NCBI RefSeq assembly: GCF_937873615.1
Contig: NZ_CALMYP010000065.1
Coordinates: forward strand, 33,542-97,541
From: an uncultured Paracoccus sp.
GTDB taxonomy: Bacteria; Pseudomonadota; Alphaproteobacteria; Rhodobacterales; Rhodobacteraceae
Direction: 5' to 3'
Length of the DNA stretch: 64,000 nucleotides
Numbering within the stretch: the stretch's first letter is position 1; every line of letters begins with the position of its first letter. The notes beneath the pieces are model-generated. The model had not been told where the DNA came from, did no database searches, and saw only the letters and a list, made by a program, of their open reading frames with translations. The translations under genes and the position numbers were made by a program. This document shows positions 1 to 64,000 of the stretch, piece after piece.

Positions 1-1231
1 CGACCCCCAGAAAGACCCGTTCGGGATGCGAAAGTGCCGCCATATTGGCGCGGGTGACATTGTCGAAACAGGCCTCGGCCCGGTAATCCGGGTGGGTGCG
101 CCAGGCGGTGTCGTGCAGCAGGCAGGCGGCACGGATCAGCCGGTCGCGCCCGGGCGGGACGCCATCGAACAGCGGCAGCAGGAACTGGTAAAGCTTCTTG
201 CCGAAACCGGGGGCGCGGGCCATCTGCTTTTCGGTGAAGCGCGCCGATTCCAGCAGCGGATCGCGGGCCCGCAGGCTGGCGGACATATGTTCGTAAAGCA
301 GCCCCTCGCGGATTCCATAGGAGGACACGGCCAGTTCCTTCGGCTTGAAGGTCTCGACCAGTTCGCGCAGGACCATGCCGGCCAAAGGCACCAGCTCCAT
401 CCGCGAATTCGAGATGCCGACACGGGCGCGCAGGGCCTGCAGGTCGTGCTCGCCGATCCATTTCACCGTCTCGGCCACAGCCTCGGGCGGCATCCGGTAT
501 TCGTGCAGCACGGTCATCGGATAGTCGCTGCGTTCCATGTCCAGCCGGGCAATGGCCCGCCATGACCCGCCGACCAGATAGATGCGGTCGTGATCGGTGC
601 CCATCTTCGCGGCCAGTTCGGCCATGATCTTGCGGATATGGGCGCGCAGACCCTTTTCGCCGCCCTTGACCTGTTGCAACCGGAACGGCCCCAAAGGCGA
701 GGTCACGCGCCTGCCGACCTTGCCCTTGCCGTCCAGTTCGGCCAGCTCCATCGAGTTGCCGCCGATATCGCAGACCAGCCCCCTGGCATCGGGCCAGCCC
801 AGAAGCACCCCCTGCGCCGAAAGCCGCGCCTCTTCCTCGCCGTCGATGACATTCAGCTTCAGCCCGGTCTCATGCTCGACCCGGCGGCGGAAGTCGGGAC
901 CGTCCTCGGCCTCGCGCACGGCGGCGGTGGCGACGACGGTCATCGGTCGCACACGCAGCCCCTGGGCGATGGTGGCGAAGCGGCGCAGCGCATCGAAGCC
1001 GCGCTCGACCCCTTCGGGGTTCAGCTTGCCGGTCGCGGCCATGTCCTTGCCAAGGCCGGCCATGACCTTTTCATTGTAGAAATAGGCGGGCGAGCGTGCC
1101 GCCCCGTCGAAGATCACCAGACGGATCGAGTTCGAGCCGACATCGACCACCCCCACCCGGGATAGCGCGCGGGCCGAGGCATCCTCGAACAGCCCTTCGA
1201 ACGGATCCGGGGTTTTCGCCTTGCCGTTCAT
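1..1231 (-). CDS. ppx: Exopolyphosphatase / Ppx-GppA phosphatase (3' end off the window)
   Basis: Ppx/GppA enzymes remove terminal phosphates from inorganic polyphosphate or hydrolyse pppGpp, in the cytoplasm. About 410 residues are visible; the carboxyl end lies beyond the left edge. The ASKHA-type phosphate-binding loop VVDVGSNSIRL is at residues 28-38, and a second loop, CDIGGNSMEL, lies near residue 150. The start at 1231 is the Met of MNGKAKTPDPFEG, just before the conserved core. It follows ppk by about 50 bp on the same strand, so ppk-ppx is probably one polyphosphate operon. GppA activity cannot be excluded from sequence; the pairing with ppk favours polyphosphate. Confidence 0.93.
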   Translation of the reverse strand, partial: MNGKAKTPDPFEGLFEDASARALSRVGVVDVGSNSIRLVIFDGAARSPAYFYNEKVMAGLGKDMAATGKLNPEGVERGFDALRRFATIAQGLRVRPMTVVATAAVREAEDGPDFRRRVEHETGLKLNVIDGEEEARLSAQGVLLGWPDARGLVCDIGGNSMELAELDGKGKVGRRVTSPLGPFRLQQVKGGEKGLRAHIRKIMAELAAKMGTDHDRIYLVGGSWRAIARLDMERSDYPMTVLHEYRMPPEAVAETVKWIGEHDLQALRARVGISNSRMELVPLAGMVLRELVETFKPKELAVSSYGIREGLLYEHMSASLRARDPLLESARFTEKQMARAPGFGKKLYQFLLPLFDGVPPGRDRLIRAACLLHDTAWRTHPDYRAEACFDNVTRANMAALSHPERVFLGV

Positions 1232-1280
1232 CGCATCGCTCCTGATTCCGGTCACGCAGCCGTGATAACCCGGTTCTTCC

Positions 1281-3446
1281 TTAATCGGCGCTATGGGTCA
1301 AGGCCGGGACATCCCCGGCCCCGGCCCGGCCACGGCCCGAAAGTGACGGATTTTCCATGAAGAAACGATGACAGCTGAACAGATCCTCGCGCCCTGCGGG
1401 CAGATGCCGCAGATAGCGGCCATCGGGACGCAGGATCCAGCTTTGCGCCTCGTCGGCCATATTGGCGGCCATGATCTGGCTGACGATCTGCGCCTTGACG
1501 GTATCGTTCAGGCATTCGACCAGGGTTTCCACGCGCCGGTTCAGGTTGCGCCCCATCCAGTCGGCCGAGCTGATGAAGACCCGGGCCTTGCGCGACGGCA
1601 GCCCGAAACCCGCGCCGAAACAGACAATGCGCGAATGTTCGAGGAAGCGCCCGACGATGGATTTCACCCGGATATTGTCCGACAGCCCCGCAATCCCCGG
1701 ACGCAGCCCGCAGATGCCGCGGATCACCAGATCGATCTTCACCCCGGCCTGGCTGGCGGCGTAAAGCGCGTCGATCACATCGGGTTCGATCAGAGAGTTC
1801 AGCTTGGCCCAGATCGTTGCCGGGCGGCCGGCGCGGGCATAATCGGCCTCGCGCCCGATCATCTGGATCAGCCGCTCCTTCAAGCCGATGGGCGAGATCG
1901 AGAGGTTCTCCAGCCGCTCGGGCTGGACATAGCCGGACAGGAAATTGAACACCTTGGTGGCATCGCGCCCAAGCGCCGCATCGCAGGTGAACAGCGACAG
2001 GTCGGTATAGATCCGCGCCGTGATCGGGTGGTAATTGCCGGTGCCGTAATGGGTATAGGTGACAAGCGCCTCGCCCTCGCGCCGGACCACCGTGCTGATC
2101 TTGGCATGGGTCTTGTAGTTCACGAAACCATAGACGACATGGGCGCCCGCGCGTTCCAGCCGCCGCGACTGGCGGATATTCGCGGCCTCGTCGAAACGCG
2201 CCTTCAGTTCGACCAGGGCGGTCACCGACTTGCCCGATTCCGCCGCCTCGCACAGCGCATCGACGATCGGGCTGTCGCGACTGGTGCGATAGAGCGTCTG
2301 CTTGATCGCCAGCACATTCGGATCGCGCGCCGCCTGCTGCAGGAAGCGGATGACCATGTCGAAGGTCTCGTAAGGATGGTGCAGCAGCATGTCCTTCTGG
2401 CGGATCGCCTCGAACATATTGCCGTCATGATCCTGCACACGCTCGGGCACGCGCGGGGTGAAGGCCGGCCATTGCAGGTCGCGGCGGTCGTCCAGCACCA
2501 GTTCCTTCAGGTCGGCGACACCGAGCAGGCCCGAAACCTCGACCACCTCGTCGGGGGTGACGTGAAGCTCGTCCATGATGATCCGGCGCAGCGCATCGGG
2601 CGCGCCCTCGGTGATCTTCAGCCGGATGACAGAGCCGCGCCGGCGGCGTTTCAGCGCGGTTTCGAATTCGCGGACCAGATCCTCGGCCTCCTCCTCGACC
2701 TCCAGATCGCTGTCGCGCAGGACCCGGAACGTGCAGGAGCCGGTATCGCGATAGCCGGGGAACAGGCTGGCGAGATTCATCAGCAGCAGGTCTTCCAGCC
2801 GCAGGAAGCGCGAGGTGCCCGGCAGGCGGACAAAGCGCGGCAATTGCGCCGGCACCGGCAGCAGCGCCTGCATCCGCCGCCCGTCGGATTCGCGGGCCAG
2901 TTCGAGGGCCAGCGAAAAGCCGGCATTGGGGATGAAGGGAAACGGATGCGCCGGGTCGATGGCCAAAGGCGACAGCACCGGAAACACCTGATCGAGGAAG
3001 TAATTGCCAAGATATTCCGCCTCGGACCGGGTCACACGGTCGCGCGACAGGATCACGATCCCCTCGGCCTCAAGGTCCCCGCGCAACCTGTTCCAGACCG
3101 CCTGCTGGGCCCCCATCAAGCGGCGCGCATCGGCATTGATCAGCTGCAATTGCTCGGTCGGGGTGCGCCCGTCATGCGAGGGCAGCGCATTGCCCTCGCG
3201 CACCAGCTCGCGCAGGCCGGCGACCCGAACGGTATAGAATTCGTCCAGATTGGTGGCCGAGATGGCCAGAAAGCGCAGCCGTTCCAGCAGCGGCACGCGG
3301 TCGTTGCGGGCCTCGTCCAGCACCCGCCAGTTGAAGCTGAGCCAGCTGAGCTCGCGGTTGAAGAAACGATCCGGCCCGGTGGGGGTGCCGCCGGGCAGGC
3401 TGACGGCGGCGGGAATGGGCTGGTCGAGGAAATTGGACTGGGTCAT
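1281..3446 (-). CDS. ppk: Polyphosphate kinase 1
   Basis: PPK1 reversibly transfers the gamma phosphate of ATP to polyphosphate. The 721-residue length is normal for the family. The N-terminal segment [19 protein letters not shown] is the typical PPK1 start. The block YKTHAKIS places the predicted autophosphorylated histidine at residue 447, and THYGTGNYH follows shortly after. The start at 3446 (MTQSNFLDQ) sits a short distance before the conserved region. It lies upstream of ppx and downstream of the hda-like gene on the same strand, about 80 bp away, so one longer transcript is possible. Confidence 0.97.
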
Positions 3447-3524
3447 GCTGGCCTGCTGAAATTCGACATCGGTCGAGAGAACTGCTTATGCGCCCTTCCG
3501 ATTTTTCATTCAATCGCCGCGACT

Positions 3525-4241
3525 TCAAGCGTCCCGTGACGGTTCCGGCCGGGGCGGATCGGTCTGTGCCACCCTTTCCAGCAGCGCCGCCGCCAGCGGG
3601 CGGGTCAACGGGCGGCGTTCGGCCATGGTCTCGGCATCCAGCGCCGCCACCAGCCGCCGCGCCAGACCAAGATCGCGATCCATGCGCGGCACCAGCCAGT
3701 CGATCAGCCCCGAAGGCGCGACCATCTGCCGGTCGGCCAGCAGCTTGACCAGAACGGCAGCGAGCAGGCTTTCATCCGGCGGCTCGATCCGGGTCACGGC
3801 CATGGCGCCCATACGGCTGAGCAGATCGGGCAGCGTCAGCCCCCACTGCCCCGGCGCCGTCCGCGCTGTCAGCAGCAGCAGGCAATCGCGCTCGGCGCTC
3901 AGGTTCCACAGGTGAAACAGCGCCTGCTGCGCGCCGGGATTGCCGGCCATCCGGTCGGCATCCTCGATCAGCAGGGCACCGCCCTCGCGGGCCAGAAGAT
4001 CGACGCTGTCGACGCGCAGGCCGCGCGCCGGGACCTGCGCCGCCCCCGTCTCGGCGGCCCAGATCGCCGCCAGATGGGTCTTGCCCGACCCGTCCGGCCC
4101 GATCAGCAGCATCCGCCCCTGCGGCCAGCCAGCCGGATCGTCCAGCACCGCCATGGCCAGCGCATTGGCCGGGGCGACAAGAAAATCGTCGCGCCCGAGC
4201 GCGGGCGCAAGCGCCAGATCGAGGGTCAGTTGCCGGGCCAC
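3525..4241 (-). CDS. Hda-like DnaA-family ATPase (HdaA)
   Basis: A 238-residue AAA+ protein related to the ATPase domain of DnaA but lacking its DNA-binding C-terminus. Walker A is GPDGSGKTH near residue 50 and the Walker B-like segment LLIEDADR follows near residue 95. Proteins of this size and type in alphaproteobacteria (HdaA) promote hydrolysis of DnaA-bound ATP after initiation, working with the sliding clamp. The N-terminal RQLTLDLAL resembles a clamp-binding peptide (QLxLDL), which supports that role. It starts 3 bp after the stop of the upstream permease gene, so the two are co-transcribed. Confidence 0.85.
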   Translation of the reverse strand: MARQLTLDLALAPALGRDDFLVAPANALAMAVLDDPAGWPQGRMLLIGPDGSGKTHLAAIWAAETGAAQVPARGLRVDSVDLLAREGGALLIEDADRMAGNPGAQQALFHLWNLSAERDCLLLLTARTAPGQWGLTLPDLLSRMGAMAVTRIEPPDESLLAAVLVKLLADRQMVAPSGLIDWLVPRMDRDLGLARRLVAALDAETMAERRPLTRPLAAALLERVAQTDPPRPEPSRDA

Positions 4242-4244
4242 GGA

Positions 4245-5402
4245 TCAGCTTGTCTCGGCCGGCCCGGCGACAGCTTCGGTATCGCGGCGAGAGGTCAGCG
4301 TGCCTTCGGGCGCGATCTCGACCAGCACCGGCTCTGGCAGGGGCGGCGCCGGCTTCTCGCCGGTGTAAAGCGGGCTTTCGGTATAGCGCTCGGCCGCATA
4401 GCGGACCAGCACGCCCAGGGATGCCGCCAGCGGCACGGCGATGATCATGCCGACGAAACCGAAGAGCGCGCCGAAGACCGACAGCGCCAGCAGCAGCCAG
4501 ACCGGATGCAGCCCGACATGGTTGCCGACGATCTTGGGTTGCAGGTAATTGCCCTCGACCACCTGACCGATGACGAAGATCGCGGCCACGGCGGCGATCC
4601 AGATCGGATCGCCCCAGAAGGTGAAGATGGCGACGCCGATGGCGGTCGCGCCGCCGATCAGCGTGCCGACATAGGGGATGATGCCCAGCACCGCAGCCCC
4701 CATGCCGATGGCCACCGCATAGGGCAGCCCGACCAGCATCAGCGCCATCGAATAGAAGGTGCCCTGGATCAGCATCACCGTGCCCTGCCCGCGGATGAAG
4801 CCCGACAGCGTGTCGTCGATCTGCGCGGCCAGACGGCGGATGGTGGGCGCATGATGACGCGGCAGCAGCGCGTCGATGCGGGCCACCAGATTGTCCCAGT
4901 CGAGCAGCAGGTAGAAGGCCACCACCGGCACGATCACGAACAGCGCGATGACGCTGACCACGCCCGAGATCGAACTGAGCACCGAGGTCAGCACCCCGCC
5001 GCCCTTCTCTCCGATCAGCGAGGCGACATTCTGAAGGCTGGAATCGAGCGGGCCGCCCTCGGCCAGTATATTCGGGAAGCGCGTCATCAGGAATTGCTGC
5101 AACCGCGCCAGCATATCGGGCACCGCATCGACCAGTTGCACCGCCTGCCGGATCACGATGGGCGCGAGAAACAGCAGGAAGGCCACGAAGACCAGCACCG
5201 CGCCAAGGGTGATCGTCACCACCGCAAGGCTCCGGCTAAGACCCGCGCGTTCCAGCCGGTCGGCCAGCGGGTCCAGCAGATAGGCCACGCCCGCGCCGAT
5301 TATGAAGGGCAGAATCGCCTGCCCCAACAGCCAGAGCGCCAGCAACAGCGCCATGCCGGCCGTGCCCCACCAGATCACCTGTGCCTTTGCCGACATCGCC
5401 AA
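4245..5402 (-). CDS. AI-2E family transporter (PerM/YdiK-like permease)
   Basis: A 385-residue multi-spanning membrane protein with hydrophobic segments throughout residues 8-330 and the family's long loop between residues 70 and 150. The C-terminal hydrophobic cluster includes GIIPYVGTLIGG and LLLALSVFGALFGFVGMIIAVPLAA, both typical of the AI-2E transporter family. The family name comes from a proposed autoinducer-2 exporter; most members have unknown substrates and some act as ion antiporters. The last 45 residues are a Pro/Glu-rich cytoplasmic tail. It is immediately upstream of the hda-like gene, with start at 5402 in MAMSAKAQVIWW. Confidence 0.85.
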   Translation of the reverse strand: MAMSAKAQVIWWGTAGMALLLALWLLGQAILPFIIGAGVAYLLDPLADRLERAGLSRSLAVVTITLGAVLVFVAFLLFLAPIVIRQAVQLVDAVPDMLARLQQFLMTRFPNILAEGGPLDSSLQNVASLIGEKGGGVLTSVLSSISGVVSVIALFVIVPVVAFYLLLDWDNLVARIDALLPRHHAPTIRRLAAQIDDTLSGFIRGQGTVMLIQGTFYSMALMLVGLPYAVAIGMGAAVLGIIPYVGTLIGGATAIGVAIFTFWGDPIWIAAVAAIFVIGQVVEGNYLQPKIVGNHVGLHPVWLLLALSVFGALFGFVGMIIAVPLAASLGVLVRYAAERYTESPLYTGEKPAPPLPEPVLVEIAPEGTLTSRRDTEAVAGPAETS

Positions 5403-5443
5403 TCACCCTTTGCCCCGCCGCATTCGCGTCCTATATCGGGGCC

Positions 5444-5866
5444 ATGGTCGATTACGTCAATCTCATGAAACTCTGCGTCGGCGCCGAATCCCCGGAAGAT
5501 CTGGAGGCGTGGCAGAAGCAGCGCTATGGCGGCGGCCCCAGCCAGCACGTCACCCGGATGTGGCCCAAGCGCGAGGCCGAGCTGCTGGCCGGCGGCTCGA
5601 TCTACTGGGTGTTCAAGGGCACGATGCTGGCACGCCAGAAGCTGATCGCGCTGGAGGAACGGCTGGGCGATGACGGCATCCGCCGCTGCGCGCTGATCCT
5701 CGACCCCGAACTGGTCCGCACCGCCGCCGTGCCCCGGCGCCCCTTCCAGGGCTGGCGCTATCTGAACCGCGACGACGCGCCCCCGGACCTGTCGCGCGCC
5801 CGCAGCCATGACGACAGCCTGCCCCCGGCACTGGCGGCGCAGCTGGCCGAAATGGGCCTGCGCTGA
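5444..5866 (+). CDS. DUF1489 family protein
   Basis: A 140-residue soluble protein recognised as the alphaproteobacterial DUF1489 family by MVDYVNLMKLCVGAESPEDLEAW and the WRYLNRDDAPPDL segment near residue 105. No function is established for the family. I chose the ATG at 5444 over an in-frame ATG 21 codons upstream because family members begin at this point and the upstream extension overlaps the divergent permease start. The gene is divergent from the permease, with about 40 bp between starts, so their promoters must overlap. Confidence 0.85.
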   Translation: MVDYVNLMKLCVGAESPEDLEAWQKQRYGGGPSQHVTRMWPKREAELLAGGSIYWVFKGTMLARQKLIALEERLGDDGIRRCALILDPELVRTAAVPRRPFQGWRYLNRDDAPPDLSRARSHDDSLPPALAAQLAEMGLR

Positions 5867-5892
5867 AGCCGGGACACCGGGCCCCGCTGATT

Positions 5893-6297
5893 TCAGGCCT
5901 GATTGACCTCTGCCCCCGCATTGACCGGCGCAGGCGTGAATTTCGTACCTGTTCTGGAGCAGTCTGACGACAGCCTGCCGCCCCAGTCATTGGCCAACCT
6001 GCCGGCGGCGATGTCCGGGATATACAGCAGATGGTCATCCGTCAGGTTGTATGAGAAATAATCCTCCGACCCGAAGCGGCCACATGCGAAAAGCTCCTCC
6101 CGGCCATTGCGGATTTTTCTCATGCCATAGAGCTCGTGCAGAGGAAGGCCGGCAAATTGTGAAACGCCGGCGACCTTGCTCTTCGTTCTGGCGATCTGGT
6201 CAGGGGAAAGCGACACGATCTCCTGACGGGTGATGCCGTTTCCACATCCGCCCAGCAAAGCAAGCGCAACCACGGCGGCGACATGAAGTCTTTTCAT
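5893..6297 (-). CDS. Small predicted lipoprotein, unknown function
   Basis: A 134-residue protein starting MKRLHVAAVVALALLGGCGN: a short positively charged start, a hydrophobic stretch and the lipobox LGGC, so it should be lipidated at Cys18 and anchored in the envelope. After the signal there are no membrane segments. I could not assign a family. I chose the start at 6297, not a further upstream in-frame ATG, because it gives a clean lipoprotein signal. It lies 29 bp downstream of another lipoprotein gene of the same length on the same strand. Confidence 0.7.
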   Translation of the reverse strand: MKRLHVAAVVALALLGGCGNGITRQEIVSLSPDQIARTKSKVAGVSQFAGLPLHELYGMRKIRNGREELFACGRFGSEDYFSYNLTDDHLLYIPDIAAGRLANDWGGRLSSDCSRTGTKFTPAPVNAGAEVNQA

Positions 6298-6326
6298 CCG
6301 GGTACCTCGATAGAGATCGTGACGGC

Positions 6327-6731
6327 TTACATGCAGGTCGGGCCCAGGCCCTCTGCAACGACGGCTTCCCATTCGGGGCCGAGAATTCTTCTCGCGGAAA
6401 GCGCGTGCGCAGGCGCGGGCTGATCGCTGCCGAGCATTTGAACGGTGCCGATGCGCTTCGTTTCCGTCTGGTAAGAGATATAGCCGCCCATCGGAACGAC
6501 GTTGGATCTGGAAACAGATTCGCTATCCAGATAGACAAACCGGTCGCCGCCGCGCTTTATCACTTCGATCGCTGACGCCCGATCCATATATTCCTTATCG
6601 CTCATGCCACATGCCGGCGCCGATTTGGCTTCAACGTAGAATGATGTTGTTGTTCTGTCTTCGATCCTGGCAGAGGTGCAGGCGGCAATGGCCAGCGCTG
6701 CCAACAAGCCCGAATACATGGAATATCGCAT
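6327..6731 (-). CDS. Small predicted lipoprotein, unknown function
   Basis: A 134-residue protein with a hydrophobic signal and lipobox-like AIAAC at residues 14-18 (MRYSMYSGLLAALAIAACTS). The mature part contains two further cysteines, in PACGM and at GPTCM near the end, which could form a disulfide in the periplasm. No family recognised. It heads a two-gene unit with the next lipoprotein. The upstream 200 bp (6732-6957) is noticeably AT-richer than its surroundings near 6735-6770 and probably holds the promoter. Confidence 0.65.
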   Translation of the reverse strand: MRYSMYSGLLAALAIAACTSARIEDRTTTSFYVEAKSAPACGMSDKEYMDRASAIEVIKRGGDRFVYLDSESVSRSNVVPMGGYISYQTETKRIGTVQMLGSDQPAPAHALSARRILGPEWEAVVAEGLGPTCM

Positions 6732-6957
6732 GATATGTCCTATAACTAAATGATATTGTCTTGATTGGTCTCATAAGCGCGCTTCCATGTCGAGACACTG
6801 GCGGCGCGACCACCGGGACCTGCCCCGGCAAAGCCGATCACCCGCGATCTGGAAGAGATCGGCGAGGGCGCCTGACCAAAGCCGGATTCGGAAGAATGAT
6901 GGCGGTCGTCACGCGGATTTCGTTCCGCCTTGGAATATTCCCAGCTATGATGACGCC

Positions 6958-7134
6958 ATGAGCCAGATCACCAATCTCAACCGCTTCCGCAAGCAGAAGG
7001 CCCGCGAGGACGCCCGGCGCGAGGCGGATGCGAATGCCACGAAGTTCGGTCGGACCAAGGCGCAAAAGGCGACCGAAAAGGCCGAAGCTGATCGCGCGAC
7101 AAAACATCTCGACGGGGTCAAGCGTGACGATTGA
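6958..7134 (+). CDS. DUF4169 family small protein
   Basis: A 58-residue, highly charged, Lys/Arg/Ala-rich helical protein beginning MSQITNLNRFRKQKAREDARR. Small DUF4169 proteins of this kind are common in Rhodobacteraceae near purB; function unknown. The ATG at 6958 was chosen because the conserved sequence begins there; an in-frame ATG 57 codons earlier adds low-complexity, unrelated sequence. Its last codons overlap the start of the next gene in another frame, which suggests translational coupling. Confidence 0.75.
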   Translation: MSQITNLNRFRKQKAREDARREADANATKFGRTKAQKATEKAEADRATKHLDGVKRDD

Positions 7135-7363
7135 CCTGCCGCCGATGGACGCGCCTGCCAAACGCTCGGTCTCCATAGACGGGCACCGCACCTCGGTCAG
7201 CCTGGAGGGTGCGTTCTGGCGCGCGCTCGACCGCATCGCCCGGACGCGCGACACCACCCGTGCGGCGCTGATCGCCGAAATCGACCATGCGCGACCGCCG
7301 GATGTGGGCCTGGGCACCGCGTGTCGCCTGTTCGTGCTGGCAGAATCCACGAGGGAAGGCTAA
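7124..7363 (+). CDS. Ribbon-helix-helix domain protein
   Basis: A 79-residue protein with a ribbon-helix-helix-like pattern: a short strand KRSVSIDGHRTSVSLE followed by two helices around FWRALDRIARTRDTTRAALIAEID. It resembles the RHH_4 type of small DNA-binding proteins, but a regulatory target is not visible. I place the start at the GTG at 7124, which overlaps the preceding DUF4169 stop; an ATG at 7145 is an alternative. It lies 28 bp before purB and is probably co-transcribed with it. Confidence 0.72.
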   Translation: MTIDLPPMDAPAKRSVSIDGHRTSVSLEGAFWRALDRIARTRDTTRAALIAEIDHARPPDVGLGTACRLFVLAESTREG

Positions 7364-7391
7364 GTCACCCCTGACAATTCAGGAGGCCCCG

Positions 7392-8702
7392 ATGATCCCG
7401 CGTTACGCCCGCCCCGAAATGACCGCCATCTGGTCGCCCGAAACCAAGTTCCGCATCTGGTACGAGATCGAGGCCCATGCCTGCGACGCCCAGGCCGAAC
7501 TGGGCGTCATTCCGAAGGAAAATGCCGCGGCCGTGTGGAAAGCCAGGGATGTGGAGTTCGACGTGGCCCGCATCGACGAGATCGAGGCCGTCACCAAGCA
7601 TGACGTGATCGCCTTCCTGACCCATCTGGCCGAGCATATCGGCGGCGACGAAGCCCGCTTCGTCCATCAGGGGATGACATCCTCGGACGTGCTCGACACC
7701 ACGCTGAACGTCCAGCTTGTCCGCGCCGCCGATATCCTGCTGGCCGATATGGACAAGCTTCTGGCCGCGCTGAAACGCCGCGCGCTTGAACACAAGGATA
7801 CCGTCCGCATCGGCCGCAGCCACGGCATCCATGCCGAGCCGACCACGATGGGCCTGACCTTCGCCCGCTTCTATGCCGAGATGGACCGCAACAGACGCCG
7901 CCTCGGAGCCGCACGCGAGGAAGTGGCGACCGGCGCGATTTCCGGCGCGGTCGGGACCTTCGCCAATATCGACCCCCATGTCGAAGACTATGTCTGCGAA
8001 AAACTGGGCCTGCGCCCCGAGCCGATCAGCACGCAGGTGATCCCGCGAGACCGCCATGCGATGTTCTTCGCCACGCTCGGCGTCGTCGCATCGAGCATCG
8101 AGAATATCGCCATCGAGATCCGCCACATGCAGCGCACCGAGGTGCTGGAGGCCGAGGAATTCTTCTCTCCCGGCCAGAAGGGGTCCTCGGCGATGCCGCA
8201 CAAGCGCAACCCGGTCCTGACCGAGAACCTGACCGGGCTGGCGCGGCTGGTGCGCATGACGGTGATCCCGGCGATGGAAAACGTGGCACTCTGGCATGAG
8301 CGTGACATCAGCCATTCCTCGGTCGAACGCGGCATCGCGCCGGATGCGACGATCACGCTCGATTTCGCGCTGAACCGGCTCGCGGGCGTCGTCGACAAGC
8401 TGGTCATCTACCCGGAAAACATGCTCAAGAATATGAACAAGTTTAAGGGTCTGGTGATGTCGCAGCGGGTGCTTCTGGCGCTGACCCAGGCCGGAGTCTC
8501 GCGCGAGGATGCCTATCGGCTGGTCCAGCGTAATGCCATGAAAGTCTGGGAAGAAAACAAGGATTTCAAGACCGAGCTTCTGGCCGATGCGGAGGTGACG
8601 GCAGCACTGTCGCCTGCCGAGATCGAGGAAAAATTCGACCTCGGCTATCACACCAAGCATGTCGACACGATCTTCAAGCGGGTGTTCGGCCAGGCGGGTT
8701 AA
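7392..8702 (+). CDS. purB: Adenylosuccinate lyase
   Basis: PurB cleaves fumarate from SAICAR and from adenylosuccinate in purine synthesis; a cytoplasmic homotetramer. The protein is 436 residues with the superfamily signature GSSAMPHKRNP (catalytic flexible-loop Ser) near residue 265, and the THHD-type region QGMTSSDVLDTTLN near residue 95. The start at 7392 (MIPRYARPEMTAIWSPE) is preceded by an AGGAGG ribosome-binding site. It is the third gene of a unit with the DUF4169 and ribbon-helix-helix genes. Confidence 0.97.
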   Translation: MIPRYARPEMTAIWSPETKFRIWYEIEAHACDAQAELGVIPKENAAAVWKARDVEFDVARIDEIEAVTKHDVIAFLTHLAEHIGGDEARFVHQGMTSSDVLDTTLNVQLVRAADILLADMDKLLAALKRRALEHKDTVRIGRSHGIHAEPTTMGLTFARFYAEMDRNRRRLGAAREEVATGAISGAVGTFANIDPHVEDYVCEKLGLRPEPISTQVIPRDRHAMFFATLGVVASSIENIAIEIRHMQRTEVLEAEEFFSPGQKGSSAMPHKRNPVLTENLTGLARLVRMTVIPAMENVALWHERDISHSSVERGIAPDATITLDFALNRLAGVVDKLVIYPENMLKNMNKFKGLVMSQRVLLALTQAGVSREDAYRLVQRNAMKVWEENKDFKTELLADAEVTAALSPAEIEEKFDLGYHTKHVDTIFKRVFGQAG

Positions 8703-8784
8703 CCCGACCTTCATCCTGCGCTGCGAGAGTCGCCCATGCGAAACATGCAGGGGGCGACCTTCAATGCCGGAACCATGTCGACGA

Positions 8785-8809
8785 AAGAAAACGCGCCAGT
8801 TGAGGGCGC
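8785..8809 (-). terminator. Probable rho-independent terminator of dnaB
   Basis: Read on the minus strand, a GCGCC/GGCGC stem with a 7-base loop is followed by a T-rich tract (GTTTTCTTTC). It lies about 50 bp past the dnaB stop codon. The stem is short, so confidence is moderate. Confidence 0.55.
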
Positions 8810-8858
8810 AATCCAGGACGACAATTGAAGCGCCCCGTCCAGGCCGCCTGCCCGGGGC

Positions 8859-10346
8859 TTAATCCCATTCGGACTGGCGCGACTTCTCCAGATTGCCGAA
8901 GCGGGTGAAGCGGCCCTCGAAGGCCAGTTCGACCGTGCCGATGGGGCCGTGGCGCTGCTTGCCCAGGATCACCTCGGCCTTGCCATGGACCGAGCTCATG
9001 ATCTCCTGCCACTTGGCCATCTTTTCCAGCTCGTGATCCGCCGGCTTCTCGCGCTCGCGGTAATATTCCTCGCGGAAGACGAACATCACGATATCGGCGT
9101 CCTGCTCGATCGAGCCGGATTCGCGCAGGTCCGACAGTTGCGGCCGCTTGTCGTCGCGACTTTCGACCTGGCGCGACAGCTGCGACAGCGCGATCACCGG
9201 GATGTTCAACTCCTTGGCGATGGCCTTGAGGCCCTGGGTGATCTCGGAGACCTCGTTGACGCGGCTGTCCTTGGCACTCGCCGCCTTCAGAAGCTGCAAA
9301 TAGTCGACGATGATCAGGTCCAGCCCATGGGTCCGTTTCAGCTTGCGTGCCCGCGCGGCCAGTTGGTTGATCGGCAGGGCCGGGGTGTCGTCGATATAAA
9401 GCGGACAGCTTTGCAGGTCGTTCGCGGCCTGCACGAAGCGGCGGAATTCCTCCTCGGACATGTCGCCAGAGCGGATCTGGTGGCTGCCGACCTCCGACGC
9501 CTCGGACAGGATCCGCGCCGCCAGCTGTTCGGCCGACATTTCCAGCGAGAAGAAGCCGACCACGCCGCCTTCCACCGCGCCGGTTGTGCCGTCGGATTTC
9601 TCGCCCTGCCGATAGGCTTTGGCGATGTTGAAGGCGATATTGGTCGCCAGCGAGGTCTTCCCCATCGAGGGACGCCCGGCCAGAATGATCAGGTCGGAAT
9701 TGTTCAGCCCGCCCATCTTGCGGTCAAGGTCGATCAGCCCGGTCGGGATCCCCGACAGCTTGCCGTCGCGCTGAAACGCCGCCGCCGCCGCATCCACGGC
9801 ACCCGTCACCGCCTTCAGGAAGGACTGGAAGCCGCGCTCGGCCACGCCCTGCTCGCCCAGCTTATACAGCGTCTGCTCGGCGGCCTTGATCTGTTCTTCG
9901 GCATCGTCCTCGACCCGGACCGAAGCCGCGCGCGCCGAGATATCCTGCCCGAGCGTGATCAGGTCGCGGCGCAGCGCAAATTCGCGGATCATCTGCGCAT
10001 AATCCCGCGCCGCATAGGCCGAGATCGCCGCCGCCGCGATCCGCGCCAGATAGGCCGGACCACCCAGATCCTTCAACCCGGCATCGCTGTCCAGAAACGC
10101 CTTCAACGTCACCGGGCTGGCAAGTGCGTTCTTGCGGATCCGCTCGGAGGCGATTTCATATATGCGCGCATGGACGGGTTCATAGAAATGTTCCGGTTTC
10201 AGCAATTGGCTGATCCGGTCGAAGACATCGTTATTGGTCAGAAGCGCGCCCAGAAGCTGCTGTTCTGCCTCGATCGAGAAGGGAACGCTTTGTTCTTCCG
10301 AATCGCCTGGCGTCGGCGCCGGCTGCAACGCCCTAATCTCGTTCAT
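8859..10346 (-). CDS. dnaB: Replicative DNA helicase
   Basis: DnaB is the hexameric 5'-3' helicase of the replication fork. At 495 residues it is a normal length. The N-terminal helical domain spans roughly residues 20-130 ([15 protein letters not shown]). The RecA-like domain has Walker [11 protein letters not shown] near residue 235, Walker [10 protein letters not shown] near residue 345, and the conserved [20 protein letters not shown] segment near residue 390. A loop insert around residues 250-265 ([17 protein letters not shown]) is common in alphaproteobacterial DnaB. It is monocistronic or follows pyrE by about 160 bp. Confidence 0.97.
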
Positions 10347-10508
10347 GACCCTGTCCGTGTTCTTCTTATGCGACTGCCTCTATGCCACAATATATGCCGA
10401 ATCTGAACAAGAGGGCAGGAAAATCTGGTGGGCAACTCTGGGGACAGGCTGTGGAAAACCCGTCCGACCGGCAGCCGCTGAACCCAACGGGTGCCGGCCA
10501 CGGCTGGC

Positions 10509-11176
10509 TTAGCGGTTCTTTTCCTGCCAGCCGCGCGGGTCGGTCAGGAAGGCTTCGACCTCGGTCAGGGTGGCGGTATCGAAGGCGTTTTGCGCTTTCG
10601 CCTCGGCCAGAACGTCCCACCAGGTGCAAAGATGGTGCAGCTTCACGCCATGATCGGCCAGGCGCTGCGTCGTTTCCGGGAAGATCCCGTAATAGAAGAT
10701 CACCGCCGTATGCGCGCATTCGGCCCCGGTATCGCGGATCGCATCGACAAAGCTGAGTTTCGAGCCGCCATCGGTGGTCAGATCCTCGACCAGCAGCACC
10801 CGGTCGCTTTCGTCCATGCGACCCTCGATCCGGGCGTTGCGGCCATAACCCTTGGGCTTCTTGCGCACATAGCTCATCGGCAGGCCCAGACGCTCGGCGA
10901 CCATGGCGCCGAAGGGAATGCCGGCGGTTTCGCCACCGGCGACATTGGTGAAGGCCTCGAAGCCCGCGTTGCGCATCGCCGTCGCGGCCAGGAAATCCAT
11001 CAGCGTGCCGCGCACCCGCGGATAGGAGATGATGCGCCGGCAATCGACATAGGTCGGCCCCTTGAGGCCCGAGGCATAGGTGAAGGGCTCAGCCGCGTTG
11101 AAATCCACCGCCTTGATTTCCAGCAGCGCCCTTGCGGTCAGCCGAGCGATCTCCTCGGCGGTGGGGAAGGAAAAGC

Positions 11177-11180
<4 letters not shown>
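10509..11180 (-). CDS. pyrE: Orotate phosphoribosyltransferase
   Basis: PyrE makes orotidine 5'-monophosphate from orotate and PRPP in pyrimidine synthesis. The 223-residue protein has the PRPP-binding signature [13 protein letters not shown] near residue 130, and [12 protein letters not shown]-type residues ([18 protein letters not shown]) near residue 102. Its ATG overlaps the pyrC stop by 4 bp (ATGA), so pyrC-pyrE are translationally coupled. Confidence 0.96.
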
Positions 11181-12217
<1,037 letters not shown>

Positions 12218-12343
12218 CATGCCCATCGGATTATACTGCCCGGCCGCCCGATGAAAGGCGGGAAGCAGCATTGCGCATAGGGCAACTTGTCATTTGCTCA
12301 TCGCAAGTGCAGCATGCGCCCCAGCTAGAAAGGTGAATCACGC

Positions 12344-12664
12344 ATGGGTTTTCTGACGAACAACATGGCCGAGGCGACCCGGCTCTGGGCGCAAGTCGCT
12401 CAGATCGCTATCGAATCGCAAATGGTCATCGGCCTGCGCATGGCCGGGATGATGGGTTTGCTGCCGCAGCATCGCAATGAACCGCATCGTATGGTCCAGG
12501 AAAAACTGGATGCCGCGCAGGAATCGGGTAAGGCGATGTTCCGTGCGGTGACTCGCGGCGCCCCGGCAGAGAAGGTCATGGCGGCGGCGCTGCGGCCCTA
12601 TGGGCGGCGCACCCGGGCCAATGCGCGCCGGCTGAGCAAATCCTCGACCCGCGCGCTTGGCTGA
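12344..12664 (+). CDS. Uncharacterised small protein (phasin-like helical character)
   Basis: A 106-residue protein, MGFLTNNMAEATRLWAQVAQIA, almost wholly predicted helix, Ala/Met-rich in the first 60 residues and Arg-rich at the end (PYGRRTRANARRL). Similar short proteins occur in Rhodobacteraceae genomes under uninformative names. The amphipathic helical pattern resembles phasins, but this is only an impression. It is followed directly by a strong bidirectional terminator, and an AGAAAGG element lies 6 bp before the ATG, so it is a real expressed gene. Confidence 0.65.
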   Translation: MGFLTNNMAEATRLWAQVAQIAIESQMVIGLRMAGMMGLLPQHRNEPHRMVQEKLDAAQESGKAMFRAVTRGAPAEKVMAAALRPYGRRTRANARRLSKSSTRALG

Positions 12665-12684
12665 TCGCAGGATCGCCTGACCAC

Positions 12685-12720
12685 ACGAAAAACGGCCTCC
12701 GGATCGGAGGCCGTTTTCGT
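12685..12720. terminator. Bidirectional rho-independent terminator
   Basis: A 15-bp stem (arms ACGAAAA-CGGCCTCC and GGAGGCCGTTTTCGT, one bulged A) with a short loop, T-rich on both strands. It separates the convergent genes at 12344 (+) and gap (-) and can terminate both. Confidence 0.9.
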
Positions 12721-12737
12721 TTGTTCTGCGGGATCGG

Positions 12738-13739
12738 TCAGATCAGCTTGCCCATCGCCACGGCGGTATCCGACATGCGGTTCGAGAAGCCCCATTCGTT
12801 GTCGTACCAGGTCAGGATACGGACCATGCGACCGTCCAGAACCTTGGTCTGATCCAGCGCGAAGATCGACGAGCGCGGGTCGTGGTTGAAGTCAATCGAG
12901 ACATTCGGCTGATCGGTATAGCCCAGAACACCTTTCAGCGGCCCGTCGGCGGCGGCCTTGATGGCGGCGTTGACTTCTTCCGCGGTGGTGTCGCGGCTGG
13001 CCTCGAAGGTCAGATCGACGACCGAGACATTCGGCGTGGGCACGCGGATGGCCACGCCGTCCAGCTTGCCGTTCAGTTCCGGCAGCACCAGACCCACGGC
13101 CTTGGCAGCCCCGGTCGAGGTCGGGATCATCGACATCGCGGCGGCGCGGGCGCGATACAGGTCCTTGTGCATCGTATCCAGCGTCGGCTGGTCGCCGGTA
13201 TAGCTGTGGATGGTGGTCATGAAGCCCTTTTCGATGCCGATGGCATCGTTCAGGACCTTGGCCACCGGCGACAGGCAGTTGGTGGTGCAGCTGGCATTCG
13301 AGACGATCAGGTCGTCCTTGGTCAGCGTGTCCTGGTTCACCCCGTAGACGATGGTCTTCGAAGCCCCCTTGGACGGGGCCGAGACCAGCACCCGGCTGGC
13401 ACCGTTTTCCAGATGGACCTTCGCCTTGTCCGCATCGGTGAAGATGCCGGTGCATTCCAGCACCACGTCGACATCGGCCCAGGGCAGCTCGGCCGGGTTG
13501 CGGATCGCGGTGACCTTAATCGGGCCGCGACCCACGTCGATGGTGTCGCCGTCGACCGTCACCGTGCCGGGGAACTTGCCGTGGACACTGTCGAAACGGA
13601 TAAGGTGGGCGTTGGTTTCCACCGGCCCCAGATCGTTGATCGCGATGACCTCGATATCGGTCCGGCCTGATTCCACAATAGCGCGCAGCACGTTGCGCCC
13701 GATCCGACCAAACCCGTTGATTGCAACCTTCACAGCCAT
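12738..13739 (-). CDS. gap: Glyceraldehyde-3-phosphate dehydrogenase, type I
   Basis: Oxidises glyceraldehyde 3-phosphate to 1,3-bisphosphoglycerate. The 333-residue protein has the Rossmann start [16 protein letters not shown] and the active-site SCTTNCLSP with the catalytic Cys at residue 151. A C-terminal [12 protein letters not shown] block is also canonical. The gene downstream of the small membrane protein at 13815 is on the same strand, with 75 bp between them. The N-terminal NDL segment ([13 protein letters not shown]) is typical of NAD-dependent enzymes, but cofactor choice is inferred. Confidence 0.97.
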
Positions 13740-13814
13740 GATAGACCTCCGCAGACTGGTTTCGCAGCGCTTATGAGGGTTTTTGCCGGCTGTTGCAAAC
13801 CCCGTTGGGTGCCT

Positions 13815-13958
13815 CTAACGCCAGAAGCTGAGATATTCGACGAAGTTGACAAACTCGCGCCCGATCAGCACCGGCAGGTTCCAGTGCAGCCAGAACGCGT
13901 CAGCGACAAAGATCATAAGGATCAGTACGAAAAGGGTGATCACATTGCCGGTCGTCAC
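13815..13958 (-). CDS. 47-residue conserved single-pass membrane protein upstream of gap
   Basis: A short frame read by eye: GTG start at 13958, TAG at 13815. The product begins VTTGNVITLFVLILMIFVAD (initiator read as Met in vivo), has one membrane helix at residues 6-19, and ends EYLSFWR. Tiny proteins with one helix and an ending like WLAFWR sit beside gap in many Rhodobacteraceae as I recall the family, which supports a real gene. A GGAAGG element lies 7 bp before the GTG, and an in-frame stop lies 15 codons upstream with no ATG between. Function unknown. Confidence 0.7.
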   Translation of the reverse strand: MTTGNVITLFVLILMIFVADAFWLHWNLPVLIGREFVNFVEYLSFWR

Positions 13959-14196
13959 AGGCTCGCCTTCCGTCTGGCCGTTAGGTCCTCGCTTCCGTGC
14001 TTAGCGCCGCCGACCGGCATCGGCAAGGAAGCAAGGCAGAGTTCCCTAACGCCGCTTTACCGCCCGAAGCTCGGCAGGTTTCCGCCGGAATTGGCGGGTT
14101 TTTGCCGCTTCCGCACAGTTCATCAGCAAACCAGTTGAAAATGCATATGCCATCCTGTTTAGGAACAGAGAGCAAAGGCTCCTTCTGCCGGGGGCC

Positions 14197-15504
14197 ATGC
14201 CAATCAGCGCTGGAACAAGCGCATTAACAATAACTTATCCGGGGACAGCTGCCTTGCCCATTCGCCTGAACGCTGCGCTTGCGAAGATCCTGCCTGAGAA
14301 ACGTCTCTTCCTGAAAACCGAAAGCACGACCCGTGTCATTCACCTTCGCCCCACCACTCAACTGGGGCTGATGGGCGGAACGGCTTTGCTGGTTGGCTGG
14401 GCGATCGTGTCGGGGGCGCTGCTGGCCTATGACCGAATCGGCGGTGGTATCGACAGCGGATCGGCTTCGGCGGCCTTGGTTCTTGAAAACCGGCTCTCCG
14501 CGCTCGCCGAGGAACGCGATGCCCGCACCAGCGAGGCGCAGCAGGCACAGTTGCGATTCGCCGTGGCGCTTGACCAGGTCGCCAAGTACCAGACCGAGCT
14601 TCTGGCCACCCAGCAACATAACCGCGAATTGGAAGCGGGCCTGGATGCAATGCAACAGAAGCTGGGGACGGCCATTGCCGCCCTGCCCGCCACCAACGAA
14701 GCGAGCGGGCCCGAAAAGGATCTGGCGCTGAGTGCATTGAGCGAAAAACTGCGCCTCACCACCGAGGCCCGCGAGGCCGCTGACGAAGCGGCGCGCCTGG
14801 CCCGTGCCGAGGCCGCGACCGCCAAAGCCGAGCGGGAACAGCTGCTCGCCCGCAATGAAGAGATCTTTACCCAGATCGAAGATGCAGCCGTTGCCGCAGC
14901 CGTCCCCTACAAGAACATGCTGGCACAGCTGAACCTCGACACCGATTCGCTGCTGGCCTCGGTCGATACGGAATATTCGGGCCAGGGCGGTCCGCTGACC
15001 CAGGCCACCGTCTCGACCAGCGGCAATGCCGCGATCTCGGAGACCGAGGCGCGCGGCAAGGAAATCGTCGTCAGTCTCGATCAGGTCAACCGCTATCGGA
15101 TCGCCAGCAACAAGCTGCCGCTGGACATGCCGGTCAAATCGGCCTTCCGTTACACCTCGGGCTTCGGCGCCCGTTGGGGTCGCGCCCATAAGGGGATCGA
15201 CCTGGCTGGTCCGGTCGGCACACCGATCCTGGCCACCGGCGACGGCGTGGTGAAATTCGCCGGTCGTCAGAGCGGTTACGGCAATATCATCATCGTCGAG
15301 CATGCGCTTGGCACCGAAACCCGCTATGCGCATCTTTCAAAGATCCGTGTTCGGGCCGGTCAGAAGGTATCGCGCGGCGCCCAGATCGGTGATATGGGAA
15401 ATACTGGACGGTCGACCGGTTCCCATCTTCATTATGAGGTTCGGGTGAACGGCGAAGCCGTAAATCCCATGAGGTTCATCAAGGCAGCTCAGAATGTTTT
15501 CTAA
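14197..15504 (+). CDS. M23 family peptidase (LytM/DipM-like, bactofilin partner)
   Basis: A membrane-anchored peptidase predicted to act on peptidoglycan in the periplasm. After about 60 residues there is one membrane helix (LGLMGGTALLVGWAIVSGALLA), then a coiled-coil region at roughly residues 95-240 rich in Ala/Glu, then the LytM domain. Zinc-binding motifs are visible: HKGIDLAG near residue 330 and SHLHYEV near residue 410, with the HxH pair intact, so it should be catalytically active. The start is uncertain: ATG at 14197, or TTG at 14254, which begins closer to the conserved region. It overlaps the bactofilin gene by 11 bp. Confidence 0.88.
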   Translation: MPISAGTSALTITYPGTAALPIRLNAALAKILPEKRLFLKTESTTRVIHLRPTTQLGLMGGTALLVGWAIVSGALLAYDRIGGGIDSGSASAALVLENRLSALAEERDARTSEAQQAQLRFAVALDQVAKYQTELLATQQHNRELEAGLDAMQQKLGTAIAALPATNEASGPEKDLALSALSEKLRLTTEAREAADEAARLARAEAATAKAEREQLLARNEEIFTQIEDAAVAAAVPYKNMLAQLNLDTDSLLASVDTEYSGQGGPLTQATVSTSGNAAISETEARGKEIVVSLDQVNRYRIASNKLPLDMPVKSAFRYTSGFGARWGRAHKGIDLAGPVGTPILATGDGVVKFAGRQSGYGNIIIVEHALGTETRYAHLSKIRVRAGQKVSRGAQIGDMGNTGRSTGSHLHYEVRVNGEAVNPMRFIKAAQNVF

Positions 15505-16003
15505 ATCTCGCGTGACCGAAACGCAAAACCGTACCGCCCCCGGCGCGCCCGCCGAATCGGAGGCTCTGCCCCCGGTCGAGGCCCCCAAGGAACAAACCCC
15601 GGTCGCCGCAGCGCCGCAGAAGCGCTCTGCCCCCTCGGTCCTGTCCTCGGATCTGACCATCAAGGGTGATCTTCAGACCGCCGGCGATGTCCAGATCGAA
15701 GGCACCATCGAGGGCGATATCCGCGCCCGCCAGTTGACCATCGGCGATACCGCCACGGTTCGCGGCGAGGTGCTGGCCGACGAGGTGATCGTGAATGGCC
15801 GCGTCATCGGTCGGCTGCGCGGTATCAAGGTGCGCCTGTCCTCGACCGCGAAGGTCGAAGGCGACATCATCCATAAGACCATCGCCATCGAATCCGGTGC
15901 GCATTTCGAAGGCTCGGTCCAGCGTCAGGAAGATCCGCTGGCCCAAGGCGGCACCAAGAAGCTGGCCCCGCCGTCAAGCGATTCGTCAAAGAAAGACGAC
16001 TGA
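15494..16003 (+). CDS. Bactofilin (polymer-forming cytoskeletal protein)
   Basis: A 169-residue protein with the bactofilin beta-helix core at residues 50-145: repeats of the type LTIKGDLQTAGDVQIEGTIEG, IRARQLTIGDTATVRGEV and VIVNGRVIGRLRG. The Pro/Ala-rich N-terminal 45 residues and charged C-terminal tail (SSDSSKKDD) are the disordered ends common to the family. Bactofilins polymerise without nucleotide and localise cell-wall enzymes. Its start lies inside the end of the M23 peptidase gene, so the two are coupled and probably work together, as known for bactofilin/LmdC-type pairs in alphaproteobacteria. Confidence 0.93.
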   Translation: MFSKSRVTETQNRTAPGAPAESEALPPVEAPKEQTPVAAAPQKRSAPSVLSSDLTIKGDLQTAGDVQIEGTIEGDIRARQLTIGDTATVRGEVLADEVIVNGRVIGRLRGIKVRLSSTAKVEGDIIHKTIAIESGAHFEGSVQRQEDPLAQGGTKKLAPPSSDSSKKDD

Positions 16004-16028
16004 TCGACCAGATCATCGTGGTGAATTC

Positions 16029-16050
16029 GGGGGCCGATGGCCCCCTTTTT
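16029..16050 (+). terminator. Rho-independent terminator after the bactofilin
   Basis: Perfect 7-bp stem GGGGGCC/GGCCCCC with a GAT loop, then TTTTT at 16046-16050, 26 bp past the bactofilin stop. Confidence 0.9.
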
Positions 16051-16063
16051 CATGCCCGGCGCG

Positions 16064-16873
16064 TCATGCCTCCGGCTCATCCGGCATCAACTGGCGATAC
16101 ATGTGCCAACTGGAATGGCCGAGAACCGGCAGCGCGACGAACAGCCCAAGGAACAGCGGCAGGATCCCCAGAAACAGGATCACCGCGATCAGCACGCCCC
16201 AGACCGCCAGCACCACCGGATTGGCCGCGACCGCGCGAATCGAGGCAATGATGGCAGAGATGAAATCGACCTCACGATCCATCAGAAGCGGCAGGCCGAC
16301 CACGGTGAAGCTGAACAGGACGGCGGCAAAGCCCGCGCCGATCAATGTGCCGAACAGCAGCATGGCCAGCCCCCGCCCCTGCATCAGCGCATCCATCGAC
16401 GAGGTGATGTTGGTCAGTGCCGAGACCCCCATGAACAGCGCAAAGGTGGTATGGGCGACAAAGACCCAGAACATGAACAGCAGCAATATCACCATCGCCA
16501 TCGAGGGCAGCTGCCGGTCCTTCTGGGAAAAGACCACATTCATCACGTCGCGCCAGATCAACGGCTGACCGGATTCCAGCCGCCGGCTGACCTCGTAAAG
16601 CCCGACCGCCGCGAAGGGGGCGATCAGCGGAAAGCCGACGACGAAGGGCATCAGCCACCACTCCTGCCCCGAAAGCGCCGCCACCGCCGCAAGGACCAGC
16701 CCGCCGGCAACATAGAACGCCGCGAAGAACAGCCCGTAACCCGGTGCGCGCAGGAAATCCCGCCATCCGGCGCGCAGGCTGGTGCCAATGGCCTCCATGC
16801 CGATATGCGCCGGTTCCGGAATCACGTCCGGTTCGCGATGTTCGATTTCCAGGTCGTGGTTGCCTTGCGTCAT
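16064..16873 (-). CDS. DUF2189 integral membrane protein
   Basis: A 269-residue protein with about six predicted membrane helices: hydrophobic stretches near residues 45-65, 75-95, 130-155, 175-200, 225-245 and beyond. The family is recognised by the pattern GWRDFLRAPGYGLFFAAFYVAGG and the LLMDREVDFISAIIASIRAV segment. Function is unknown; members are predicted membrane proteins with no established substrate. The start at 16873 (MTQGNHDLEIEHREPDVIPEP) is chosen over an ATG 16 codons upstream, because the shorter protein matches the family's acidic N-terminus. Confidence 0.85.
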   Translation of the reverse strand: MTQGNHDLEIEHREPDVIPEPAHIGMEAIGTSLRAGWRDFLRAPGYGLFFAAFYVAGGLVLAAVAALSGQEWWLMPFVVGFPLIAPFAAVGLYEVSRRLESGQPLIWRDVMNVVFSQKDRQLPSMAMVILLLFMFWVFVAHTTFALFMGVSALTNITSSMDALMQGRGLAMLLFGTLIGAGFAAVLFSFTVVGLPLLMDREVDFISAIIASIRAVAANPVVLAVWGVLIAVILFLGILPLFLGLFVALPVLGHSSWHMYRQLMPDEPEA

Positions 16874-16936
16874 GCCTGCCCTCCTCTTTTCAGGAAAGCT
16901 AGAATGCCAAGCGTGCCGCAATCAACAAAAATGACA

Positions 16937-17437
16937 TCAGCGCTGCAAGTCAAGCTGCGCCAGCAGATCCTCGCGCACCGCCGGAGTCACGAATTTGGAC
17001 ACGTCGCCACCCAGACGGGCAATTTCCTTGACCAGTTTCGAGGCAATGGCCTGCCGGCGGGCATCGGCCATCAGGAAGACGGTCTCGATGCTGGAATCGA
17101 GCGCACGGTTCATGCCGACCATCTGGAATTCATATTCGAAATCCGCCACCGCCCGCAGCCCGCGAATGATGACGCTGGCACCGACATCGCGGGCGCAGTC
17201 GATCAGCAGGTTCTCGAACGGATGCACGAGGATCTCGCCGCCGGTGCGCCTGACGATGGCATCGCATTCGCGTCGGACCATGGAAACACGCTGCTCCAGA
17301 TCGAAAAGCGGACCCTTGTCGCGGTTGATCGCGACCCCGATCACCAGCCGGTCGACCAGGGCCATCGCCCTTTCGATGATGTCGATATGCCCGAGCGTGA
17401 TCGGGTCAAACGTGCCGGGATAGAGCGCTGTCCGCAT
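16937..17437 (-). CDS. coaD: Phosphopantetheine adenylyltransferase
   Basis: CoaD transfers AMP to 4'-phosphopantetheine, the penultimate step of coenzyme A synthesis. The 166-residue protein opens MRTALYPGTFDPITLGHIDI with the nucleotidyltransferase TxGH motif at residues 14-17, and has IIRGLRAVADFEYE near residue 85. I used the ATG at 17437 because the conserved protein begins there; the frame remains open 11 codons upstream. Confidence 0.97.
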   Translation of the reverse strand: MRTALYPGTFDPITLGHIDIIERAMALVDRLVIGVAINRDKGPLFDLEQRVSMVRRECDAIVRRTGGEILVHPFENLLIDCARDVGASVIIRGLRAVADFEYEFQMVGMNRALDSSIETVFLMADARRQAIASKLVKEIARLGGDVSKFVTPAVREDLLAQLDLQR

Positions 17438-17515
17438 GGTCTGTCCTCCGAGTCTCCGGCCGCAACCCAACCGATACGCGCGGCGAAATCAAGACGCCAG
17501 ACGCCCGATCGCGGC

Positions 17516-17959
17516 TCAGCTGCCCATGATCATGCCGGTCAGCGCATCCTTTTCGGCATTGAGTTCCTTCAACCGCGCAGAGACCGCATCGCCGATCGAG
17601 ACGAGGCCCAGCATATTGCCGTCCTCATCCACCACCGGAAGGTGACGGAAACGACCCTCGGTCATCCGCTCCAGCACGGCATGAGCATCCTCGCCCGTGC
17701 CGCAGGTCGAAACCTTGCGGGTCATCAGCCCGCTGATCGGCGCGGCCAGAACCGAGGCACCCTGCTTGCTGAGTTCGCGGACGATATCGCGCTCGGACAG
17801 GATGCCGACCGGCTTCTTGCCGTCATCGCTGACGACAATGGCACCGATCCGCTTTTCGCCAAGCAGCTTGACCGCCTCTTCCACCGTCGCCGAGGACGGG
17901 ATGGTCACGATATTCGGCGCGGTATCTCCTTTCAGGGAAAGGATCTGATTCACCAGCAT
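17516..17959 (-). CDS. CBS-domain protein
   Basis: A 147-residue protein made of two CBS domains (about residues 10-65 and 75-135). Characteristic pieces are EEAVKLLGEKRIGAIVVSD, KPVGILSERDIVREL and RFRHLPVVDEDGNMLGLVSIGD. CBS pairs bind adenine nucleotides and usually sense energy state. Stand-alone proteins of this type have no fixed partner; no enzyme domain is present. It is probably monocistronic, since coaD and the LysR gene lie about 50-80 bp away with no overlap. Confidence 0.9.
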   Translation of the reverse strand: MLVNQILSLKGDTAPNIVTIPSSATVEEAVKLLGEKRIGAIVVSDDGKKPVGILSERDIVRELSKQGASVLAAPISGLMTRKVSTCGTGEDAHAVLERMTEGRFRHLPVVDEDGNMLGLVSIGDAVSARLKELNAEKDALTGMIMGS

Positions 17960-18009
17960 GCTGCCCTCCTTGCTTGCATAAGCTCAGTCTGTCGCAACCA
18001 CGCAAGAGG

Positions 18010-18927
18010 TCAAGCCCCGCGATTCGCGAAAGCGGCGTTTTCCAGCCGGGCAACTTCGGTGCGCAACCCTTGGGCAATGCGGTCGGCCAGCAGGTTCAGC
18101 CGCTCGGAGCGGCGATCATCGGCATGGCGAATCATCCAGAAACTGCGCTTTAGGCTGAAATCCTCGGCCAGCAGGGGCTGGACGCCCGGCGCGAAGGGGA
18201 TGGCGAAATCATGCACGATCCCGACCCCTGCCCCGGCCCGGATCGCCTGCATCTGAACCGAAACCGAATTCGAGGTCAGCCGCGCCGCTTCCGCCCCGCT
18301 GCGTTCCAGCAGTGGGGCCAGATAATCCAGTTCGCGGTCGAAGATCATGTCGGGAATATAGCCGATCAGCCGCTTTCCGGTCAGGTCGGCCAAGCTCGCG
18401 GCCTGACCATGCGCGGCCAGATAATCGGCATGGGCGGCCAGATGCAGGTGGTAATCGCATAGCCGCTGCACCACCAGCCGACCGCTTTCCGGGCGGCTGA
18501 CGGCAATGGCGAAATCGGCCTCGCGTTTCGACAGGTTGAAGACCCGGGGCAGCGCCACGATCTGGATTTCCAGCCCCGGATGGGCATCGCAGATCTGCGC
18601 CGCGACCTGCGGCAGCAGGTAATTGGCGCAACCGTCCGGCGCGCCGATGCGCAATTGCCCGGTCAACTCGCCGGCCTGTCCAAGCGCATTGGCCGCGCCG
18701 CTCAGCGCCCGCTCGGCGGCTTCGGCATGGGGCAGCAATCGGCTGCCTTCGGTCGTCAGCGCATAGCCCTGCGGCGACTTTACGAAAAGCGGCTGCCCCA
18801 GATCCTGTTCCAGCCGCGCGATCCGGCGCCCCACAGTCGAGGGGTCCATCGCCAGCCGCCGCCCGGCCCGCGACAGACCTTCGTCGCGGACCACGGCCAG
18901 AAATACCCTGAGATCGTCCCAGTCCAC
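18010..18927 (-). CDS. LysR-family regulator, divergent from the valine operon
   Basis: A 305-residue LysR protein. The winged HTH is at residues 1-60 (LRVFLAVVRDEGLSRAGRRL, then PSTVGRRIARLEQDLGQPLF), and an effector-binding domain covers residues 90-290. The start is a GTG at 18927. It is divergent from mmsA with about 100 bp between starts, the usual layout for a LysR protein that controls the neighbouring operon. A TTTGCA-N4-TGCAAA inverted repeat sits just upstream of its own start. Control of valine catabolism is inferred from position only. Confidence 0.9.
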   Translation of the reverse strand: MDWDDLRVFLAVVRDEGLSRAGRRLAMDPSTVGRRIARLEQDLGQPLFVKSPQGYALTTEGSRLLPHAEAAERALSGAANALGQAGELTGQLRIGAPDGCANYLLPQVAAQICDAHPGLEIQIVALPRVFNLSKREADFAIAVSRPESGRLVVQRLCDYHLHLAAHADYLAAHGQAASLADLTGKRLIGYIPDMIFDRELDYLAPLLERSGAEAARLTSNSVSVQMQAIRAGAGVGIVHDFAIPFAPGVQPLLAEDFSLKRSFWMIRHADDRRSERLNLLADRIAQGLRTEVARLENAAFANRGA

Positions 18928-18935
18928 GCGTCACC

Positions 18936-18951
18936 TTTGCAAAAATGCAAA
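18936..18951. promoter_or_regulatory. Inverted repeat in the lysR-mmsA intergenic region
   Basis: TTTGCAAAAATGCAAA, arms TTTGCA and TGCAAA separated by AAAA. It lies 8 bp from the LysR start codon. The position suggests an autoregulatory or shared LysR site; LysR sites are usually T-N11-A, so the fit is only partial. Confidence 0.4.
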
Positions 18952-19028
18952 ATCTCTTTGCCGAACTTTCGCTTTTCTGCTGCATTTACGCAAGATATTC
19001 TAACCGCGAATTTGCCATGGAGGATAAC

Positions 19029-20528
19029 ATGCAAGAGATCGGCCACTGGATCGACGGCAAGGACGTGAAGGGCGGCTCGGGCCGTTATTCGGATATCTAC
19101 AACCCGGCGACGGGCGAAGTGCAGGCGCGCGTCGCCCTCGCCACCCCTGACGAGCTGAAGGCCGCCGTTGCCAGTGCCGCCAGGGCGCAGGTCGGCTGGG
19201 CCGCCACCAACCCGCAGCGTCGGGCGCGGGTGATGATGAAATTCGGCCAGCTCATCAATGACAATATGGACATGCTGGCCGAACTGGTCAGCCGCGAGCA
19301 TGGCAAGACCCTGCCCGATGCGCGCGGCGACGTGCAGCGCGGGCTGGAAGTGATCGAGGTCTGCATGGGCGCGCCCTCGCTGTTGAAGGGCGAATACATG
19401 GACAATGCCGGCCCCGGCATCGACCTTTACGCCATGCGTCAGCCGCTTGGTGTGGTGGCGGGCATCACGCCGTTCAACTTCCCGGCGATGATCCCGCTTT
19501 GGAAGATGGGCCCGGCGCTTGCGGCAGGTAATGCGATGATCCTGAAACCGTCCGAGCGCGTGCCCTCGACCTCGCTGGCACTGGCGAAGCTGGCGCAGGA
19601 AGCCGGGCTGCCCGATGGCGTGTTGCAGGTGGTCAATGGCGACAAGGAGATCGTGGATGCGATCCTTGACGATCCGACGATTCAGGCGGTGGGCTTCGTC
19701 GGCTCGACCCCGATTGCGCAATATATCTATGGCCGGGCGGCGACGAACGGCAAGCGCGCGCAATGTTTCGGCGGCGCGAAAAACCACATGATCATCATGC
19801 CCGATGCTGATATTGACAAGGCCGCCGACGCGCTGATCGGCGCGGGCTACGGTGCCGCGGGCGAACGCTGCATGGCGATTTCCGTCGCCGTGCCGGTGGG
19901 CGAAGGCACAGCCGATGCGCTGATCGAACGCCTCGTGCCGCGGATCGAGAAGCTGAAGGTCGGCCCCTATACCGCCGGCGACGATGTCGATTTCGGCCCG
20001 GTCATCACCAAGGCCGCGCAGGACCGGATCAACCGGCTGATCGCCTCGGGCGTGGATCAGGGCGCCGATCTGGTCGTCGACGGGCGCAGCCTGAAGATCC
20101 AGGGCTATGAGAACGGCTTCTTCTGCGGCCCGTCGCTGTTTGACCGCGTCACCCCCGAGATGGAGATCTACCGCGAGGAGATCTTCGGCCCGGTCCTGAC
20201 CACGGTGCGCCGCAACAACTATGAAGACGCGCTGCAGCTGATCATCGAAAACGACTATGGCAACGGCACCTCGATCTTCACCGCCGATGGCGACACGGCG
20301 CGCGATTTCGCTTCCCGCGTGAATGTCGGCATGGTCGGGATCAACTTCCCGATCCCGGTTCCGCTCAGCTATTTCAGCTTCGGCGGCTGGAAGAAATCGG
20401 CCTTCGGCGACCTGAACCAGTACGGTCCCGACGCCTTCCGCTTCTACACCAAGACCAAGACCGTGACCGCGCGTTGGTTCTCGGGCATCAAGGACGGGGC
20501 CAGCCTGAACTTCAAGGCTCTGGACTAA
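19029..20528 (+). CDS. mmsA: CoA-acylating methylmalonate-semialdehyde dehydrogenase
   Basis: MmsA oxidises methylmalonate semialdehyde to propionyl-CoA with NAD and CoA, the last step of valine degradation. The 499-residue protein has FNFPAMIPLWKMGPALAAGN, the KPSERVPSTS loop, and GERCMAIS with the catalytic Cys at residue 281. The FGxxKNHM segment (CFGGAKNHMIIMPDA) near residue 255 is typical of the CoA-dependent subfamily. The ATG at 19029 has GGAGG 6 bp before it; an in-frame ATG at 19017 carries that element inside its codons, so 19029 is preferred. First gene of the operon. Confidence 0.95.
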   Translation: MQEIGHWIDGKDVKGGSGRYSDIYNPATGEVQARVALATPDELKAAVASAARAQVGWAATNPQRRARVMMKFGQLINDNMDMLAELVSREHGKTLPDARGDVQRGLEVIEVCMGAPSLLKGEYMDNAGPGIDLYAMRQPLGVVAGITPFNFPAMIPLWKMGPALAAGNAMILKPSERVPSTSLALAKLAQEAGLPDGVLQVVNGDKEIVDAILDDPTIQAVGFVGSTPIAQYIYGRAATNGKRAQCFGGAKNHMIIMPDADIDKAADALIGAGYGAAGERCMAISVAVPVGEGTADALIERLVPRIEKLKVGPYTAGDDVDFGPVITKAAQDRINRLIASGVDQGADLVVDGRSLKIQGYENGFFCGPSLFDRVTPEMEIYREEIFGPVLTTVRRNNYEDALQLIIENDYGNGTSIFTADGDTARDFASRVNVGMVGINFPIPVPLSYFSFGGWKKSAFGDLNQYGPDAFRFYTKTKTVTARWFSGIKDGASLNFKALD

Positions 20529-20535
20529 GCACTTC

Positions 20536-20560
20536 GCCGGGCGGGACCGTCCCGCCCGGC
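20536..20560 (+). terminator. Strong hairpin after mmsA
   Basis: Perfect 11-bp stem GCCGGGCGGGA/TCCCGCCCGGC with a 3-base loop, 8 bp past the mmsA stop. There is no T-run, so it may stabilise the mmsA transcript or attenuate read-through rather than end transcription. Confidence 0.6.
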
Positions 20561-20642
20561 ATATCGACCGGCAGGCGAGACCTGAAACAATCGCGTAAGA
20601 ATTGCCGGCTAGAGATAGGCTGAAAGACATGAGGGGGAGAGC

Positions 20643-21788
20643 ATGGATTTCGCACTCAGCGAGGAACAGCAGGCGATTTTCGACATGGCGCGCGATTTCG
20701 GCGCGGGCGAGATCGCACCATTCGCCGAAGCCTGGGAAAATGACGGCACCATCCCGCGCGAGCTTTGGGGGAAGGTGGCCGAGCTTGGCTTGGGCGGCAT
20801 CTTCGTATCCGAGGAATATGGCGGCTCGGGACTGTCGCGCCTCGACGGCACGCTGATCTTCGAGGCACTGGCGATGGCCTGCCCCTCGGTCGGCAGCTTC
20901 CTATCCATCCACAACATGTGCGGCGGCATGATCGACAAGTTCGGCTCGCCCGAGGCCAAGGCAAGGTTCCTGCCCGGCCTATGCCGCATGGAACAGATCT
21001 GGTCCTATTGCCTGACCGAGCCGGGATCGGGATCCGACGCCGCCGCCCTGCGCAGCCGCGCCCAACGCGGCAACGAAGGCTATCGCCTGAACGGCAGCAA
21101 GGCCTTCATCTCGGGCGGGGGCTATTCGGATTGCTACCTCAGCATGGCCCGCACCGGCGAGGATGGGCCGAAAGGCATCTCGGCCCTGGTGATCGAGGCC
21201 GGAGCGCCCGGCCTCAGCTTCGGCGCGCCGGAACGCAAGATGGGCTGGAAGGCGCAGCCGACCGCGCAGGTCCAGTTCGACGATTGCCTGATCCCGCTCG
21301 ACAACCTGATCGGAGAGGAAGGGCGCGGCTTTTCCTATGCCATGGCCGGGCTGGATGGCGGGCGGCTGAATATCTCGGCCGGTGCGCTTGGTGCGGCGCA
21401 GGCGGCGCTCGACAGGACCGTCGCCTATATGGGCGAGCGGCGGGCCTTCGGCAGAACCCTCGACCAGTTTCAGGCGCTGCAGTTCCGCCTGGCCGAAATG
21501 GAAACCGCGCTGCAATCGGCCCGCATCTTCCTGCGTCAGGCGGCATGGAAGCTGGACCGGGGCGACCGCGATGCGACGAAATTCTGCGCTATGGCCAAGC
21601 TGCATGTCACCGACCGCGCCTTCGAGGTCGCCAATCAATGCCTGCAACTTCATGGCGGTTACGGCTATCTTGCCGATTACGGGATCGAGAAGATCGTGCG
21701 CGACCTGCGCGTGCACCAGATCCTGGAAGGCACGAATGAAATCATGCGGCTGATCGTCAGCCGCGCATTGCTGGAGGAACATGCGTGA
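20643..21788 (+). CDS. Acyl-CoA dehydrogenase, probably isobutyryl-CoA dehydrogenase
   Basis: FAD-dependent dehydrogenase of 381 residues. Visible features: the N-terminal helical domain MDFALSEEQQAIFDMARDFG, the FAD-binding segment YCLTEPGSGSDAAALRSRA near residue 120, and the C-terminal EGTNEIMRLIVSR with the catalytic Glu of this family. Placement between mmsA and the hydrolase argues for isobutyryl-CoA as substrate (valine pathway). Its end overlaps the GTG of the hydrolase by 4 bp (GTGA). Confidence 0.92.
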   Translation: MDFALSEEQQAIFDMARDFGAGEIAPFAEAWENDGTIPRELWGKVAELGLGGIFVSEEYGGSGLSRLDGTLIFEALAMACPSVGSFLSIHNMCGGMIDKFGSPEAKARFLPGLCRMEQIWSYCLTEPGSGSDAAALRSRAQRGNEGYRLNGSKAFISGGGYSDCYLSMARTGEDGPKGISALVIEAGAPGLSFGAPERKMGWKAQPTAQVQFDDCLIPLDNLIGEEGRGFSYAMAGLDGGRLNISAGALGAAQAALDRTVAYMGERRAFGRTLDQFQALQFRLAEMETALQSARIFLRQAAWKLDRGDRDATKFCAMAKLHVTDRAFEVANQCLQLHGGYGYLADYGIEKIVRDLRVHQILEGTNEIMRLIVSRALLEEHA

Positions 21789-22789
21789 CGCGGGATCTGT
21801 CCATTCGCAAGGAAGGCGTCGCCGGCCGCATCACCTTCACCCGACCGCAGGCGCTGAACGCACTGAGCCACGAGATGGCACTGGCTATCCACGCGGCATT
21901 GCGAGGGTGGGAGGATGACAGCGAGGTCAAGCTGGTCGTCATAGATGCCGAGGGCGAGCGCGCCTTTTGCGCCGGCGGCGATATCGCGGCGGTCTATCAC
22001 GCGGCGAAGGCAGGCGATCATGCCGAGGGGCAGAGCTTCTTCTTCGACGAATACCGCATGAATGCCGAGATCGCGAATTATCCGAAGCCGGTCGTGGCCT
22101 TCATGCAGGGCTTCGTCATGGGCGGCGGCGTGGGCGTGGGCGGCCATGCCAGTCACCGCATCGTCGGCGACAGTACCCGCATCGCCATGCCGGAATCCGG
22201 GATCGGGCTGATCCCCGATGTGGGCGGAAGCTGGCTTCTGGCCCGTGCGCCGGGCCATCTTGGCGAATATCTGATGCTGACCGCCGACCGCATGGGTCCG
22301 GGCGACGCGATCAAGGCCGGTTTCGCCGATTTCTACCTGCCCGAGGCCGAATGGCCGGCGCTGATCGAAACGCTGATCCAGACCGGCGATCTGTCGGTCC
22401 TGCACGGTCAGACCCCGCCCGAGGCCCCGCTTTCGGCGCGCGATCTTTCGGCCTTTGCCGGCGCGGATACGGCTGCGATCATAGCCGTCCTTGAAACGCA
22501 GGGCGACGAGGCGGCGCTGAAACCGATCCGCCGCAACTCGCCCCTTTCCATGGCCGCCGGGCTGCGGCTGGTGCGCGAATCGCGCGGCGATGCCCGGATC
22601 GAGGACAGTCTGGCGCGCGAATACCGCTTCACCCATCGCGCCACCCAGCTTGGCGATTTCGTCGAGGGGGTGCGCGCCCAGGTCATCGACAAGGATCGCA
22701 ATCCGCAATGGACCGCCGATGCCTCGGACGCGGCGGTCGATGCCATCCTGGCCCCGCTCGGGGCCGAAGAACTGCATTTCGACAGATAG
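21785..22789 (+). CDS. 3-Hydroxyisobutyryl-CoA hydrolase (crotonase superfamily)
   Basis: A 334-residue crotonase-fold protein. AFCAGGDIAAVYHAAKAGD (oxyanion-hole region) is near residue 60 and MGGGVGVGGHASHRI near residue 115, followed by MPESGIGLIPDVGGSW near residue 138 with the Glu typical of the hydrolase subgroup. In the valine pathway it releases free 3-hydroxyisobutyrate for MmsB. Starts at GTG 21785 overlapping the dehydrogenase stop. An enoyl-CoA hydratase role is less likely, given the longer length and context. Confidence 0.92.
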   Translation: MTRDLSIRKEGVAGRITFTRPQALNALSHEMALAIHAALRGWEDDSEVKLVVIDAEGERAFCAGGDIAAVYHAAKAGDHAEGQSFFFDEYRMNAEIANYPKPVVAFMQGFVMGGGVGVGGHASHRIVGDSTRIAMPESGIGLIPDVGGSWLLARAPGHLGEYLMLTADRMGPGDAIKAGFADFYLPEAEWPALIETLIQTGDLSVLHGQTPPEAPLSARDLSAFAGADTAAIIAVLETQGDEAALKPIRRNSPLSMAAGLRLVRESRGDARIEDSLAREYRFTHRATQLGDFVEGVRAQVIDKDRNPQWTADASDAAVDAILAPLGAEELHFDR

Positions 22790-22799
22790 AGAGGACGCC

Positions 22800-23675
22800 A
22801 TGAAGATCGGATTCATCGGATTGGGCAATATGGGCCTGCCCATGGCAGGAAACCTCGCCGGGGCCGGCCATCAGGTCACCGGCTTCGACACCGTCGCCCC
22901 GGTGCAGCCCCCGCTGAGTGCCGCGAGCTCGGCAGCCGAAGCCGCAGCCGGTGCCGATATCGTCATCACCATGCTGCCCAATGGCGATATCCTGCGCGCC
23001 GTCGCGGCCGAGGTGATCCCGGCCATGCGCAAGGGTGCGCTGCTCTGCGATTGCTCGACGGTCGATGTGGCCTCGGCCCGCGCTGTGGCGGAGCAGGCGA
23101 AGGCCGCCGGTCTCGGCGCGCTGGATGCGCCGGTTTCGGGCGGGGTCGCGGGGGCTTCTGCCGGCACGCTGACCTTCATGGCTGGCGGCGGTGATGCGGA
23201 TTTCGAGACCATGCGCCCGCTTTTCGAGATCATGGGCGCGCGCGCCATCCATTGCGGCGCTTCGGGCGCGGGACAGGCGGCGAAGCTGTGCAACAACATG
23301 ATCCTCGGCGTGACCATGATCGCCACCTGCGAGGCCTTCGCCCTTGCCGACAAGCTGGGGCTGGACCGGCAGAAGCTGTATGACGTGGCCTCGACCTCCT
23401 CGGGCAGCAGCTGGTCGATGAACGCCTATTGCCCGGCACCGGGCATCGGCCCCGATTCGCCCTCGGATCACGACTATCGCCCCGGTTTCGCAGCCGAACT
23501 GATGCTGAAGGACCTGAACCTGTCGCAGCAGGCCGCCGAGGGCGTCGATGCCGACACGCCGATGGGCCAGCTTGCCCGCCAGCTTTACGCGACATTCGTC
23601 GAGGAGGAAGGCGGGCGCGGGCGCGACTTCTCGGCCATGCTGCCGCGTTTTTCGGATCGGGGCAGAAAAGGCTGA
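22800..23675 (+). CDS. mmsB: 3-Hydroxyisobutyrate dehydrogenase
   Basis: Oxidises 3-hydroxyisobutyrate to methylmalonate semialdehyde, which MmsA then consumes. The 291-residue protein begins MKIGFIGLGNMGLPMAGNL (NAD-binding Rossmann fold). It has the substrate segment DAPVSGGVAGASAGTLTFMAGG near residue 115 and the catalytic Lys in GQAAKLCNNM near residue 165. It is 10 bp downstream of the hydrolase and completes the four-gene valine operon. Confidence 0.95.
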   Translation: MKIGFIGLGNMGLPMAGNLAGAGHQVTGFDTVAPVQPPLSAASSAAEAAAGADIVITMLPNGDILRAVAAEVIPAMRKGALLCDCSTVDVASARAVAEQAKAAGLGALDAPVSGGVAGASAGTLTFMAGGGDADFETMRPLFEIMGARAIHCGASGAGQAAKLCNNMILGVTMIATCEAFALADKLGLDRQKLYDVASTSSGSSWSMNAYCPAPGIGPDSPSDHDYRPGFAAELMLKDLNLSQQAAEGVDADTPMGQLARQLYATFVEEEGGRGRDFSAMLPRFSDRGRKG

Positions 23676-23774
23676 AACCAGGGGCGCCGCCGTCGCAAGA
23701 AAATCTGACCCAGGCGGGGAACCGGGGCGGCTGCCCTGCGTTTCGTCAGACCGCATCAACCGCTGGGCCTATTC

Positions 23775-24059
23775 GTGAAGTTGCCAAGTAACCTCGTCCT
23801 GACACTGTCTCTTGCAACGCTTAGCCCTGCCGCGCTGCTGCCCGACATCGCATCCGCACAGGCCGAACAAGCGGTGGTCGTGGGCCAGCCTGCCCCCGCC
23901 GACAAGCTGCATATCGTGACCGAGCCGGGGCGTTACGGCCTTGGTCCCGAACTGCCGGGCAGCCATTATGCCGTGGTCGGCGACCAGTTGATCCGCATCG
24001 ACGCGAAAACCAATGTCGTGCAATCCATCATCCGCAAGGTCGACGGCATCCTCGACTAG
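23775..24059 (+). CDS. Small secreted RcnB-like protein
   Basis: A 94-residue protein with a cleavable signal peptide (start GTG at 23775; MKLPSNLVLTLSLATLSPAALLPDIASA, cut after ASA). The mature C-terminal half SHYAVVGDQLIRIDAKTNVVQSII matches the short repeat fold of RcnB/DUF-type periplasmic proteins (Y-x-x-x-x-D-x-L-x-x-I-D-x-x-T). The metal-binding role known for RcnB is not shown here, since no His-rich segment is present. It lies 100 bp after mmsB and converges on recN with 2 bp between stops, so it probably has its own promoter. Confidence 0.65.
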   Translation: MKLPSNLVLTLSLATLSPAALLPDIASAQAEQAVVVGQPAPADKLHIVTEPGRYGLGPELPGSHYAVVGDQLIRIDAKTNVVQSIIRKVDGILD

Positions 24060-24061
24060 AA

Positions 24062-25702
24062 TCAGCCGATCAGCGCCCGCGCCGCGTCGCGGGCGGCAGC
24101 GGTGATCTGCTCTCCCGAGAGCATCCGCGCGATTTCATCCACCCGCTCATCCGCGTTCAACGCATGGACACGGCTGGTGGTCATCTCGCCCTCGACCTCC
24201 TTAGCGACGCGGAAATGGGTCGCACCAAGGGCCGCCACCTGCGGCGAATGCGTCACCACCAGCACCTGAGCCCCTTCGGCCAGCCGCGCCAGCCGGCGCC
24301 CGACCGCATCGGCGGTGGCCCCGCCCACGCCCCGGTCGATCTCGTCGAAGATCAGGGTCAGCGCATCGTTGCCGCGCGCGAGACTGACCTTCAGCGCCAG
24401 CAGAAACCGCGACAGCTCGCCGCCCGAGGCGATCTTGTCCAATGCCCCCGCCGGCGCACCGGGATTGGTGGCCACGGTGAAGGAGACGACATCCCGCCCC
24501 TCCGGCCCGAATTCGCCCTCGTCCAACCGGGTCTCGAACACCGCGCGCTCCATCTTCAAGGGCGCGAGTTCCGCCGCCATGGCCGCATCGAGTTGCCCCG
24601 CCGCTTCCAGCCGCGCAGCGCTGAGCGCATCGGCGGCGGCCTCGTAGGATTGCCGGCGCTGAGCGGCTTCGTGCCTCATCTCTCCAAGCAGTTCCTCGCT
24701 GCCCGAGAGAAGGCTCCAACGGTTGCGCAGCTCAGTCGACAGATCGGCAAGCCCGTCAGGCTGGACATCGTGCTTGCGCGCCAGTGCCCGCAGCGCGAAC
24801 AGCCGCTCTTCGGTGCGCTCCAGCTCGGACGGGTCGAAATCCATCGCCTCCAGCGCCGATTCGACACCGCCGAATGCCTCGCCCAACTCGATCAGCGCGC
24901 GGGACAGCGCCTCAAGCGGCGCATCGAAGCGCCCCTCGGCCTGATCGGCGGCACCTTCCAGCCAGCGCGTCGCATCCAGCATCGCGCCCTCGGCACCATC
25001 GGCGCCAAGCGCCTGCAATGCACGGGCCACATCGCCCCGGATCCGCTCCGCCGCCTGCATCTTGCGCCGTGCCGTATCCAGCGCCGCATCCTCGCCCGGC
25101 TGAGGATCGAGCTTGTCGAGTTCCTCTAACGAATGGGTCAGGAATTCCTCTTCCTTGCGCCGCGCCTCCTGCTCGGCCTCAAGCCTGTCGATTTCGGCCT
25201 GCAGGCTGCGCAACTCGCGCCATTCGCCGCGGATCTGAGCAAGGTCGATCCCGGCAAATGCGTCCAGCAATTGCCGGTGACCGCGCGGGTTCAGAAGCCC
25301 GCGATCGTCGTGCTGGCCGTGAAGTTCGACCAGCGTTTCCGACAGCGCCCGCAGCACCTCGCCCGAGGCGCGGCGGTCGTTGATCCAGGCGCTCTTGCGG
25401 CCATCGGCGCTGTTCACGCGGCGCAGGATCAACTCGTCCCCCGGCTCGATCCCGGCCTCGGCCAGAACCGCGCGCGCCGGATGACCCGCAGGCAATGAGA
25501 AAACCGCCGTCACCTCTCCCTGCATGGCACCCGCGCGGACCAGTTCCGCCCGACCGCGCCAGCCCAGCACGAAACCCAGACAATCGAGCAGGATGGACTT
25601 GCCGGCCCCGGTCTCGCCGGTCAGCACGTTCAGGCCGGGGCCGAATTCCAGATCCAGCCGGTCGATCAGCAGAATGTCGCGGATTTGCAATTCGCGCAGC
25701 AT
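24062..25702 (-). CDS. recN: DNA repair protein RecN
   Basis: SMC-like ATPase that acts in recombinational double-strand-break repair. The 546-residue protein has Walker A GETGAGKSI near residue 33, the ABC-type signature region ASGGELSRFLLALK near residue 420 and Walker B LIFDEIDRGVGG near residue 455. In between is a coiled coil rich in Glu/Ala/Arg (residues 150-370). It follows bamD by 34 bp on the same strand; lpxC-bamD-recN is a common alphaproteobacterial order. Confidence 0.96.
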   Translation of the reverse strand: MLRELQIRDILLIDRLDLEFGPGLNVLTGETGAGKSILLDCLGFVLGWRGRAELVRAGAMQGEVTAVFSLPAGHPARAVLAEAGIEPGDELILRRVNSADGRKSAWINDRRASGEVLRALSETLVELHGQHDDRGLLNPRGHRQLLDAFAGIDLAQIRGEWRELRSLQAEIDRLEAEQEARRKEEEFLTHSLEELDKLDPQPGEDAALDTARRKMQAAERIRGDVARALQALGADGAEGAMLDATRWLEGAADQAEGRFDAPLEALSRALIELGEAFGGVESALEAMDFDPSELERTEERLFALRALARKHDVQPDGLADLSTELRNRWSLLSGSEELLGEMRHEAAQRRQSYEAAADALSAARLEAAGQLDAAMAAELAPLKMERAVFETRLDEGEFGPEGRDVVSFTVATNPGAPAGALDKIASGGELSRFLLALKVSLARGNDALTLIFDEIDRGVGGATADAVGRRLARLAEGAQVLVVTHSPQVAALGATHFRVAKEVEGEMTTSRVHALNADERVDEIARMLSGEQITAAARDAARALIG

Positions 25703-25735
25703 CGCCCGCCTCGTTGGATGCGCGTCAGCGCACCG

Positions 25736-26584
25736 TCACAGCCATTTGCCCCGGACCATCTGGCGATAGACATTGGTCAGCCAGCTATTGCCCTGCACCG
25801 TCGCCGTCAGGCCACGTCCGCGCAACTGATCATAGGCATCCTGATAGAAGGGCGAGGATTGGAAGTTATACCCCAGGATTGCACCAGCCGTCTGCGCCTC
25901 GTCGACCAGACCAAGTGCCAGATAGGCCTCGACCAGACGCATCAGGGCTTCGGGCGTATGGGTCGTGGTCTGAAAATCCTCGACGACGACACGGAAGCGG
26001 TTGATCGCCGCCGTATAGTGACCGCGCTTCAGGTAATAGCGCCCGATTTCCATTTCCTTGCCGGCCAGATGGTCGAAGGCGAGGTCGAATTTCAGGATCG
26101 AGCTGCGCGCATATTCGCTGTCGGGATATTCCTCGATCACCTCGCGCAGCGCCTGCAGCGCCTGAAAGGTCAGGCCCTGATCGCGGCCGATCTCGTCGAT
26201 CTGGTCGTAATAGCTGAGGGCCAGCAGATATTTCGCGTAAGCCGCGTCGTCATCGCCGGGATAGGTGTCGATAAAGCGCTGCGCAGCGCCACGCGCATCT
26301 TCGTATTTCTTGGCCTTGTGATAACCATAGGCCTGCATGATCAGCGCCCGCTTCGCCCATTCCGAATAGGGATAAAGGCGCTCGATCTCGGAGAAATAGT
26401 AAACCGCGTTATCGGGCTTGCGGTTGTTTTCCAACTCGTATTCGCCGCGCTTGTAGATTTCCTCGGCGGTGAAATTGTCCACCGGCACACGGCCACCATT
26501 CGCCTCGCGCCCCGCGCAACCAGCGAGAACACTGCCCGCCACAATCAGCGCAACAAGGGACTTGGACGAAACGAAGCGGACCAT
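25736..26584 (-). CDS. bamD: Outer membrane assembly lipoprotein BamD
   Basis: BamD is the essential lipoprotein of the BAM complex that inserts outer-membrane barrels. The 282-residue protein begins MVRFVSSKSLVALIVAGSVLAGCAG with lipobox LAGC, so Cys23 is lipidated. TPR-like helical repeats follow (for example FSEIERLYPYSEWAKRALIM and FIDTYPGDDDAAYAKYLLAL). Start 26584 chosen for the clean signal; the frame is open 24 codons further up. Confidence 0.94.
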   Translation of the reverse strand: MVRFVSSKSLVALIVAGSVLAGCAGREANGGRVPVDNFTAEEIYKRGEYELENNRKPDNAVYYFSEIERLYPYSEWAKRALIMQAYGYHKAKKYEDARGAAQRFIDTYPGDDDAAYAKYLLALSYYDQIDEIGRDQGLTFQALQALREVIEEYPDSEYARSSILKFDLAFDHLAGKEMEIGRYYLKRGHYTAAINRFRVVVEDFQTTTHTPEALMRLVEAYLALGLVDEAQTAGAILGYNFQSSPFYQDAYDQLRGRGLTATVQGNSWLTNVYRQMVRGKWL

Positions 26585-26723
26585 CGAAACCTGCCTGTCA
26601 GAACTTAACGCCGGAAAAACGAGTCGAGCCCGTGCACAGCCCGGTCGTCCTAGCACAGAACATCAGGGGGCGCAAAATGGCAATGTGGTGATTTTACCGG
26701 GGCTTGCAGGTTGCCCCACAAGC

Positions 26724-27680
26724 TCAGGCTACGGCGGTGAGCGCCGGCGCGTTGACCGGGCCATAGGCGGCAACGCCGGCGCCCGGCAGCCGGCATTCCA
26801 GATCAGAGGCGCAGATCTCCCATTCCCAGGCGTCAGGCTGCGAAAACAGCGCGTGCAGAAGCTTGTTGGTCATGGCATGGCCGGCACGGTTGCCGGTATA
26901 GCGGGCCAGAAGCGGCGCACCGGCCAGGGCCAGGTCGCCCATGGCATCCAGCATCTTGTGGCGCACGGCCTCGTCCTGATGGCGCAACCCGCCCGGCGAC
27001 AGCACCTTGTCGCCATCAACAACGACGGCGTTCATATAGGAACCGCCGAGGGCGAGGCCATTGGCGCGCATCGCCTCGACATCGGATTGGCGGCAGAAGG
27101 TGCGACTGTCCATCAGCTCACGCACAAAGGCGCCATTTGCCATGTCCAGTGCCTTCTCCTGCCGCCCAATGGCCGGGTCTACGAAATCGATATGAAAGTC
27201 GATTTCCAGATGATCGGCCGGCTCCAGCCGCGCCACGGCCTCACCTTCGCGCACCTCAACGGGGCGCTTGACGCGGATGGCATGCTGTTGGGCATCCTGC
27301 TCACGAATACCGACATTCAGGATTCCCGCCACGAATTCCGCCGACGACCCGTCAAGGATCGGGACTTCCGGCCCATTGATGCGGATCAGAAGGTTGCGGA
27401 TGCCGGTCCCGGAAAGGGCCGCCATGATATGTTCGATGGTGGAGACCCGGGCGCCGTGATCATTCTCGATCAGCGTACACAGCTTCGAAGGCACGACATG
27501 ATCCCAGAGCGCCGGAATACGGTTCCGACCGGTCGGCAGGTCGCTGCGTTCGAAGACGATACCATGACCGGCAGGTGCAGGCACCAGTTCCATGCGCACG
27601 GCAGCACCGGAATGAAGTCCGACACCCCGAAACTCTGTCACTCTTGCAATGGTCGCCTGCATGGTACTGCCCGTGTTCAT
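26724..27680 (-). CDS. lpxC: UDP-3-O-acyl-N-acetylglucosamine deacetylase
   Basis: Zinc deacetylase that commits to lipid A synthesis. The 318-residue protein has VGLHSGAAVRMEL near residue 15, the zinc site HIMAALSGTGI near residue 75, SRTFCRQSDVE, and HKMLDAMGDLALAG plus NKLLHALF in the second domain. The start may be 27680 or the internal ATG at 27662 (MQATIARVTEFRGVGLHSG), which matches the usual family start. Downstream of ftsZ, with a terminator between them. Confidence 0.95.
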   Translation of the reverse strand: MNTGSTMQATIARVTEFRGVGLHSGAAVRMELVPAPAGHGIVFERSDLPTGRNRIPALWDHVVPSKLCTLIENDHGARVSTIEHIMAALSGTGIRNLLIRINGPEVPILDGSSAEFVAGILNVGIREQDAQQHAIRVKRPVEVREGEAVARLEPADHLEIDFHIDFVDPAIGRQEKALDMANGAFVRELMDSRTFCRQSDVEAMRANGLALGGSYMNAVVVDGDKVLSPGGLRHQDEAVRHKMLDAMGDLALAGAPLLARYTGNRAGHAMTNKLLHALFSQPDAWEWEICASDLECRLPGAGVAAYGPVNAPALTAVA

Positions 27681-27820
27681 TATTTACCGGGAATTAACTT
27701 TCCCCGTAACTTCCACCTAGGCGCAGAGGGCGGTCCACTCAATTAACGATTTGTGACTCTCTGTAACAATGGTGGCGACGAAAACACCAGAATTTCCGCA
27801 GATTGCAGCGTTTCCACGAA

Positions 27821-27845
27821 AAAGGGCCGCCCCGGGGCGGCCCTT
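27821..27845 (-). terminator. Rho-independent terminator downstream of ftsZ
   Basis: Stem GGGCCGCC/GGCGGCCC with a CCGG loop, followed on the minus strand by TTTTT. About 50 bp past the ftsZ stop, so ftsZ and lpxC have separate ends. Confidence 0.85.
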
Positions 27846-27893
27846 CGGATCTCGTTCACACGTGGCCGTGACCGGCCCCGGATGCCCTCGTGA

Positions 27894-29474
27894 TCAGTTC
27901 GCCTGACGGCGCAGGAAGGCCGGGATTTCCGAGCTGCCGGTTTGCGAATCGTCGGCCAGCTCGTCGAATTCCGCATCCTGATTTCTCGGGCGGTGGGACA
28001 AAACACGTTCGTTCACGCGATCCGCAATCGACGCTGCCGAGGGCTTTTCGGCATTATGGCCGGCCATGCGCTCGATCATGCGACCAAGCCCGGCCATGCG
28101 GCTTTCATTGCGGGCAGGCGCCGCCGGCGCCGGATTGCGCGCCTGCGCCAAAGGGGCACGAGCGCCCGCGCCGAGCTGGGCTTCGGCGATACGGCGCATC
28201 CGTTCCAGCACATCGGCAGGCGGCGTGCCACGCGGGGCGGCACCGCTGCGCGGGGCGATGAAGTTCTCGGCCTCGTCGCCGATCGGATTGGCAGGGGCGC
28301 TGGCACGGCTCGTCTCGCGCGGCTGATAGGCCGGGGCCGGCATCTCGTCCTCGATCCGGGCAGTCGGGGCCTGCTCCTCGGTGCGGGCGACGGGCGGCGC
28401 GGCGCGGCGCGGCGGCAGGTCGTCCAGCTCGGCCCGGGTCTCGACCTCGGGCTGATGTGCAACTGCCTCGACCCGGCGACGGGGTGCGGGCGGGGCGGCT
28501 TCCTCGATTGCGGCGTCGATGCCGGTGGCGACGACCGACACGCGGATCGTGCCTTCCATCGACGGATCCAGCGTCGAGCCGACGATGATATTGGCGTCGC
28601 CATCGACCTTGTCGCGGATGATATTCGCGGCCTCGTCCAGTTCGAACAGCGTCAGGTCGGTGCTGCCGGTGATGTTGATCAGCACGCCCTTGGCGCCGTT
28701 CAGGCTGATCTCGTCCAGAAGCGGGTTGGCGATGGCCTTCTCGGCGGCCTGCACGGCGCGGTTTTCGCCGGTGGCCTCGCCGGTGCCCATCATCGCCTTG
28801 CCCATCTCGTCCATGACGGCGCGCACGTCGGCGAAATCGAGGTTGATCAGGCCCGGGCGCACCATCAGGTCGGTCACACCCTTGACGCCCTGATAGAGCA
28901 CGTCATCGGCCATGGCGAAGGCTTCGGTGAAGGTGGTCTTCTCATTCGCGAGGCGGAACAGGTTCTGGTTCGGAATGATGATCAGCGTATCGACATGCTT
29001 CTGCAGCTCGGCCACGCCGCTATCGGCCTGACGCATCCGCTTGGTGCCTTCGAACTGGAAGGGCTTGGTCACCACGCCGACGGTCAGGATGCCCATCTGG
29101 CGGGCGGCCTGGGCGATGATCGGGGCCGCGCCGGTGCCGGTGCCGCCGCCCATCCCGGCGGTGATGAAGCACATATGCGCGCCCTGCAGGTGATCGACGA
29201 TATCTTCGATCGTTTCCTCGGCGGCGCGGGCGCCGACTTCGGGCTTGGCGCCGGCACCGAGCCCCTCGGTCACTTTCGGACCCAGCTGGATGCGGCTTTC
29301 CGATTTCGACTGCTTGAGCGCCTGCGCGTCGGTATTGGCGACCACGAAAACGCAACCCTCAAGCTGCTGTTCGATCATGTTGTTGACCGCGTTGCCGCCC
29401 GCGCCACCGACACCGAACACGGTGATGCGCGGCTTCAGATCGTCGTCGTCGTTCATCATCAGATTGAGGTTCAT
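27894..29474 (-). CDS. ftsZ: Cell division protein FtsZ
   Basis: Tubulin-like GTPase that forms the Z ring. The 526-residue protein has the GTP-binding [11 protein letters not shown] near residue 20, the tubulin signature [10 protein letters not shown] near residue 112 and the GTPase T7 loop with [15 protein letters not shown] near residue 205. A long disordered Ala/Pro/Arg linker (residues 325-500) is typical of alphaproteobacteria and ends with [10 protein letters not shown], the FtsA-binding tail. Start 29474 ([21 protein letters not shown]) chosen because the conserved protein begins there; the upstream frame extends 22 codons. Confidence 0.97.
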
Positions 29475-29695
29475 GGTTTCCGCCTGTTTTATCGCTACGT
29501 TCCGGGTCTTGTGCCCGACCGAATCCACCGTATTCGTCAAACTCTACCCAAGCCGGTGCCCAACGTCACCCGAAAAACACGATTCAACCCCAAAATCTTG
29601 TGGGCAATCCATGTGGTTCCGGCGGTATCTTGCCGACACCGCAGGATATAGCGGAGACCTCGAAAGCCGCCGCTACCAATGATTTCAGAGGCCTG

Positions 29696-31033
29696 TCACC
29701 AGTTGTTGCGAAACCAGCGATAGGCCCGGCGCAGGGAACGCCCCGGATAGTTTTCGGCAGGCATTTCGAAATCCCACCATTCGTCCTGCGGATGGGCGGC
29801 GAAAAGCGCCAGTCCGACGGTCGAAGCGAAGTTCGGACCGGTCAGTTGATGCGGCAGGCCCTGAATGCGCAGCGGCCGACCGATGCGCACATTGCGCCCC
29901 AGCATCCGCGCCGCCAGCCCGTCGAGACCGGGGATCTGGCTGCCGCCACCGGTCAGCACGACCTGCTGGCTGGGCATGTGGTCGAAGCCTGCGGCGTCAA
30001 GGATGGCCGCGACCTCCTCCAGAATTTCCTCGACCCGGGGGCGCATGATCCCGATCAGGTCGGCGCGGCTGACGCAGCGACGGTCGGTTTCCCAATCGCC
30101 GGTCTCGCCGCCCAACTCGATCAGGTCGCGGTCGTCGCGGCCGGTGGCCTCGACCCCGCCATTCAGCGTCTTCAACCGCTCGGCCACCGACAGCGGCACC
30201 CGCAGCCCCTTGGCGATATCCTGGGTCACCAGATCGCCGCCCATCGGCACGGCATCGGCAAAGATCATGTGCTTGCGCACGAAGATCGAGACGCCCGTGG
30301 CGCCCCCGCCCATATCGACGCAGGCCGCACCCAGTTCCTGCTCGTCCTCGACCAGCGAGGACAGCGCCGACATGTAAGAGCCAGAGGCCACGCCCGCCAG
30401 TTCCATGTCGCAGCGGCGGATGACGTGGATCAGGTTGTCGATGGCGTCGCCGTCGACGGTCAGCACATGCATGTCGACGCCGAGGTCCTGGCCCGAATGA
30501 TCGCGCGGGTCCATCAGGCCCGAGCGCCCGTCGACCATGAAATTCACCGGCTGCGCATGAAGCACCTGCCGACCGCGCCCAAAATTCGGCACCTCGCAGG
30601 ATGCCAGCACATGGGCGATATCGCCCTGCCCGACCTTGCCGTTCTTCAGCGGGATCTCTCCGGCCAGACCATAGGAAGCCGGGCGCGCGCCCGAGATGCA
30701 GGCGATGGCGTGATCGACGCGGACCCCGGCCAGCTTCTGGGCGGCCTGAACGGCGGTGCGGATGGCACGCTCGGTCTCGGCCATGGTCTCGATCTCGCCG
30801 AAACGCACCCCGCGCGAACGCGTGGTCGCCGCCCCGATGACACGGAAATTCGACTGCCCGGCCATGGGGCCGACCCCGTCGGTCTCGCGATAGATGCCGG
30901 GGCCGTCGAACTGCAGCACGAAACAGGCCACCTTCGAGCTGCCGATATCGAGAACCGCGATCACACCGCGCTGCAAGGCGGCCTGACGCATGTTCCGCAT
31001 CGCGCGCTGCTGTTGATAGATGTCCTTCATCAT
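29696..31033 (-). CDS. ftsA: Cell division protein FtsA
   Basis: Actin-like membrane tether for FtsZ. The 445-residue protein has the phosphate-1 loop VLDIGSSKVACFVL near residue 25, the phosphate-2 loop CVDMGGGATGVSIF near residue 240 and the adenosine motif VVLTGGGSQIPGLDGLA near residue 355. The C-terminal Arg-rich amphipathic tail (SLRRAYRWFRNNW) is the membrane-targeting helix. It lies 12 bp after ftsQ; 221 bp separates it from ftsZ, space enough for an ftsZ promoter. Confidence 0.96.
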   Translation of the reverse strand: MMKDIYQQQRAMRNMRQAALQRGVIAVLDIGSSKVACFVLQFDGPGIYRETDGVGPMAGQSNFRVIGAATTRSRGVRFGEIETMAETERAIRTAVQAAQKLAGVRVDHAIACISGARPASYGLAGEIPLKNGKVGQGDIAHVLASCEVPNFGRGRQVLHAQPVNFMVDGRSGLMDPRDHSGQDLGVDMHVLTVDGDAIDNLIHVIRRCDMELAGVASGSYMSALSSLVEDEQELGAACVDMGGGATGVSIFVRKHMIFADAVPMGGDLVTQDIAKGLRVPLSVAERLKTLNGGVEATGRDDRDLIELGGETGDWETDRRCVSRADLIGIMRPRVEEILEEVAAILDAAGFDHMPSQQVVLTGGGSQIPGLDGLAARMLGRNVRIGRPLRIQGLPHQLTGPNFASTVGLALFAAHPQDEWWDFEMPAENYPGRSLRRAYRWFRNNW

Positions 31034-31045
31034 CCGCCCTCGCCC

Positions 31046-32008
31046 TCAGCTTTTCTTGTCTTTTTGCGGGATCTCGCGCCCATCCGGGCCCAGCAGAGGC
31101 TGGCCGCGCAGTGCACGGATCTCGTTTAGCGCGTTGATTCCGATCCGCGCCACCGGCCTTGTGCCGTCACGCAGGTCCACCACCGCGACATCGCGGCCCA
31201 GCAGATCCTCGGCCCCGTCGAGCGCGATCAGCCGTTCCAGCGCCCCCACCGCGCCCTCGGCCGGCAGCAGGATGCGCTGCCCGCGATCCAGCACCAGATC
31301 CCAGCGGCGTTCACCCACCCGTTGCAGGCCGCGAAGCCGGGGCAGCAGCGGACCGGCGGCGCTGAAGATCTGGATCGCCTCGGCACTGGCCTTGTCGGCG
31401 CCCTCGCCCGCGATCAGCGGCAGTTCCGCGCGCACCGAGCGTTCGGTGACCGAAGCGACGCGATGGCCCTGCTCGTCCAGCATCTCGATCCCGCGGGCAT
31501 GACGCCAGAGCATGACCGGCTTGCGCTCGATCACCGTCGCCGCCAGCACCCCGTCGGGCTTGATGCGCAGCTCGACATCCTTGACCGCGTCCAGCATCAG
31601 AATGTCGCGGCGCAGCTGATCCAGGTCGATATCGAAGCTCGATGCCGGCAGGTCCACCGGCAGCATCATCCTGAGCGCCTTGTCGACCGGCCCCGACGCG
31701 CCGTCGATGGTCATGACCTTGACCATGAACTGCTCTCGATTCTGCACCGCCTCGACCATGCCGGTCAGACCGCCGGCCAGACTGGCGCGGCGGTCGTCAT
31801 CCGACAGCCACAGCAACGCGGTAAAGGCCAGCAGGAAGGCCGGCACGCCGATCCGCATCAGCCGCCGGAAATAGGGCGTTAGCCACATCCGCTGCAGCCG
31901 GTAGGCCAGCCGCGACGGCGCCGGATCGCGCTTCGGCTTCGCCGCCGGCTGCTGCGGGCGCGGCCAGCCCTTGCGGGGCGGCGTCGGCTGCGGAGAGAAA
32001 CCCTGCAT
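31046..32008 (-). CDS. ftsQ: Cell division protein FtsQ
   Basis: Bitopic divisome protein of 320 residues. A Pro/Arg-rich cytoplasmic N-terminus (residues 1-50) is followed by one membrane helix (GVPAFLLAFTALLWL) and a periplasmic POTRA domain beginning near FMVKVMTIDGASG. The start at 32008 (MQGFSPQPTPPRKG) is chosen; the frame stays open far upstream inside ddl but that sequence is unrelated. It is 11 bp after the ddl stop. Confidence 0.92.
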   Translation of the reverse strand: MQGFSPQPTPPRKGWPRPQQPAAKPKRDPAPSRLAYRLQRMWLTPYFRRLMRIGVPAFLLAFTALLWLSDDDRRASLAGGLTGMVEAVQNREQFMVKVMTIDGASGPVDKALRMMLPVDLPASSFDIDLDQLRRDILMLDAVKDVELRIKPDGVLAATVIERKPVMLWRHARGIEMLDEQGHRVASVTERSVRAELPLIAGEGADKASAEAIQIFSAAGPLLPRLRGLQRVGERRWDLVLDRGQRILLPAEGAVGALERLIALDGAEDLLGRDVAVVDLRDGTRPVARIGINALNEIRALRGQPLLGPDGREIPQKDKKS

Positions 32009-32019
32009 ATGATCCTGAT

Positions 32020-32943
32020 CTAGGCCCTGCACAGCGCATCCTCGACCAGCCATTTGCACAGGGCGGGGAAATCCATCCCCACCGCCGCCGCCTGTTCGGG
32101 CGCCAGCGAGGTCGGGGTCATGCCGGGCTGGGTATTGGTTTCCAGAAGGTAAAGCCCATCCAACCCGCGCGCCTCGTCCCAGCGGAAATCGGTTCGGCTG
32201 AGGCCCGCACAGCCAAGCGCCCGATGCGCGCGCAGCGCGTAATCCAGACAGGCCGCCGTGATATCCGCCGGAATATCGGCCGGGATCACATGGCGCGAGC
32301 CGCCGGTCTTGTATTTGGCGTCGTAATCGTACCAGCCCTCGGTCACGATATCGGTCACCCCGAGCGCCCGGTCGCCCAGAACGGCGGTGGTCAGTTCGCG
32401 CCCCGGCACATAGGTCTCGACCATCACCATCTCGGGCATCTGTTCGCCGATCTGCGCAGGGCCGTTGGCGCCGTCCTGCACGATATAGATGCCGACGCTC
32501 GATCCTTCGGCATTCGGCTTCACCACATAGGGCGGCGGCAGCGGATGGGTTTTCCGGGCGATCTCGGTCGGCACGATGATGCTTTCGACCACCGGCAGCC
32601 CGGCATCGCGGTAAACCTGCTTCGAGCGCGTCTTGTCCATCGCCAGTGCCGAGGCCAGCACCCCGGAATGGGTATAGGGAATGCGCAGCCATTCGAGGAT
32701 GCCCTGAACGCAGCCATCCTCGCCCCAGCGGCCATGCAGGGCGTTGAAGACGACATCGGGCGCGGCCTCGGCCAGCCGCGCGGGCAGGTCCGCCCCCGCG
32801 TCGATCTCGGTGACCTCATAGCCCGCCTGCCGCAGCGCCTTGGCGCATTCCGCCCCCGAAGACAGCGACACCTCGCGCTCTGCCGAGGGGCCGCCCTTGA
32901 GGACTGCGACTTTCGGGGCTGCCCTGCTCGACTCGCCCGCCAA
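32020..32943 (-). CDS. ddl: D-alanine--D-alanine ligase
   Basis: ATP-grasp ligase making D-Ala-D-Ala for peptidoglycan. The 307-residue protein starts with [20 protein letters not shown] (N-terminal Rossmann-like domain). It has the ATP-grasp segment [18 protein letters not shown] near residue 145 and the C-terminal [20 protein letters not shown] with metal ligands near residue 270. It is the first gene of the ddl-ftsQ-ftsA run. Confidence 0.96.
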
Positions 32944-33052
32944 TTTCGCCTTTCTGCCCGGTTGATCCCGGGTCCGGTTCGCCGCCCGGGTTGTCCCGGG
33001 TCATGCCTGTATCCGGCGATTCTAGCGAAGCATTGCGAATCAGGGAAGGGGC

Positions 33053-33925
33053 TTATGCGCCTCGGGGCGAAATTCCTGCCTGTTCGGCGATCCCGCGCAG
33101 GACATGGCGCAGCCCGTCCCGGCCTGCGGCCCGCCAGCCCAGAGCCTCCAGCCGGTCGGTGCGCATGGCGTTATAGCCGCTGGCATCGGCGCGTTCGGGC
33201 AGCGTCCCGACGATCCCGGTCACCGCCTGCCACTCAGTCAGCAGGTCGCGCCGGTCCAGAAGCAGGTCCGAGACATTATAAATCCCCTCTGCCCCCGCCA
33301 GCCCCAGCCGGACCGCAGCGGCAAGATCGTCGCCCAGAACCTCGGTCCCGGCGCGGGGCGCAATCGGGCGCCCGGCAGCGAAATCGTCAAAAGGATCGGC
33401 CCATTTGTGCCGCTGTCCCGGCCCCGGCACCCCGTAAACACCCGTCGCCCGCAGCACCGTGGCCGGTTGGCCAGAGGCCAGCAGCGCCTGTTCGGCGGCC
33501 AGTTTCGCCTGCCCATAAAGCGTGTCCGGGTGGCATTCCATATCCTCGGTCAATGCCCCCGGCTGAGGCCCATATACCGCCCGGGTCGAGATGAAGACGA
33601 CCCACGCCCCGGCCTGCCGCGCCGCCTCGAACAGTCGCAGCGAACCGTCGAGATTGCGCTGCAAGAAGCCCTGCGCGTCGTCCCCCTCGCCACCGCGATA
33701 GCGACCGGGGATATGATCGAAGGCCGCATGGACGATGGCATCGAGCCCCGCGAGTTGGGGCGTAGCCGCGCCGAGATCGTAGGGCAGATCCGCCACCTGC
33801 CCATCGAAGAAACCCATGCGCGGCGGATTGCGCGTCATCACCGTCACCTCATGCCCGTCGCGCAACAGGCCGTTGACGATAAAACGCCCGACCAGCCCGG
33901 TGCCGCCGGTGACCGCGACCCTCAT
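33053..33925 (-). CDS. NAD-dependent epimerase/dehydratase family protein
   Basis: A 290-residue extended short-chain dehydrogenase with Rossmann motif VTGGTGLVGRFIVNGLL at residues 4-20 and the catalytic YGQAK motif (DTLYGQAKLAAEQAL, near residue 140) intact; FISTRAVYG precedes it. The substrate is not evident; nucleotide-sugar modification is typical for the family. Its start overlaps the stop of the glycosyltransferase by 4 bp, so both probably act on the same envelope glycan or glycoside. Confidence 0.88.
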   Translation of the reverse strand: MRVAVTGGTGLVGRFIVNGLLRDGHEVTVMTRNPPRMGFFDGQVADLPYDLGAATPQLAGLDAIVHAAFDHIPGRYRGGEGDDAQGFLQRNLDGSLRLFEAARQAGAWVVFISTRAVYGPQPGALTEDMECHPDTLYGQAKLAAEQALLASGQPATVLRATGVYGVPGPGQRHKWADPFDDFAAGRPIAPRAGTEVLGDDLAAAVRLGLAGAEGIYNVSDLLLDRRDLLTEWQAVTGIVGTLPERADASGYNAMRTDRLEALGWRAAGRDGLRHVLRGIAEQAGISPRGA

Positions 33926-34755
33926 GCGGGCGCGGGCAGGCTGGCGATATCCAGCCTCGGCCCCTGCCCCGCGAACCCGCGCCAGATGTCGATCAGCGGG
34001 CGCAGACGCCCGGCCTTCTCATGGTCCTGCCAGGGCTTTTCGTATTGGTAATGCAGGATGTGGATCTCCTCCCACGACCACAGGTCGGGCATATTGAACC
34101 AGACATATTGCAGCATGTTGTAGAAGACCGGCAGCCCGTGCCAGTCGGGGAAGAAGCTTTCCAGGAAGGTCTGATCGGTGCGCCGCCAGAACATGCCGGG
34201 CCGGTCCAGCCGGTCCAGCATGAGTTGAAACGTCTCCGCCGAGGGCTGCGCCGTGAACACGCCAGAGTTCAGGCGGTGAAAATCCGTGAGGCTTTCATAG
34301 ACATTCGGCGCGGCGCAGAATTCGGGATAGGCGAACAGCTTGTCGCAATTCCTCAGCATCACCGCATCGGCGTCGATGAAGACCACGGCCTCGTATTCGA
34401 CCAACTGCCACAGCCGCAGCTTGGCGAAATTGTCCAGGGGCGTATGGAAAGGCGGCTTCACGCCCTTGGTAAATGCCGCGCGGGCGTGAAGCGCCTCGCG
34501 GGCATGGGTGGCGTTGAATTCGGTCGAGGTGTCCAGCAGATCCACCCCGATCAGCCGCGCCCCAACCTGTCGCAGCGGTTCCAGCCCGGCCTCGGGCACG
34601 GCGGTATGCAGCACCACGCAATCGGCCCCGGTTCCGGTGGCCTTGATCGAGTTCACCAATGCCAGCGCCCCAAGCGCGTAATCGGCATTGGTAGCCAGCG
34701 TGACATAGGCGAAACGGCTGGCGGGCGGGCCTTCCGGCATCAGACCGACGGACAT
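33922..34755 (-). CDS. GT8-like glycosyltransferase (glycogenin-type)
   Basis: A 277-residue GT-A fold protein. FAYVTLATNADYALGALALVNSI at residues 14-36 is the nucleotide-sugar-binding start, and EAVVFIDADAVMLRNCDKLF near residue 125 carries the metal-binding DxD motif (FIDADAV). YESLTDFHRLNSGVF and HILHYQ follow, as in glycogenin-like enzymes. The start is ATG 34755 with the reading frame open far upstream. It heads a two-gene unit with the epimerase, placed between ddl and murB. Substrate unknown. Confidence 0.85.
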   Translation of the reverse strand: MSVGLMPEGPPASRFAYVTLATNADYALGALALVNSIKATGTGADCVVLHTAVPEAGLEPLRQVGARLIGVDLLDTSTEFNATHAREALHARAAFTKGVKPPFHTPLDNFAKLRLWQLVEYEAVVFIDADAVMLRNCDKLFAYPEFCAAPNVYESLTDFHRLNSGVFTAQPSAETFQLMLDRLDRPGMFWRRTDQTFLESFFPDWHGLPVFYNMLQYVWFNMPDLWSWEEIHILHYQYEKPWQDHEKAGRLRPLIDIWRGFAGQGPRLDIASLPAPA

Positions 34756-34875
34756 GTGACCTCCTGCATGCTGGCGGCCCTTGCTATGGGCCGCGCGCGA
34801 TTGATACTGCAAGCGACCGCCCGCCCGCAAACCCTTCCCGGCAGCAGCCCCGCCCGCCACGATGACAGGACCCGC

Positions 34876-35532
34876 ATGGATCTGAACACCATCTTCCGCG
34901 AATTCATCACGCTTTTCGTGGTCATCGACCCGATCGGCTCGATCCCGGTCTTCCTGTTCGCGACGAAATACGTGCCGCGCGCCCTGCATCGCCGCTTTGC
35001 CATCCGCGCGGTGGCCGTGGCGACGGCGGTGCTGCTCGGGTTCCTGTTCTTCGGCCAGCTGGTGCTGGAGGCGATGGGGCTGCGCCTCGGTTCCTTCCAG
35101 ATCGCCGGGGGAATCGTGCTCTTCATCTTCGCGATGACGATGATCTTCGGCGATAGCAAACCCCAGCGTGAGATCGAGGAAGCCGAACGCGACCACCTGG
35201 AAGGCGCGGTCTTTCCGCTGGCGATCCCTTCCATCGCCTCGCCCGGAGCCATGCTGGGCGTCGTCGTTCTGACCGACAACCATCAGAATTCGTTCGGAGA
35301 TCAGCTAATTACAGCCGGCGCCCTGCTGGTCGTGCTGGCGATCACCCTGGCGCTGCTTCTGGCGGCGACCCGGGTCTATAAATATATAGGCAATACCGGA
35401 GCGAACATCATCAGCCGGGTGATGGGCATGCTGCTGGCCGCTGTCGCGGTCGATGCCATCCTGGGCGGCATGGATGTCATGGGGCTGGCCAATGTGGTCG
35501 GTGGCGCAGGCGAGATGCTGGCACCGAATTAG
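34876..35532 (+). CDS. MarC family integral membrane protein
   Basis: A 218-residue membrane protein with about six hydrophobic segments (residues 8-25, 45-65, 75-90, 118-138, 145-165, 185-205). Signature pieces are FITLFVVIDPIGSIPVF at the N-terminus and FPLAIPSIASPGAMLGVVVL near residue 115. MarC proteins were named for the multiple-antibiotic-resistance locus, but no transport role has been established for the family. The ATG at 34876 starts right at the conserved region. It runs against both flanking genes, so it is transcribed alone. Confidence 0.9.
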   Translation: MDLNTIFREFITLFVVIDPIGSIPVFLFATKYVPRALHRRFAIRAVAVATAVLLGFLFFGQLVLEAMGLRLGSFQIAGGIVLFIFAMTMIFGDSKPQREIEEAERDHLEGAVFPLAIPSIASPGAMLGVVVLTDNHQNSFGDQLITAGALLVVLAITLALLLAATRVYKYIGNTGANIISRVMGMLLAAVAVDAILGGMDVMGLANVVGGAGEMLAPN

Positions 35533-35538
35533 CCGGTC

Positions 35539-36462
35539 TCAGGCGGGATCGCCGATGCGGATCACTTCCCATTGCAACTCGTGGCCCGAGCTTTCGCGGA
35601 CGCGGGTGCGGACCAACTCGCCCAATTCCTCCAGTTCCGCCGCCGTAGCGCCGCCGGCGTTCAGCAGGAAATTCGGATGTTTTTCAGACATTTGCGCCCC
35701 GCCGAGGCGATAGCCGCGCAGGCCCGCTTCCTCGATCAGTTTCCAGGCCTTCAATTCGTGCGTGTCGTCCTCGCGCCCGGTGGAGCTATAGCCGGCGGGG
35801 TTGCGGAAGGTCGAGCCGGCGGTGCGGTCCTTCGTCGGCTGGGTGGCGTCGCGCCTGGCCAGTTGATCTTCCATTTTCGCGTGCAATTGCTGGGGATCGC
35901 CGCGTTCCGCGCGGAAGCGGGCCTGGGTCAGAACCCAGCCCTCGGGCAAGTCGCTGTGGCGATAGGCGAAGCCCAGATCCCGGGGCGAGAGCGTCACCAT
36001 GCGACCGTCGCGGGTCACCGCCTGGGCGTCGATCAGGTGGTCGGCGACATAGCTGCCATAGCAGCCGGCATTCATGCGCAGCGCGCCGCCGATGCTGCCG
36101 GGAATGGTGCGCAGGAAGGTCAGATCGAAGCCCGCATCGGCCGCCTTCCGCGCCACATGCGCATCCAGCGCCGCCGCCCCGACGATCACGGTTTCATCAG
36201 CGAAATCAATGCCATTAAAGCCGCGCCCCAGCCGCACCACGACCCCGCGAATGCCGCCGTCGCGCACGATGAGGTTCGAGCCGACACCGATTGGAAAGAC
36301 CGGCATGGCGGGGTCGAGATCCTTGAGGAAGGCGGCCAGATCCTGCGCATCTGCGGGCTGGAACAGCCAGTCGGCGGGGCCGCCGACGCGCAGCCAGGTC
36401 AGCCCGTCCAGCGGGCGGTCAGGGGTCAGGGCGCCGCGCGGCGTGGGAAGGTCGATGCTCAT
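35539..36462 (-). CDS. murB: UDP-N-acetylenolpyruvoylglucosamine reductase
   Basis: FAD enzyme that reduces UDP-GlcNAc-enolpyruvate in peptidoglycan synthesis. The 307-residue protein has the FAD-binding block [21 protein letters not shown] near residue 58, [17 protein letters not shown] near residue 124 and AGSTFRNP near residue 216, plus the C-terminal [10 protein letters not shown]. Neighbours to the left belong to the division cluster. In many relatives murC/murG continue upstream; here the accessory cluster begins instead. Confidence 0.96.
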
Positions 36463-36854
36463 GCCCCAAGCTGGTAGCCAGCCCGGCGCGAGGCGTCAAC
36501 ATCGCGCGCAACGGCAGCGTCCGCAGCCCGGCGCAACAGAGCCGGCGCGAGGGCGGATTCGGCCCGCAATTGCTGGATTTTCGAGGGGATTATTGCGTGC
36601 ATTTCGCGTACATACCCCGTGCATATCCCGTCGATACGACGACAGGCCGCAATCATGCCGGCATGAGGCGAGATTTCGGGGACAGGGCTGCATCCTGACC
36701 GGGCCGGCCCCGGCGTCGGGGCAGGACCGGAAGACCGGCCCGAAAGCCGGCTTTGCGCAGTATCGCATCGCGCCGACAGAATCTCTTTGCATTCGTATGC
36801 AGTAACGATAGTATCCCGGCAGAGCTTTACCCAACAGCGTCAGCGAGGTGCAGA
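36463..36854. other. Intergenic region (392 bp) with promoter and operator for the 36855 gene
   Basis: No protein or RNA gene is seen. The left half up to about 36670 contains short TGCAT-like elements (near 36597 and 36619). The region ends with the 36787-36802 near-palindrome, about 50 bp before the ATG at 36855, probably overlapping or flanking a promoter. A GC-rich stem potential lies near 36690-36760. This is the boundary between the murB end of the division block and the accessory catabolic cluster. Confidence 0.6.
36787..36802. promoter_or_regulatory. Candidate LacI operator, copy 1
   Basis: TTGCATTCGTATGCAG. The core TTGCATTCGTATGCA is identical to the site at 39219. It is a near-palindrome (TGCAT-TCGT-ATGCA) about 50 bp before the 36855 start codon. 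LacI-family operators are typically 14-16 bp palindromes with a central CG, as here. Confidence 0.75.
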
Positions 36855-38036
36855 ATGGCCAGTGAGGACAAGACAGGCGGCAAGGAGGAGGCGCGCGGCG
36901 CCAGACAGGCATCCGAGCCGGTCTTGCAGGTCGAACGGCGCGACTTCATCGAACTGGTTCCCGACGGCCGCAAGCGGGTTCAACCGATGCAGGGTTTCGA
37001 CGACATCTATACCGATATCGTCGATTACATCATCCGCTGCACCCACAAGATCTGGGACGAGCGCGATATCGGGCTGATCTATACCCATTACACGCATAAC
37101 TGCGTGCTCTATGGCACCATGGGCACGATCTATGACCGCGAGGATGTGGTGCGCGACACCATCCAGCGCCTGGTCAGCCTGCCCGAGAGGCGCGGCATGG
37201 CCACCCATGTCATCTGGGGCGGCAACGATCAGGACGGGTTCTATACCTCGCATCTGGTCACCGGCTCGGGCCGGCATACGCAGCATGGTCATTACGGCCC
37301 GCCCACGGGTCGCAATTTCGTCTCGCGGACCATCGCCGATTGCATGGTCCATGCCAACAAGATCTATCGCGAATGGGTGGTCTCGGACCAGATGGCGATC
37401 ATCCAGCAGCTCGGGCTGGACCCCCATGCCTTCGCCGAGAAGGTTGCGAAACGGCTGTTCGACAAGGGGCTGGTCAATATCGATATCGGCGAGAACCGGC
37501 GCATGCTGGGGCAATATCCGCCCGATGCGGATGCCGATCTGAGCATTGCCAACACGGATCTGGAGCGCGAGACGCTGCAATGGCTGCACGCGGTCTGGAA
37601 CCAGCGGATGCTGGGCCGGATCAAGGATGTCTATGCCGAGACCTGCCAGTATCACGGCCCGCTGATGGTCGAACTTTACGGGATCGCGGCGGTCACCCAT
37701 CAGACGCTGGGGCTCATAGGTTCCCTGCCCGATGCGCGCTTCCGACCGCAGCATATCTGCTCGACCCCCTGCGAGGAGGGCGGCACCAAGGTCGCGGTGC
37801 GCTGGATCCTTGAGGGGCATCACCTCGGTTACGGGCTGCTGCACGAGTTGGGAGAGCCGACCGGCAAGCATGTGCAGATCATGGGGATCAGCCATTTCCA
37901 CTACAAGAACGGCAAAATCGTCGACGAATGGCGCGTCTATGACGAGTTGTCGATCCTGATGCAGGTGAAGCTGGCGCAGATGGCCGACACGCCGGCGGCG
38001 CAGCCCGCGCCGCAAGCGGAAGCACAGGAAGACTGA
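36855..38036 (+). CDS. Double NTF2/SnoaL-fold protein (ester cyclase-like), cluster A
   Basis: A 393-residue soluble protein with two NTF2-like domains. The first covers roughly residues 45-190 and contains DYIIRCTHKIWDERDIGLIYTHY, then a conserved ADC and YREWVVSDQ. The second covers about 225-370, with HAVWNQRMLGRIKDVYAETC and KHVQIMGISHFHYKNGKIVDEW. The fold often binds small hydrophobic molecules or catalyses cyclisation and dehydration; no catalytic residue is certain here. It closely resembles the two genes at 46865 and 47833. The tail (residues 375-393) is Ala/Pro/Gln-rich. An operator-like site precedes it. Start ATG 36855. Confidence 0.8.
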   Translation: MASEDKTGGKEEARGARQASEPVLQVERRDFIELVPDGRKRVQPMQGFDDIYTDIVDYIIRCTHKIWDERDIGLIYTHYTHNCVLYGTMGTIYDREDVVRDTIQRLVSLPERRGMATHVIWGGNDQDGFYTSHLVTGSGRHTQHGHYGPPTGRNFVSRTIADCMVHANKIYREWVVSDQMAIIQQLGLDPHAFAEKVAKRLFDKGLVNIDIGENRRMLGQYPPDADADLSIANTDLERETLQWLHAVWNQRMLGRIKDVYAETCQYHGPLMVELYGIAAVTHQTLGLIGSLPDARFRPQHICSTPCEEGGTKVAVRWILEGHHLGYGLLHELGEPTGKHVQIMGISHFHYKNGKIVDEWRVYDELSILMQVKLAQMADTPAAQPAPQAEAQED

Positions 38037-38054
38037 ACCCCGGACTCCCCGACT

Positions 38055-38090
38055 GCCCGGCGCGCATATGAATGCCGCCGGGCTTTTTTT
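38055..38090 (+). terminator. Rho-independent terminator after the 36855 gene
   Basis: Stem GCCCGGCG/CGCCGGGC with a 13-base loop, then seven T's (38084-38090), 19 bp past the stop codon. Confidence 0.88.
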
Positions 38091-38097
38091 GTTCGGA

Positions 38098-39147
38098 TCA
38101 GGGCCTGAGGCCCAGTTGTTCCTGCAGGCGCCCGAGCACGTCGACGCCCATCTGCAACAGCAGGTCGAGGATATCGAGCGGCACCCAGTTCTCTCGGATC
38201 AGGCCTTCGTCATGGAGGTAGAAATCCATCACCCGCATGGTCACGGCGCGCCCGGTCGGCGGCAGGCCCATGAAGCCGCCGCCGGCATGTCTGGCAAAGA
38301 CGCTCGGCCAGCCGCCGGTGACGGAATAGGGGCCGTCGCCGATGCGGATGTAATGGCCGCCGCCATGTTCGGCCTTCAGGGAAGCGATCTCGTCCCATTG
38401 GCCGCCGCCCTTGCGATTCGGGAAAGCGGTGCGGAAGGGCAGTTGATGGCAATCGACAAAGCCCGCCAGCCCGCGCGCGGTGCCGATGCCGCTGGGGCCA
38501 TACCACATCATCTTCGGGTGCCAATGCTGCTTTTGCGGCATGTTCAGAAGCCCGTCGCGACCCTCTTTCGCCTCATCGTCATAGGCCCCCAGCGTTGCGT
38601 GCATGGCCAGCGTCTGCGCGATGCTGGCCGCGCCCTGCGCGGGGTCCTGCGGGGCAAGCACGATGCCGTCGCAGGTGATCGGGCCGGGCCACATCCCCTC
38701 GACCCCGAGGCTGGGGGCGACCGGCCAGAAGCCCGCCTGCCGGATCAGGTCGAGCACGTCCCATAGGCAATTGGACTGCACGATCTGGCCCCCGCGCAGC
38801 TCGTGCACCTCGCCATAGCGCAGGAAGATGGCACCGCCGGTGGCGGGGATGCCCAGCCAGTCCCTTTCGAAGGTGCCGCAATAATGACCGAGTGCTGCGA
38901 TATAGTCCCGGCCCTGATAGCTGCCGCCAACGAAGATCGTGTCGCGCCGTTCCAGATCCGGGAAGGCCTGCAGAAGCGGCGCCCAGACGCGTTCCGCAAT
39001 CGCCGCGGTCCCGCGCATCTCGTTCAGCGGATGCGCGCCGCGCCATTCGGCATCGCTTGCGTAAAGATCTGCCAGCGCCTCGCCCGGACCCGCAGGCCCC
39101 GCCCCGGCCAGCCGTTTCAACCCTTCCAGAATTCGTTTTCGTTCCAT
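38098..39147 (-). CDS. Double NTF2/SnoaL-fold protein, divergent from the transporter
   Basis: A 349-residue protein with two SnoaL-like halves. One is at about residues 20-150 (ADLYASDAEWRGAHPLNEM, YCGTFERDWLGIPATGG, FLRYGEVHELRGGQIV). The other is at about 205-330 (WHPKMMWYGPSGIGTARGL, then GFMGLPPTGRAVTMRVMDFYL). G-IPATG and GLPPTGR are the typical SnoaL substrate-loop positions. It is a more distant relative of the other three NTF2 proteins of this cluster. It is transcribed away from the ABC transporter operon; a near-palindromic operator lies between their starts. Confidence 0.78.
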   Translation of the reverse strand: MERKRILEGLKRLAGAGPAGPGEALADLYASDAEWRGAHPLNEMRGTAAIAERVWAPLLQAFPDLERRDTIFVGGSYQGRDYIAALGHYCGTFERDWLGIPATGGAIFLRYGEVHELRGGQIVQSNCLWDVLDLIRQAGFWPVAPSLGVEGMWPGPITCDGIVLAPQDPAQGAASIAQTLAMHATLGAYDDEAKEGRDGLLNMPQKQHWHPKMMWYGPSGIGTARGLAGFVDCHQLPFRTAFPNRKGGGQWDEIASLKAEHGGGHYIRIGDGPYSVTGGWPSVFARHAGGGFMGLPPTGRAVTMRVMDFYLHDEGLIRENWVPLDILDLLLQMGVDVLGRLQEQLGLRP

Positions 39148-39218
39148 GCATCACCCATCTGCCTGACGATCATGTCTCTGACGATCCGAAATCCGGATCT
39201 TCGCCATCTAAATTTTTA

Positions 39219-39234
39219 TTGCATTCGTATGCAA
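39219..39234. promoter_or_regulatory. Candidate LacI operator, copy 2
   Basis: TTGCATTCGTATGCAA, arms TTGCAT/ATGCAA around TCGT. It lies between the divergent 38098 (-) and 39370 (+) genes and shares 15 identical bases with the 36787 site. Confidence 0.78.
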
Positions 39235-39369
39235 GTCTTGTTAGCGTCAATCTGCGACGGGTTATTTCCGCCCGGTTCGCCAACAAGAAACATTATTCCG
39301 ACCGGCCCCATAGTCATGGTGCCGACCTGCCGCCCCGGGGCGGAAGCTGTTCTCAACAGGAGACGAAGA

Positions 39370-40605
39370 ATGAACGGATTTCTGAAGGCCTCTGTCGCGA
39401 TTGCCGCCCTTGTCGGCGGTGCCGGTATGGCGATGGCCGATTGCGGGATCGAAAAGGGATCGGTGCGCATCCTGTCGAACGATTTCGCGGCACTGCATGT
39501 CGTCGCAAGCGCGGCCGAGACCTGCGCCAGCGGCACCGTCACGGTGACCAAGAACCAGACGACCGAGCACAAGGACATTCAGGTGCCGGCGCTGACCACC
39601 AATCCGGCCAATTACACCGTCGCCATGATCGCGACCAACTCGGTCACGCCGCTTCTGACCAACGATCTGGTGCGCCCGCTGGATGAATATGTCGAGAAAT
39701 GGGGGCAGGATCTTCAGGAAAGCCAGTTGATCCGCGTCGACGGCAAGATCATGGCCATCGCCTATATGGTCAATGCCGAACACCTGTTCTACCGCGAGGA
39801 TATCCTGGCCGAGAACGGCATCGAGGTGCCGACATCCTTCGACGAGATGCTGGCCGCCGGCCAGAAGCTGCGCGATGCCGGGATCGCAAACCCGCTCGCT
39901 GTCGCTTATCAGTCGGGCTGGTATCTGGGCGCGGCCTTCGTGAACACCTATCTCGGCACCGGGGGCGAGTTCTTCAAGGACGGCACCGCCGAGGTCGATA
40001 TCAACAACGAAAACGGCATCAGGACGCTGGAAACCCTGAAGGCGATGAGCGGCTACATGTCGCCCGATTTCATCACCTACAGCACCAATTCGCTGCGCCC
40101 GATGTGGGAAGCGGGCGATACCGCGATCCAGATCAGCTGGGGCTCGACCACCGGCCAGTATATCGCCGATGACAGCGCCGTGCCGGAAGTGGCCAAGGCG
40201 ACGAAATTCGCCGCAGCCCCCACGATCAATGGCGGCAGCATCCCTTCGGCTGCGCTGTGGTGGGACGGGTTCGTGATCGCGAAGAACGTCTCGGACGAGG
40301 ATGCCGAGGCCTCGTTCCGGGCGATGATGGTCGGGATCTCGCCCGACACCGCCGCGGCCAACCCGGAAGTCGCCGTCTGGCTGGTGAAGGGCTATGAGCC
40401 GACACCGGCAGCCGTCGGCGTCGTGGCCGACCTTGAAGGCGGCGCCCGGCCCTATCCGATGCTGCCCTATATGGGGCTTCTGCACACCGCGCTTGGCGAC
40501 AACCTGGCCGAGTTCATGCAGGGCAAGGAAAGCGCCGAGCAGGCACTGGCCGATGTGACCGCCGCCTATACCACCGCCGCCAAGGAAGCCGGCTTCATCG
40601 AATAA
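39370..40605 (+). CDS. ABC transporter extracellular solute-binding protein (CUT1 type)
   Basis: A 411-residue secreted binding protein. The signal peptide MNGFLKASVAIAALVGGAGMAMA is cut before DCGIEKG. Family features include the type-1 domain with TTNPANYTVAMIATNS, the YMVNAEHLFYREDILAENGIE segment near residue 135 and RPMWEAGDTAIQISWGS near residue 245. It binds an unknown ligand in the periplasm and delivers it to the two permeases downstream. RBS AGGAGA lies 7 bp before the ATG. A 7-bp intergenic stem-loop follows, as is common after binding-protein genes. Confidence 0.93.
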   Translation: MNGFLKASVAIAALVGGAGMAMADCGIEKGSVRILSNDFAALHVVASAAETCASGTVTVTKNQTTEHKDIQVPALTTNPANYTVAMIATNSVTPLLTNDLVRPLDEYVEKWGQDLQESQLIRVDGKIMAIAYMVNAEHLFYREDILAENGIEVPTSFDEMLAAGQKLRDAGIANPLAVAYQSGWYLGAAFVNTYLGTGGEFFKDGTAEVDINNENGIRTLETLKAMSGYMSPDFITYSTNSLRPMWEAGDTAIQISWGSTTGQYIADDSAVPEVAKATKFAAAPTINGGSIPSAALWWDGFVIAKNVSDEDAEASFRAMMVGISPDTAAANPEVAVWLVKGYEPTPAAVGVVADLEGGARPYPMLPYMGLLHTALGDNLAEFMQGKESAEQALADVTAAYTTAAKEAGFIE

Positions 40606-40616
40606 GCAGCTTTGAC

Positions 40617-40642
40617 GGGGGCGCCCTTGACGGGTCGCCCCC
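40617..40642 (+). terminator. Intercistronic hairpin after the binding-protein gene
   Basis: Stem GGGGGCG/CGCCCCC, with an inner CCC/GGG pairing possible. No T-run follows; it probably limits read-through or protects the binding-protein mRNA so that the protein exceeds the permeases. Confidence 0.6.
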
Positions 40643-40759
40643 TTCTGTCCGCCGCAACCGGCCTGCGGGTTGAACCCCCCGCGCGCCTTGCATCCGCCCC
40701 TGCCCGAATGCGCAGGTGCGGGCGCAGGACCAGGGCCGCCACATCCGACGGAGTAACCA

Positions 40760-41788
40760 ATGCCCCACAGGACGTTCATGGCCTTCATCTGGCCCTCGCT
40801 TCTGGCGATGATCCTGTTCATCGCGGTGCCGATCGTTTCGGTCGCCTATCAATCGCTGTTCGTCGAACATCAGCAGATCATGACCCAGGTCGAAAGCTGC
40901 GGCCCCTTCGGCTGCAAATCGGAAGCCCGCGTCGATGCCGCCGCCATGGCCGAACTGCGCACCGAAGAGCCGATGGGCCGCTATAACGGCCTTGGCACCT
41001 ATACCAATGCCAGCCACCTGGCCTTCGGGGAACTCCGCGCCGCATGGGCGGCCAGCGAGGGCTTCGGCGATTTCTTCGACAAGGTGATGAACCTGCCCTT
41101 CTACAAGGCGCTGATCTTCACGCTGTGCTATACGTTCATCGTCACGCCGCTGGTGATCGTGCTGGGCTTCTGCATCGCTGTTGCGGTCAATGCGGTCTCG
41201 GCGCGGCTGAAGGGGCCGGTGATCTTCTTCTCATTGCTGCCGATGATCGTGACGCCGCTGATCGGGGCGCTGGTGCTGTTCTGGATGATCGATTCGCGCG
41301 GGATCATCGGGGCCACGCTGCAGGTGCTGTTCAACGATCCGCAACTGTCGCTGAAAGCCTCGCCCACGCTGACCTGGGTCACGCTGTTCGTGTACGGCGT
41401 CTGGCACAGCGCGCCCTTTGCCTTCGTGGTCTTCTATGCCGGTCTGCAGACCGTGCCGCAGGACACACTGGAAAGCGCCATGGTCGATGGCGCGAGCCGC
41501 TGGGAGCGGATCAAATATGTGACCATTCCCTATCTGATGCCGCTGGCGACCTTCATCGCGCTGATGCAGCTCATGGACAATTTCCGCGTCTTCGAGCCGG
41601 TCATCGGTTTCTCGGCCGAGGCAAGCGCCTCCTCGCTGAGCACGCTGATCTATTCCGATCTGCGATCCGGGGATTTCCCGCTGTTCGGATCGGCTGCGGC
41701 TACATCGCTGCTGACCATCTTCGGCGTGGTGATCCTTCTGTCTCCGGTGCTGATCCGCACCTGGCGCGAATTCAAGCACAAGGGCTGA
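40760..41788 (+). CDS. ABC transporter permease 1 (CUT1/MalF type)
   Basis: A 342-residue membrane protein with six hydrophobic segments. A periplasmic stretch of about 80 residues (residues 35-115, including VESCGPFGCKSEARVDAAAM) precedes the transport core. The EAA loop is visible as ESAMVDGASRWERIKYVTIPYLMPL near residue 235 (EAA-x3-G-type DGAS-W). It pairs with the second permease, 4 bp downstream. The substrate is not evident. Confidence 0.92.
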   Translation: MPHRTFMAFIWPSLLAMILFIAVPIVSVAYQSLFVEHQQIMTQVESCGPFGCKSEARVDAAAMAELRTEEPMGRYNGLGTYTNASHLAFGELRAAWAASEGFGDFFDKVMNLPFYKALIFTLCYTFIVTPLVIVLGFCIAVAVNAVSARLKGPVIFFSLLPMIVTPLIGALVLFWMIDSRGIIGATLQVLFNDPQLSLKASPTLTWVTLFVYGVWHSAPFAFVVFYAGLQTVPQDTLESAMVDGASRWERIKYVTIPYLMPLATFIALMQLMDNFRVFEPVIGFSAEASASSLSTLIYSDLRSGDFPLFGSAAATSLLTIFGVVILLSPVLIRTWREFKHKG

Positions 41789-41792
41789 TCCA

Positions 41793-42674
41793 ATGTCCCA
41801 GAGCATAAACCGGAAACCCATGCCCCTCGTCGCACTGTCCACGGGATTCGTGCTGCTATGGCTGTTCCTTGCCGCCTTCCCCTTCATCTGGACGGCCTGG
41901 GGATCGTTCAAGGTCGAGGCCGACTTCTTCTCTCGGACCGACTGGATGAACGCCTTCACCGGCCCGGCAACCGAGGCCCAGACCGGCAGTTCCTTCACCG
42001 GCAGCGGCTATCATGGCGCCTGGATCGAGCAGGAGTTCTGGCGCGCGGTGCTGAACACCTCGATCGTGGTCTTCTGCGTCGTCACCATTTCGCTGACCTT
42101 CGGCACGCTTGGCGGCTATGCGCTGGCACGGTCGGGGTTCAAATATACCTTCTGGATCCTGATCGCGGCGCTGATCTTCCGGGCCATGCCGCATGTGACG
42201 CTGGTGTCGGGCTATCTGCTGCCCTTCTTCGAGATGAATATCTGGGGCTACCTGCCGACCACGATCATCGTGCTGGTGGCGATCAACCAGCCCTTCACGC
42301 TGTGGATGCTGCACAGCTTCTTCATGACCATTCCCAAGGATCTGGACGAAAGCGCCATGGTCGATGGCTGCACCCGCTTCCAGGCCTTCCGGCTGGCGGT
42401 GATCCCGGTCATGTGGCCGGGCGTCGTGACCACGGGCCTGTTCAGCTTCCTGCTGGCCTATAACGATTTCACCGTCACCTCGATGCTGCTGAGCCAGGAA
42501 AACCAGACCATGATCCCCAAGATCAACAGCTTCCTCGGTTCCACCCAGCAGGAGGGCAAGGTCATGTATGCCGTCGCCGCCGCGGTTTCCGCGATGGCAC
42601 CCCTGTTCGTGCTGGTGATGGTGTTCCAGCGTCAGATTGTCAGCGGCCTGACCGCCGGCGCAGTGAAAGGATAA
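41793..42674 (+). CDS. ABC transporter permease 2 (CUT1/MalG type)
   Basis: A 293-residue membrane protein with six predicted helices and the EAA loop DESAMVDGCTRFQAFRLAVIP near residue 187. The long segment after the first helix (residues 35-85) may line the entry site. It is the MalG-like partner of the upstream permease, with the ATPase starting 4 bp after it. Confidence 0.93.
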   Translation: MSQSINRKPMPLVALSTGFVLLWLFLAAFPFIWTAWGSFKVEADFFSRTDWMNAFTGPATEAQTGSSFTGSGYHGAWIEQEFWRAVLNTSIVVFCVVTISLTFGTLGGYALARSGFKYTFWILIAALIFRAMPHVTLVSGYLLPFFEMNIWGYLPTTIIVLVAINQPFTLWMLHSFFMTIPKDLDESAMVDGCTRFQAFRLAVIPVMWPGVVTTGLFSFLLAYNDFTVTSMLLSQENQTMIPKINSFLGSTQQEGKVMYAVAAAVSAMAPLFVLVMVFQRQIVSGLTAGAVKG

Positions 42675-42678
42675 CCCA

Positions 42679-43731
<1,053 letters not shown>

Positions 43732-43749
43732 CCCCTGAAGGAACCCGAT

Positions 43750-45078
43750 ATGGCCATTGAACATCTGAAATCCGGCAAACCCGCCGAGGCGCGGGCCGAG
43801 GACGACGCCAAGGTCCGGGCCACGGTCGAGGCCACCCTGAAGGATATCGAGACGCGCGGCGATGCGGCCGTGCGCGAGCTTTCGGCAAAATTCGACGGCT
43901 ATGCGCCGCAGAGCTTCCGCCTGTCGCCCTCGGAAATCGAGGCCGCGATGGCTCAGGTCAGCACGCGCGATATGGAGGACATCCGTTTCGCGCAGACCCA
44001 GATCCGCCGCTTCGCCGAGGCGCAGCGGGCCTCGATGACCGATATCGAGGTGGAAACGATGCCGGGCGTGATCCTCGGCCATCGCAATATCCCGGTGCAA
44101 TCGGTCGGCTGCTATGTGCCCGGCGGCAAGTTTCCGATGGTGGCCTCGGCCCATATGTCGGTGCTGACCGCCTCGGTCGCGGGGGTGCCGCGCATCATCG
44201 CCTCGGCGCCGCCGGTCAAGGGCGCGCCGCATCCGGCCATCGTCGCCGCCATGCATCTGGGCGGCGCGCATGAGATCTATGTCATGGGCGGCATTCAGGC
44301 GGTGGGTGCGATGGCGCTCGGGACCGAAAGCATCGAGCCGGTGCATATGCTGGTCGGCCCCGGCAATGCCTTCGTGGCCGAGGCGAAGCGCCAGCTTTAC
44401 GGCCGCGTCGGTATCGACCTGTTCGCCGGCCCGACCGAGACGATGGTCATCGCCGATGACACGGTCGATGCCGAACTGGTCGCGACCGACCTGCTGGGAC
44501 AGGCCGAACACGGCTATAACTCTCCCGCCTGCCTGATCACCACTTCCCGCAAGCTGGCGGACGGCACCCAGGCCGAGATCGACCGGCTGCTGGACCTGCT
44601 GCCGACGCGCGAAACCGCCGAGACCTCGTGGCGGGATTACGGCGATATCTACCTCTGCGACACGCATGAGGAGATGCTGGAGCTGGCCAATGAGCTTGCC
44701 TATGAGCATGTCCAGATCATGACCGACCGCGACGACTGGTATCTGGAGAACATGCATTCCTATGGCGCGCTGTTCCTTGGCCCGCGCACCAATGTCGCCA
44801 ATGGCGACAAGGTGATCGGCACCAACCACACCCTGCCGACGAAAAAGGCCGGGCGCTATACCGGCGGGCTCTGGGTCGGGAAGTTCCTGAAAACCCACAG
44901 CTATCAGAAGGTCACCACGGATGAGGCGGCGACCCTGATCGGCGAATACGGATCGCGCCTGTGCCTGCTGGAAGGCTTTGTCGGTCATGCCGAACAATGC
45001 AATATCCGGGTGCGACGCTATGGCGGGATCAACGTCCCTTACGGCGAACCGGCACCCTATCACGAAGCGGCGGAGTAG
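43750..45078 (+). CDS. Histidinol dehydrogenase-like enzyme, HpsN (sulfopropanediol dehydrogenase) type
   Basis: A 442-residue NAD- and zinc-dependent polyol/sulfo-polyol dehydrogenase of the HisD superfamily. HisD motifs are intact: [17 protein letters not shown] (Gln and His zinc ligands), YEHVQIM (catalytic Glu-His), [13 protein letters not shown] (Asp ligand) and VGHAEQ (His ligand). The segments [15 protein letters not shown] and [19 protein letters not shown] resemble HpsN of marine Rhodobacteraceae more than true HisD. It may oxidise a primary alcohol twice to a carboxylate. Whether the substrate is sulfonated is not shown; no sulfonate lyase gene is visible nearby. The SDR follows after 3 bp. 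Confidence 0.85.
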
Positions 45079-45081
45079 CCC

Positions 45082-45846
45082 ATGAGCCTGCCAAAGACCC
45101 CGTCCTTCCGGCTGGAGGAGCGCCGCGCGCTTGTCACCGGCGCGTCCTCGGGCATCGGCGCCGCCTGCGCCTCGGCCCTGGCGGAAATGGGCGCGCATGT
45201 GGTCTGCGCGGCGCGCGGGGCCGACCGGCTGCAGGCCGTGGTCGATGAGATCAACGCCCGTGGCGACAGCGCCGAGGCGCTGCCGCTCGACATGGCCGAT
45301 CTCGATGCGCTTGGTGCCGCACTTGAGGCACAGCCGGCCTTTGACGTGGTGGTCAACTCTGCCGGGCTGGCGCGACACTCGGCGGCGCTTGAGACGCTGC
45401 CGCAGGATTTCGACGCAGTCATGGCGCTGAACCTGCGCGCGGCCTATTTCCTGTCCACCGGTGCGGCGCGCAAGATGATCGCGGCGGGCAAGGGCGGCTC
45501 GATCATCCATGTCTCCAGCCAGATGGGCCATGTCGGCGGCATCGACCGGGCGGTCTATTGCGCCTCGAAACACGCGCTTGAAGGCATGGTGAAATCCATG
45601 GCCATCGAATGGGGCCGCGACCGGGTGCGGATCAATACCGTCTGCCCGACCTTCATCCGCACGCCGCTGACCGCATCGACCTTCGACAACCCCGAGCGGG
45701 TGGCCTGGATCGAGGAGAAGATCAAGCTCGGCCGCGTCGGCGAGGTCGAGGATATCATGGGCGCGGTCGCCTATCTGGCGTCCGATGCCTCGTCGCTGGT
45801 GACGGGGACGGCGCTGATGGTCGATGGCGGATGGACGGCGGACTGA
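45082..45846 (+). CDS. Short-chain dehydrogenase/reductase
   Basis: A 254-residue classical SDR. The cofactor motif TGASSGIGAACASAL is at residues 19-33, NSAG near residue 90, and YCASKHALEGM with the catalytic Tyr-Lys is intact near residue 155; HVSSQMGH supplies the Ser. The C-terminal GTALMVDGGWTAD is typical. It probably oxidises the substrate's secondary alcohol or reduces a keto intermediate of the LacI-controlled pathway. The last base of its stop codon is the first base of the lacI start. Confidence 0.94.
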   Translation: MSLPKTPSFRLEERRALVTGASSGIGAACASALAEMGAHVVCAARGADRLQAVVDEINARGDSAEALPLDMADLDALGAALEAQPAFDVVVNSAGLARHSAALETLPQDFDAVMALNLRAAYFLSTGAARKMIAAGKGGSIIHVSSQMGHVGGIDRAVYCASKHALEGMVKSMAIEWGRDRVRINTVCPTFIRTPLTASTFDNPERVAWIEEKIKLGRVGEVEDIMGAVAYLASDASSLVTGTALMVDGGWTAD

Positions 45847-46868
45847 TGGCAAACGAGAAGGTGACATCGCAGGACGTGGCGAAGCTGGCAGGTGTCAGCC
45901 AATCGGCGGTCAGCCGGGTATTCACGCCCGGTGCCTCGGTCTCGCAGGCGATGGCCAAGAAGGTGCGCGCGGCGGCGGCAGAGCTGGGATACCGGCCCAA
46001 TGTGCTGGCGCGCTCGCTGATCACGGGTCGGTCGCGGATCATCGGGCTGGTGGTCGCCTATCTGGAAAACCAGTTCTATCCCATCGCCATCGAGAACCTG
46101 TCCCGCGCCCTGCAGGCCGAAGGCTATCACATCCTGATCTTCATGGCCGAGAACTCTGAAAGCCAGGTTGCCGAGGTCATTCAGGAGCTGATGGATTATC
46201 AGGTCGACGGGATCATCGCGGCCTCGGTGGCGATGACGCATGACCTGTCGGAACGCTGTGCGGCGGCGGGCATTCCGGTGGTGCTGTTCAACCGCGATCA
46301 GGACGGGCAGTCCCATTCCGCCGTGACCTCGGCCAATGTGCTTGGCGGGGCCAAGGTGGCGGAATTCCTGATCGCCGGCGGGCATGAGCGCATCGCCCAT
46401 ATCGCCGGCTGGCAGGGGGCTTCGACCGGGCGCGACCGGCAGAGGGGTTTCCTCGACGCGCTTGCCGCTGCCGGACGCGAACCGGTGGCGGTGATCGACG
46501 GCATGTATGCGCGCGACGGCGCGGCTGAAGCCGCACGGCAGATGATGGCCATGGCCGCGCCGCCGGACGCGATCTTCGTCGGCAATGACCATATGGCCTT
46601 CGCGGTGATGGATGTGCTGCGCAGCGAATTGGGGCTGTCGGTTCCGGGCGATGTGTCCATCGTCGGCTATGACGATGTGCCGCTGTCGGCATGGCCGGCC
46701 TTCGATCTGACCACGATCCGCCAGCCGGTGAACCGCATGGTCACGGCGACCGTGGAAACCATCCTCGCCAAGATCGAGGACCCCGCGCAAAAGCCCCGCC
46801 GCATCGAAATCGACGGCCCGCTGATCCTGCGCGGATCGGCCCGCATACCCGAAGGATGGCCCGCATGA
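45846..46868 (+). CDS. LacI-family transcriptional regulator
   Basis: A 340-residue LacI/PurR-type repressor. The HTH VTSQDVAKLAGVSQSAVSRVF is at residues 6-26 and the hinge helix with NVLARSL near residue 55. The periplasmic-binding-like effector domain spans residues 65-335 (GIIAASVAMTHDLSERC, IAHIAGWQGASTGRDRQRGF, IFVGNDHMAFAVMDVL). It is inside the operon, translationally linked to both neighbours. The most likely operators are the two near-palindromes at 36787 and 39219 (inference). Confidence 0.93.
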   Translation: MANEKVTSQDVAKLAGVSQSAVSRVFTPGASVSQAMAKKVRAAAAELGYRPNVLARSLITGRSRIIGLVVAYLENQFYPIAIENLSRALQAEGYHILIFMAENSESQVAEVIQELMDYQVDGIIAASVAMTHDLSERCAAAGIPVVLFNRDQDGQSHSAVTSANVLGGAKVAEFLIAGGHERIAHIAGWQGASTGRDRQRGFLDALAAAGREPVAVIDGMYARDGAAEAARQMMAMAAPPDAIFVGNDHMAFAVMDVLRSELGLSVPGDVSIVGYDDVPLSAWPAFDLTTIRQPVNRMVTATVETILAKIEDPAQKPRRIEIDGPLILRGSARIPEGWPA

Positions 46869-47836
46869 GCGCCTATGAACGCTGGCAGGATTTCCCCGAT
46901 TACATCATCGGCATCACCCGGGAGATCTGGGAAGATCGCGGCGTCGAGACGCTGAACCGCTATTACGCGCCCGATATTCCCGTGCGCTCTCCCATGGGCG
47001 TATCGCGCGGGAACCAGGCGGTGATCGCCGCGACGATGGGCACGATCCATGAGTTCCCCGACCGCAGCCTGCTGGCCGAGGATGTGATCTGGTCCAACGA
47101 TCCGCAGGCGGGGCATCTGTCCTCGCACCGGCTGATCAGCATGGGCACGCATCTGCGCGATGGCCAGTTCGGCCCGGCCACCGGGCGCAAATGGACGGTG
47201 CGCGTCATCGCCGATTGCGCGGCGAAGGGCGAGGCGATCTATGACGAATGGCTGGTGCGCGATTATGGCGGTATCGTCCGCCAGCTCGGGCTCGACCCGC
47301 TGCAATTCACCCGCGACCTGATCGCGGCAGAAGGCGGGCCGGACGGCGCGACCCACCCTTTCCGGCCCGAAGACGATGTCGATGGCGGCTATCATGGGCG
47401 CGGCAATGCGAATGAATGGGGTCAGCGCTATGCCGATGACCTGCGTCGGGTGATGGACACGGATTTCAACCATATCCTGACCAGCTATGACCGCGCCGCC
47501 ATGGGCCATTATCCCGGCGCCCGGACGGTGATCGGACGTGACGGTATCGCCGATTTCTGGTTGGGCCTGCGCTCCTCCTTCCCCTCGGCCCGGTTCGAGA
47601 TCCACCACCAGATCGGCATGGATGCCGATATGCTGTCGCCCCGTGCCGCGATCCGGTGGAGCCTTGACGGCACCCATGACGGCTGGGGCGCCTTTGGCCG
47701 GCCCACCGGGGCGCGGGTGCATGTAATGGGCATCTCTCATGCCGAATACGGGCCATGGGGGCTGCGCCGCGAGACCGCGCTTTACGACGAGATCGCCATC
47801 TGGAAGCAGATATTGCTGCAAGCGGGGACCGCATGA
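46865..47836 (+). CDS. Double NTF2/SnoaL-fold protein, tandem copy 1
   Basis: A 323-residue protein with two NTF2-like halves. One is at residues 1-150 (DYIIGITREIWEDRGVETLNRYY, VRVIADC, YDEWLVRDYG); the other is at 180-323 (WGQRYADDLRRVMDTDF, then ARVHVMGISHAEYGPWG, DEIAIWKQ). The first half is clearly related to the N-terminal half of the 36855 product. Likely binds or transforms a small pathway metabolite; no catalytic site can be read with confidence. ATGA overlap with lacI and with the next gene. Confidence 0.8.
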   Translation: MSAYERWQDFPDYIIGITREIWEDRGVETLNRYYAPDIPVRSPMGVSRGNQAVIAATMGTIHEFPDRSLLAEDVIWSNDPQAGHLSSHRLISMGTHLRDGQFGPATGRKWTVRVIADCAAKGEAIYDEWLVRDYGGIVRQLGLDPLQFTRDLIAAEGGPDGATHPFRPEDDVDGGYHGRGNANEWGQRYADDLRRVMDTDFNHILTSYDRAAMGHYPGARTVIGRDGIADFWLGLRSSFPSARFEIHHQIGMDADMLSPRAAIRWSLDGTHDGWGAFGRPTGARVHVMGISHAEYGPWGLRRETALYDEIAIWKQILLQAGTA

Positions 47837-48801
47837 GCACGCCGCGCTATCCCGATCCGACCAGCTATATCCTCGGCATCACCCGTGACATCTGGGAGGA
47901 TCGCGGCATCTCGCTGCTGGAGACCGCCTATGCGCCCGAGATGATCATGCGCAATGCCGGCGGCATGAAGATCGGCAATGGCGCGGTCATCAACGACACG
48001 CTGGCCAAGATGGCCGCTTTCCCTGACCTTGAGATATTGGGCGAAGATGTGATCTGGGCCGGCGATCCGGGTGGCCGTTACCTGTCCTCGCATCGCAGCG
48101 TCATCACCGGCACCCATAGCGGGCATGGCGTCTGGGGGCCGCCCACAGGCCGGCGTTTCACCGTGCGCTGCATCGCCGATTGCTCGGTCCTGGATGAGGT
48201 CATCGACGACGAATGGCTGGCCTATGATACCGGCGATCAGGCCCGGCAACTGGGTCATGACCCGTCGGATTACGCCCGCGCCCGGATCCTGGCCGAGGGC
48301 GGGCCGGATGCTGCGGCCCGTCCTTTCACCCCCGATCAGGACCGGCCCGGCCCATATCTTGCGCGCGGCAATGACAGCGAATGGGGGCAGCGGCTGGCCG
48401 ACATCCTGACCCGGATCATGTCCAAGAATATCAGCGCGATCCGCGCCGAATACGACCGCGCCATCCGCATCGAACATGCCGGCGGCATCGGCGGCTGGGG
48501 CTGGCAGAATGCCGAGGCGATCTGGATGCGCCTGCGCTCGGCCTTCCCGTCGGCCGAGTTCCGCATCCACCATGTCATCGGCCGCTCGGACCCCGCGCAG
48601 CCCCACCGCGCCGCGATCCGCTGGAGCCTCGACGGCCGGCATGACGGCTTCGGCCGCTTCGGCGACCCGAGCGGCGCGCCGGTTCACGTCATGGGCTTCA
48701 CCCATGCCGAGTTCGGCCCCTGGGGCCTGCGCCGCGAGTTCACGCTGTTCGACGAGGTCGCGATCTGGAAGCAGATCCACCTGCATACGGGGGGATTCTG
48801 A
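47833..48801 (+). CDS. Double NTF2/SnoaL-fold protein, tandem copy 2
   Basis: A 322-residue paralogue of the preceding gene: SYILGITRDIWEDRGISLLETAYAP, VRCIADC and DEVAIWKQIHLH occur in the same order and spacing. The C-terminal half again has APVHVMGFTHAEFGPWGLRREF. The two genes overlap by 4 bp (ATGA). Their similarity and adjacency suggest a tandem duplication, perhaps forming a hetero-oligomer. The 138 bp to the bicupin holds no convincing gene. Confidence 0.8.
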   Translation: MSTPRYPDPTSYILGITRDIWEDRGISLLETAYAPEMIMRNAGGMKIGNGAVINDTLAKMAAFPDLEILGEDVIWAGDPGGRYLSSHRSVITGTHSGHGVWGPPTGRRFTVRCIADCSVLDEVIDDEWLAYDTGDQARQLGHDPSDYARARILAEGGPDAAARPFTPDQDRPGPYLARGNDSEWGQRLADILTRIMSKNISAIRAEYDRAIRIEHAGGIGGWGWQNAEAIWMRLRSAFPSAEFRIHHVIGRSDPAQPHRAAIRWSLDGRHDGFGRFGDPSGAPVHVMGFTHAEFGPWGLRREFTLFDEVAIWKQIHLHTGGF

Positions 48802-48939
48802 TGGCGCCCCTCAGCCCTGCCCTTTCCCGTTTCCATGTCTGGCGGCAGGCGCTGCGTTCTCGCCGGCTGAACCCGCATCCGCCGCCGGCCACGCTTTCCT
48901 GACCGTCCAAAACATATTTTTCAGTTACGGAACAAAGAC

Positions 48940-49905
48940 ATGACACCTCAGGAAATGGAAAACCGCATCGTCCGCTATGGCGACCTGCAACCCTGCAAGA
49001 CCGCCTTCATCGACGCCCATACGCCGGGATCGGACCAGAAGGAAAACTTCACCATCATCGGCGGCGGGGTCAGCGAAAGCCCGGATCAGCACGTCCATAT
49101 CTCGATCCCGCACGGGTTCAATATCGGCGCCGCCGGCCAGCCGCCGAAATGCCGCAACAGCCTGCATTCGCACCGCACCGCCGAGGTCTTCTTCGTCCTC
49201 AAGGGCCGGTGGCGCTTCTTCTGGGGTCGCTGGGGCAATGCCGGCGAAGTCGTGCTGGAGGAAGGCGACATCTTCAACATCCCGACCGGCATCTTCCGCG
49301 GGTTCGAGAATATCGGCACCGATTACGGCATGATCATGGCGATCCTCGGCGGCGACGATGCCGGCGGCGGCGTGATCTGGGCGCCGCAGGTGATCGAGGA
49401 TGCCAAGGATCACGGGCTGATCCTGTCCGAGCAGGGCAAGCTCTATGACAGCAAGAAGGGCCAGTCCCTGCCCAAAGGCGTGGCACCGATGCCGCTGCTG
49501 ACGGATGCGCAGTTGAAAGCCTTCCCCGAACCCACGACCGCCGATGTCGTGCCGCATTACATCGCCCGCTATTGGGATCTGGTGGCGCTTGCCGACAGGC
49601 AACCGGCCAGGGTCATCGGCGAGAATGCGAAACTGCGCGACAAGCCGGGATTCGAGGTCGATTTCCTGACCGAGAAAACCCCCAGCGACGCAAAACAGCG
49701 CCACGATGTTCCCGCCGTGCTGATGCCGGTGCGCGGGCATTGGAAAGTGACCTGGGCCGATGGCAGCGCCACGCTCGCCCCCGGCGACACGATGAGCGTG
49801 CCGGAGGGGCTGGAATATGCCCTCGCCCCCTCAATGACCGGCGAATCCGCGCTTTATCGCACGGTCGGCACCGCCGATCCGGCCGGCCTGACCTGGAAAC
49901 CCTGA
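48940..49905 (+). CDS. Two-domain cupin protein
   Basis: A 321-residue bicupin. The first cupin (residues 60-150) has HSHRTAEVFFVLKGRW with candidate metal-binding His and Glu, then LEEGDIFNIPTGIFRGFEN. The second (residues 235-310) has VPAVLMPVRGHWKVTWADG and LAPGDTMSVPEGLEYA but lacks an obvious His pair, so it is probably the non-catalytic half. Bicupins of this type are often dioxygenases or isomerases for organic acids; no substrate can be read. It begins 138 bp after the NTF2 genes. Confidence 0.85.
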   Translation: MTPQEMENRIVRYGDLQPCKTAFIDAHTPGSDQKENFTIIGGGVSESPDQHVHISIPHGFNIGAAGQPPKCRNSLHSHRTAEVFFVLKGRWRFFWGRWGNAGEVVLEEGDIFNIPTGIFRGFENIGTDYGMIMAILGGDDAGGGVIWAPQVIEDAKDHGLILSEQGKLYDSKKGQSLPKGVAPMPLLTDAQLKAFPEPTTADVVPHYIARYWDLVALADRQPARVIGENAKLRDKPGFEVDFLTEKTPSDAKQRHDVPAVLMPVRGHWKVTWADGSATLAPGDTMSVPEGLEYALAPSMTGESALYRTVGTADPAGLTWKP

Positions 49906-49950
49906 TCCTGTCCGGGGCGCCCTTTGGCGCCCCGCTCCTCGGAGGACACC

Positions 49951-51072
49951 ATGACCATCCTGACCACCCATGTCGGCAGCCTTCCCCGCAATCAGGAGGT
50001 CGTCGATTTCATCTTCGCCCGCGAGCATGGCACGCCCTATGACGCACCCGCCTTCGATGCCGCGATGACCCGCGCCGTGTCCGAGACCGTGCGCAAGCAG
50101 GTCGAGGCCGGGGTCGATATCGTCTCGGACGGCGAGACATCGAAGATCAGCTATGCGACCTATGTGAAGGATCGCTATACAGGCTTCGACGGCGACAGCC
50201 CGAGGAACGCCCCCGCCGATCTGAAACTGTTCCCCAGCTTCCTGAAGCGCATCGCCGAATCCGGCGGCACCCCGCAATATGCCCGCCCGATGTGCGTGGG
50301 CGAGGTGAAGTCGAAGGGTCAGGGAGAACTGGACAAGGACATCGCCAATCTGAAGGCCGCGATGGCCGAACATGGGGCCGAACGCGGCTTCATGAACGCA
50401 GCCTCGCCGGGGGTGATCTCTCTGTTCCTGCAGAACGATTTTTATCCGACACGAGACGCCTATCTGGCCGCGCTCGCCGATGCGATGAAGGCGGAGTACG
50501 AGACCATCGTCGCCTCGGGTCTGGACCTGCAACTGGACTGCCCCGATCTGGCGCTGTCGCGGCATATGCTGTTCACCGACCTCAGCGACGCCGAATTCGT
50601 GAAGGTCGCGGCGAGCCATGTCGAGGCGCTGAACCATGCCCTGTCCGATATTCCGCCCGAAAAGGTGCGCATCCATATCTGCTGGGGCAATTACGAGGGC
50701 CCGCATGTCTGCGACATTCCCATGGCGCAGATGTTCGACACGCTGATGTCGGCGCGGGCGCGCTATGTGCTGTTCGAAACCTCGAACCCGCGCCACGGCC
50801 ATGAATGGGCAACCTTCCGCGACCGCCGCGCCGACATTCCCGACGACAAGGTGCTGGTACCGGGCGTGGTCGACACCACGACGAATTTCGTCGAGCACCC
50901 GGAACTGGTCGCGCAACGCCTGACCCGCTTCACCGAGATCGTCGGCCAGGACCGCGTCATTGCCGGTTCGGATTGCGGCTTCGGCACCTTCGCGGGCTTC
51001 GGCGCAGTCGATCCCGACATCGCCTATGCCAAGCTGAAGGCGATGGCCGAAGGGGCGGCGCTGGCATCGTGA
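49951..51072 (+). CDS. Cobalamin-independent methionine synthase-like protein (MetE C-domain/EaCoMT type)
   Basis: A 373-residue TIM-barrel zinc enzyme of the MetE C-terminal family. THVGSLPRNQEVVDFI is at the N-terminus, and the zinc ligands are visible as IHICWGNYEGPH (His-x-Cys) near residue 240 and GSDCGFGTFAGFG (Cys) near residue 340. Too short for full MetE (about 750 residues). Known relatives include epoxyalkane:coenzyme M transferase and small demethylating enzymes. The role here could be transfer of a thiol or methyl group. RBS GGAGGACA lies 4 bp before the ATG. Overlaps the hydrolase by 4 bp. Confidence 0.85.
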   Translation: MTILTTHVGSLPRNQEVVDFIFAREHGTPYDAPAFDAAMTRAVSETVRKQVEAGVDIVSDGETSKISYATYVKDRYTGFDGDSPRNAPADLKLFPSFLKRIAESGGTPQYARPMCVGEVKSKGQGELDKDIANLKAAMAEHGAERGFMNAASPGVISLFLQNDFYPTRDAYLAALADAMKAEYETIVASGLDLQLDCPDLALSRHMLFTDLSDAEFVKVAASHVEALNHALSDIPPEKVRIHICWGNYEGPHVCDIPMAQMFDTLMSARARYVLFETSNPRHGHEWATFRDRRADIPDDKVLVPGVVDTTTNFVEHPELVAQRLTRFTEIVGQDRVIAGSDCGFGTFAGFGAVDPDIAYAKLKAMAEGAALAS

Positions 51073-51761
51073 CACCGCTGGTCCTGCTGCCCGGAATGAT
51101 GTGCGATGGCCGCCTGTTCGGCCCGCAGATCGCCGCCTTCGGGCTGAGCCGCGCCATTCATCTGCCGCCCATCGGCGGGCATGACAGCATGGCCGCCCTG
51201 GCAGCAGAGGTGCTGGCCCATGCCCCGCCCCGTTTCGCGCTGGCTGGCCTTTCCATGGGCGGGATCCTCGCCATGGAGATCATGGCGCGGGCGCCCGAAC
51301 GCGTCGAAAGGCTGGCGCTTCTCGACACCAATCCCCGCGCCGAACTGCCCGAGGTTCAGGCCCGCCGCGCCCCCCAGATCGAGGCGGCACAACAGGGCCA
51401 CCTGCACGAGGTGATGCGCGACGAGATGAAGCCGAATTACCTGACCGAAGGGCCGGGCAAGCAGGCGGTTCTGGATCTGTGCATGGAGATGGCGATGGAC
51501 CTCGGTCCCGGTGTTTTCATCAACCAGTCCCGCGCCTTGCGCGACCGACCGGACCGGCAGGAGGTGCTGCGCGGGGTCAGCGTGCCGACGCTGGTCCTCT
51601 GCGGGCGCGAGGACCGGCTTTGCCCCATCGAACGGCACGAATTGATGCACGGGCTGATCCCCGGCTCGACACTGGAAATCATCGACGGCGCCGGGCATCT
51701 TCCGGTGCTGGAACAACCTGAAACGACTACGGCGGCACTCGCCCGCTGGCTGGAGGCATGA
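51069..51761 (+). CDS. Alpha/beta hydrolase
   Basis: A 230-residue alpha/beta hydrolase starting with GTG at 51069 (GTGA overlap with the preceding stop). The nucleophile elbow GLSMGG places the Ser at residue 62, the Asp is in GREDRLCP near residue 180 and the His in GAGHLPVLE near residue 210, so the triad looks complete. The oxyanion region is LLPGMMCDGRLF at residues 6-17. The ester or amide substrate is unknown. It is coupled to both neighbours. Confidence 0.88.
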   Translation: MTPLVLLPGMMCDGRLFGPQIAAFGLSRAIHLPPIGGHDSMAALAAEVLAHAPPRFALAGLSMGGILAMEIMARAPERVERLALLDTNPRAELPEVQARRAPQIEAAQQGHLHEVMRDEMKPNYLTEGPGKQAVLDLCMEMAMDLGPGVFINQSRALRDRPDRQEVLRGVSVPTLVLCGREDRLCPIERHELMHGLIPGSTLEIIDGAGHLPVLEQPETTTAALARWLEA

Positions 51762-52456
51762 TGGATAACGCTCTTCTCGACCTGCTGAAATCGGTCGATA
51801 CCCCGACCGTCTGCAACGCCATCGAGGTCGCGCAGGGGCGGCGCGGTTTCGACCGCTTCACCCGTGGCACGGTGATCTGCACCGAGCCCGAGGCGGGTGC
51901 GGTGGTGGGCCTCGCCCGCACCGCCAGCCTGTCGGCCATAGCACCGCCGACCGAACCGCCCGAGGTGATCCGCGCCCGGCGCATGGATTATTACCGCTAC
52001 ATGGCGACGGCACCGAAACCCGCCATCGCCGTGGTCGAGGATGTGGATTACCCCAATGCCATCGGCGCCTATTGGGGAGAGATCAACACCACCGTGCACA
52101 AGGGCTTCGGTCTTGCCGGCACCCTGACCAACGGCGTGGTGCGCGATCTGGGCGATCTGCCGAAGGGCTATCCGGTCATTGCCGGCTCGGTCGGGCCGAG
52201 CCACGGTTACGTTCATGTGAAAACCATCGGTCAGCCGGTCCGCGTCTTCGGCCTGACCGTGGCCGAGGGCGACCTGATCCATGCCGACCGCCACGGTGCC
52301 CTGGTGATCCCGCCCGAGGTGATCCCGCAATTGGCCGAAGCGATCCGCAAGCTGCTGGAAACGGAAAAGCTGGTGCTGGAACCCGCGCGCACCGAAGGCT
52401 TCGACTTCGCCGCTTTCGAGGCCGCCTGGACCGCCTTCGAGAAGGCCCGGACCTGA
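51761..52456 (+). CDS. RraA-like protein (aldolase/decarboxylase family)
   Basis: A 231-residue RraA-fold protein. The typical GTLTNGVVRDLGDLP segment near residue 125 includes the Arg-Asp pair used for metal and substrate binding in the HMG/CHA-aldolase branch; HADRHGALVIPPEV follows near residue 170. The family contains pyruvate aldolases, oxaloacetate decarboxylases and the RNase E inhibitor; the catabolic context favours an enzyme. GGAGG lies 4 bp before the ATG at 51761; another ATG at 51758 is only 1 bp from it. Confidence 0.85.
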   Translation: MDNALLDLLKSVDTPTVCNAIEVAQGRRGFDRFTRGTVICTEPEAGAVVGLARTASLSAIAPPTEPPEVIRARRMDYYRYMATAPKPAIAVVEDVDYPNAIGAYWGEINTTVHKGFGLAGTLTNGVVRDLGDLPKGYPVIAGSVGPSHGYVHVKTIGQPVRVFGLTVAEGDLIHADRHGALVIPPEVIPQLAEAIRKLLETEKLVLEPARTEGFDFAAFEAAWTAFEKART

Positions 52457-52457
52457 A

Positions 52458-52613
52458 ATGGCCGATGATGCGCAGGCCCGCTTCGATGCCGCACTGAAAC
52501 GGGCCGGGCTGGCGCTCGACCCGCGCGACAATGCGGCGGCGTTGCGGGTTTTCGTCAGCCTTGAAGCTGCCGCATCATTGCTGAAGGCAAAGGACGCCGA
52601 TGCACCCCGCTGA
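52458..52613 (+). CDS. AtzG-like (DUF4089) amidase small subunit
   Basis: A 51-residue gene read by eye between the RraA-like and amidase genes: ATG 52458, TGA 52613, product MADDAQARFDAALKRAGLAL followed by a second helix with VSLEAAASLLKAKD. Two-helix GatC-like proteins of this size accompany AtzE amidases (AtzG, DUF4089) and complete their complex. It overlaps the start of the amidase gene (52600) by 14 bp in another frame. Shorter than the usual AtzG (about 65-70 residues), so the match is by pattern only. Confidence 0.65.
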   Translation: MADDAQARFDAALKRAGLALDPRDNAAALRVFVSLEAAASLLKAKDADAPR

Positions 52614-53952
52614 CCGCCCCATCCCCGAGATCGCCGCAGCCCTGCGCCGGGGCGAATTGCGCGTGACCGAGTTGATCGAGGCGCATCTGGACCGCATCGC
52701 CGCCCGCAACCCGGCGCTGAACGCCATGGTCGGCATCGGTGCCAAAGCCGCGTTGGATGCCGCCGTGACCGCCGACCGCGAGTTACGCGAGGGCCAGGAC
52801 AAAGGCCCGCTTCACGGCATCCCCTTCGCGGTCAAGGACCTGATCGACATGGAAGGCGCTGTGAACAGCTGCGGCAGCCGCCGCTTCGCCGGACAGGTCG
52901 CCCGCCACGACGCGGCAGTCATCGCCCGCCTGCGCGCGGCGGGTGCCATCCCCATCGGACGCGCCGCCACCTATGAATTCGCCCTGACCGGCCCAAGTTT
53001 CGACGCCGCCTATCCGCCCGCCGTGAATCCATGGTCGGCGGATCACATCACCGGCGGCTCCTCCTCCGGCTCGGCCTCGGCTGTGGCGGGCGGGTTGGTG
53101 CGGCTGGCGCTCGGCACCGATACCGGCGGGTCGGTGCGCAGCCCGGCGGCCTATTGCGGGATTACCGGGTTGAAGCCGACCTGGGGGCTGGTGCCGATGC
53201 AGGGCGTGTTTCCGCTGTCGCCCAGCCTCGACCATCTCGGCGCGATGGCCGCCAGTGTGGCCGAAGCCGCGCTGATGCTGGACGCGATGGCACCGGAATG
53301 CGGTGCCTCTGCCGCGCTTGGCATGGGTCTCAAGGGGTTGCGCATCGGCTATGCCCGCGACTGGTTTGCGCATGATCCCGAGGCCGCCCCCGATCTGATC
53401 GCGGCGATGGACGATGCGGCCTCGACCCTGTCCATGCTGGGCGCGCGGATCGCCTTGATCCCGATGCCGGATTACGCCCTGGCCGAAGCCGCAGGCGCCG
53501 TGATCCTACATGCCGAGGCGCTGGAAACCCATCGCGAGGGGCTACGCGACCAGTTCGACCTCTACGGTCGCCAACCCCGCCAGAGCCTCGCGGCCGGCGC
53601 CGGTCTGACGCCCGAAGATGTCGCCCGCGCGAAGGTTGCAGGCCAGCGGATCGCCCAGGACATCGACACGGCCCTGGCCGATCACGACGCGATCATCGCC
53701 CCCACCACGCTCGCCCCCGCCCCGCCGGTTGCGGCTTTCATGGGCGAGGAAACCGTGTGGACGGCGATGCGCACGCTGCCCTTCAACCTGACCGGCCATC
53801 CGGCCCTGTCGCTGCCCATAGGTTTTTCAGGGGGGCTGCCGCTGGGGATGCAGATCGTCGGCGCGAAACACGCCGAGCCGACGATCTGCCGGATCGGCGC
53901 GGGTTTCGAAGCCGCGACCGATCATTCAGCCCAACGCCCCTATTTTGCCTGA
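52600..53952 (+). CDS. Amidase, AtzE-like
   Basis: A 450-residue amidase-signature protein. The catalytic Ser-cisSer-Lys is visible: Lys in GIPFAVKDLID near residue 80, then GGSSSGSASAVAGG near residue 150, TDTGGSVRSPAAYCG near residue 175 carrying the nucleophile Ser (GGSVR). Together with the small upstream gene it resembles AtzE/AtzG-type hydrolases that act on small N-carboxy or urea-like amides. A general amidase is the alternative. Converges with the dehydrogenase at 53940, overlapping by 13 bp. Confidence 0.88.
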   Translation: MHPADRPIPEIAAALRRGELRVTELIEAHLDRIAARNPALNAMVGIGAKAALDAAVTADRELREGQDKGPLHGIPFAVKDLIDMEGAVNSCGSRRFAGQVARHDAAVIARLRAAGAIPIGRAATYEFALTGPSFDAAYPPAVNPWSADHITGGSSSGSASAVAGGLVRLALGTDTGGSVRSPAAYCGITGLKPTWGLVPMQGVFPLSPSLDHLGAMAASVAEAALMLDAMAPECGASAALGMGLKGLRIGYARDWFAHDPEAAPDLIAAMDDAASTLSMLGARIALIPMPDYALAEAAGAVILHAEALETHREGLRDQFDLYGRQPRQSLAAGAGLTPEDVARAKVAGQRIAQDIDTALADHDAIIAPTTLAPAPPVAAFMGEETVWTAMRTLPFNLTGHPALSLPIGFSGGLPLGMQIVGAKHAEPTICRIGAGFEAATDHSAQRPYFA

Positions 53953-55220
53953 AGCCGCTCCAACCGCAGGGCGGCGGCGCGACGGTGGCCTTCCAGCCCT
54001 TCGCTGGCGCTCTGGCGCACGGCGGGCGGTGCGACCTGCTTCACCCCTTCCGGCGTCAGCCATTGATGCGTCACCACCTTCACATAGGCCCCGACCCAAA
54101 GCCCGCCGGTATAGCGCCCGGCGGCCATGGTCGGCAGCGTGTGGTTCGTGCCGGCGCATTTGTCGGAATAGACGACGCTCGCCAGCGGCCCGATGAAGAG
54201 CGAGCCGTAATTGCGCAGCTTACCCGCCGTCGCCTGCGGATCGCTGGTGTGGATTTGCAGGTGCTCGGCGGCGATCACATCGGAATAGGCTAGCATGGCG
54301 GCCTCATCGGCACAAACGGCGATCTCGCCATAGTCGCGCCAGGCCGCCCCGGCGGTTTCGGCGGTGGAGAGGGTCTGAAGCTGCGCCTCGACCTCGGCCA
54401 GAACCGCTCGGGCCAGTGCCGCATCGGTGGTGATCAGGCCGACACGGGTGCGCACGTCATGCTCGGCCTGGGCCAGCAGGTCGGTCGCCAGCATCTCGGC
54501 ATCGCCGGTTTCGTCGGCGAGGATGTAGATCTCGGAGGGGCCGGCCAGTTGGTCGATACCGACGGGGCCGAAAACCTGCCGCTTGGCCTCGTTCACGAAG
54601 GCATTGCCGGGGCCGACGATCTTGTCGACGCGCGGCACGCTCTCGGTGCCATAGGCCATGGCGGCGATGGCCTGCGCACCGCCGATGCGGAAGATGCGAT
54701 CCGCGCCCGACAGGTGACAGCCGGCAATCATCGCCTCATGCGCATTGGGCGGCAGGCAGGCGATGACCTCATCCACGCCCGCGACCTTGGCCGGCACGAT
54801 GGTCATGATCGGCGCCGAGAGAAGCGGATAACGCCCGCCCGGCACATAGCAGCCGACACGTTGCAGCGGGATGACGCGATGGCCCATATGCACCCCGGGG
54901 CGGGGCTGGAAATCGTCCAGCGTGCCGATGGTGGCGAATTGCGCCTCGGCGAAGGCACGGACATTGGCAATGGCAAACTCGGTATCCGCGCGGGTCTGCG
55001 GGTCGAGAGCGGCCACGGCGGCCTCGCGTTCCTCGGTGGAGACCTCGAACCGGTCCAGATTGGCCTTGTCGAAACGCTGCGAATACTCGCGCACGGCGGC
55101 ATCGCCCTCGGCCCGGACGCGGGCCAGAACCTGCGTGACGGTTTCAGCCACAGGCGCGTTATCCGAGGCGGCGCTTCGGGCCGGGGCTTTCAGATGGCTG
55201 ACGCCGGGAATCTGGGTCAT
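53940..55220 (-). CDS. Second histidinol dehydrogenase-like enzyme
   Basis: A 426-residue HisD-fold dehydrogenase, distinct from the 43750 product. Zinc and catalytic motifs are intact: [34 protein letters not shown] and [29 protein letters not shown] again resembles the HpsN-like branch. It may be a second alcohol-oxidising step, or true HisD for histidine; the neighbours (an XRE-cupin regulator and catabolic genes, no his operon) favour a catabolic role. Transcribed divergently from the regulator at 55370. Confidence 0.85.
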
Positions 55221-55294
55221 CGTGAACCTCCTTCGAATGGGTTGGCGAAAGCTTAGCGCAACGGCGGAAAACGCCTAGGAGGTTGAAGCGGTAT

Positions 55295-55310
55295 GGAAAC
55301 TATCCTTTCC
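55295..55310. promoter_or_regulatory. Inverted repeat before the XRE-cupin gene
   Basis: GGAAACTATCCTTTCC, arms GGAAA/TTTCC with six bases between. It sits in the about 150 bp between the divergent dehydrogenase and regulator starts and could be the regulator's binding site. Confidence 0.45.
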
Positions 55311-55369
55311 AACCAATACCTATCCATGCAATAGAATTTTACCGTGATTACCATCCATCGGCATATATA

Positions 55370-55915
55370 ATGGCCAAGATCGGCAAAGACCTGAAAGCCC
55401 TGCGCCAACGTCGGCAACTCAGCATGCGCGAACTCGCGATCCGCTCGGGCGTGTCGCATACGACCATTTCGATGATCGAGCGTGACGCGATCAGCCCAAG
55501 CATCGACACGTTGCAGGCGATTCTGGATGCGCTTGGCAGCCGGCTGGCGGAGTTTCTGGGTGGGTTGCGCGACGGGGGCGGCAGCCCGTTCTACCCGGCC
55601 CGCGACCTGCCAGAGATCGGCAATCCCGAAACGATTTCCTACCGCCTGATCGGGCTGAACCACCCCTATCGCAGCTTCCAGTTCCTGAAGGAAACCTATG
55701 CCCCCGGTGCCGATAGCGGCGAGGTCCTGTCCCATGTCGCGCAGGAAGCGGGCTATGTCGTTTCTGGCAGGGTCGAAGTCACCGTGGGCGGTCAAAGCCG
55801 CGAGTTGCGGGCCGGCGACGGCTATTATTTCGACAGCCGCGAACCGCATCGCTTCCGTAACACCGGGACCGGCAAGGCCGAGGTCGTCAGCGCGATTTCC
55901 CCGCCATCCTATTGA
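55370..55915 (+). CDS. XRE-family regulator with C-terminal cupin domain
   Basis: A 181-residue protein: HTH at residues 5-60 (LKALRQRRQLSMRELAIRSGV, HTTISMIERDAISPSIDTLQ), then a cupin at 100-175 (EAGYVVSGRVEVTVGGQSREL, GYYFDSREPHRFRNTG). XRE-cupin proteins typically sense a small ligand and control nearby amine, amino-acid or organic-acid catabolic genes. The start at 55370 (MAKIGKDL) fits; a frame 29 codons longer is open upstream but contains unlikely sequence. Divergent from the HisD-like gene. Confidence 0.9.
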   Translation: MAKIGKDLKALRQRRQLSMRELAIRSGVSHTTISMIERDAISPSIDTLQAILDALGSRLAEFLGGLRDGGGSPFYPARDLPEIGNPETISYRLIGLNHPYRSFQFLKETYAPGADSGEVLSHVAQEAGYVVSGRVEVTVGGQSRELRAGDGYYFDSREPHRFRNTGTGKAEVVSAISPPSY

Positions 55916-56055
55916 GTAGGGCCTTTACGCCAAGCCCGACACCGGAGGGATTCCGGCCAGCGGCGAGCAGTTTGCTTGTCACGGGCCGCAGCCAACGCCG
56001 AGGCGATGAAGCCGGCGCAACCGGCGCGGGCAAGGCCCATCTGGAAGAACCTGCC

Positions 56056-57657
56056 CTAGCGCTTGACGGTGATCCCGGCGGCCTCTCGGTCCCAGGTCGC
56101 GGCGCTCAGCCCACGTTCACGCAGGCGGAATTTCTGGATCTTGCCATTGGCGGTCTTGGGCAGTTCGGACATGAACTCGACGTAACGCGGGACCGCGAAA
56201 TAGGCCATCTTGCCCTCGCAATGGCGGATGACCTCCTCATGGGTCAGCGCGGCACCGTCATGCAGAACGATGGCGCTCATCACCTCATCTTCGGCCAGGT
56301 CCGAGGCGACCGGGAAGACCACCACCTCGGCAATGCCGGGATGGGCGGACAGAACCTGCTCGACCTCGTAGGAGGAGATGTTCTCGCCCCGTCGCCGGAT
56401 CGTGTCCTTCATGCGGTCGAGGAAGCGGTAATAGCCGTCCCCGGCGCGGACCAGCCGGTCGCCGGTATGCAGCCAGAGATTGCGCCAGGCCTCGACTGTC
56501 TTTTCCGGCATCCCGAAATAGCCGAGCGACATGGCGAAAGGTTCATCGGCACGGATCACCAGCTCTCCGGCCTCGCCATCGGGCAGCGGGTTGTCGGCCT
56601 CGTCCACGATCATGGCCTCGAACCCGTCCAGAAGCTTGCCCATCCAGCCCGGCTTGACCGTTTCCATGGTCGAGCCGATCACGGCATTGCTCTCAGTAGC
56701 CCCGTAAGCGTCCAGCAGCACCACGCCGGTGCGCCGGGTAAAGGCTTCGGCGGCGGGGGCGGGCACGCCGGGGGCAAGGGCCACGCGGATGGAATGGGCG
56801 CGCTCGTCTTCGGCCTCGGGGCGGGACAGCAGCATCGGCACCATGGCGCCGAGCACATAGGTCACGGTCGCGCCCGACCGCGCCATGGCCGGCCAGAACC
56901 CTGAGACCGAGAAACGCGGCTCGACCACCTGCCGGCAGCCATGCAGGAGCGCCTGGAAGAAGCAGTTGAGCGCATTGGTATGAAAAAGCGGCAGCGGCGT
57001 GTGCAGCACATCGCCCCGCCTGAGACCCAGCATATGCCCGGTATAGACGCCCCACCAGAAGAACTGCGCATGCGGGCAGACGACGCCCTTGGACGGTCCG
57101 GTGGTGCCCGAGGTATAAAGGATGGTCAGCGGGCTGTCGGGACGAAGCGGCGCCGGCTCGGCCTCGGTCCCTGACTGAGGCAGATGCTCGACCGCCATAC
57201 CGGGCAGGTCCGGCAGCGCGCCCCCGCCGATGACCCAGAGCCGGGCGATGTCGAGCTTGCCGAGGTCCAGCCCGTCCAGCACGTCAAGCAGCCTGTCTTC
57301 GATCACCAGCAGCTTCGCGCCGGAATTCGACAGGATGTGCTGCAACTGGAACCCGCGCGAGGCGGTGTTGATCGGCACCGAGACCGCGCCCATCCAGCCG
57401 CAACCCAGAAACAGCGGCATGAACTCGGCCCGGTTGCTGCACAGGATGGCGACACGGTCGCCGGTGGCAATACCGGCCCCCATGAGCGCACCGGCGACAC
57501 GGGCGGCGGCCTGCTGCATGTCGCGATAGCTCAGATGCAGATCGCCGCAGCTGAACAGGGGCGCATCGCCGAATTGCGCGGCGCGCGCTTCCAGCAGCTT
57601 GGGCAGCACCCGCATGGCCGGGGCAAATTCCTGCTTCAAATCCGTAATCGCATTCAT
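56056..57657 (-). CDS. AMP-dependent acyl-CoA ligase
   Basis: A 533-residue adenylating ligase with P-loop TILYTSGTTGPSKGVV near residue 175 and YGATESNAV near residue 310 (ATP-binding). The C-terminal hinge GDRLVRAGDGYYRFLDRMKDTIRRRGENISS and the catalytic Lys in TANGKIQKF near residue 515 are present. The acid substrate is not evident; the neighbours suggest an aromatic or indole-derived acid. It is the last gene of the minus-strand operon and starts 19 bp after the cyclase stop. Confidence 0.92.
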   Translation of the reverse strand: MNAITDLKQEFAPAMRVLPKLLEARAAQFGDAPLFSCGDLHLSYRDMQQAAARVAGALMGAGIATGDRVAILCSNRAEFMPLFLGCGWMGAVSVPINTASRGFQLQHILSNSGAKLLVIEDRLLDVLDGLDLGKLDIARLWVIGGGALPDLPGMAVEHLPQSGTEAEPAPLRPDSPLTILYTSGTTGPSKGVVCPHAQFFWWGVYTGHMLGLRRGDVLHTPLPLFHTNALNCFFQALLHGCRQVVEPRFSVSGFWPAMARSGATVTYVLGAMVPMLLSRPEAEDERAHSIRVALAPGVPAPAAEAFTRRTGVVLLDAYGATESNAVIGSTMETVKPGWMGKLLDGFEAMIVDEADNPLPDGEAGELVIRADEPFAMSLGYFGMPEKTVEAWRNLWLHTGDRLVRAGDGYYRFLDRMKDTIRRRGENISSYEVEQVLSAHPGIAEVVVFPVASDLAEDEVMSAIVLHDGAALTHEEVIRHCEGKMAYFAVPRYVEFMSELPKTANGKIQKFRLRERGLSAATWDREAAGITVKR

Positions 57658-57676
57658 CGCTGCCGTCCTGTTCCGT

Positions 57677-58450
57677 TCAATTTTCGACAAGTGCCAGCAC
57701 GCGCAAAGGACTACCGGTGCCACCCTTGATCTTCAGCGGCGGCGCGATCAGCACCGCGCCGGTCGGCGGCAGCAGGTCGAGATTGCGCAGGCATTGCAGC
57801 CCATAGCGCCCGGCGCCGTGCAGGGTGAAATGGGCCGGATAAGGTGGCGTGTAATGCGCCCCCTGCCCGGCATCGGTGCCGATACATTCGGTGCCGAAGC
57901 CGCGAATCTCGCGCTCATGCACCAGAAGCCGGATCGCTTCCGGCGTCGGGCCGGGCGAATGGGGGCCGTCATCCTTCATGTTGAGATAGGCCGCACCGCT
58001 GCGCTTCGACCAGTCGGTCCGCATCAGCACCCATGACCCGGCGGGGATGAGACCGTGCCGCGCTTCCCAGTCGAGGATGATCTGAGGCGTCAGTTCGAAA
58101 TCGTCATTCCCGGCAGTCCCTTCCGAGCAGTCTATGACCACGACCGGGCCGACCAGCATTGCCGGGTCGATCTCGTCCACGGCACCGTTGGGCACGTCGC
58201 GGCCGGAAATCCAGTGGCTCGGCGCGTCGAAATGCGTGCCGGTATGCTCGCCCATCGAGATATTGTTCCATTTCCAGGCCGGGCCGCGATGGTCATAGGC
58301 ACTGATCTCCTCGATCCGGAAGGGCGCGCATTGGCCGAATTCCGGCGGCAGGACGATGACCGGGAAATCCGGGTCAAGCGTATGGGTCAGGTCCACCACC
58401 TGCACCGCGCCGGTGGCGAGCCTGGCCGTCAGTTCGGAAAGAGTGCTCAT
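57677..58450 (-). CDS. Cyclase-family metal hydrolase, isatin hydrolase-like
   Basis: A 257-residue protein of the kynurenine formamidase/cyclase family. The metal motif HxGTHxDxPxH is visible as EHTGTHFDAPSHW near residue 70, and MRTDWSKRSG near residue 143 and GPHSPGPTPEAIRLL near residue 165 follow. The ending APPLKIKGGTGSPLRVLAL and the ECIGTDAGQ block resemble isatin hydrolases of marine Rhodobacteraceae more than kynurenine formamidases. It could therefore hydrolyse isatin to isatinate, or a related lactam. Placed between the DUF35-SDR fusion and the CoA ligase. Confidence 0.82.
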   Translation of the reverse strand: MSTLSELTARLATGAVQVVDLTHTLDPDFPVIVLPPEFGQCAPFRIEEISAYDHRGPAWKWNNISMGEHTGTHFDAPSHWISGRDVPNGAVDEIDPAMLVGPVVVIDCSEGTAGNDDFELTPQIILDWEARHGLIPAGSWVLMRTDWSKRSGAAYLNMKDDGPHSPGPTPEAIRLLVHEREIRGFGTECIGTDAGQGAHYTPPYPAHFTLHGAGRYGLQCLRNLDLLPPTGAVLIAPPLKIKGGTGSPLRVLALVEN

Positions 58451-58465
58451 GGGTAACGACGCTCC

Positions 58466-59716
58466 TCAGCCTTGTCCGGTGGTCATTTCGCGTTCCAGCA
58501 CCTTGGCGCCGGCGCGGAACCTCTCGATCAGGTCGCGCGCGACATCGCCGCAATAGACATCCTCAAGCCCCGCCTGCAGCCCGGCGACGAGGTCGCGCGC
58601 CAGTGCCTCTGGCGGCACCTTGGGCGGCGGCAAAGGCTGGTGCCAGTCATCCTCGGTCGGGCCGATGAAGACGTTCATCACCCTCAGCCCACTAGCCCGA
58701 AACTCTGCCCGCAGGCTCTGGCTCAGCGAGAGGGCCGCCGCCTGCGAGGCCGAAAAGCCACCGAGTTCCGGCAGGCTGACAAGCGCATGGGCCGACAGGA
58801 TATTGACCCAGGCCACGGCCGAGTTGACCCCATCCGCCGTGCGCGCGCACATGCCCGGCCCGAATGCCTGCGCCAGCCGCATGAGACCGAGGTAATTCAC
58901 CTCCATCTCCTGCTGGGCGAAGACGGTATCGCCGCGCGACAGCGCCCCGCCCGGACGCAGGAAGCGGGCATTGTTGATCAGGATATCGACCTTGCCGCCG
59001 ATCTCTCCGGCCAGTTCTGCCACGCTGCGCGTATCGGTCACATCGAGCGGCAGGATCTGCACCCCCGGAATATCCTCCAGCACCGCGCGCATCGGGTTCG
59101 GGCGCCAGGCTTCGGCCTCACCGATGAAGACCTGGCCGGCGCCGGCCTTTTTCAGGGCGCGGGCGATGGCGGCGGCGTTTTCGCTGCGCGCATCGGCGAT
59201 CAGCACGCGGCGATGTTTCGGGTCCGAGGTCATGGCACGCAATTGCGGATCGTCCTCCATATTCGGGGTCGGCTGCTCGGGCATGGCGATGAGAACACCC
59301 TGCCCGGCACGGTCAAGCCGGTTCCACAACACCACCCGCCCGTTCCGTTCGACATCGCCATGGACATGACAGATGATGACCGGCCCGACATCCAGCTGGA
59401 CCGTTCCGGTCCGCCACGGCGCGCGCTCGCGGAAATAGAGATTGGTCGAGGTCCGCACCGTGGTCTCGGCCAGAAGCCTGCCTTTGGGCGAAACCTCCTG
59501 CCAGTGCAGGTCGGTCGACAGGCATCTGCTGCAGGCATCGCGCGCCGGGTAAAGCACCGTGCCGCAATCGGCACAGACCTGCAGCATGAACCGACCCTCG
59601 GCAGCGGCGGCGGTCAGGCCCATGGCCGCACGGCTGCGCATGGTCGGCGGCAGCGTGGGCGCGCTTGTGCGCAGCTGCGGGTTCTTCTTTGGCGGCGACT
59701 TCAGCGGTTCAGTCAT
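58466..59716 (-). CDS. DUF35 zinc ribbon/OB-fold protein fused to a degenerate SDR domain
   Basis: A 416-residue two-domain protein. Residues 45-150 form a DUF35 rubredoxin-like zinc ribbon (CADCG and CSRCLS) plus an OB fold (GTVQLDVGPVIICHVHGDV). Residues 170-400 are an SDR domain whose active site is changed: FSASQ replaces YxxxK, and the usual TGxxxGIG cofactor loop is replaced by ADARSENA. DUF35 proteins (ChsH2-type) bind thiolase-like partners to form aldolase or acyl-transfer complexes. Start ATG 59716 overlaps the thiolase-like stop, so the two are translated together and likely form one complex. Confidence 0.85.
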   Translation of the reverse strand: MTEPLKSPPKKNPQLRTSAPTLPPTMRSRAAMGLTAAAAEGRFMLQVCADCGTVLYPARDACSRCLSTDLHWQEVSPKGRLLAETTVRTSTNLYFRERAPWRTGTVQLDVGPVIICHVHGDVERNGRVVLWNRLDRAGQGVLIAMPEQPTPNMEDDPQLRAMTSDPKHRRVLIADARSENAAAIARALKKAGAGQVFIGEAEAWRPNPMRAVLEDIPGVQILPLDVTDTRSVAELAGEIGGKVDILINNARFLRPGGALSRGDTVFAQQEMEVNYLGLMRLAQAFGPGMCARTADGVNSAVAWVNILSAHALVSLPELGGFSASQAAALSLSQSLRAEFRASGLRVMNVFIGPTEDDWHQPLPPPKVPPEALARDLVAGLQAGLEDVYCGDVARDLIERFRAGAKVLEREMTTGQG

Positions 59717-60885
59717 GCGCCTGCCCCTTCCAGAATGGCCGCGCCGGTGCAAAGACCGCGGTCATAATTTATCATGCCAAAGCCCGAGACCATGGCCCGG
59801 CGCGCGCCCGCAACCTGGGTGCCGCCGGCAGTGCCGGTGACCTGCCGAATCGCCTCGACCAGGCCGATGAAGCCGCCCGCCGCACCTGCCTGCCCGCCGG
59901 ACAACTGCCCGCCCGAGGTGTTATGCGGGAAGTCCCCGGTGGTGGTCAGGTCATGCTCGCGGACGAAGCGCGGGGCCTCGCCCTTTGCGCAGAAGCCCAG
60001 ATCCTCGATCTGCATCATCGAGATCACCGGATAGTCATCATAGGTCTGCAGCAGGTCGATATCCGCCGGCCCGCAGCCCGCCTGCGCATAAAGTTCGTCG
60101 ATATCCATGGTCCAGCCGCCGCGCAGCTGAATGGGATCTTCCGCATGGGCATTGTGGCGCTCGATGGCTCCGGCGATGGTGGCATAGGGAAGGTTGCGAC
60201 GCTCGGCCTCTTCGACCGGCATGACCAGGAATGCCTCGGCCCCGGCGCAAGGCATGACGCAGTCGAACAGCGCGATCGGATCGGCGATCGGGCGGGCGGC
60301 GAGATATTGCTCCATGCTCAGCGGCTTCTTCATCACCGCGCGCGGGCTTTTCAGCGCGTTCTGGCGCTGCGAGACGCAGATGCGGCCGAAATCCTCGCGC
60401 GTGGCGCCGCATTCCTGCATGTAACGGTCGGTCAGCAGCGCGAAATTCGCATTCGGACCGCCATAGCCATAGGGATAGGCGGCATCGGTGGCGAAGCGCG
60501 AGAAGCTGGAAAGAAGTTGCCGGAAGCTGTCGATCTGATTGGTGTCCCCGGCCACGCAGGCGACAATGCTGGCATCGCCTGCCTGCACCGCCCGGGCCGC
60601 GCGGCGCAGCGCGACGATGCCCGCCGCACCGCCCATCGGGATGTGATCGAGCCAGCGCGGGCAAAGCCCCAGATGCTGGGTCAGCCCGACGGCGCTGTCG
60701 GGAAACAACGTGAAGCTGGCCAGCGATAGCCCGTCGAGATCGGCCGGACGCAGCCCTGCGACATCGAGCGCCTGCCGAAGCGCGGTCGCAATCCACCAAT
60801 GCGCGGTTTCGATGGAGTAGCGCCGATACTCGGTCGAGGCCGGCGCCACCAGCGCCACACCCTCATAGGATTGGCGCGCATTCAT
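59713..60885 (-). CDS. Thiolase-like protein without the usual catalytic Cys/His, probable acyl-CoA lyase
   Basis: A 390-residue thiolase-fold protein (YSIETAHWWIATALRQALD, SMMQIEDLGFCAKGEAPRFV). In the thiolase nucleophile region I see MGGAAGIVALRRAARAV near residue 85, with no Cys. The C-terminal GHP motif is replaced by SGGQLSGGQAGAAGG near residue 340. Ltp2-type members that partner DUF35 proteins act as retro-aldolases, which fits the fusion partner encoded next to it. An inactive thiolase is possible but less likely, given the conserved pairing. Start ATG 60885; operon head with an inverted repeat upstream. Confidence 0.85.
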   Translation of the reverse strand: MNARQSYEGVALVAPASTEYRRYSIETAHWWIATALRQALDVAGLRPADLDGLSLASFTLFPDSAVGLTQHLGLCPRWLDHIPMGGAAGIVALRRAARAVQAGDASIVACVAGDTNQIDSFRQLLSSFSRFATDAAYPYGYGGPNANFALLTDRYMQECGATREDFGRICVSQRQNALKSPRAVMKKPLSMEQYLAARPIADPIALFDCVMPCAGAEAFLVMPVEEAERRNLPYATIAGAIERHNAHAEDPIQLRGGWTMDIDELYAQAGCGPADIDLLQTYDDYPVISMMQIEDLGFCAKGEAPRFVREHDLTTTGDFPHNTSGGQLSGGQAGAAGGFIGLVEAIRQVTGTAGGTQVAGARRAMVSGFGMINYDRGLCTGAAILEGAGA

Positions 60886-60972
60886 GCCGCCAGTCGCCCG
60901 CACATCAATCCCACCGCGATCACGCCGCCCTCCTGCACACACAGGCAGCGGCACCGTGCCGCCGACCTTAAA

Positions 60973-60996
60973 GATGATTATTCATGTATAATCATC
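60973..60996. promoter_or_regulatory. Inverted repeat before the thiolase-like operon
   Basis: Arms GATGATTAT and ATAATCATC are exact complements, separated by TCATGT. It lies about 90 bp before the thiolase-like start and close to the end of marR. Likely a MarR operator for the minus-strand operon. Confidence 0.65.
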
Positions 60997-61050
60997 CAAG
61001 GCAAGCATTTTGATTCTGCGAGCCAGACAAAACCACAGGTAGAGTTCTGT

Positions 61051-61521
61051 TCAGACCGCCTGAAGATTGACGAGCATTCGCCGCAGCGAAGCCGTAAGCA
61101 CCTCTCGTTGATCGGCACTCAATCCCTGGACAAGCGAGTCGTTGACTCGCGTGATCTCGGGGTAAATGCGATCAAACATCCCTTCCCCCGCAAGGGTCAG
61201 GTTTATCAGGCGCAGACGATTGTCGGTTTCGCTTGGCTGGCGCGCAATCAACCCCTGCGCCTCAAGGCTGTCGAGCGCGCGACTCATGGTAGGTTGTTCG
61301 GCAATGGCCCAGATGCACAGTTCTGTCACCGTGAGACTGCCGAAGGTTTGCAATGAAATGATGATCCGCATCTTCAACGCGGAAATTCCCGCCGGGCGCA
61401 TACGCCCCTGAAGAACCTGATGATAACGGTGGACGATATGATTGAGCATGAAGGACGGCATCGAATCGAGCCGGGCGACCGGCCTGGACAGTTCGGCAGC
61501 AGGGGATTGAACCGCGTTCAT
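61051..61521 (-). CDS. MarR-family regulator
   Basis: A 156-residue winged-helix repressor of the MarR family. The HTH region FGSLTVTELCIWAIAEQPTMSRALDSLEAQGLI is near residues 65-95 and the wing RQPSETDNRLRLINLT follows. A GGAGG element precedes the ATG at 61521. It is positioned between the iorA-like gene and the thiolase operon, with inverted repeats on both sides, so it probably controls both transcripts and releases in response to the pathway's aromatic acid or its CoA ester. Marked similarity to auxin-degradation regulators is an inference from context. Confidence 0.88.
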   Translation of the reverse strand: MNAVQSPAAELSRPVARLDSMPSFMLNHIVHRYHQVLQGRMRPAGISALKMRIIISLQTFGSLTVTELCIWAIAEQPTMSRALDSLEAQGLIARQPSETDNRLRLINLTLAGEGMFDRIYPEITRVNDSLVQGLSADQREVLTASLRRMLVNLQAV

Positions 61522-61566
61522 GTGGACCTCCAAGACGGCGACGAAAGCTATTTGGTATCTCAAAAA

Positions 61567-61624
61567 CCATAATACAACCTATGGTAGATTTTAAAAGTAC
61601 AATCTACTTGCATTATCATATGAT
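61567..61624. promoter_or_regulatory. Inverted repeats between marR and the iorA-like gene
   Basis: Three overlapping repeats: CCATA-N8-TATGG (61567-61584), GTAGATT-N10-AATCTAC (61584-61607) and the perfect palindrome ATCATATGAT (61615-61624). The AT-rich tract is the probable shared promoter and MarR operator region. Confidence 0.55.
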
Positions 61625-61675
61625 TTTTCATATAGTTCGTCGCACGGATGGAAGGGCAGGAAGCGGGGACCAGCC

Positions 61676-63823
61676 ATGGCAGAGCGTTCATTCAAGGCAG
61701 AAGTCGCGCATCTGCGGCTTGGCGAAGGCGAAACGTTCACGGGTGAAGGCATTCTCGCCATCACCAAGGCATTGCTGCAATCGGGGGTCGGCTATGTCGG
61801 CGGCTATCAGGGCGCGCCGATCTCTCACCTCATGGACGTGCTGGCCGATGCCGAAGAGTTGATGGCAGAGCTTGGCGTGCGCTTCGAGGCCAATGCCAAT
61901 GAAGCAGCGGCGGCGGCCATGCTGGCAGCCTCGGTTCATTACCCGATTCGCGGGGCGGTGACCTTCAAGGGGCCGGTCGGGGTCAATGTCGCCTCGGACG
62001 CATTGGCGAATCTGGCGTCCAGCGGCGTCACCGGCGGCGCCATGATCATCGTCGGAGAGGATTATGGCGAAGGTTCCTCGATCATGCAGGAACGCAGCCA
62101 TGCCTTTGCAATGAAGTCGCAGTTCTGGCTGCTGGACCCGCGCCCGAACCTGCCCTCTATCGTTCAGGCGGTCAGCGACGGCTTCGAGCTGTCCGAGGCC
62201 TCGAACACGCCGGTCATGCTGATGGTGCGCATCCGCTGCTGCCATGTCACCGGGTCCTTCGAATGCCAGGACAACAAGCGGCCCGATTTCAGCGTCAAGG
62301 ATGCCGTGGCCCATCCGCGTTCGGATTTCTCGCGCGTGGTGCTGCCGCCGGCGTCCTTCGCGCATGAGCAGGACAAGATCAACAATCGCTGGCCCGCCGC
62401 CGAGGCCTTCATCCGCGACCGCAAGCTGAACGAGCGTTTCGGTCCCGCCGATGCGCCTGTCGGCATCGTCCTGCAGGGCGGCATGTATAACGGTGTCATC
62501 CGCGCGTTGCAGCAACTTGGACTGGCCGATATCTATGGTAACACCCAGGTGCCACTTTATGTGCTGAACGTCACCTATCCGCTGCTGCCGGACGAATTCC
62601 ACGATTTCTGCGCCGGAAAGTCCCACGTCCTTGTGGTCGAGGAAGGCCAGCCGGAATTCATCGAGAACCAGCTTGGCAGTTTCCTTTACCGCGCCAAATC
62701 CGATGTCCAGCTGCATGGCAAGGACGTCTTTCCGATGGCCGGCGAATATACCGGCGCGGTCATGCGCGACGGCATCGCGGGCTTCCTGAAAGAGGCCGCG
62801 CCCGATCTGCTGTCTGATGCGCTGCGCGCGCCGAACACGCCCACCCCGGCCATCCCGGATCTGTCGAAGACCGTTCCGATCCGGCCACCGGGTTTCTGCA
62901 CCGGCTGCCCCGAGCGCCCGATCTTCGCCGCCATGAAACTGGTCGAGCAGGAATTGGGCAAACACCAGATCGCCGCCGATATCGGCTGTCATGTCTTCGC
63001 CGCCCTGCCTCCGTTCGAGATCGGCGGCGCGACCATGGGCTATGGCCTCGGGCCGGCGGCGAACGGCGCCTTCGATGGCGGCGGAGAGAAGCGGCCCGTC
63101 GCAATCATCGGCGATGGCGGGTTCTGGCATAACGGGCTGTCCTCCTCCTTCACCAATATGGCCTTCAACAAGTCGGACGGCGTGGCCATCGTGGTCGACA
63201 ATTACTATTCGGCTGCGACCGGCGGGCAGGATGTGATGTCCTCTCGCGCGGTGAACGCGACCAAGGCGACGAAGAACCCGATCTCGAAGGCGCTGGCAGG
63301 GATCGGCATCGACTGGGTGCGCCAGATCGACCGCACCTATGATGTCGGCAAGATGCGCGACACCATCCGCGAGGCCCTGACCACGCCCGAAGCCGGGCCA
63401 AAGGTCATTGTTGCCTCGTCCGAATGCATGCTGAACCGGCAGCGGCGCGAAAAGCCCCTGCGTGCCAAGGCGATCAAGGAAGGCCGGCGCGTGGACATTC
63501 CCCGCTTCGGCGTCGATGAAGATGTCTGCACCGGCGATCACGCCTGCATGCGCTTGTCCGGCTGCCCCTCGTTGTCGCTGAAGACCCTGGACGACCCGTT
63601 GCGTGACGATCCCGTGGCCAGCATCGACCAAAGCTGCGTCGGCTGCGGCAATTGCGGCGAGGTGGCGGATGCCGCCATCCTCTGCCCCAGCTTCTATCGC
63701 GCCGATGTCGTCCATAACCCGACAGGGTTCGAGACCTGGCGCACCGGCATCCGCGCCCGCTTTCGCAACGCCCTGAGCAAGCGCCGCGCCAAACGCCGGC
63801 TGAATCTGGGGATCGCGCCATGA
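61676..63823 (+). CDS. Indolepyruvate:ferredoxin oxidoreductase alpha subunit-like protein
   Basis: A 715-residue TPP- and iron-sulfur-dependent 2-oxoacid oxidoreductase. N-terminal domain with GYQGAPISHLMDVLADAEELM near residue 40; TPP-binding region GDGGFWHNGLSSSF with NYYSAATGGQ near residues 475-515; C-terminal ferredoxin-like clusters VCTGDHACMRLSGCPS near residue 615 and CVGCGNCGEVADAAILCPS near residue 655. Such enzymes convert arylpyruvates to aryl-acetyl-CoA, or run related reactions. Starts at ATG 61676, 155 bp from the divergent marR start, and overlaps the beta subunit by 4 bp. Confidence 0.9.
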   Translation: MAERSFKAEVAHLRLGEGETFTGEGILAITKALLQSGVGYVGGYQGAPISHLMDVLADAEELMAELGVRFEANANEAAAAAMLAASVHYPIRGAVTFKGPVGVNVASDALANLASSGVTGGAMIIVGEDYGEGSSIMQERSHAFAMKSQFWLLDPRPNLPSIVQAVSDGFELSEASNTPVMLMVRIRCCHVTGSFECQDNKRPDFSVKDAVAHPRSDFSRVVLPPASFAHEQDKINNRWPAAEAFIRDRKLNERFGPADAPVGIVLQGGMYNGVIRALQQLGLADIYGNTQVPLYVLNVTYPLLPDEFHDFCAGKSHVLVVEEGQPEFIENQLGSFLYRAKSDVQLHGKDVFPMAGEYTGAVMRDGIAGFLKEAAPDLLSDALRAPNTPTPAIPDLSKTVPIRPPGFCTGCPERPIFAAMKLVEQELGKHQIAADIGCHVFAALPPFEIGGATMGYGLGPAANGAFDGGGEKRPVAIIGDGGFWHNGLSSSFTNMAFNKSDGVAIVVDNYYSAATGGQDVMSSRAVNATKATKNPISKALAGIGIDWVRQIDRTYDVGKMRDTIREALTTPEAGPKVIVASSECMLNRQRREKPLRAKAIKEGRRVDIPRFGVDEDVCTGDHACMRLSGCPSLSLKTLDDPLRDDPVASIDQSCVGCGNCGEVADAAILCPSFYRADVVHNPTGFETWRTGIRARFRNALSKRRAKRRLNLGIAP

Positions 63824-64000
63824 ACATGCCCGTCCAGCCGCCCGCAAGCACCCCCTCCGGGATCATCAAGATCGCCATCCTCGCCGTCGGCGGTCAGGGC
63901 GGCGGGGTGCTGACCAACTGGATCGAGGCTTTGGCCCGCGCCAATGGCTATGTCGCCCAGGCCACCAGCGTCGCGGGTGTGGCACAGCGCACCGGCGCCA
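63820..64000 (+). CDS. Indolepyruvate oxidoreductase beta subunit-like protein (5' part)
   Basis: Only the first 60 residues are in the window. GIIKIAILAVGGQGGGVLTNWIEALA is the gamma/beta-subunit start of 2-oxoacid oxidoreductases (nucleotide-like loop GGQGGGV). The ATG at 63820 overlaps the iorA-like stop by 4 bp, so both subunits are coupled. The rest lies past the right edge. Confidence 0.88.
   Translation, partial: MNMPVQPPASTPSGIIKIAILAVGGQGGGVLTNWIEALARANGYVAQATSVAGVAQRTGA

Follow-up and report, generated by a model that had tools for sequence, protein, structure and literature searches.

A 64,000-nucleotide stretch of DNA from an uncultured Paracoccus sp. (the window) contains a gene cluster that we judge, with somewhat better than even confidence, to be a regulon for the breakdown of a compound that carries a hydroxymethyl group and is probably a ring; the route would lead through aldol cleavage to pyruvate. 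The analysis shows which genes are present, how they are conserved, their motifs, two predicted folds and an operator sequence that they share; each reaction, and the order of the reactions, is inferred. The shared operator and the conserved neighbourhood also support the region being one LacI-controlled unit. A sequence-only reading had called attention to four proteins with doubled NTF2/SnoaL-like halves around a transporter and an HpsN-like dehydrogenase. Its picture of double NTF2 proteins in a single, catabolic-looking and seemingly undescribed unit stood; its coordinates were short, and the dehydrogenase lacks the signature of 2,3-dihydroxypropanesulfonate (DHPS) dehydrogenases, so a sulfonate substrate is unlikely.

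Organization and control of the cluster

The four double-NTF2 frames are all present, and profile matches placed the CUT1-type transporter, HisD-family dehydrogenase, SDR and LacI genes between them, as had been claimed (Table 1). The cluster had been ended at 48801, which is too early: the unit goes on through 48940–52456, and its far end here is probably 55220. The ATG start of the MetE-like gene and the GTG start of the hydrolase gene were picked by eye, and the profile searches ran from 49924 and 51093, respectively. Among PDB sequences, the substrate-binding protein weakly resembles those of trehalose/maltose-binding protein and SmoF.

Table 1 Features of the cluster, with positions in the window
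Feature	Position	Strand	Evidence or remark
LacI-type operator TGCATTCGTATGCA	36788..36801	.	Upstream of first double-NTF2 gene
Double NTF2/SnoaL protein A, 393 aa	36855..38036	+	Pfam SnoaL, two stretches
Double NTF2/SnoaL protein B, 349 aa	38098..39147	-	Pfam SnoaL, two stretches
Second operator	39220..39233	.	Between gene B and transporter genes
CUT1-type substrate-binding protein	39370..40605	+	PF01547
ABC permease	40760..41788	+	PF00528
ABC permease	41793..42674	+	PF00528
MalK/UgpC-type ABC ATPase	42679..43731	+	PF00005, OB_MalK
HisD-family dehydrogenase, HpsN-like, own subfamily	43750..45078	+	Motif GGKFPMV
SDR oxidoreductase	45082..45846	+	Profile search
LacI-family regulator	45846..46868	+	PF00356, PF13377; start set in this analysis
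Double NTF2/SnoaL protein C, 323 aa	46865..47836	+	Pfam SnoaL and structure model
Double NTF2/SnoaL protein D, 322 aa	47833..48801	+	Pfam SnoaL
Bicupin, quercetinase-like predicted fold	48940..49905	+	H76, H78, E82, R120 invariant
MetE-like zinc methyltransferase-family protein	49954..51072	+	PF01717; zinc motifs
Alpha/beta hydrolase	51069..51761	+	PF12697
RraA-type aldolase-family protein	51758..52456	+	PF03737
Amidase, accessory module	52600..53952	+	PF01425; co-occurrence
Second HisD-family dehydrogenase, accessory module	53940..55220	-	PF00815; motif GGRYPLL

Allowing up to two mismatches, the operator occurs at just two places in the whole genome, both within this cluster; neither lies beside the second HisD-family gene. 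Near-consensus sites recur among relatives, with 154 sites in 89 of 141 loci as against a single site for the reversed consensus. The exact pattern was found at 14 sites in only 11 of 30 other genomes; three of these sites lie at no cluster gene set, and one of the three adjoins a LacI-family gene (33% identity). The LacI protein is predicted to bind the operator, with the expected sequence TGCATnCGnATGCA.

A full-text search of open-licence PMC papers found no described pathway with this set of genes, in line with the sequence-only reading, and the set seems undescribed. In the portions available of the sources concerned, no link was found to homarine work or to an R. pomeroyi transporter paper (PMC10130141), nor was the cluster linked to PMC11131964, PMC4334477 or PMC4103551.

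Double-NTF2 proteins

Each of the four proteins matched Pfam SnoaL in two stretches, at a lax single-stretch limit of E = 1, in agreement with the proposed two halves. As whole proteins, all four exceed the Pfam SnoaL gathering score (PF07366 E-values 5.7e-26, 1e-18, 2e-19 and 2.5e-15). Aligning the two halves within each protein gave pairwise E-values of 1.5e-12 for A, 9e-6 for B and 2.6e-6 for D, and only 0.12 for C. Identity is 53% between proteins C and D and ~30% between A and either of them; B is similar only locally. Structure prediction bore out the double fold for one of the four, protein C: the model, built with 25 relatives, has a pLDDT of 93.9 and a pTM of 0.91 and comprises two successive helix-plus-sheet units.

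The Foldseek matches of protein C are headed by Lsd19 and MonBI/MonBII, tandem SnoaL-type epoxide hydrolases that likewise carry two SnoaL/NTF2 domains per chain. They differ from it in gene context and share only 12–13% identity; the alignments span ~315 columns at an rmsd of ~17 Å, and the domains of protein C are therefore arranged differently. IdmH and other single SnoaL proteins superpose on one unit at 2.2–2.7 Å. Since most of what is known of SnoaL-family and Lsd19-like folds comes from polyketide biosynthesis, as far as the portions of the literature available to us go, we considered a secondary-metabolite biosynthetic cluster with SnoaL-type cyclases. The binding-protein-dependent importer, LacI control and pyruvate-type aldolases make this very improbable, and a non-systematic look at the annotated genes around the clusters inspected found no polyketide or peptide synthase. 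In public records, proteins of the double-NTF2 family mostly carry the annotation ester cyclase.

HisD-family dehydrogenases

The HpsN-like dehydrogenase scores over the TIGR00069 cut-off of the HisD family, to which HpsN, the (R)-DHPS 3-dehydrogenase, also belongs. Its best PDB sequence matches are the DHPS dehydrogenases 8wwe (380 bits by phmmer) and 8v35, and the GDK residues (Asp352, Lys353) are kept, both in the phmmer alignment and in 97% of 84 sequences. Together with TRAP genes at a few loci, as in known hps operons, these features would fit a pathway for DHPS or a similar sulfonate built around a true HpsN. According to the part of PMC11382572 available to us, a GRY[AS]H motif carrying the His126 that binds the sulfonate is specific to HpsN, and the HisD-type loop is GSAPL. 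The former is present in 0 of the 121 cluster HisD-family proteins read (one further protein was left unread, and some loci are duplicated), a motif-based argument that leaves the DHPS reading extremely improbable. Instead, 109 of the 121 are HpsN-like proteins with GK[FY]P[MLI][VL], and 12 are second copies with GR[YF]P[LI]L. The loop of the HpsN-like proteins differs from the diagnostic motifs of both HpsN and HisD in all 109 that were read out of 110.

Neither HisD-family copy in the window has the HisD-type loop, whether as GSAPL or as the GTASY of the solved HisD 4g07. Another HisD-family gene lies on a separate contig (C66) of the same genome; its loop, GQASYPSSV, resembles the GTASYPSSV of 4g07, although it is not GSAPL letter for letter. 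Because this gene with a HisD-like loop sits elsewhere, a role of the cluster enzymes in histidine biosynthesis is disfavoured. The cluster defines subfamilies of HisD-type enzymes that are labelled histidinol dehydrogenase in public records.

Enzymes downstream of the NTF2 genes

Foldseek matched the predicted bicupin structure best to quercetin 2,3-dioxygenase, at a TM of ~0.5; oxalate decarboxylase and storage proteins have bicupin folds too, and by sequence no PDB match was better than marginal (best E 0.04). Identity to quercetin 2,3-dioxygenase is 11–14%. The cupin retains the HxH and the E that belong to cupin motif 1, and an Arg stands at the usual position of the fourth ligand. Unlike in quercetin 2,3-dioxygenase, its second half has no metal motif by eye. 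Both His, the Glu and the Arg are invariant in 37 of 37 rows, hand-picked out of 79 non-redundant ones.

The RraA-type protein (PF03737, 57.8 bits) shares its family and a conserved R-D pair with the 4-carboxy-4-hydroxy-2-oxoadipate aldolase LigK/PcmE, but scores only 26.9 bits against the equivalog TIGR02798, far under the cut-off of 304.5. The Arg is kept in 65 of 66 RraA-type proteins, and the pair appears in the 95% consensus of 56. The best PDB relative is an uncharacterised protein.

HxC, E and C motifs, which we take to be zinc ligands, are present in the MetE-like protein and all three occur in 82 of 94 MetE-like proteins, yet the best score (88.5 bits) is below the MetE equivalog cut-off of 406. 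Thirteen genomes, chosen mainly for a MetE-less locus, were searched, and nine had no MetE-like homologue at E 1e-10. Their number weakens the case for the MetE-like protein as an obligatory demethylase, and led us to consider the hydrolase as an esterase in its stead. The hydrolase is kept in 40 of 45 loci without the MetE-like gene versus 59 of 85 with it (Fisher 0.017), and five of 130 loci have neither, counts that weakly suggest such an esterase role. Seven genes adjoining the Paracoccus alcaliphilus and Phaeobacter plasmid clusters were considered as replacement demethylases and set aside, as they are not common to MetE-less loci.

Conservation of the gene set and sister clusters

Relatives of protein C occur in 185 of 390 sampled genomes of the order, nearly half; identifying the substrate would explain a common route of uptake and carbon use. 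The neighbourhood recurs as well, with NTF2, HpsN-like, SDR, LacI and cupin genes in 19 of 20 fetched loci. In a set of 104 loci, we counted cupin genes in 100, HpsN-like in 98, LacI in 96, SDR in 87, hydrolase in 76, MetE-like in 75 and substrate-binding protein in 74, numbers inflated because loci were selected for an NTF2 gene plus a cupin or HpsN-like gene. Two to five NTF2 frames are present in 93 of the 104. The hosts are diverse: besides Rhodobacterales they include Vibrio, Pantoea, Klebsiella, Deinococcus and Priestia, and versions of the set also exist in small members of the class (1.4–2.0 Mb). Named carriers are, for example, Paracoccus isoporae DSM 22220 and Yoonia litorea DSM 29433.

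RraA and HpcH aldolases tend to stand in for one another, judging by their distribution: both are present in 2, RraA only in 61, HpcH only in 13 and neither in 28 of the 104 loci (Fisher 7.7e-5). With wider reference sets and 130 cupin loci, the counts are 6, 63, 27 and 34 (Fisher 4.5e-6), some of the stretches fetched for the 34 being cut. Accessory genes are rarer: the amidase is found in 9 of 104 loci and the second HisD-like enzyme in 11, eight of which have the amidase alongside and eight an A-type NTF2 gene. A RidA-like gene, named by eye, is present at three loci and a C-N hydrolase at one.

The cupin-aldolase-hydrolase trio of the window is also found elsewhere, joined to the 3-oxo-tetronate enzymes OtnK/OtnC/OtnI; the Vibrio Otn proteins exceed their NCBIfam cut-offs. 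The annotated stretch of the window has no match to these enzymes and holds HpsN-like and NTF2 genes instead. Among the 130 cupin loci, HpsN-like and Otn genes occur together in 1, HpsN only in 102, Otn only in 10 and neither in 17. Part of this split follows from the search design, as each group was retrieved with its own probe. Fourteen loci found in the order with the Ensifer cupin comprise 7 with Otn, 1 with HpsN-like and 6 with neither; the rows in these counts are related by descent.

Proposed pathway and substrate

In the proposed regulon, the CUT1 ABC transporter would import a sugar-sized cargo, probably an N-bearing ring with a CH2OH beside a hydroxyl-bearing carbon. The double-NTF2 enzymes may hydrolyse or isomerise it, and the amidase and second HisD-like enzyme of the accessory module could trim a side chain. 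The HpsN-like enzyme would take two NAD-dependent steps to turn CH2OH into COOH, the bicupin would open the ring, the alpha/beta hydrolase would act on an ester or lactone, and the RraA aldolase (elsewhere HpcH) would yield pyruvate and a C4 keto acid.

An alternative we regard as rather unlikely is that the cluster serves to break down a sugar, polyol or sugar acid of an ordinary kind, with NTF2 proteins as isomerases or epimerases and no O2-dependent ring cleavage. The CUT1 transporter with its sugar-type binding protein, the LacI regulator, the SDR, the HisD-family oxidoreductases and the tetronate-metabolism Otn enzymes of the sister clusters would all suit it. It leaves unexplained the invariant metal site and dioxygenase-type predicted fold of the cupin, the multiple NTF2 frames, and the amidase and second HisD-like gene of some loci; to our knowledge, no sugar route needs such components. 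An N-containing ring compound seems likelier than a simple polyol, because the core has a bicupin of quercetinase-like fold and an aldolase, and some loci add amidase, second HisD-like, RidA-like or C-N hydrolase genes. The same enzymes might serve a different nitrogen-containing natural product that has an amide and hydroxymethyls, such as a pantothenate-like compound or an amino-polyol. The accessory module and the broad range of hosts speak for this, but we consider it doubtful, as we know of no pantothenate route that requires a cupin, a pyruvate aldolase or NTF2 proteins.

More specifically, we tentatively propose, as a possibility short of the likelier outcome, that the regulon degrades mycosporines, both those of fungi and the mycosporine-like amino acids found in algae and cyanobacteria, and that gadusol is the compound degraded by the sister Otn clusters. 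At the core is a 2-methoxy-1,3-diketone ring that bears a tertiary OH and a CH2OH. NTF2 enzymes would hydrolyse off the amino acids, the HpsN-like enzyme would turn CH2OH into COOH, and the cupin with O2 would cleave the diketone to an acid and an alpha-keto methyl ester. Methanol might be freed by the hydrolase, or the methyl group first taken off by the MetE-like protein, before the aldolase gives pyruvate and oxaloacetate; the amidase and second HisD-like enzyme could trim the glutaminol-type amino-alcohol side chains of fungal mycosporines. If so, the cluster would supply genes for the recycling of natural sunscreens. Dunlap and Shick suggested that Vibrio harveyi hydrolyses shinorine and porphyra-334, as cited in the part available to us of a review (PMC3083659); the literature searched yielded no genes for this hydrolysis. 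Gadusol has one OH more, and from it the cupin-aldolase-hydrolase trio would produce pyruvate and 3-oxo-tetronate, exactly the substrate of OtnK. OtnI is present in 7 of 11 Otn loci, which agrees better with 2-oxo-tetronate as the product than with the 3-oxo compound that the gadusol scheme would give.

Double-NTF2 proteins and extent of the cluster

Four open frames had been proposed from the sequence alone to encode proteins with two NTF2/SnoaL-like halves (A–D). All four are present in the window, and Pfam SnoaL matches fall in two stretches of each protein. Structure prediction of C, the one protein of the four that was modelled, gave two consecutive NTF2-type units in a confident model (pLDDT 93.9, pTM 0.91) built from an alignment with 25 relatives. 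Foldseek placed the tandem proteins Lsd19 and MonBI/MonBII at the top, followed by single SnoaL proteins; the former share the tandem arrangement with C but differ in the mutual placement of the two domains. Sequence identity is 53% between C and D and ~30% between A and either of these; B is distant. The cluster had been drawn too short, with an end at 48801: its genes continue to 52456 and, here, probably to 55220.

Coordinates of cluster features, flanking frames and related loci
Feature	Position	Strand	Remark
Operator site			before gene A; TTGCATTCGTATGCAR search, own genome
Double-NTF2 gene A	36855
Double-NTF2 gene B	38098
Operator site			between gene B and transporter; TTGCATTCGTATGCAR search, own genome
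HpsN-like gene	43750-45078	+	HisD-family dehydrogenase
Double-NTF2 gene C	46865
Double-NTF2 gene D	47833
Bicupin, MetE-like, alpha/beta hydrolase, RraA-family genes	48940-52456		in this order, 3' of D
Amidase gene	52600-53952		after RraA-family gene
HisD2	53940-55220	-	second HisD-family gene; convergent with amidase
Ddl-like frame	32020-32943	-	left of cluster, by eye
MurB-like frame	35539-36462	-	left of cluster, by eye
AMP-binding CoA ligase-like frame	56056-57723	-	right of cluster, by eye
Cyclase-family-like frame	57677-58450	-	right of cluster, by eye
Zinc-ribbon acyl-CoA-associated-like frame	58466-59752	-	right of cluster, by eye
Indolepyruvate ferredoxin oxidoreductase-like frame	61676-63823	+	right of cluster, by eye
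Remote transporter and two NTF2 genes	L236 8826-13700		genome G324; same operator
ABC ATPase (annotated) and one NTF2 gene	L054 11608-14978		Phaeobacter inhibens plasmid pDOK1-1-2
Peptidase M15-like gene	L037 7289-8020		by eye
Otn sister cluster	L254 4147-12608		Vibrio pelagius plasmid
Otn sister cluster	L255 5857-15360		Thioclava plasmid
Otn sister clusters	L265, L266, L269, L270

Conservation of the gene set

Among 390 genomes sampled from the order, 185 have a match to C (E 1e-20 or better), covering 69 of 139 genera; the distribution is patchy in the own genus (four genomes with a match, own included; at least 20 without). A relative's protein as query matched 27 of 385 class-sample genomes, of which 22 belong to other families and some are small (1.4-2.0 Mb at 92-99% completeness); the family profile matched 23 of 398 phylum-sample genomes, seven outside the own family.

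The neighbourhood recurs elsewhere: when 20 relatives' loci were compared as 20-kb stretches, NTF2, HpsN-like, SDR, LacI and cupin genes stood together in 19, and the remaining one (L042) held SDR, LacI and NTF2 only. For co-occurrence, 141 loci less 23 short stretches, eight non-clusters and six duplicates gave 104. Selection for an NTF2 gene plus a cupin or HpsN-like gene inflates the counts for cupin (100) and HpsN-like (98); the others were LacI 96, SDR 87, hydrolase 76, MetE-like 75, substrate-binding protein 74, RraA 63, HpcH 15, HisD2 11, amidase 9 and A-type NTF2 9. These loci carried one (11 loci), two (50), three (32), four (10) or five (1) NTF2 frames. RraA and HpcH shared a locus in 2 of the 104 (Fisher 7.7e-5) and in 6 of 130 loci of a wider set (4.5e-6), common descent being ignored in both; this mutual avoidance suggests that the two aldolases can stand in for each other. 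The genes for HisD2, amidase and A-type NTF2 tend to occur in the same loci (8/11; Fisher 5.6e-9, common descent ignored).

Variant clusters were found in plasmid records of Ensifer, Deinococcus, Sinorhizobium, Priestia, Roseibium, Paracoccus and Pantoea, and one Vibrio record held just the transporter and four NTF2 genes. The pDOK1-1-2 locus, with insertion sequences nearby, is perhaps a cluster remnant; its gene table is incomplete, and only the two tabulated genes of the set are visible there. By eye, a GMC-type oxidoreductase is present in 11 loci and a peptidase M15-like protein in L037 and three more.

The enzyme families are known; full-text searches of open-licence PMC papers gave no description of their combination or of the operator. 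The sequence-only reading had put the set forward as a candidate undescribed pathway.

A shared predicted operator and a probable regulon

When up to two mismatches are allowed, TTGCATTCGTATGCAR has only two matches across the own genome, and both lie in the cluster. The consensus TGCATnCGnATGCA (11 or 12 of 12 positions) gave 154 sites in 89 of the 141 loci, some of them repeated, and its reversed form gave one; in the 60 of these 89 loci that were read, sites lie mostly just 5' of transporter, NTF2 or cupin genes. The exact form was present in 11 of 30 other genomes (14 sites; control, 1). Ten sites lie in the cluster, one precedes a remote transporter and NTF2 set, and three are at no cluster gene set. 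In G324, the remote set lies ~0.3 Mb from the main cluster. From this distribution, the flanking NTF2 genes are most likely part of the unit. The LacI protein is predicted to bind these sites.

HisD-family dehydrogenases

The closest solved relatives of the HpsN-like protein are DHPS dehydrogenases. According to PMC11382572, HpsN is distinguished from HisD by GRY[AS]H, with a sulfonate-binding His, versus GSAPL. The window protein has GKFPM; GK[FY]P[MLI][VL] was found in 109 of 110 cluster homologues (one unread, some loci repeated) and GR[YF]P[LI]L in 12/12 second copies. The own genome has three HisD-family members, the two window copies and one on another contig, whose loop resembles that of HisD 4g07. 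The HpsN-like protein and HisD2 thus look like subfamilies of their own, and by the motif their substrate would be neither DHPS nor histidinol. By family analogy, the HpsN-like enzyme may oxidise CH2OH to COOH.

The bicupin and its Otn sister clusters

Cupin residues H76, H78, E82 and R120 are invariant in 37/37 aligned rows, hand-picked out of 79 non-redundant cupins. The cupin model (34 rows, pLDDT 91.8) had quercetin 2,3-dioxygenase as its first match (TM ~0.5), with oxalate decarboxylase and vicilins among the others; sequence searches gave marginal matches only, to 3-hydroxyanthranilate dioxygenase (best E 0.04).

An Ensifer cupin as query led to clusters with cupin, HpcH aldolase and hydrolase plus OtnK, OtnC and often OtnI (in its 14 loci: Otn 7, HpsN-like 1, neither 6). 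The Vibrio Otn proteins score above NCBIfam cut-offs. In this sister type, OtnK/OtnC/OtnI accompany the bicupin, the HpcH aldolase and the alpha/beta hydrolase, and the transporter is of TRAP or ABC type; the six tabulated stretches gave no match for NTF2 or HpsN-like genes. Among 130 cupin loci (160 examined, less 14 without cupin, 11 short and five duplicates), 102 had HpsN only, 10 Otn only, 17 neither and one both, with its Otn genes beside a second cupin in opposite direction. The split is suggestive only, because different probes found the groups.

Proposed pathway

The observations are gene content, two predicted folds and motifs. In the pathway that we propose, the substrate would be imported, processed by the NTF2 enzymes and oxidised at CH2OH by the HpsN-like enzyme; the cupin would open a ring, and hydrolysis and aldol cleavage would yield pyruvate and a C4 keto acid. 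This acid would be oxaloacetate-like following HpsN-like oxidation, and an oxo-tetronate in the Otn version.

Mycosporines and gadusol have a 2-methoxy-1,3-diketone core, an unusually good fit to these steps: the diketone could be cleaved, the methyl ester hydrolysed and the tertiary carbinol could undergo a retro-aldol reaction, and with gadusol the second product would be exactly 3-oxo-tetronate. Against this, a MetE-like homologue is absent from 9 of 13 genomes tested, chosen mainly for loci without MetE-like; no aldolase was seen within the stretch fetched in 34 of 130 loci; and, for gadusol, OtnI points to 2-oxo-tetronate. Degradation of these compounds is a tentative reading, less likely than not.

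Flanking genes

Cell-wall genes adjoin the cluster, as judged from the Ddl-like and MurB-like frames to its left. The frames to its right are perhaps another catabolic set.
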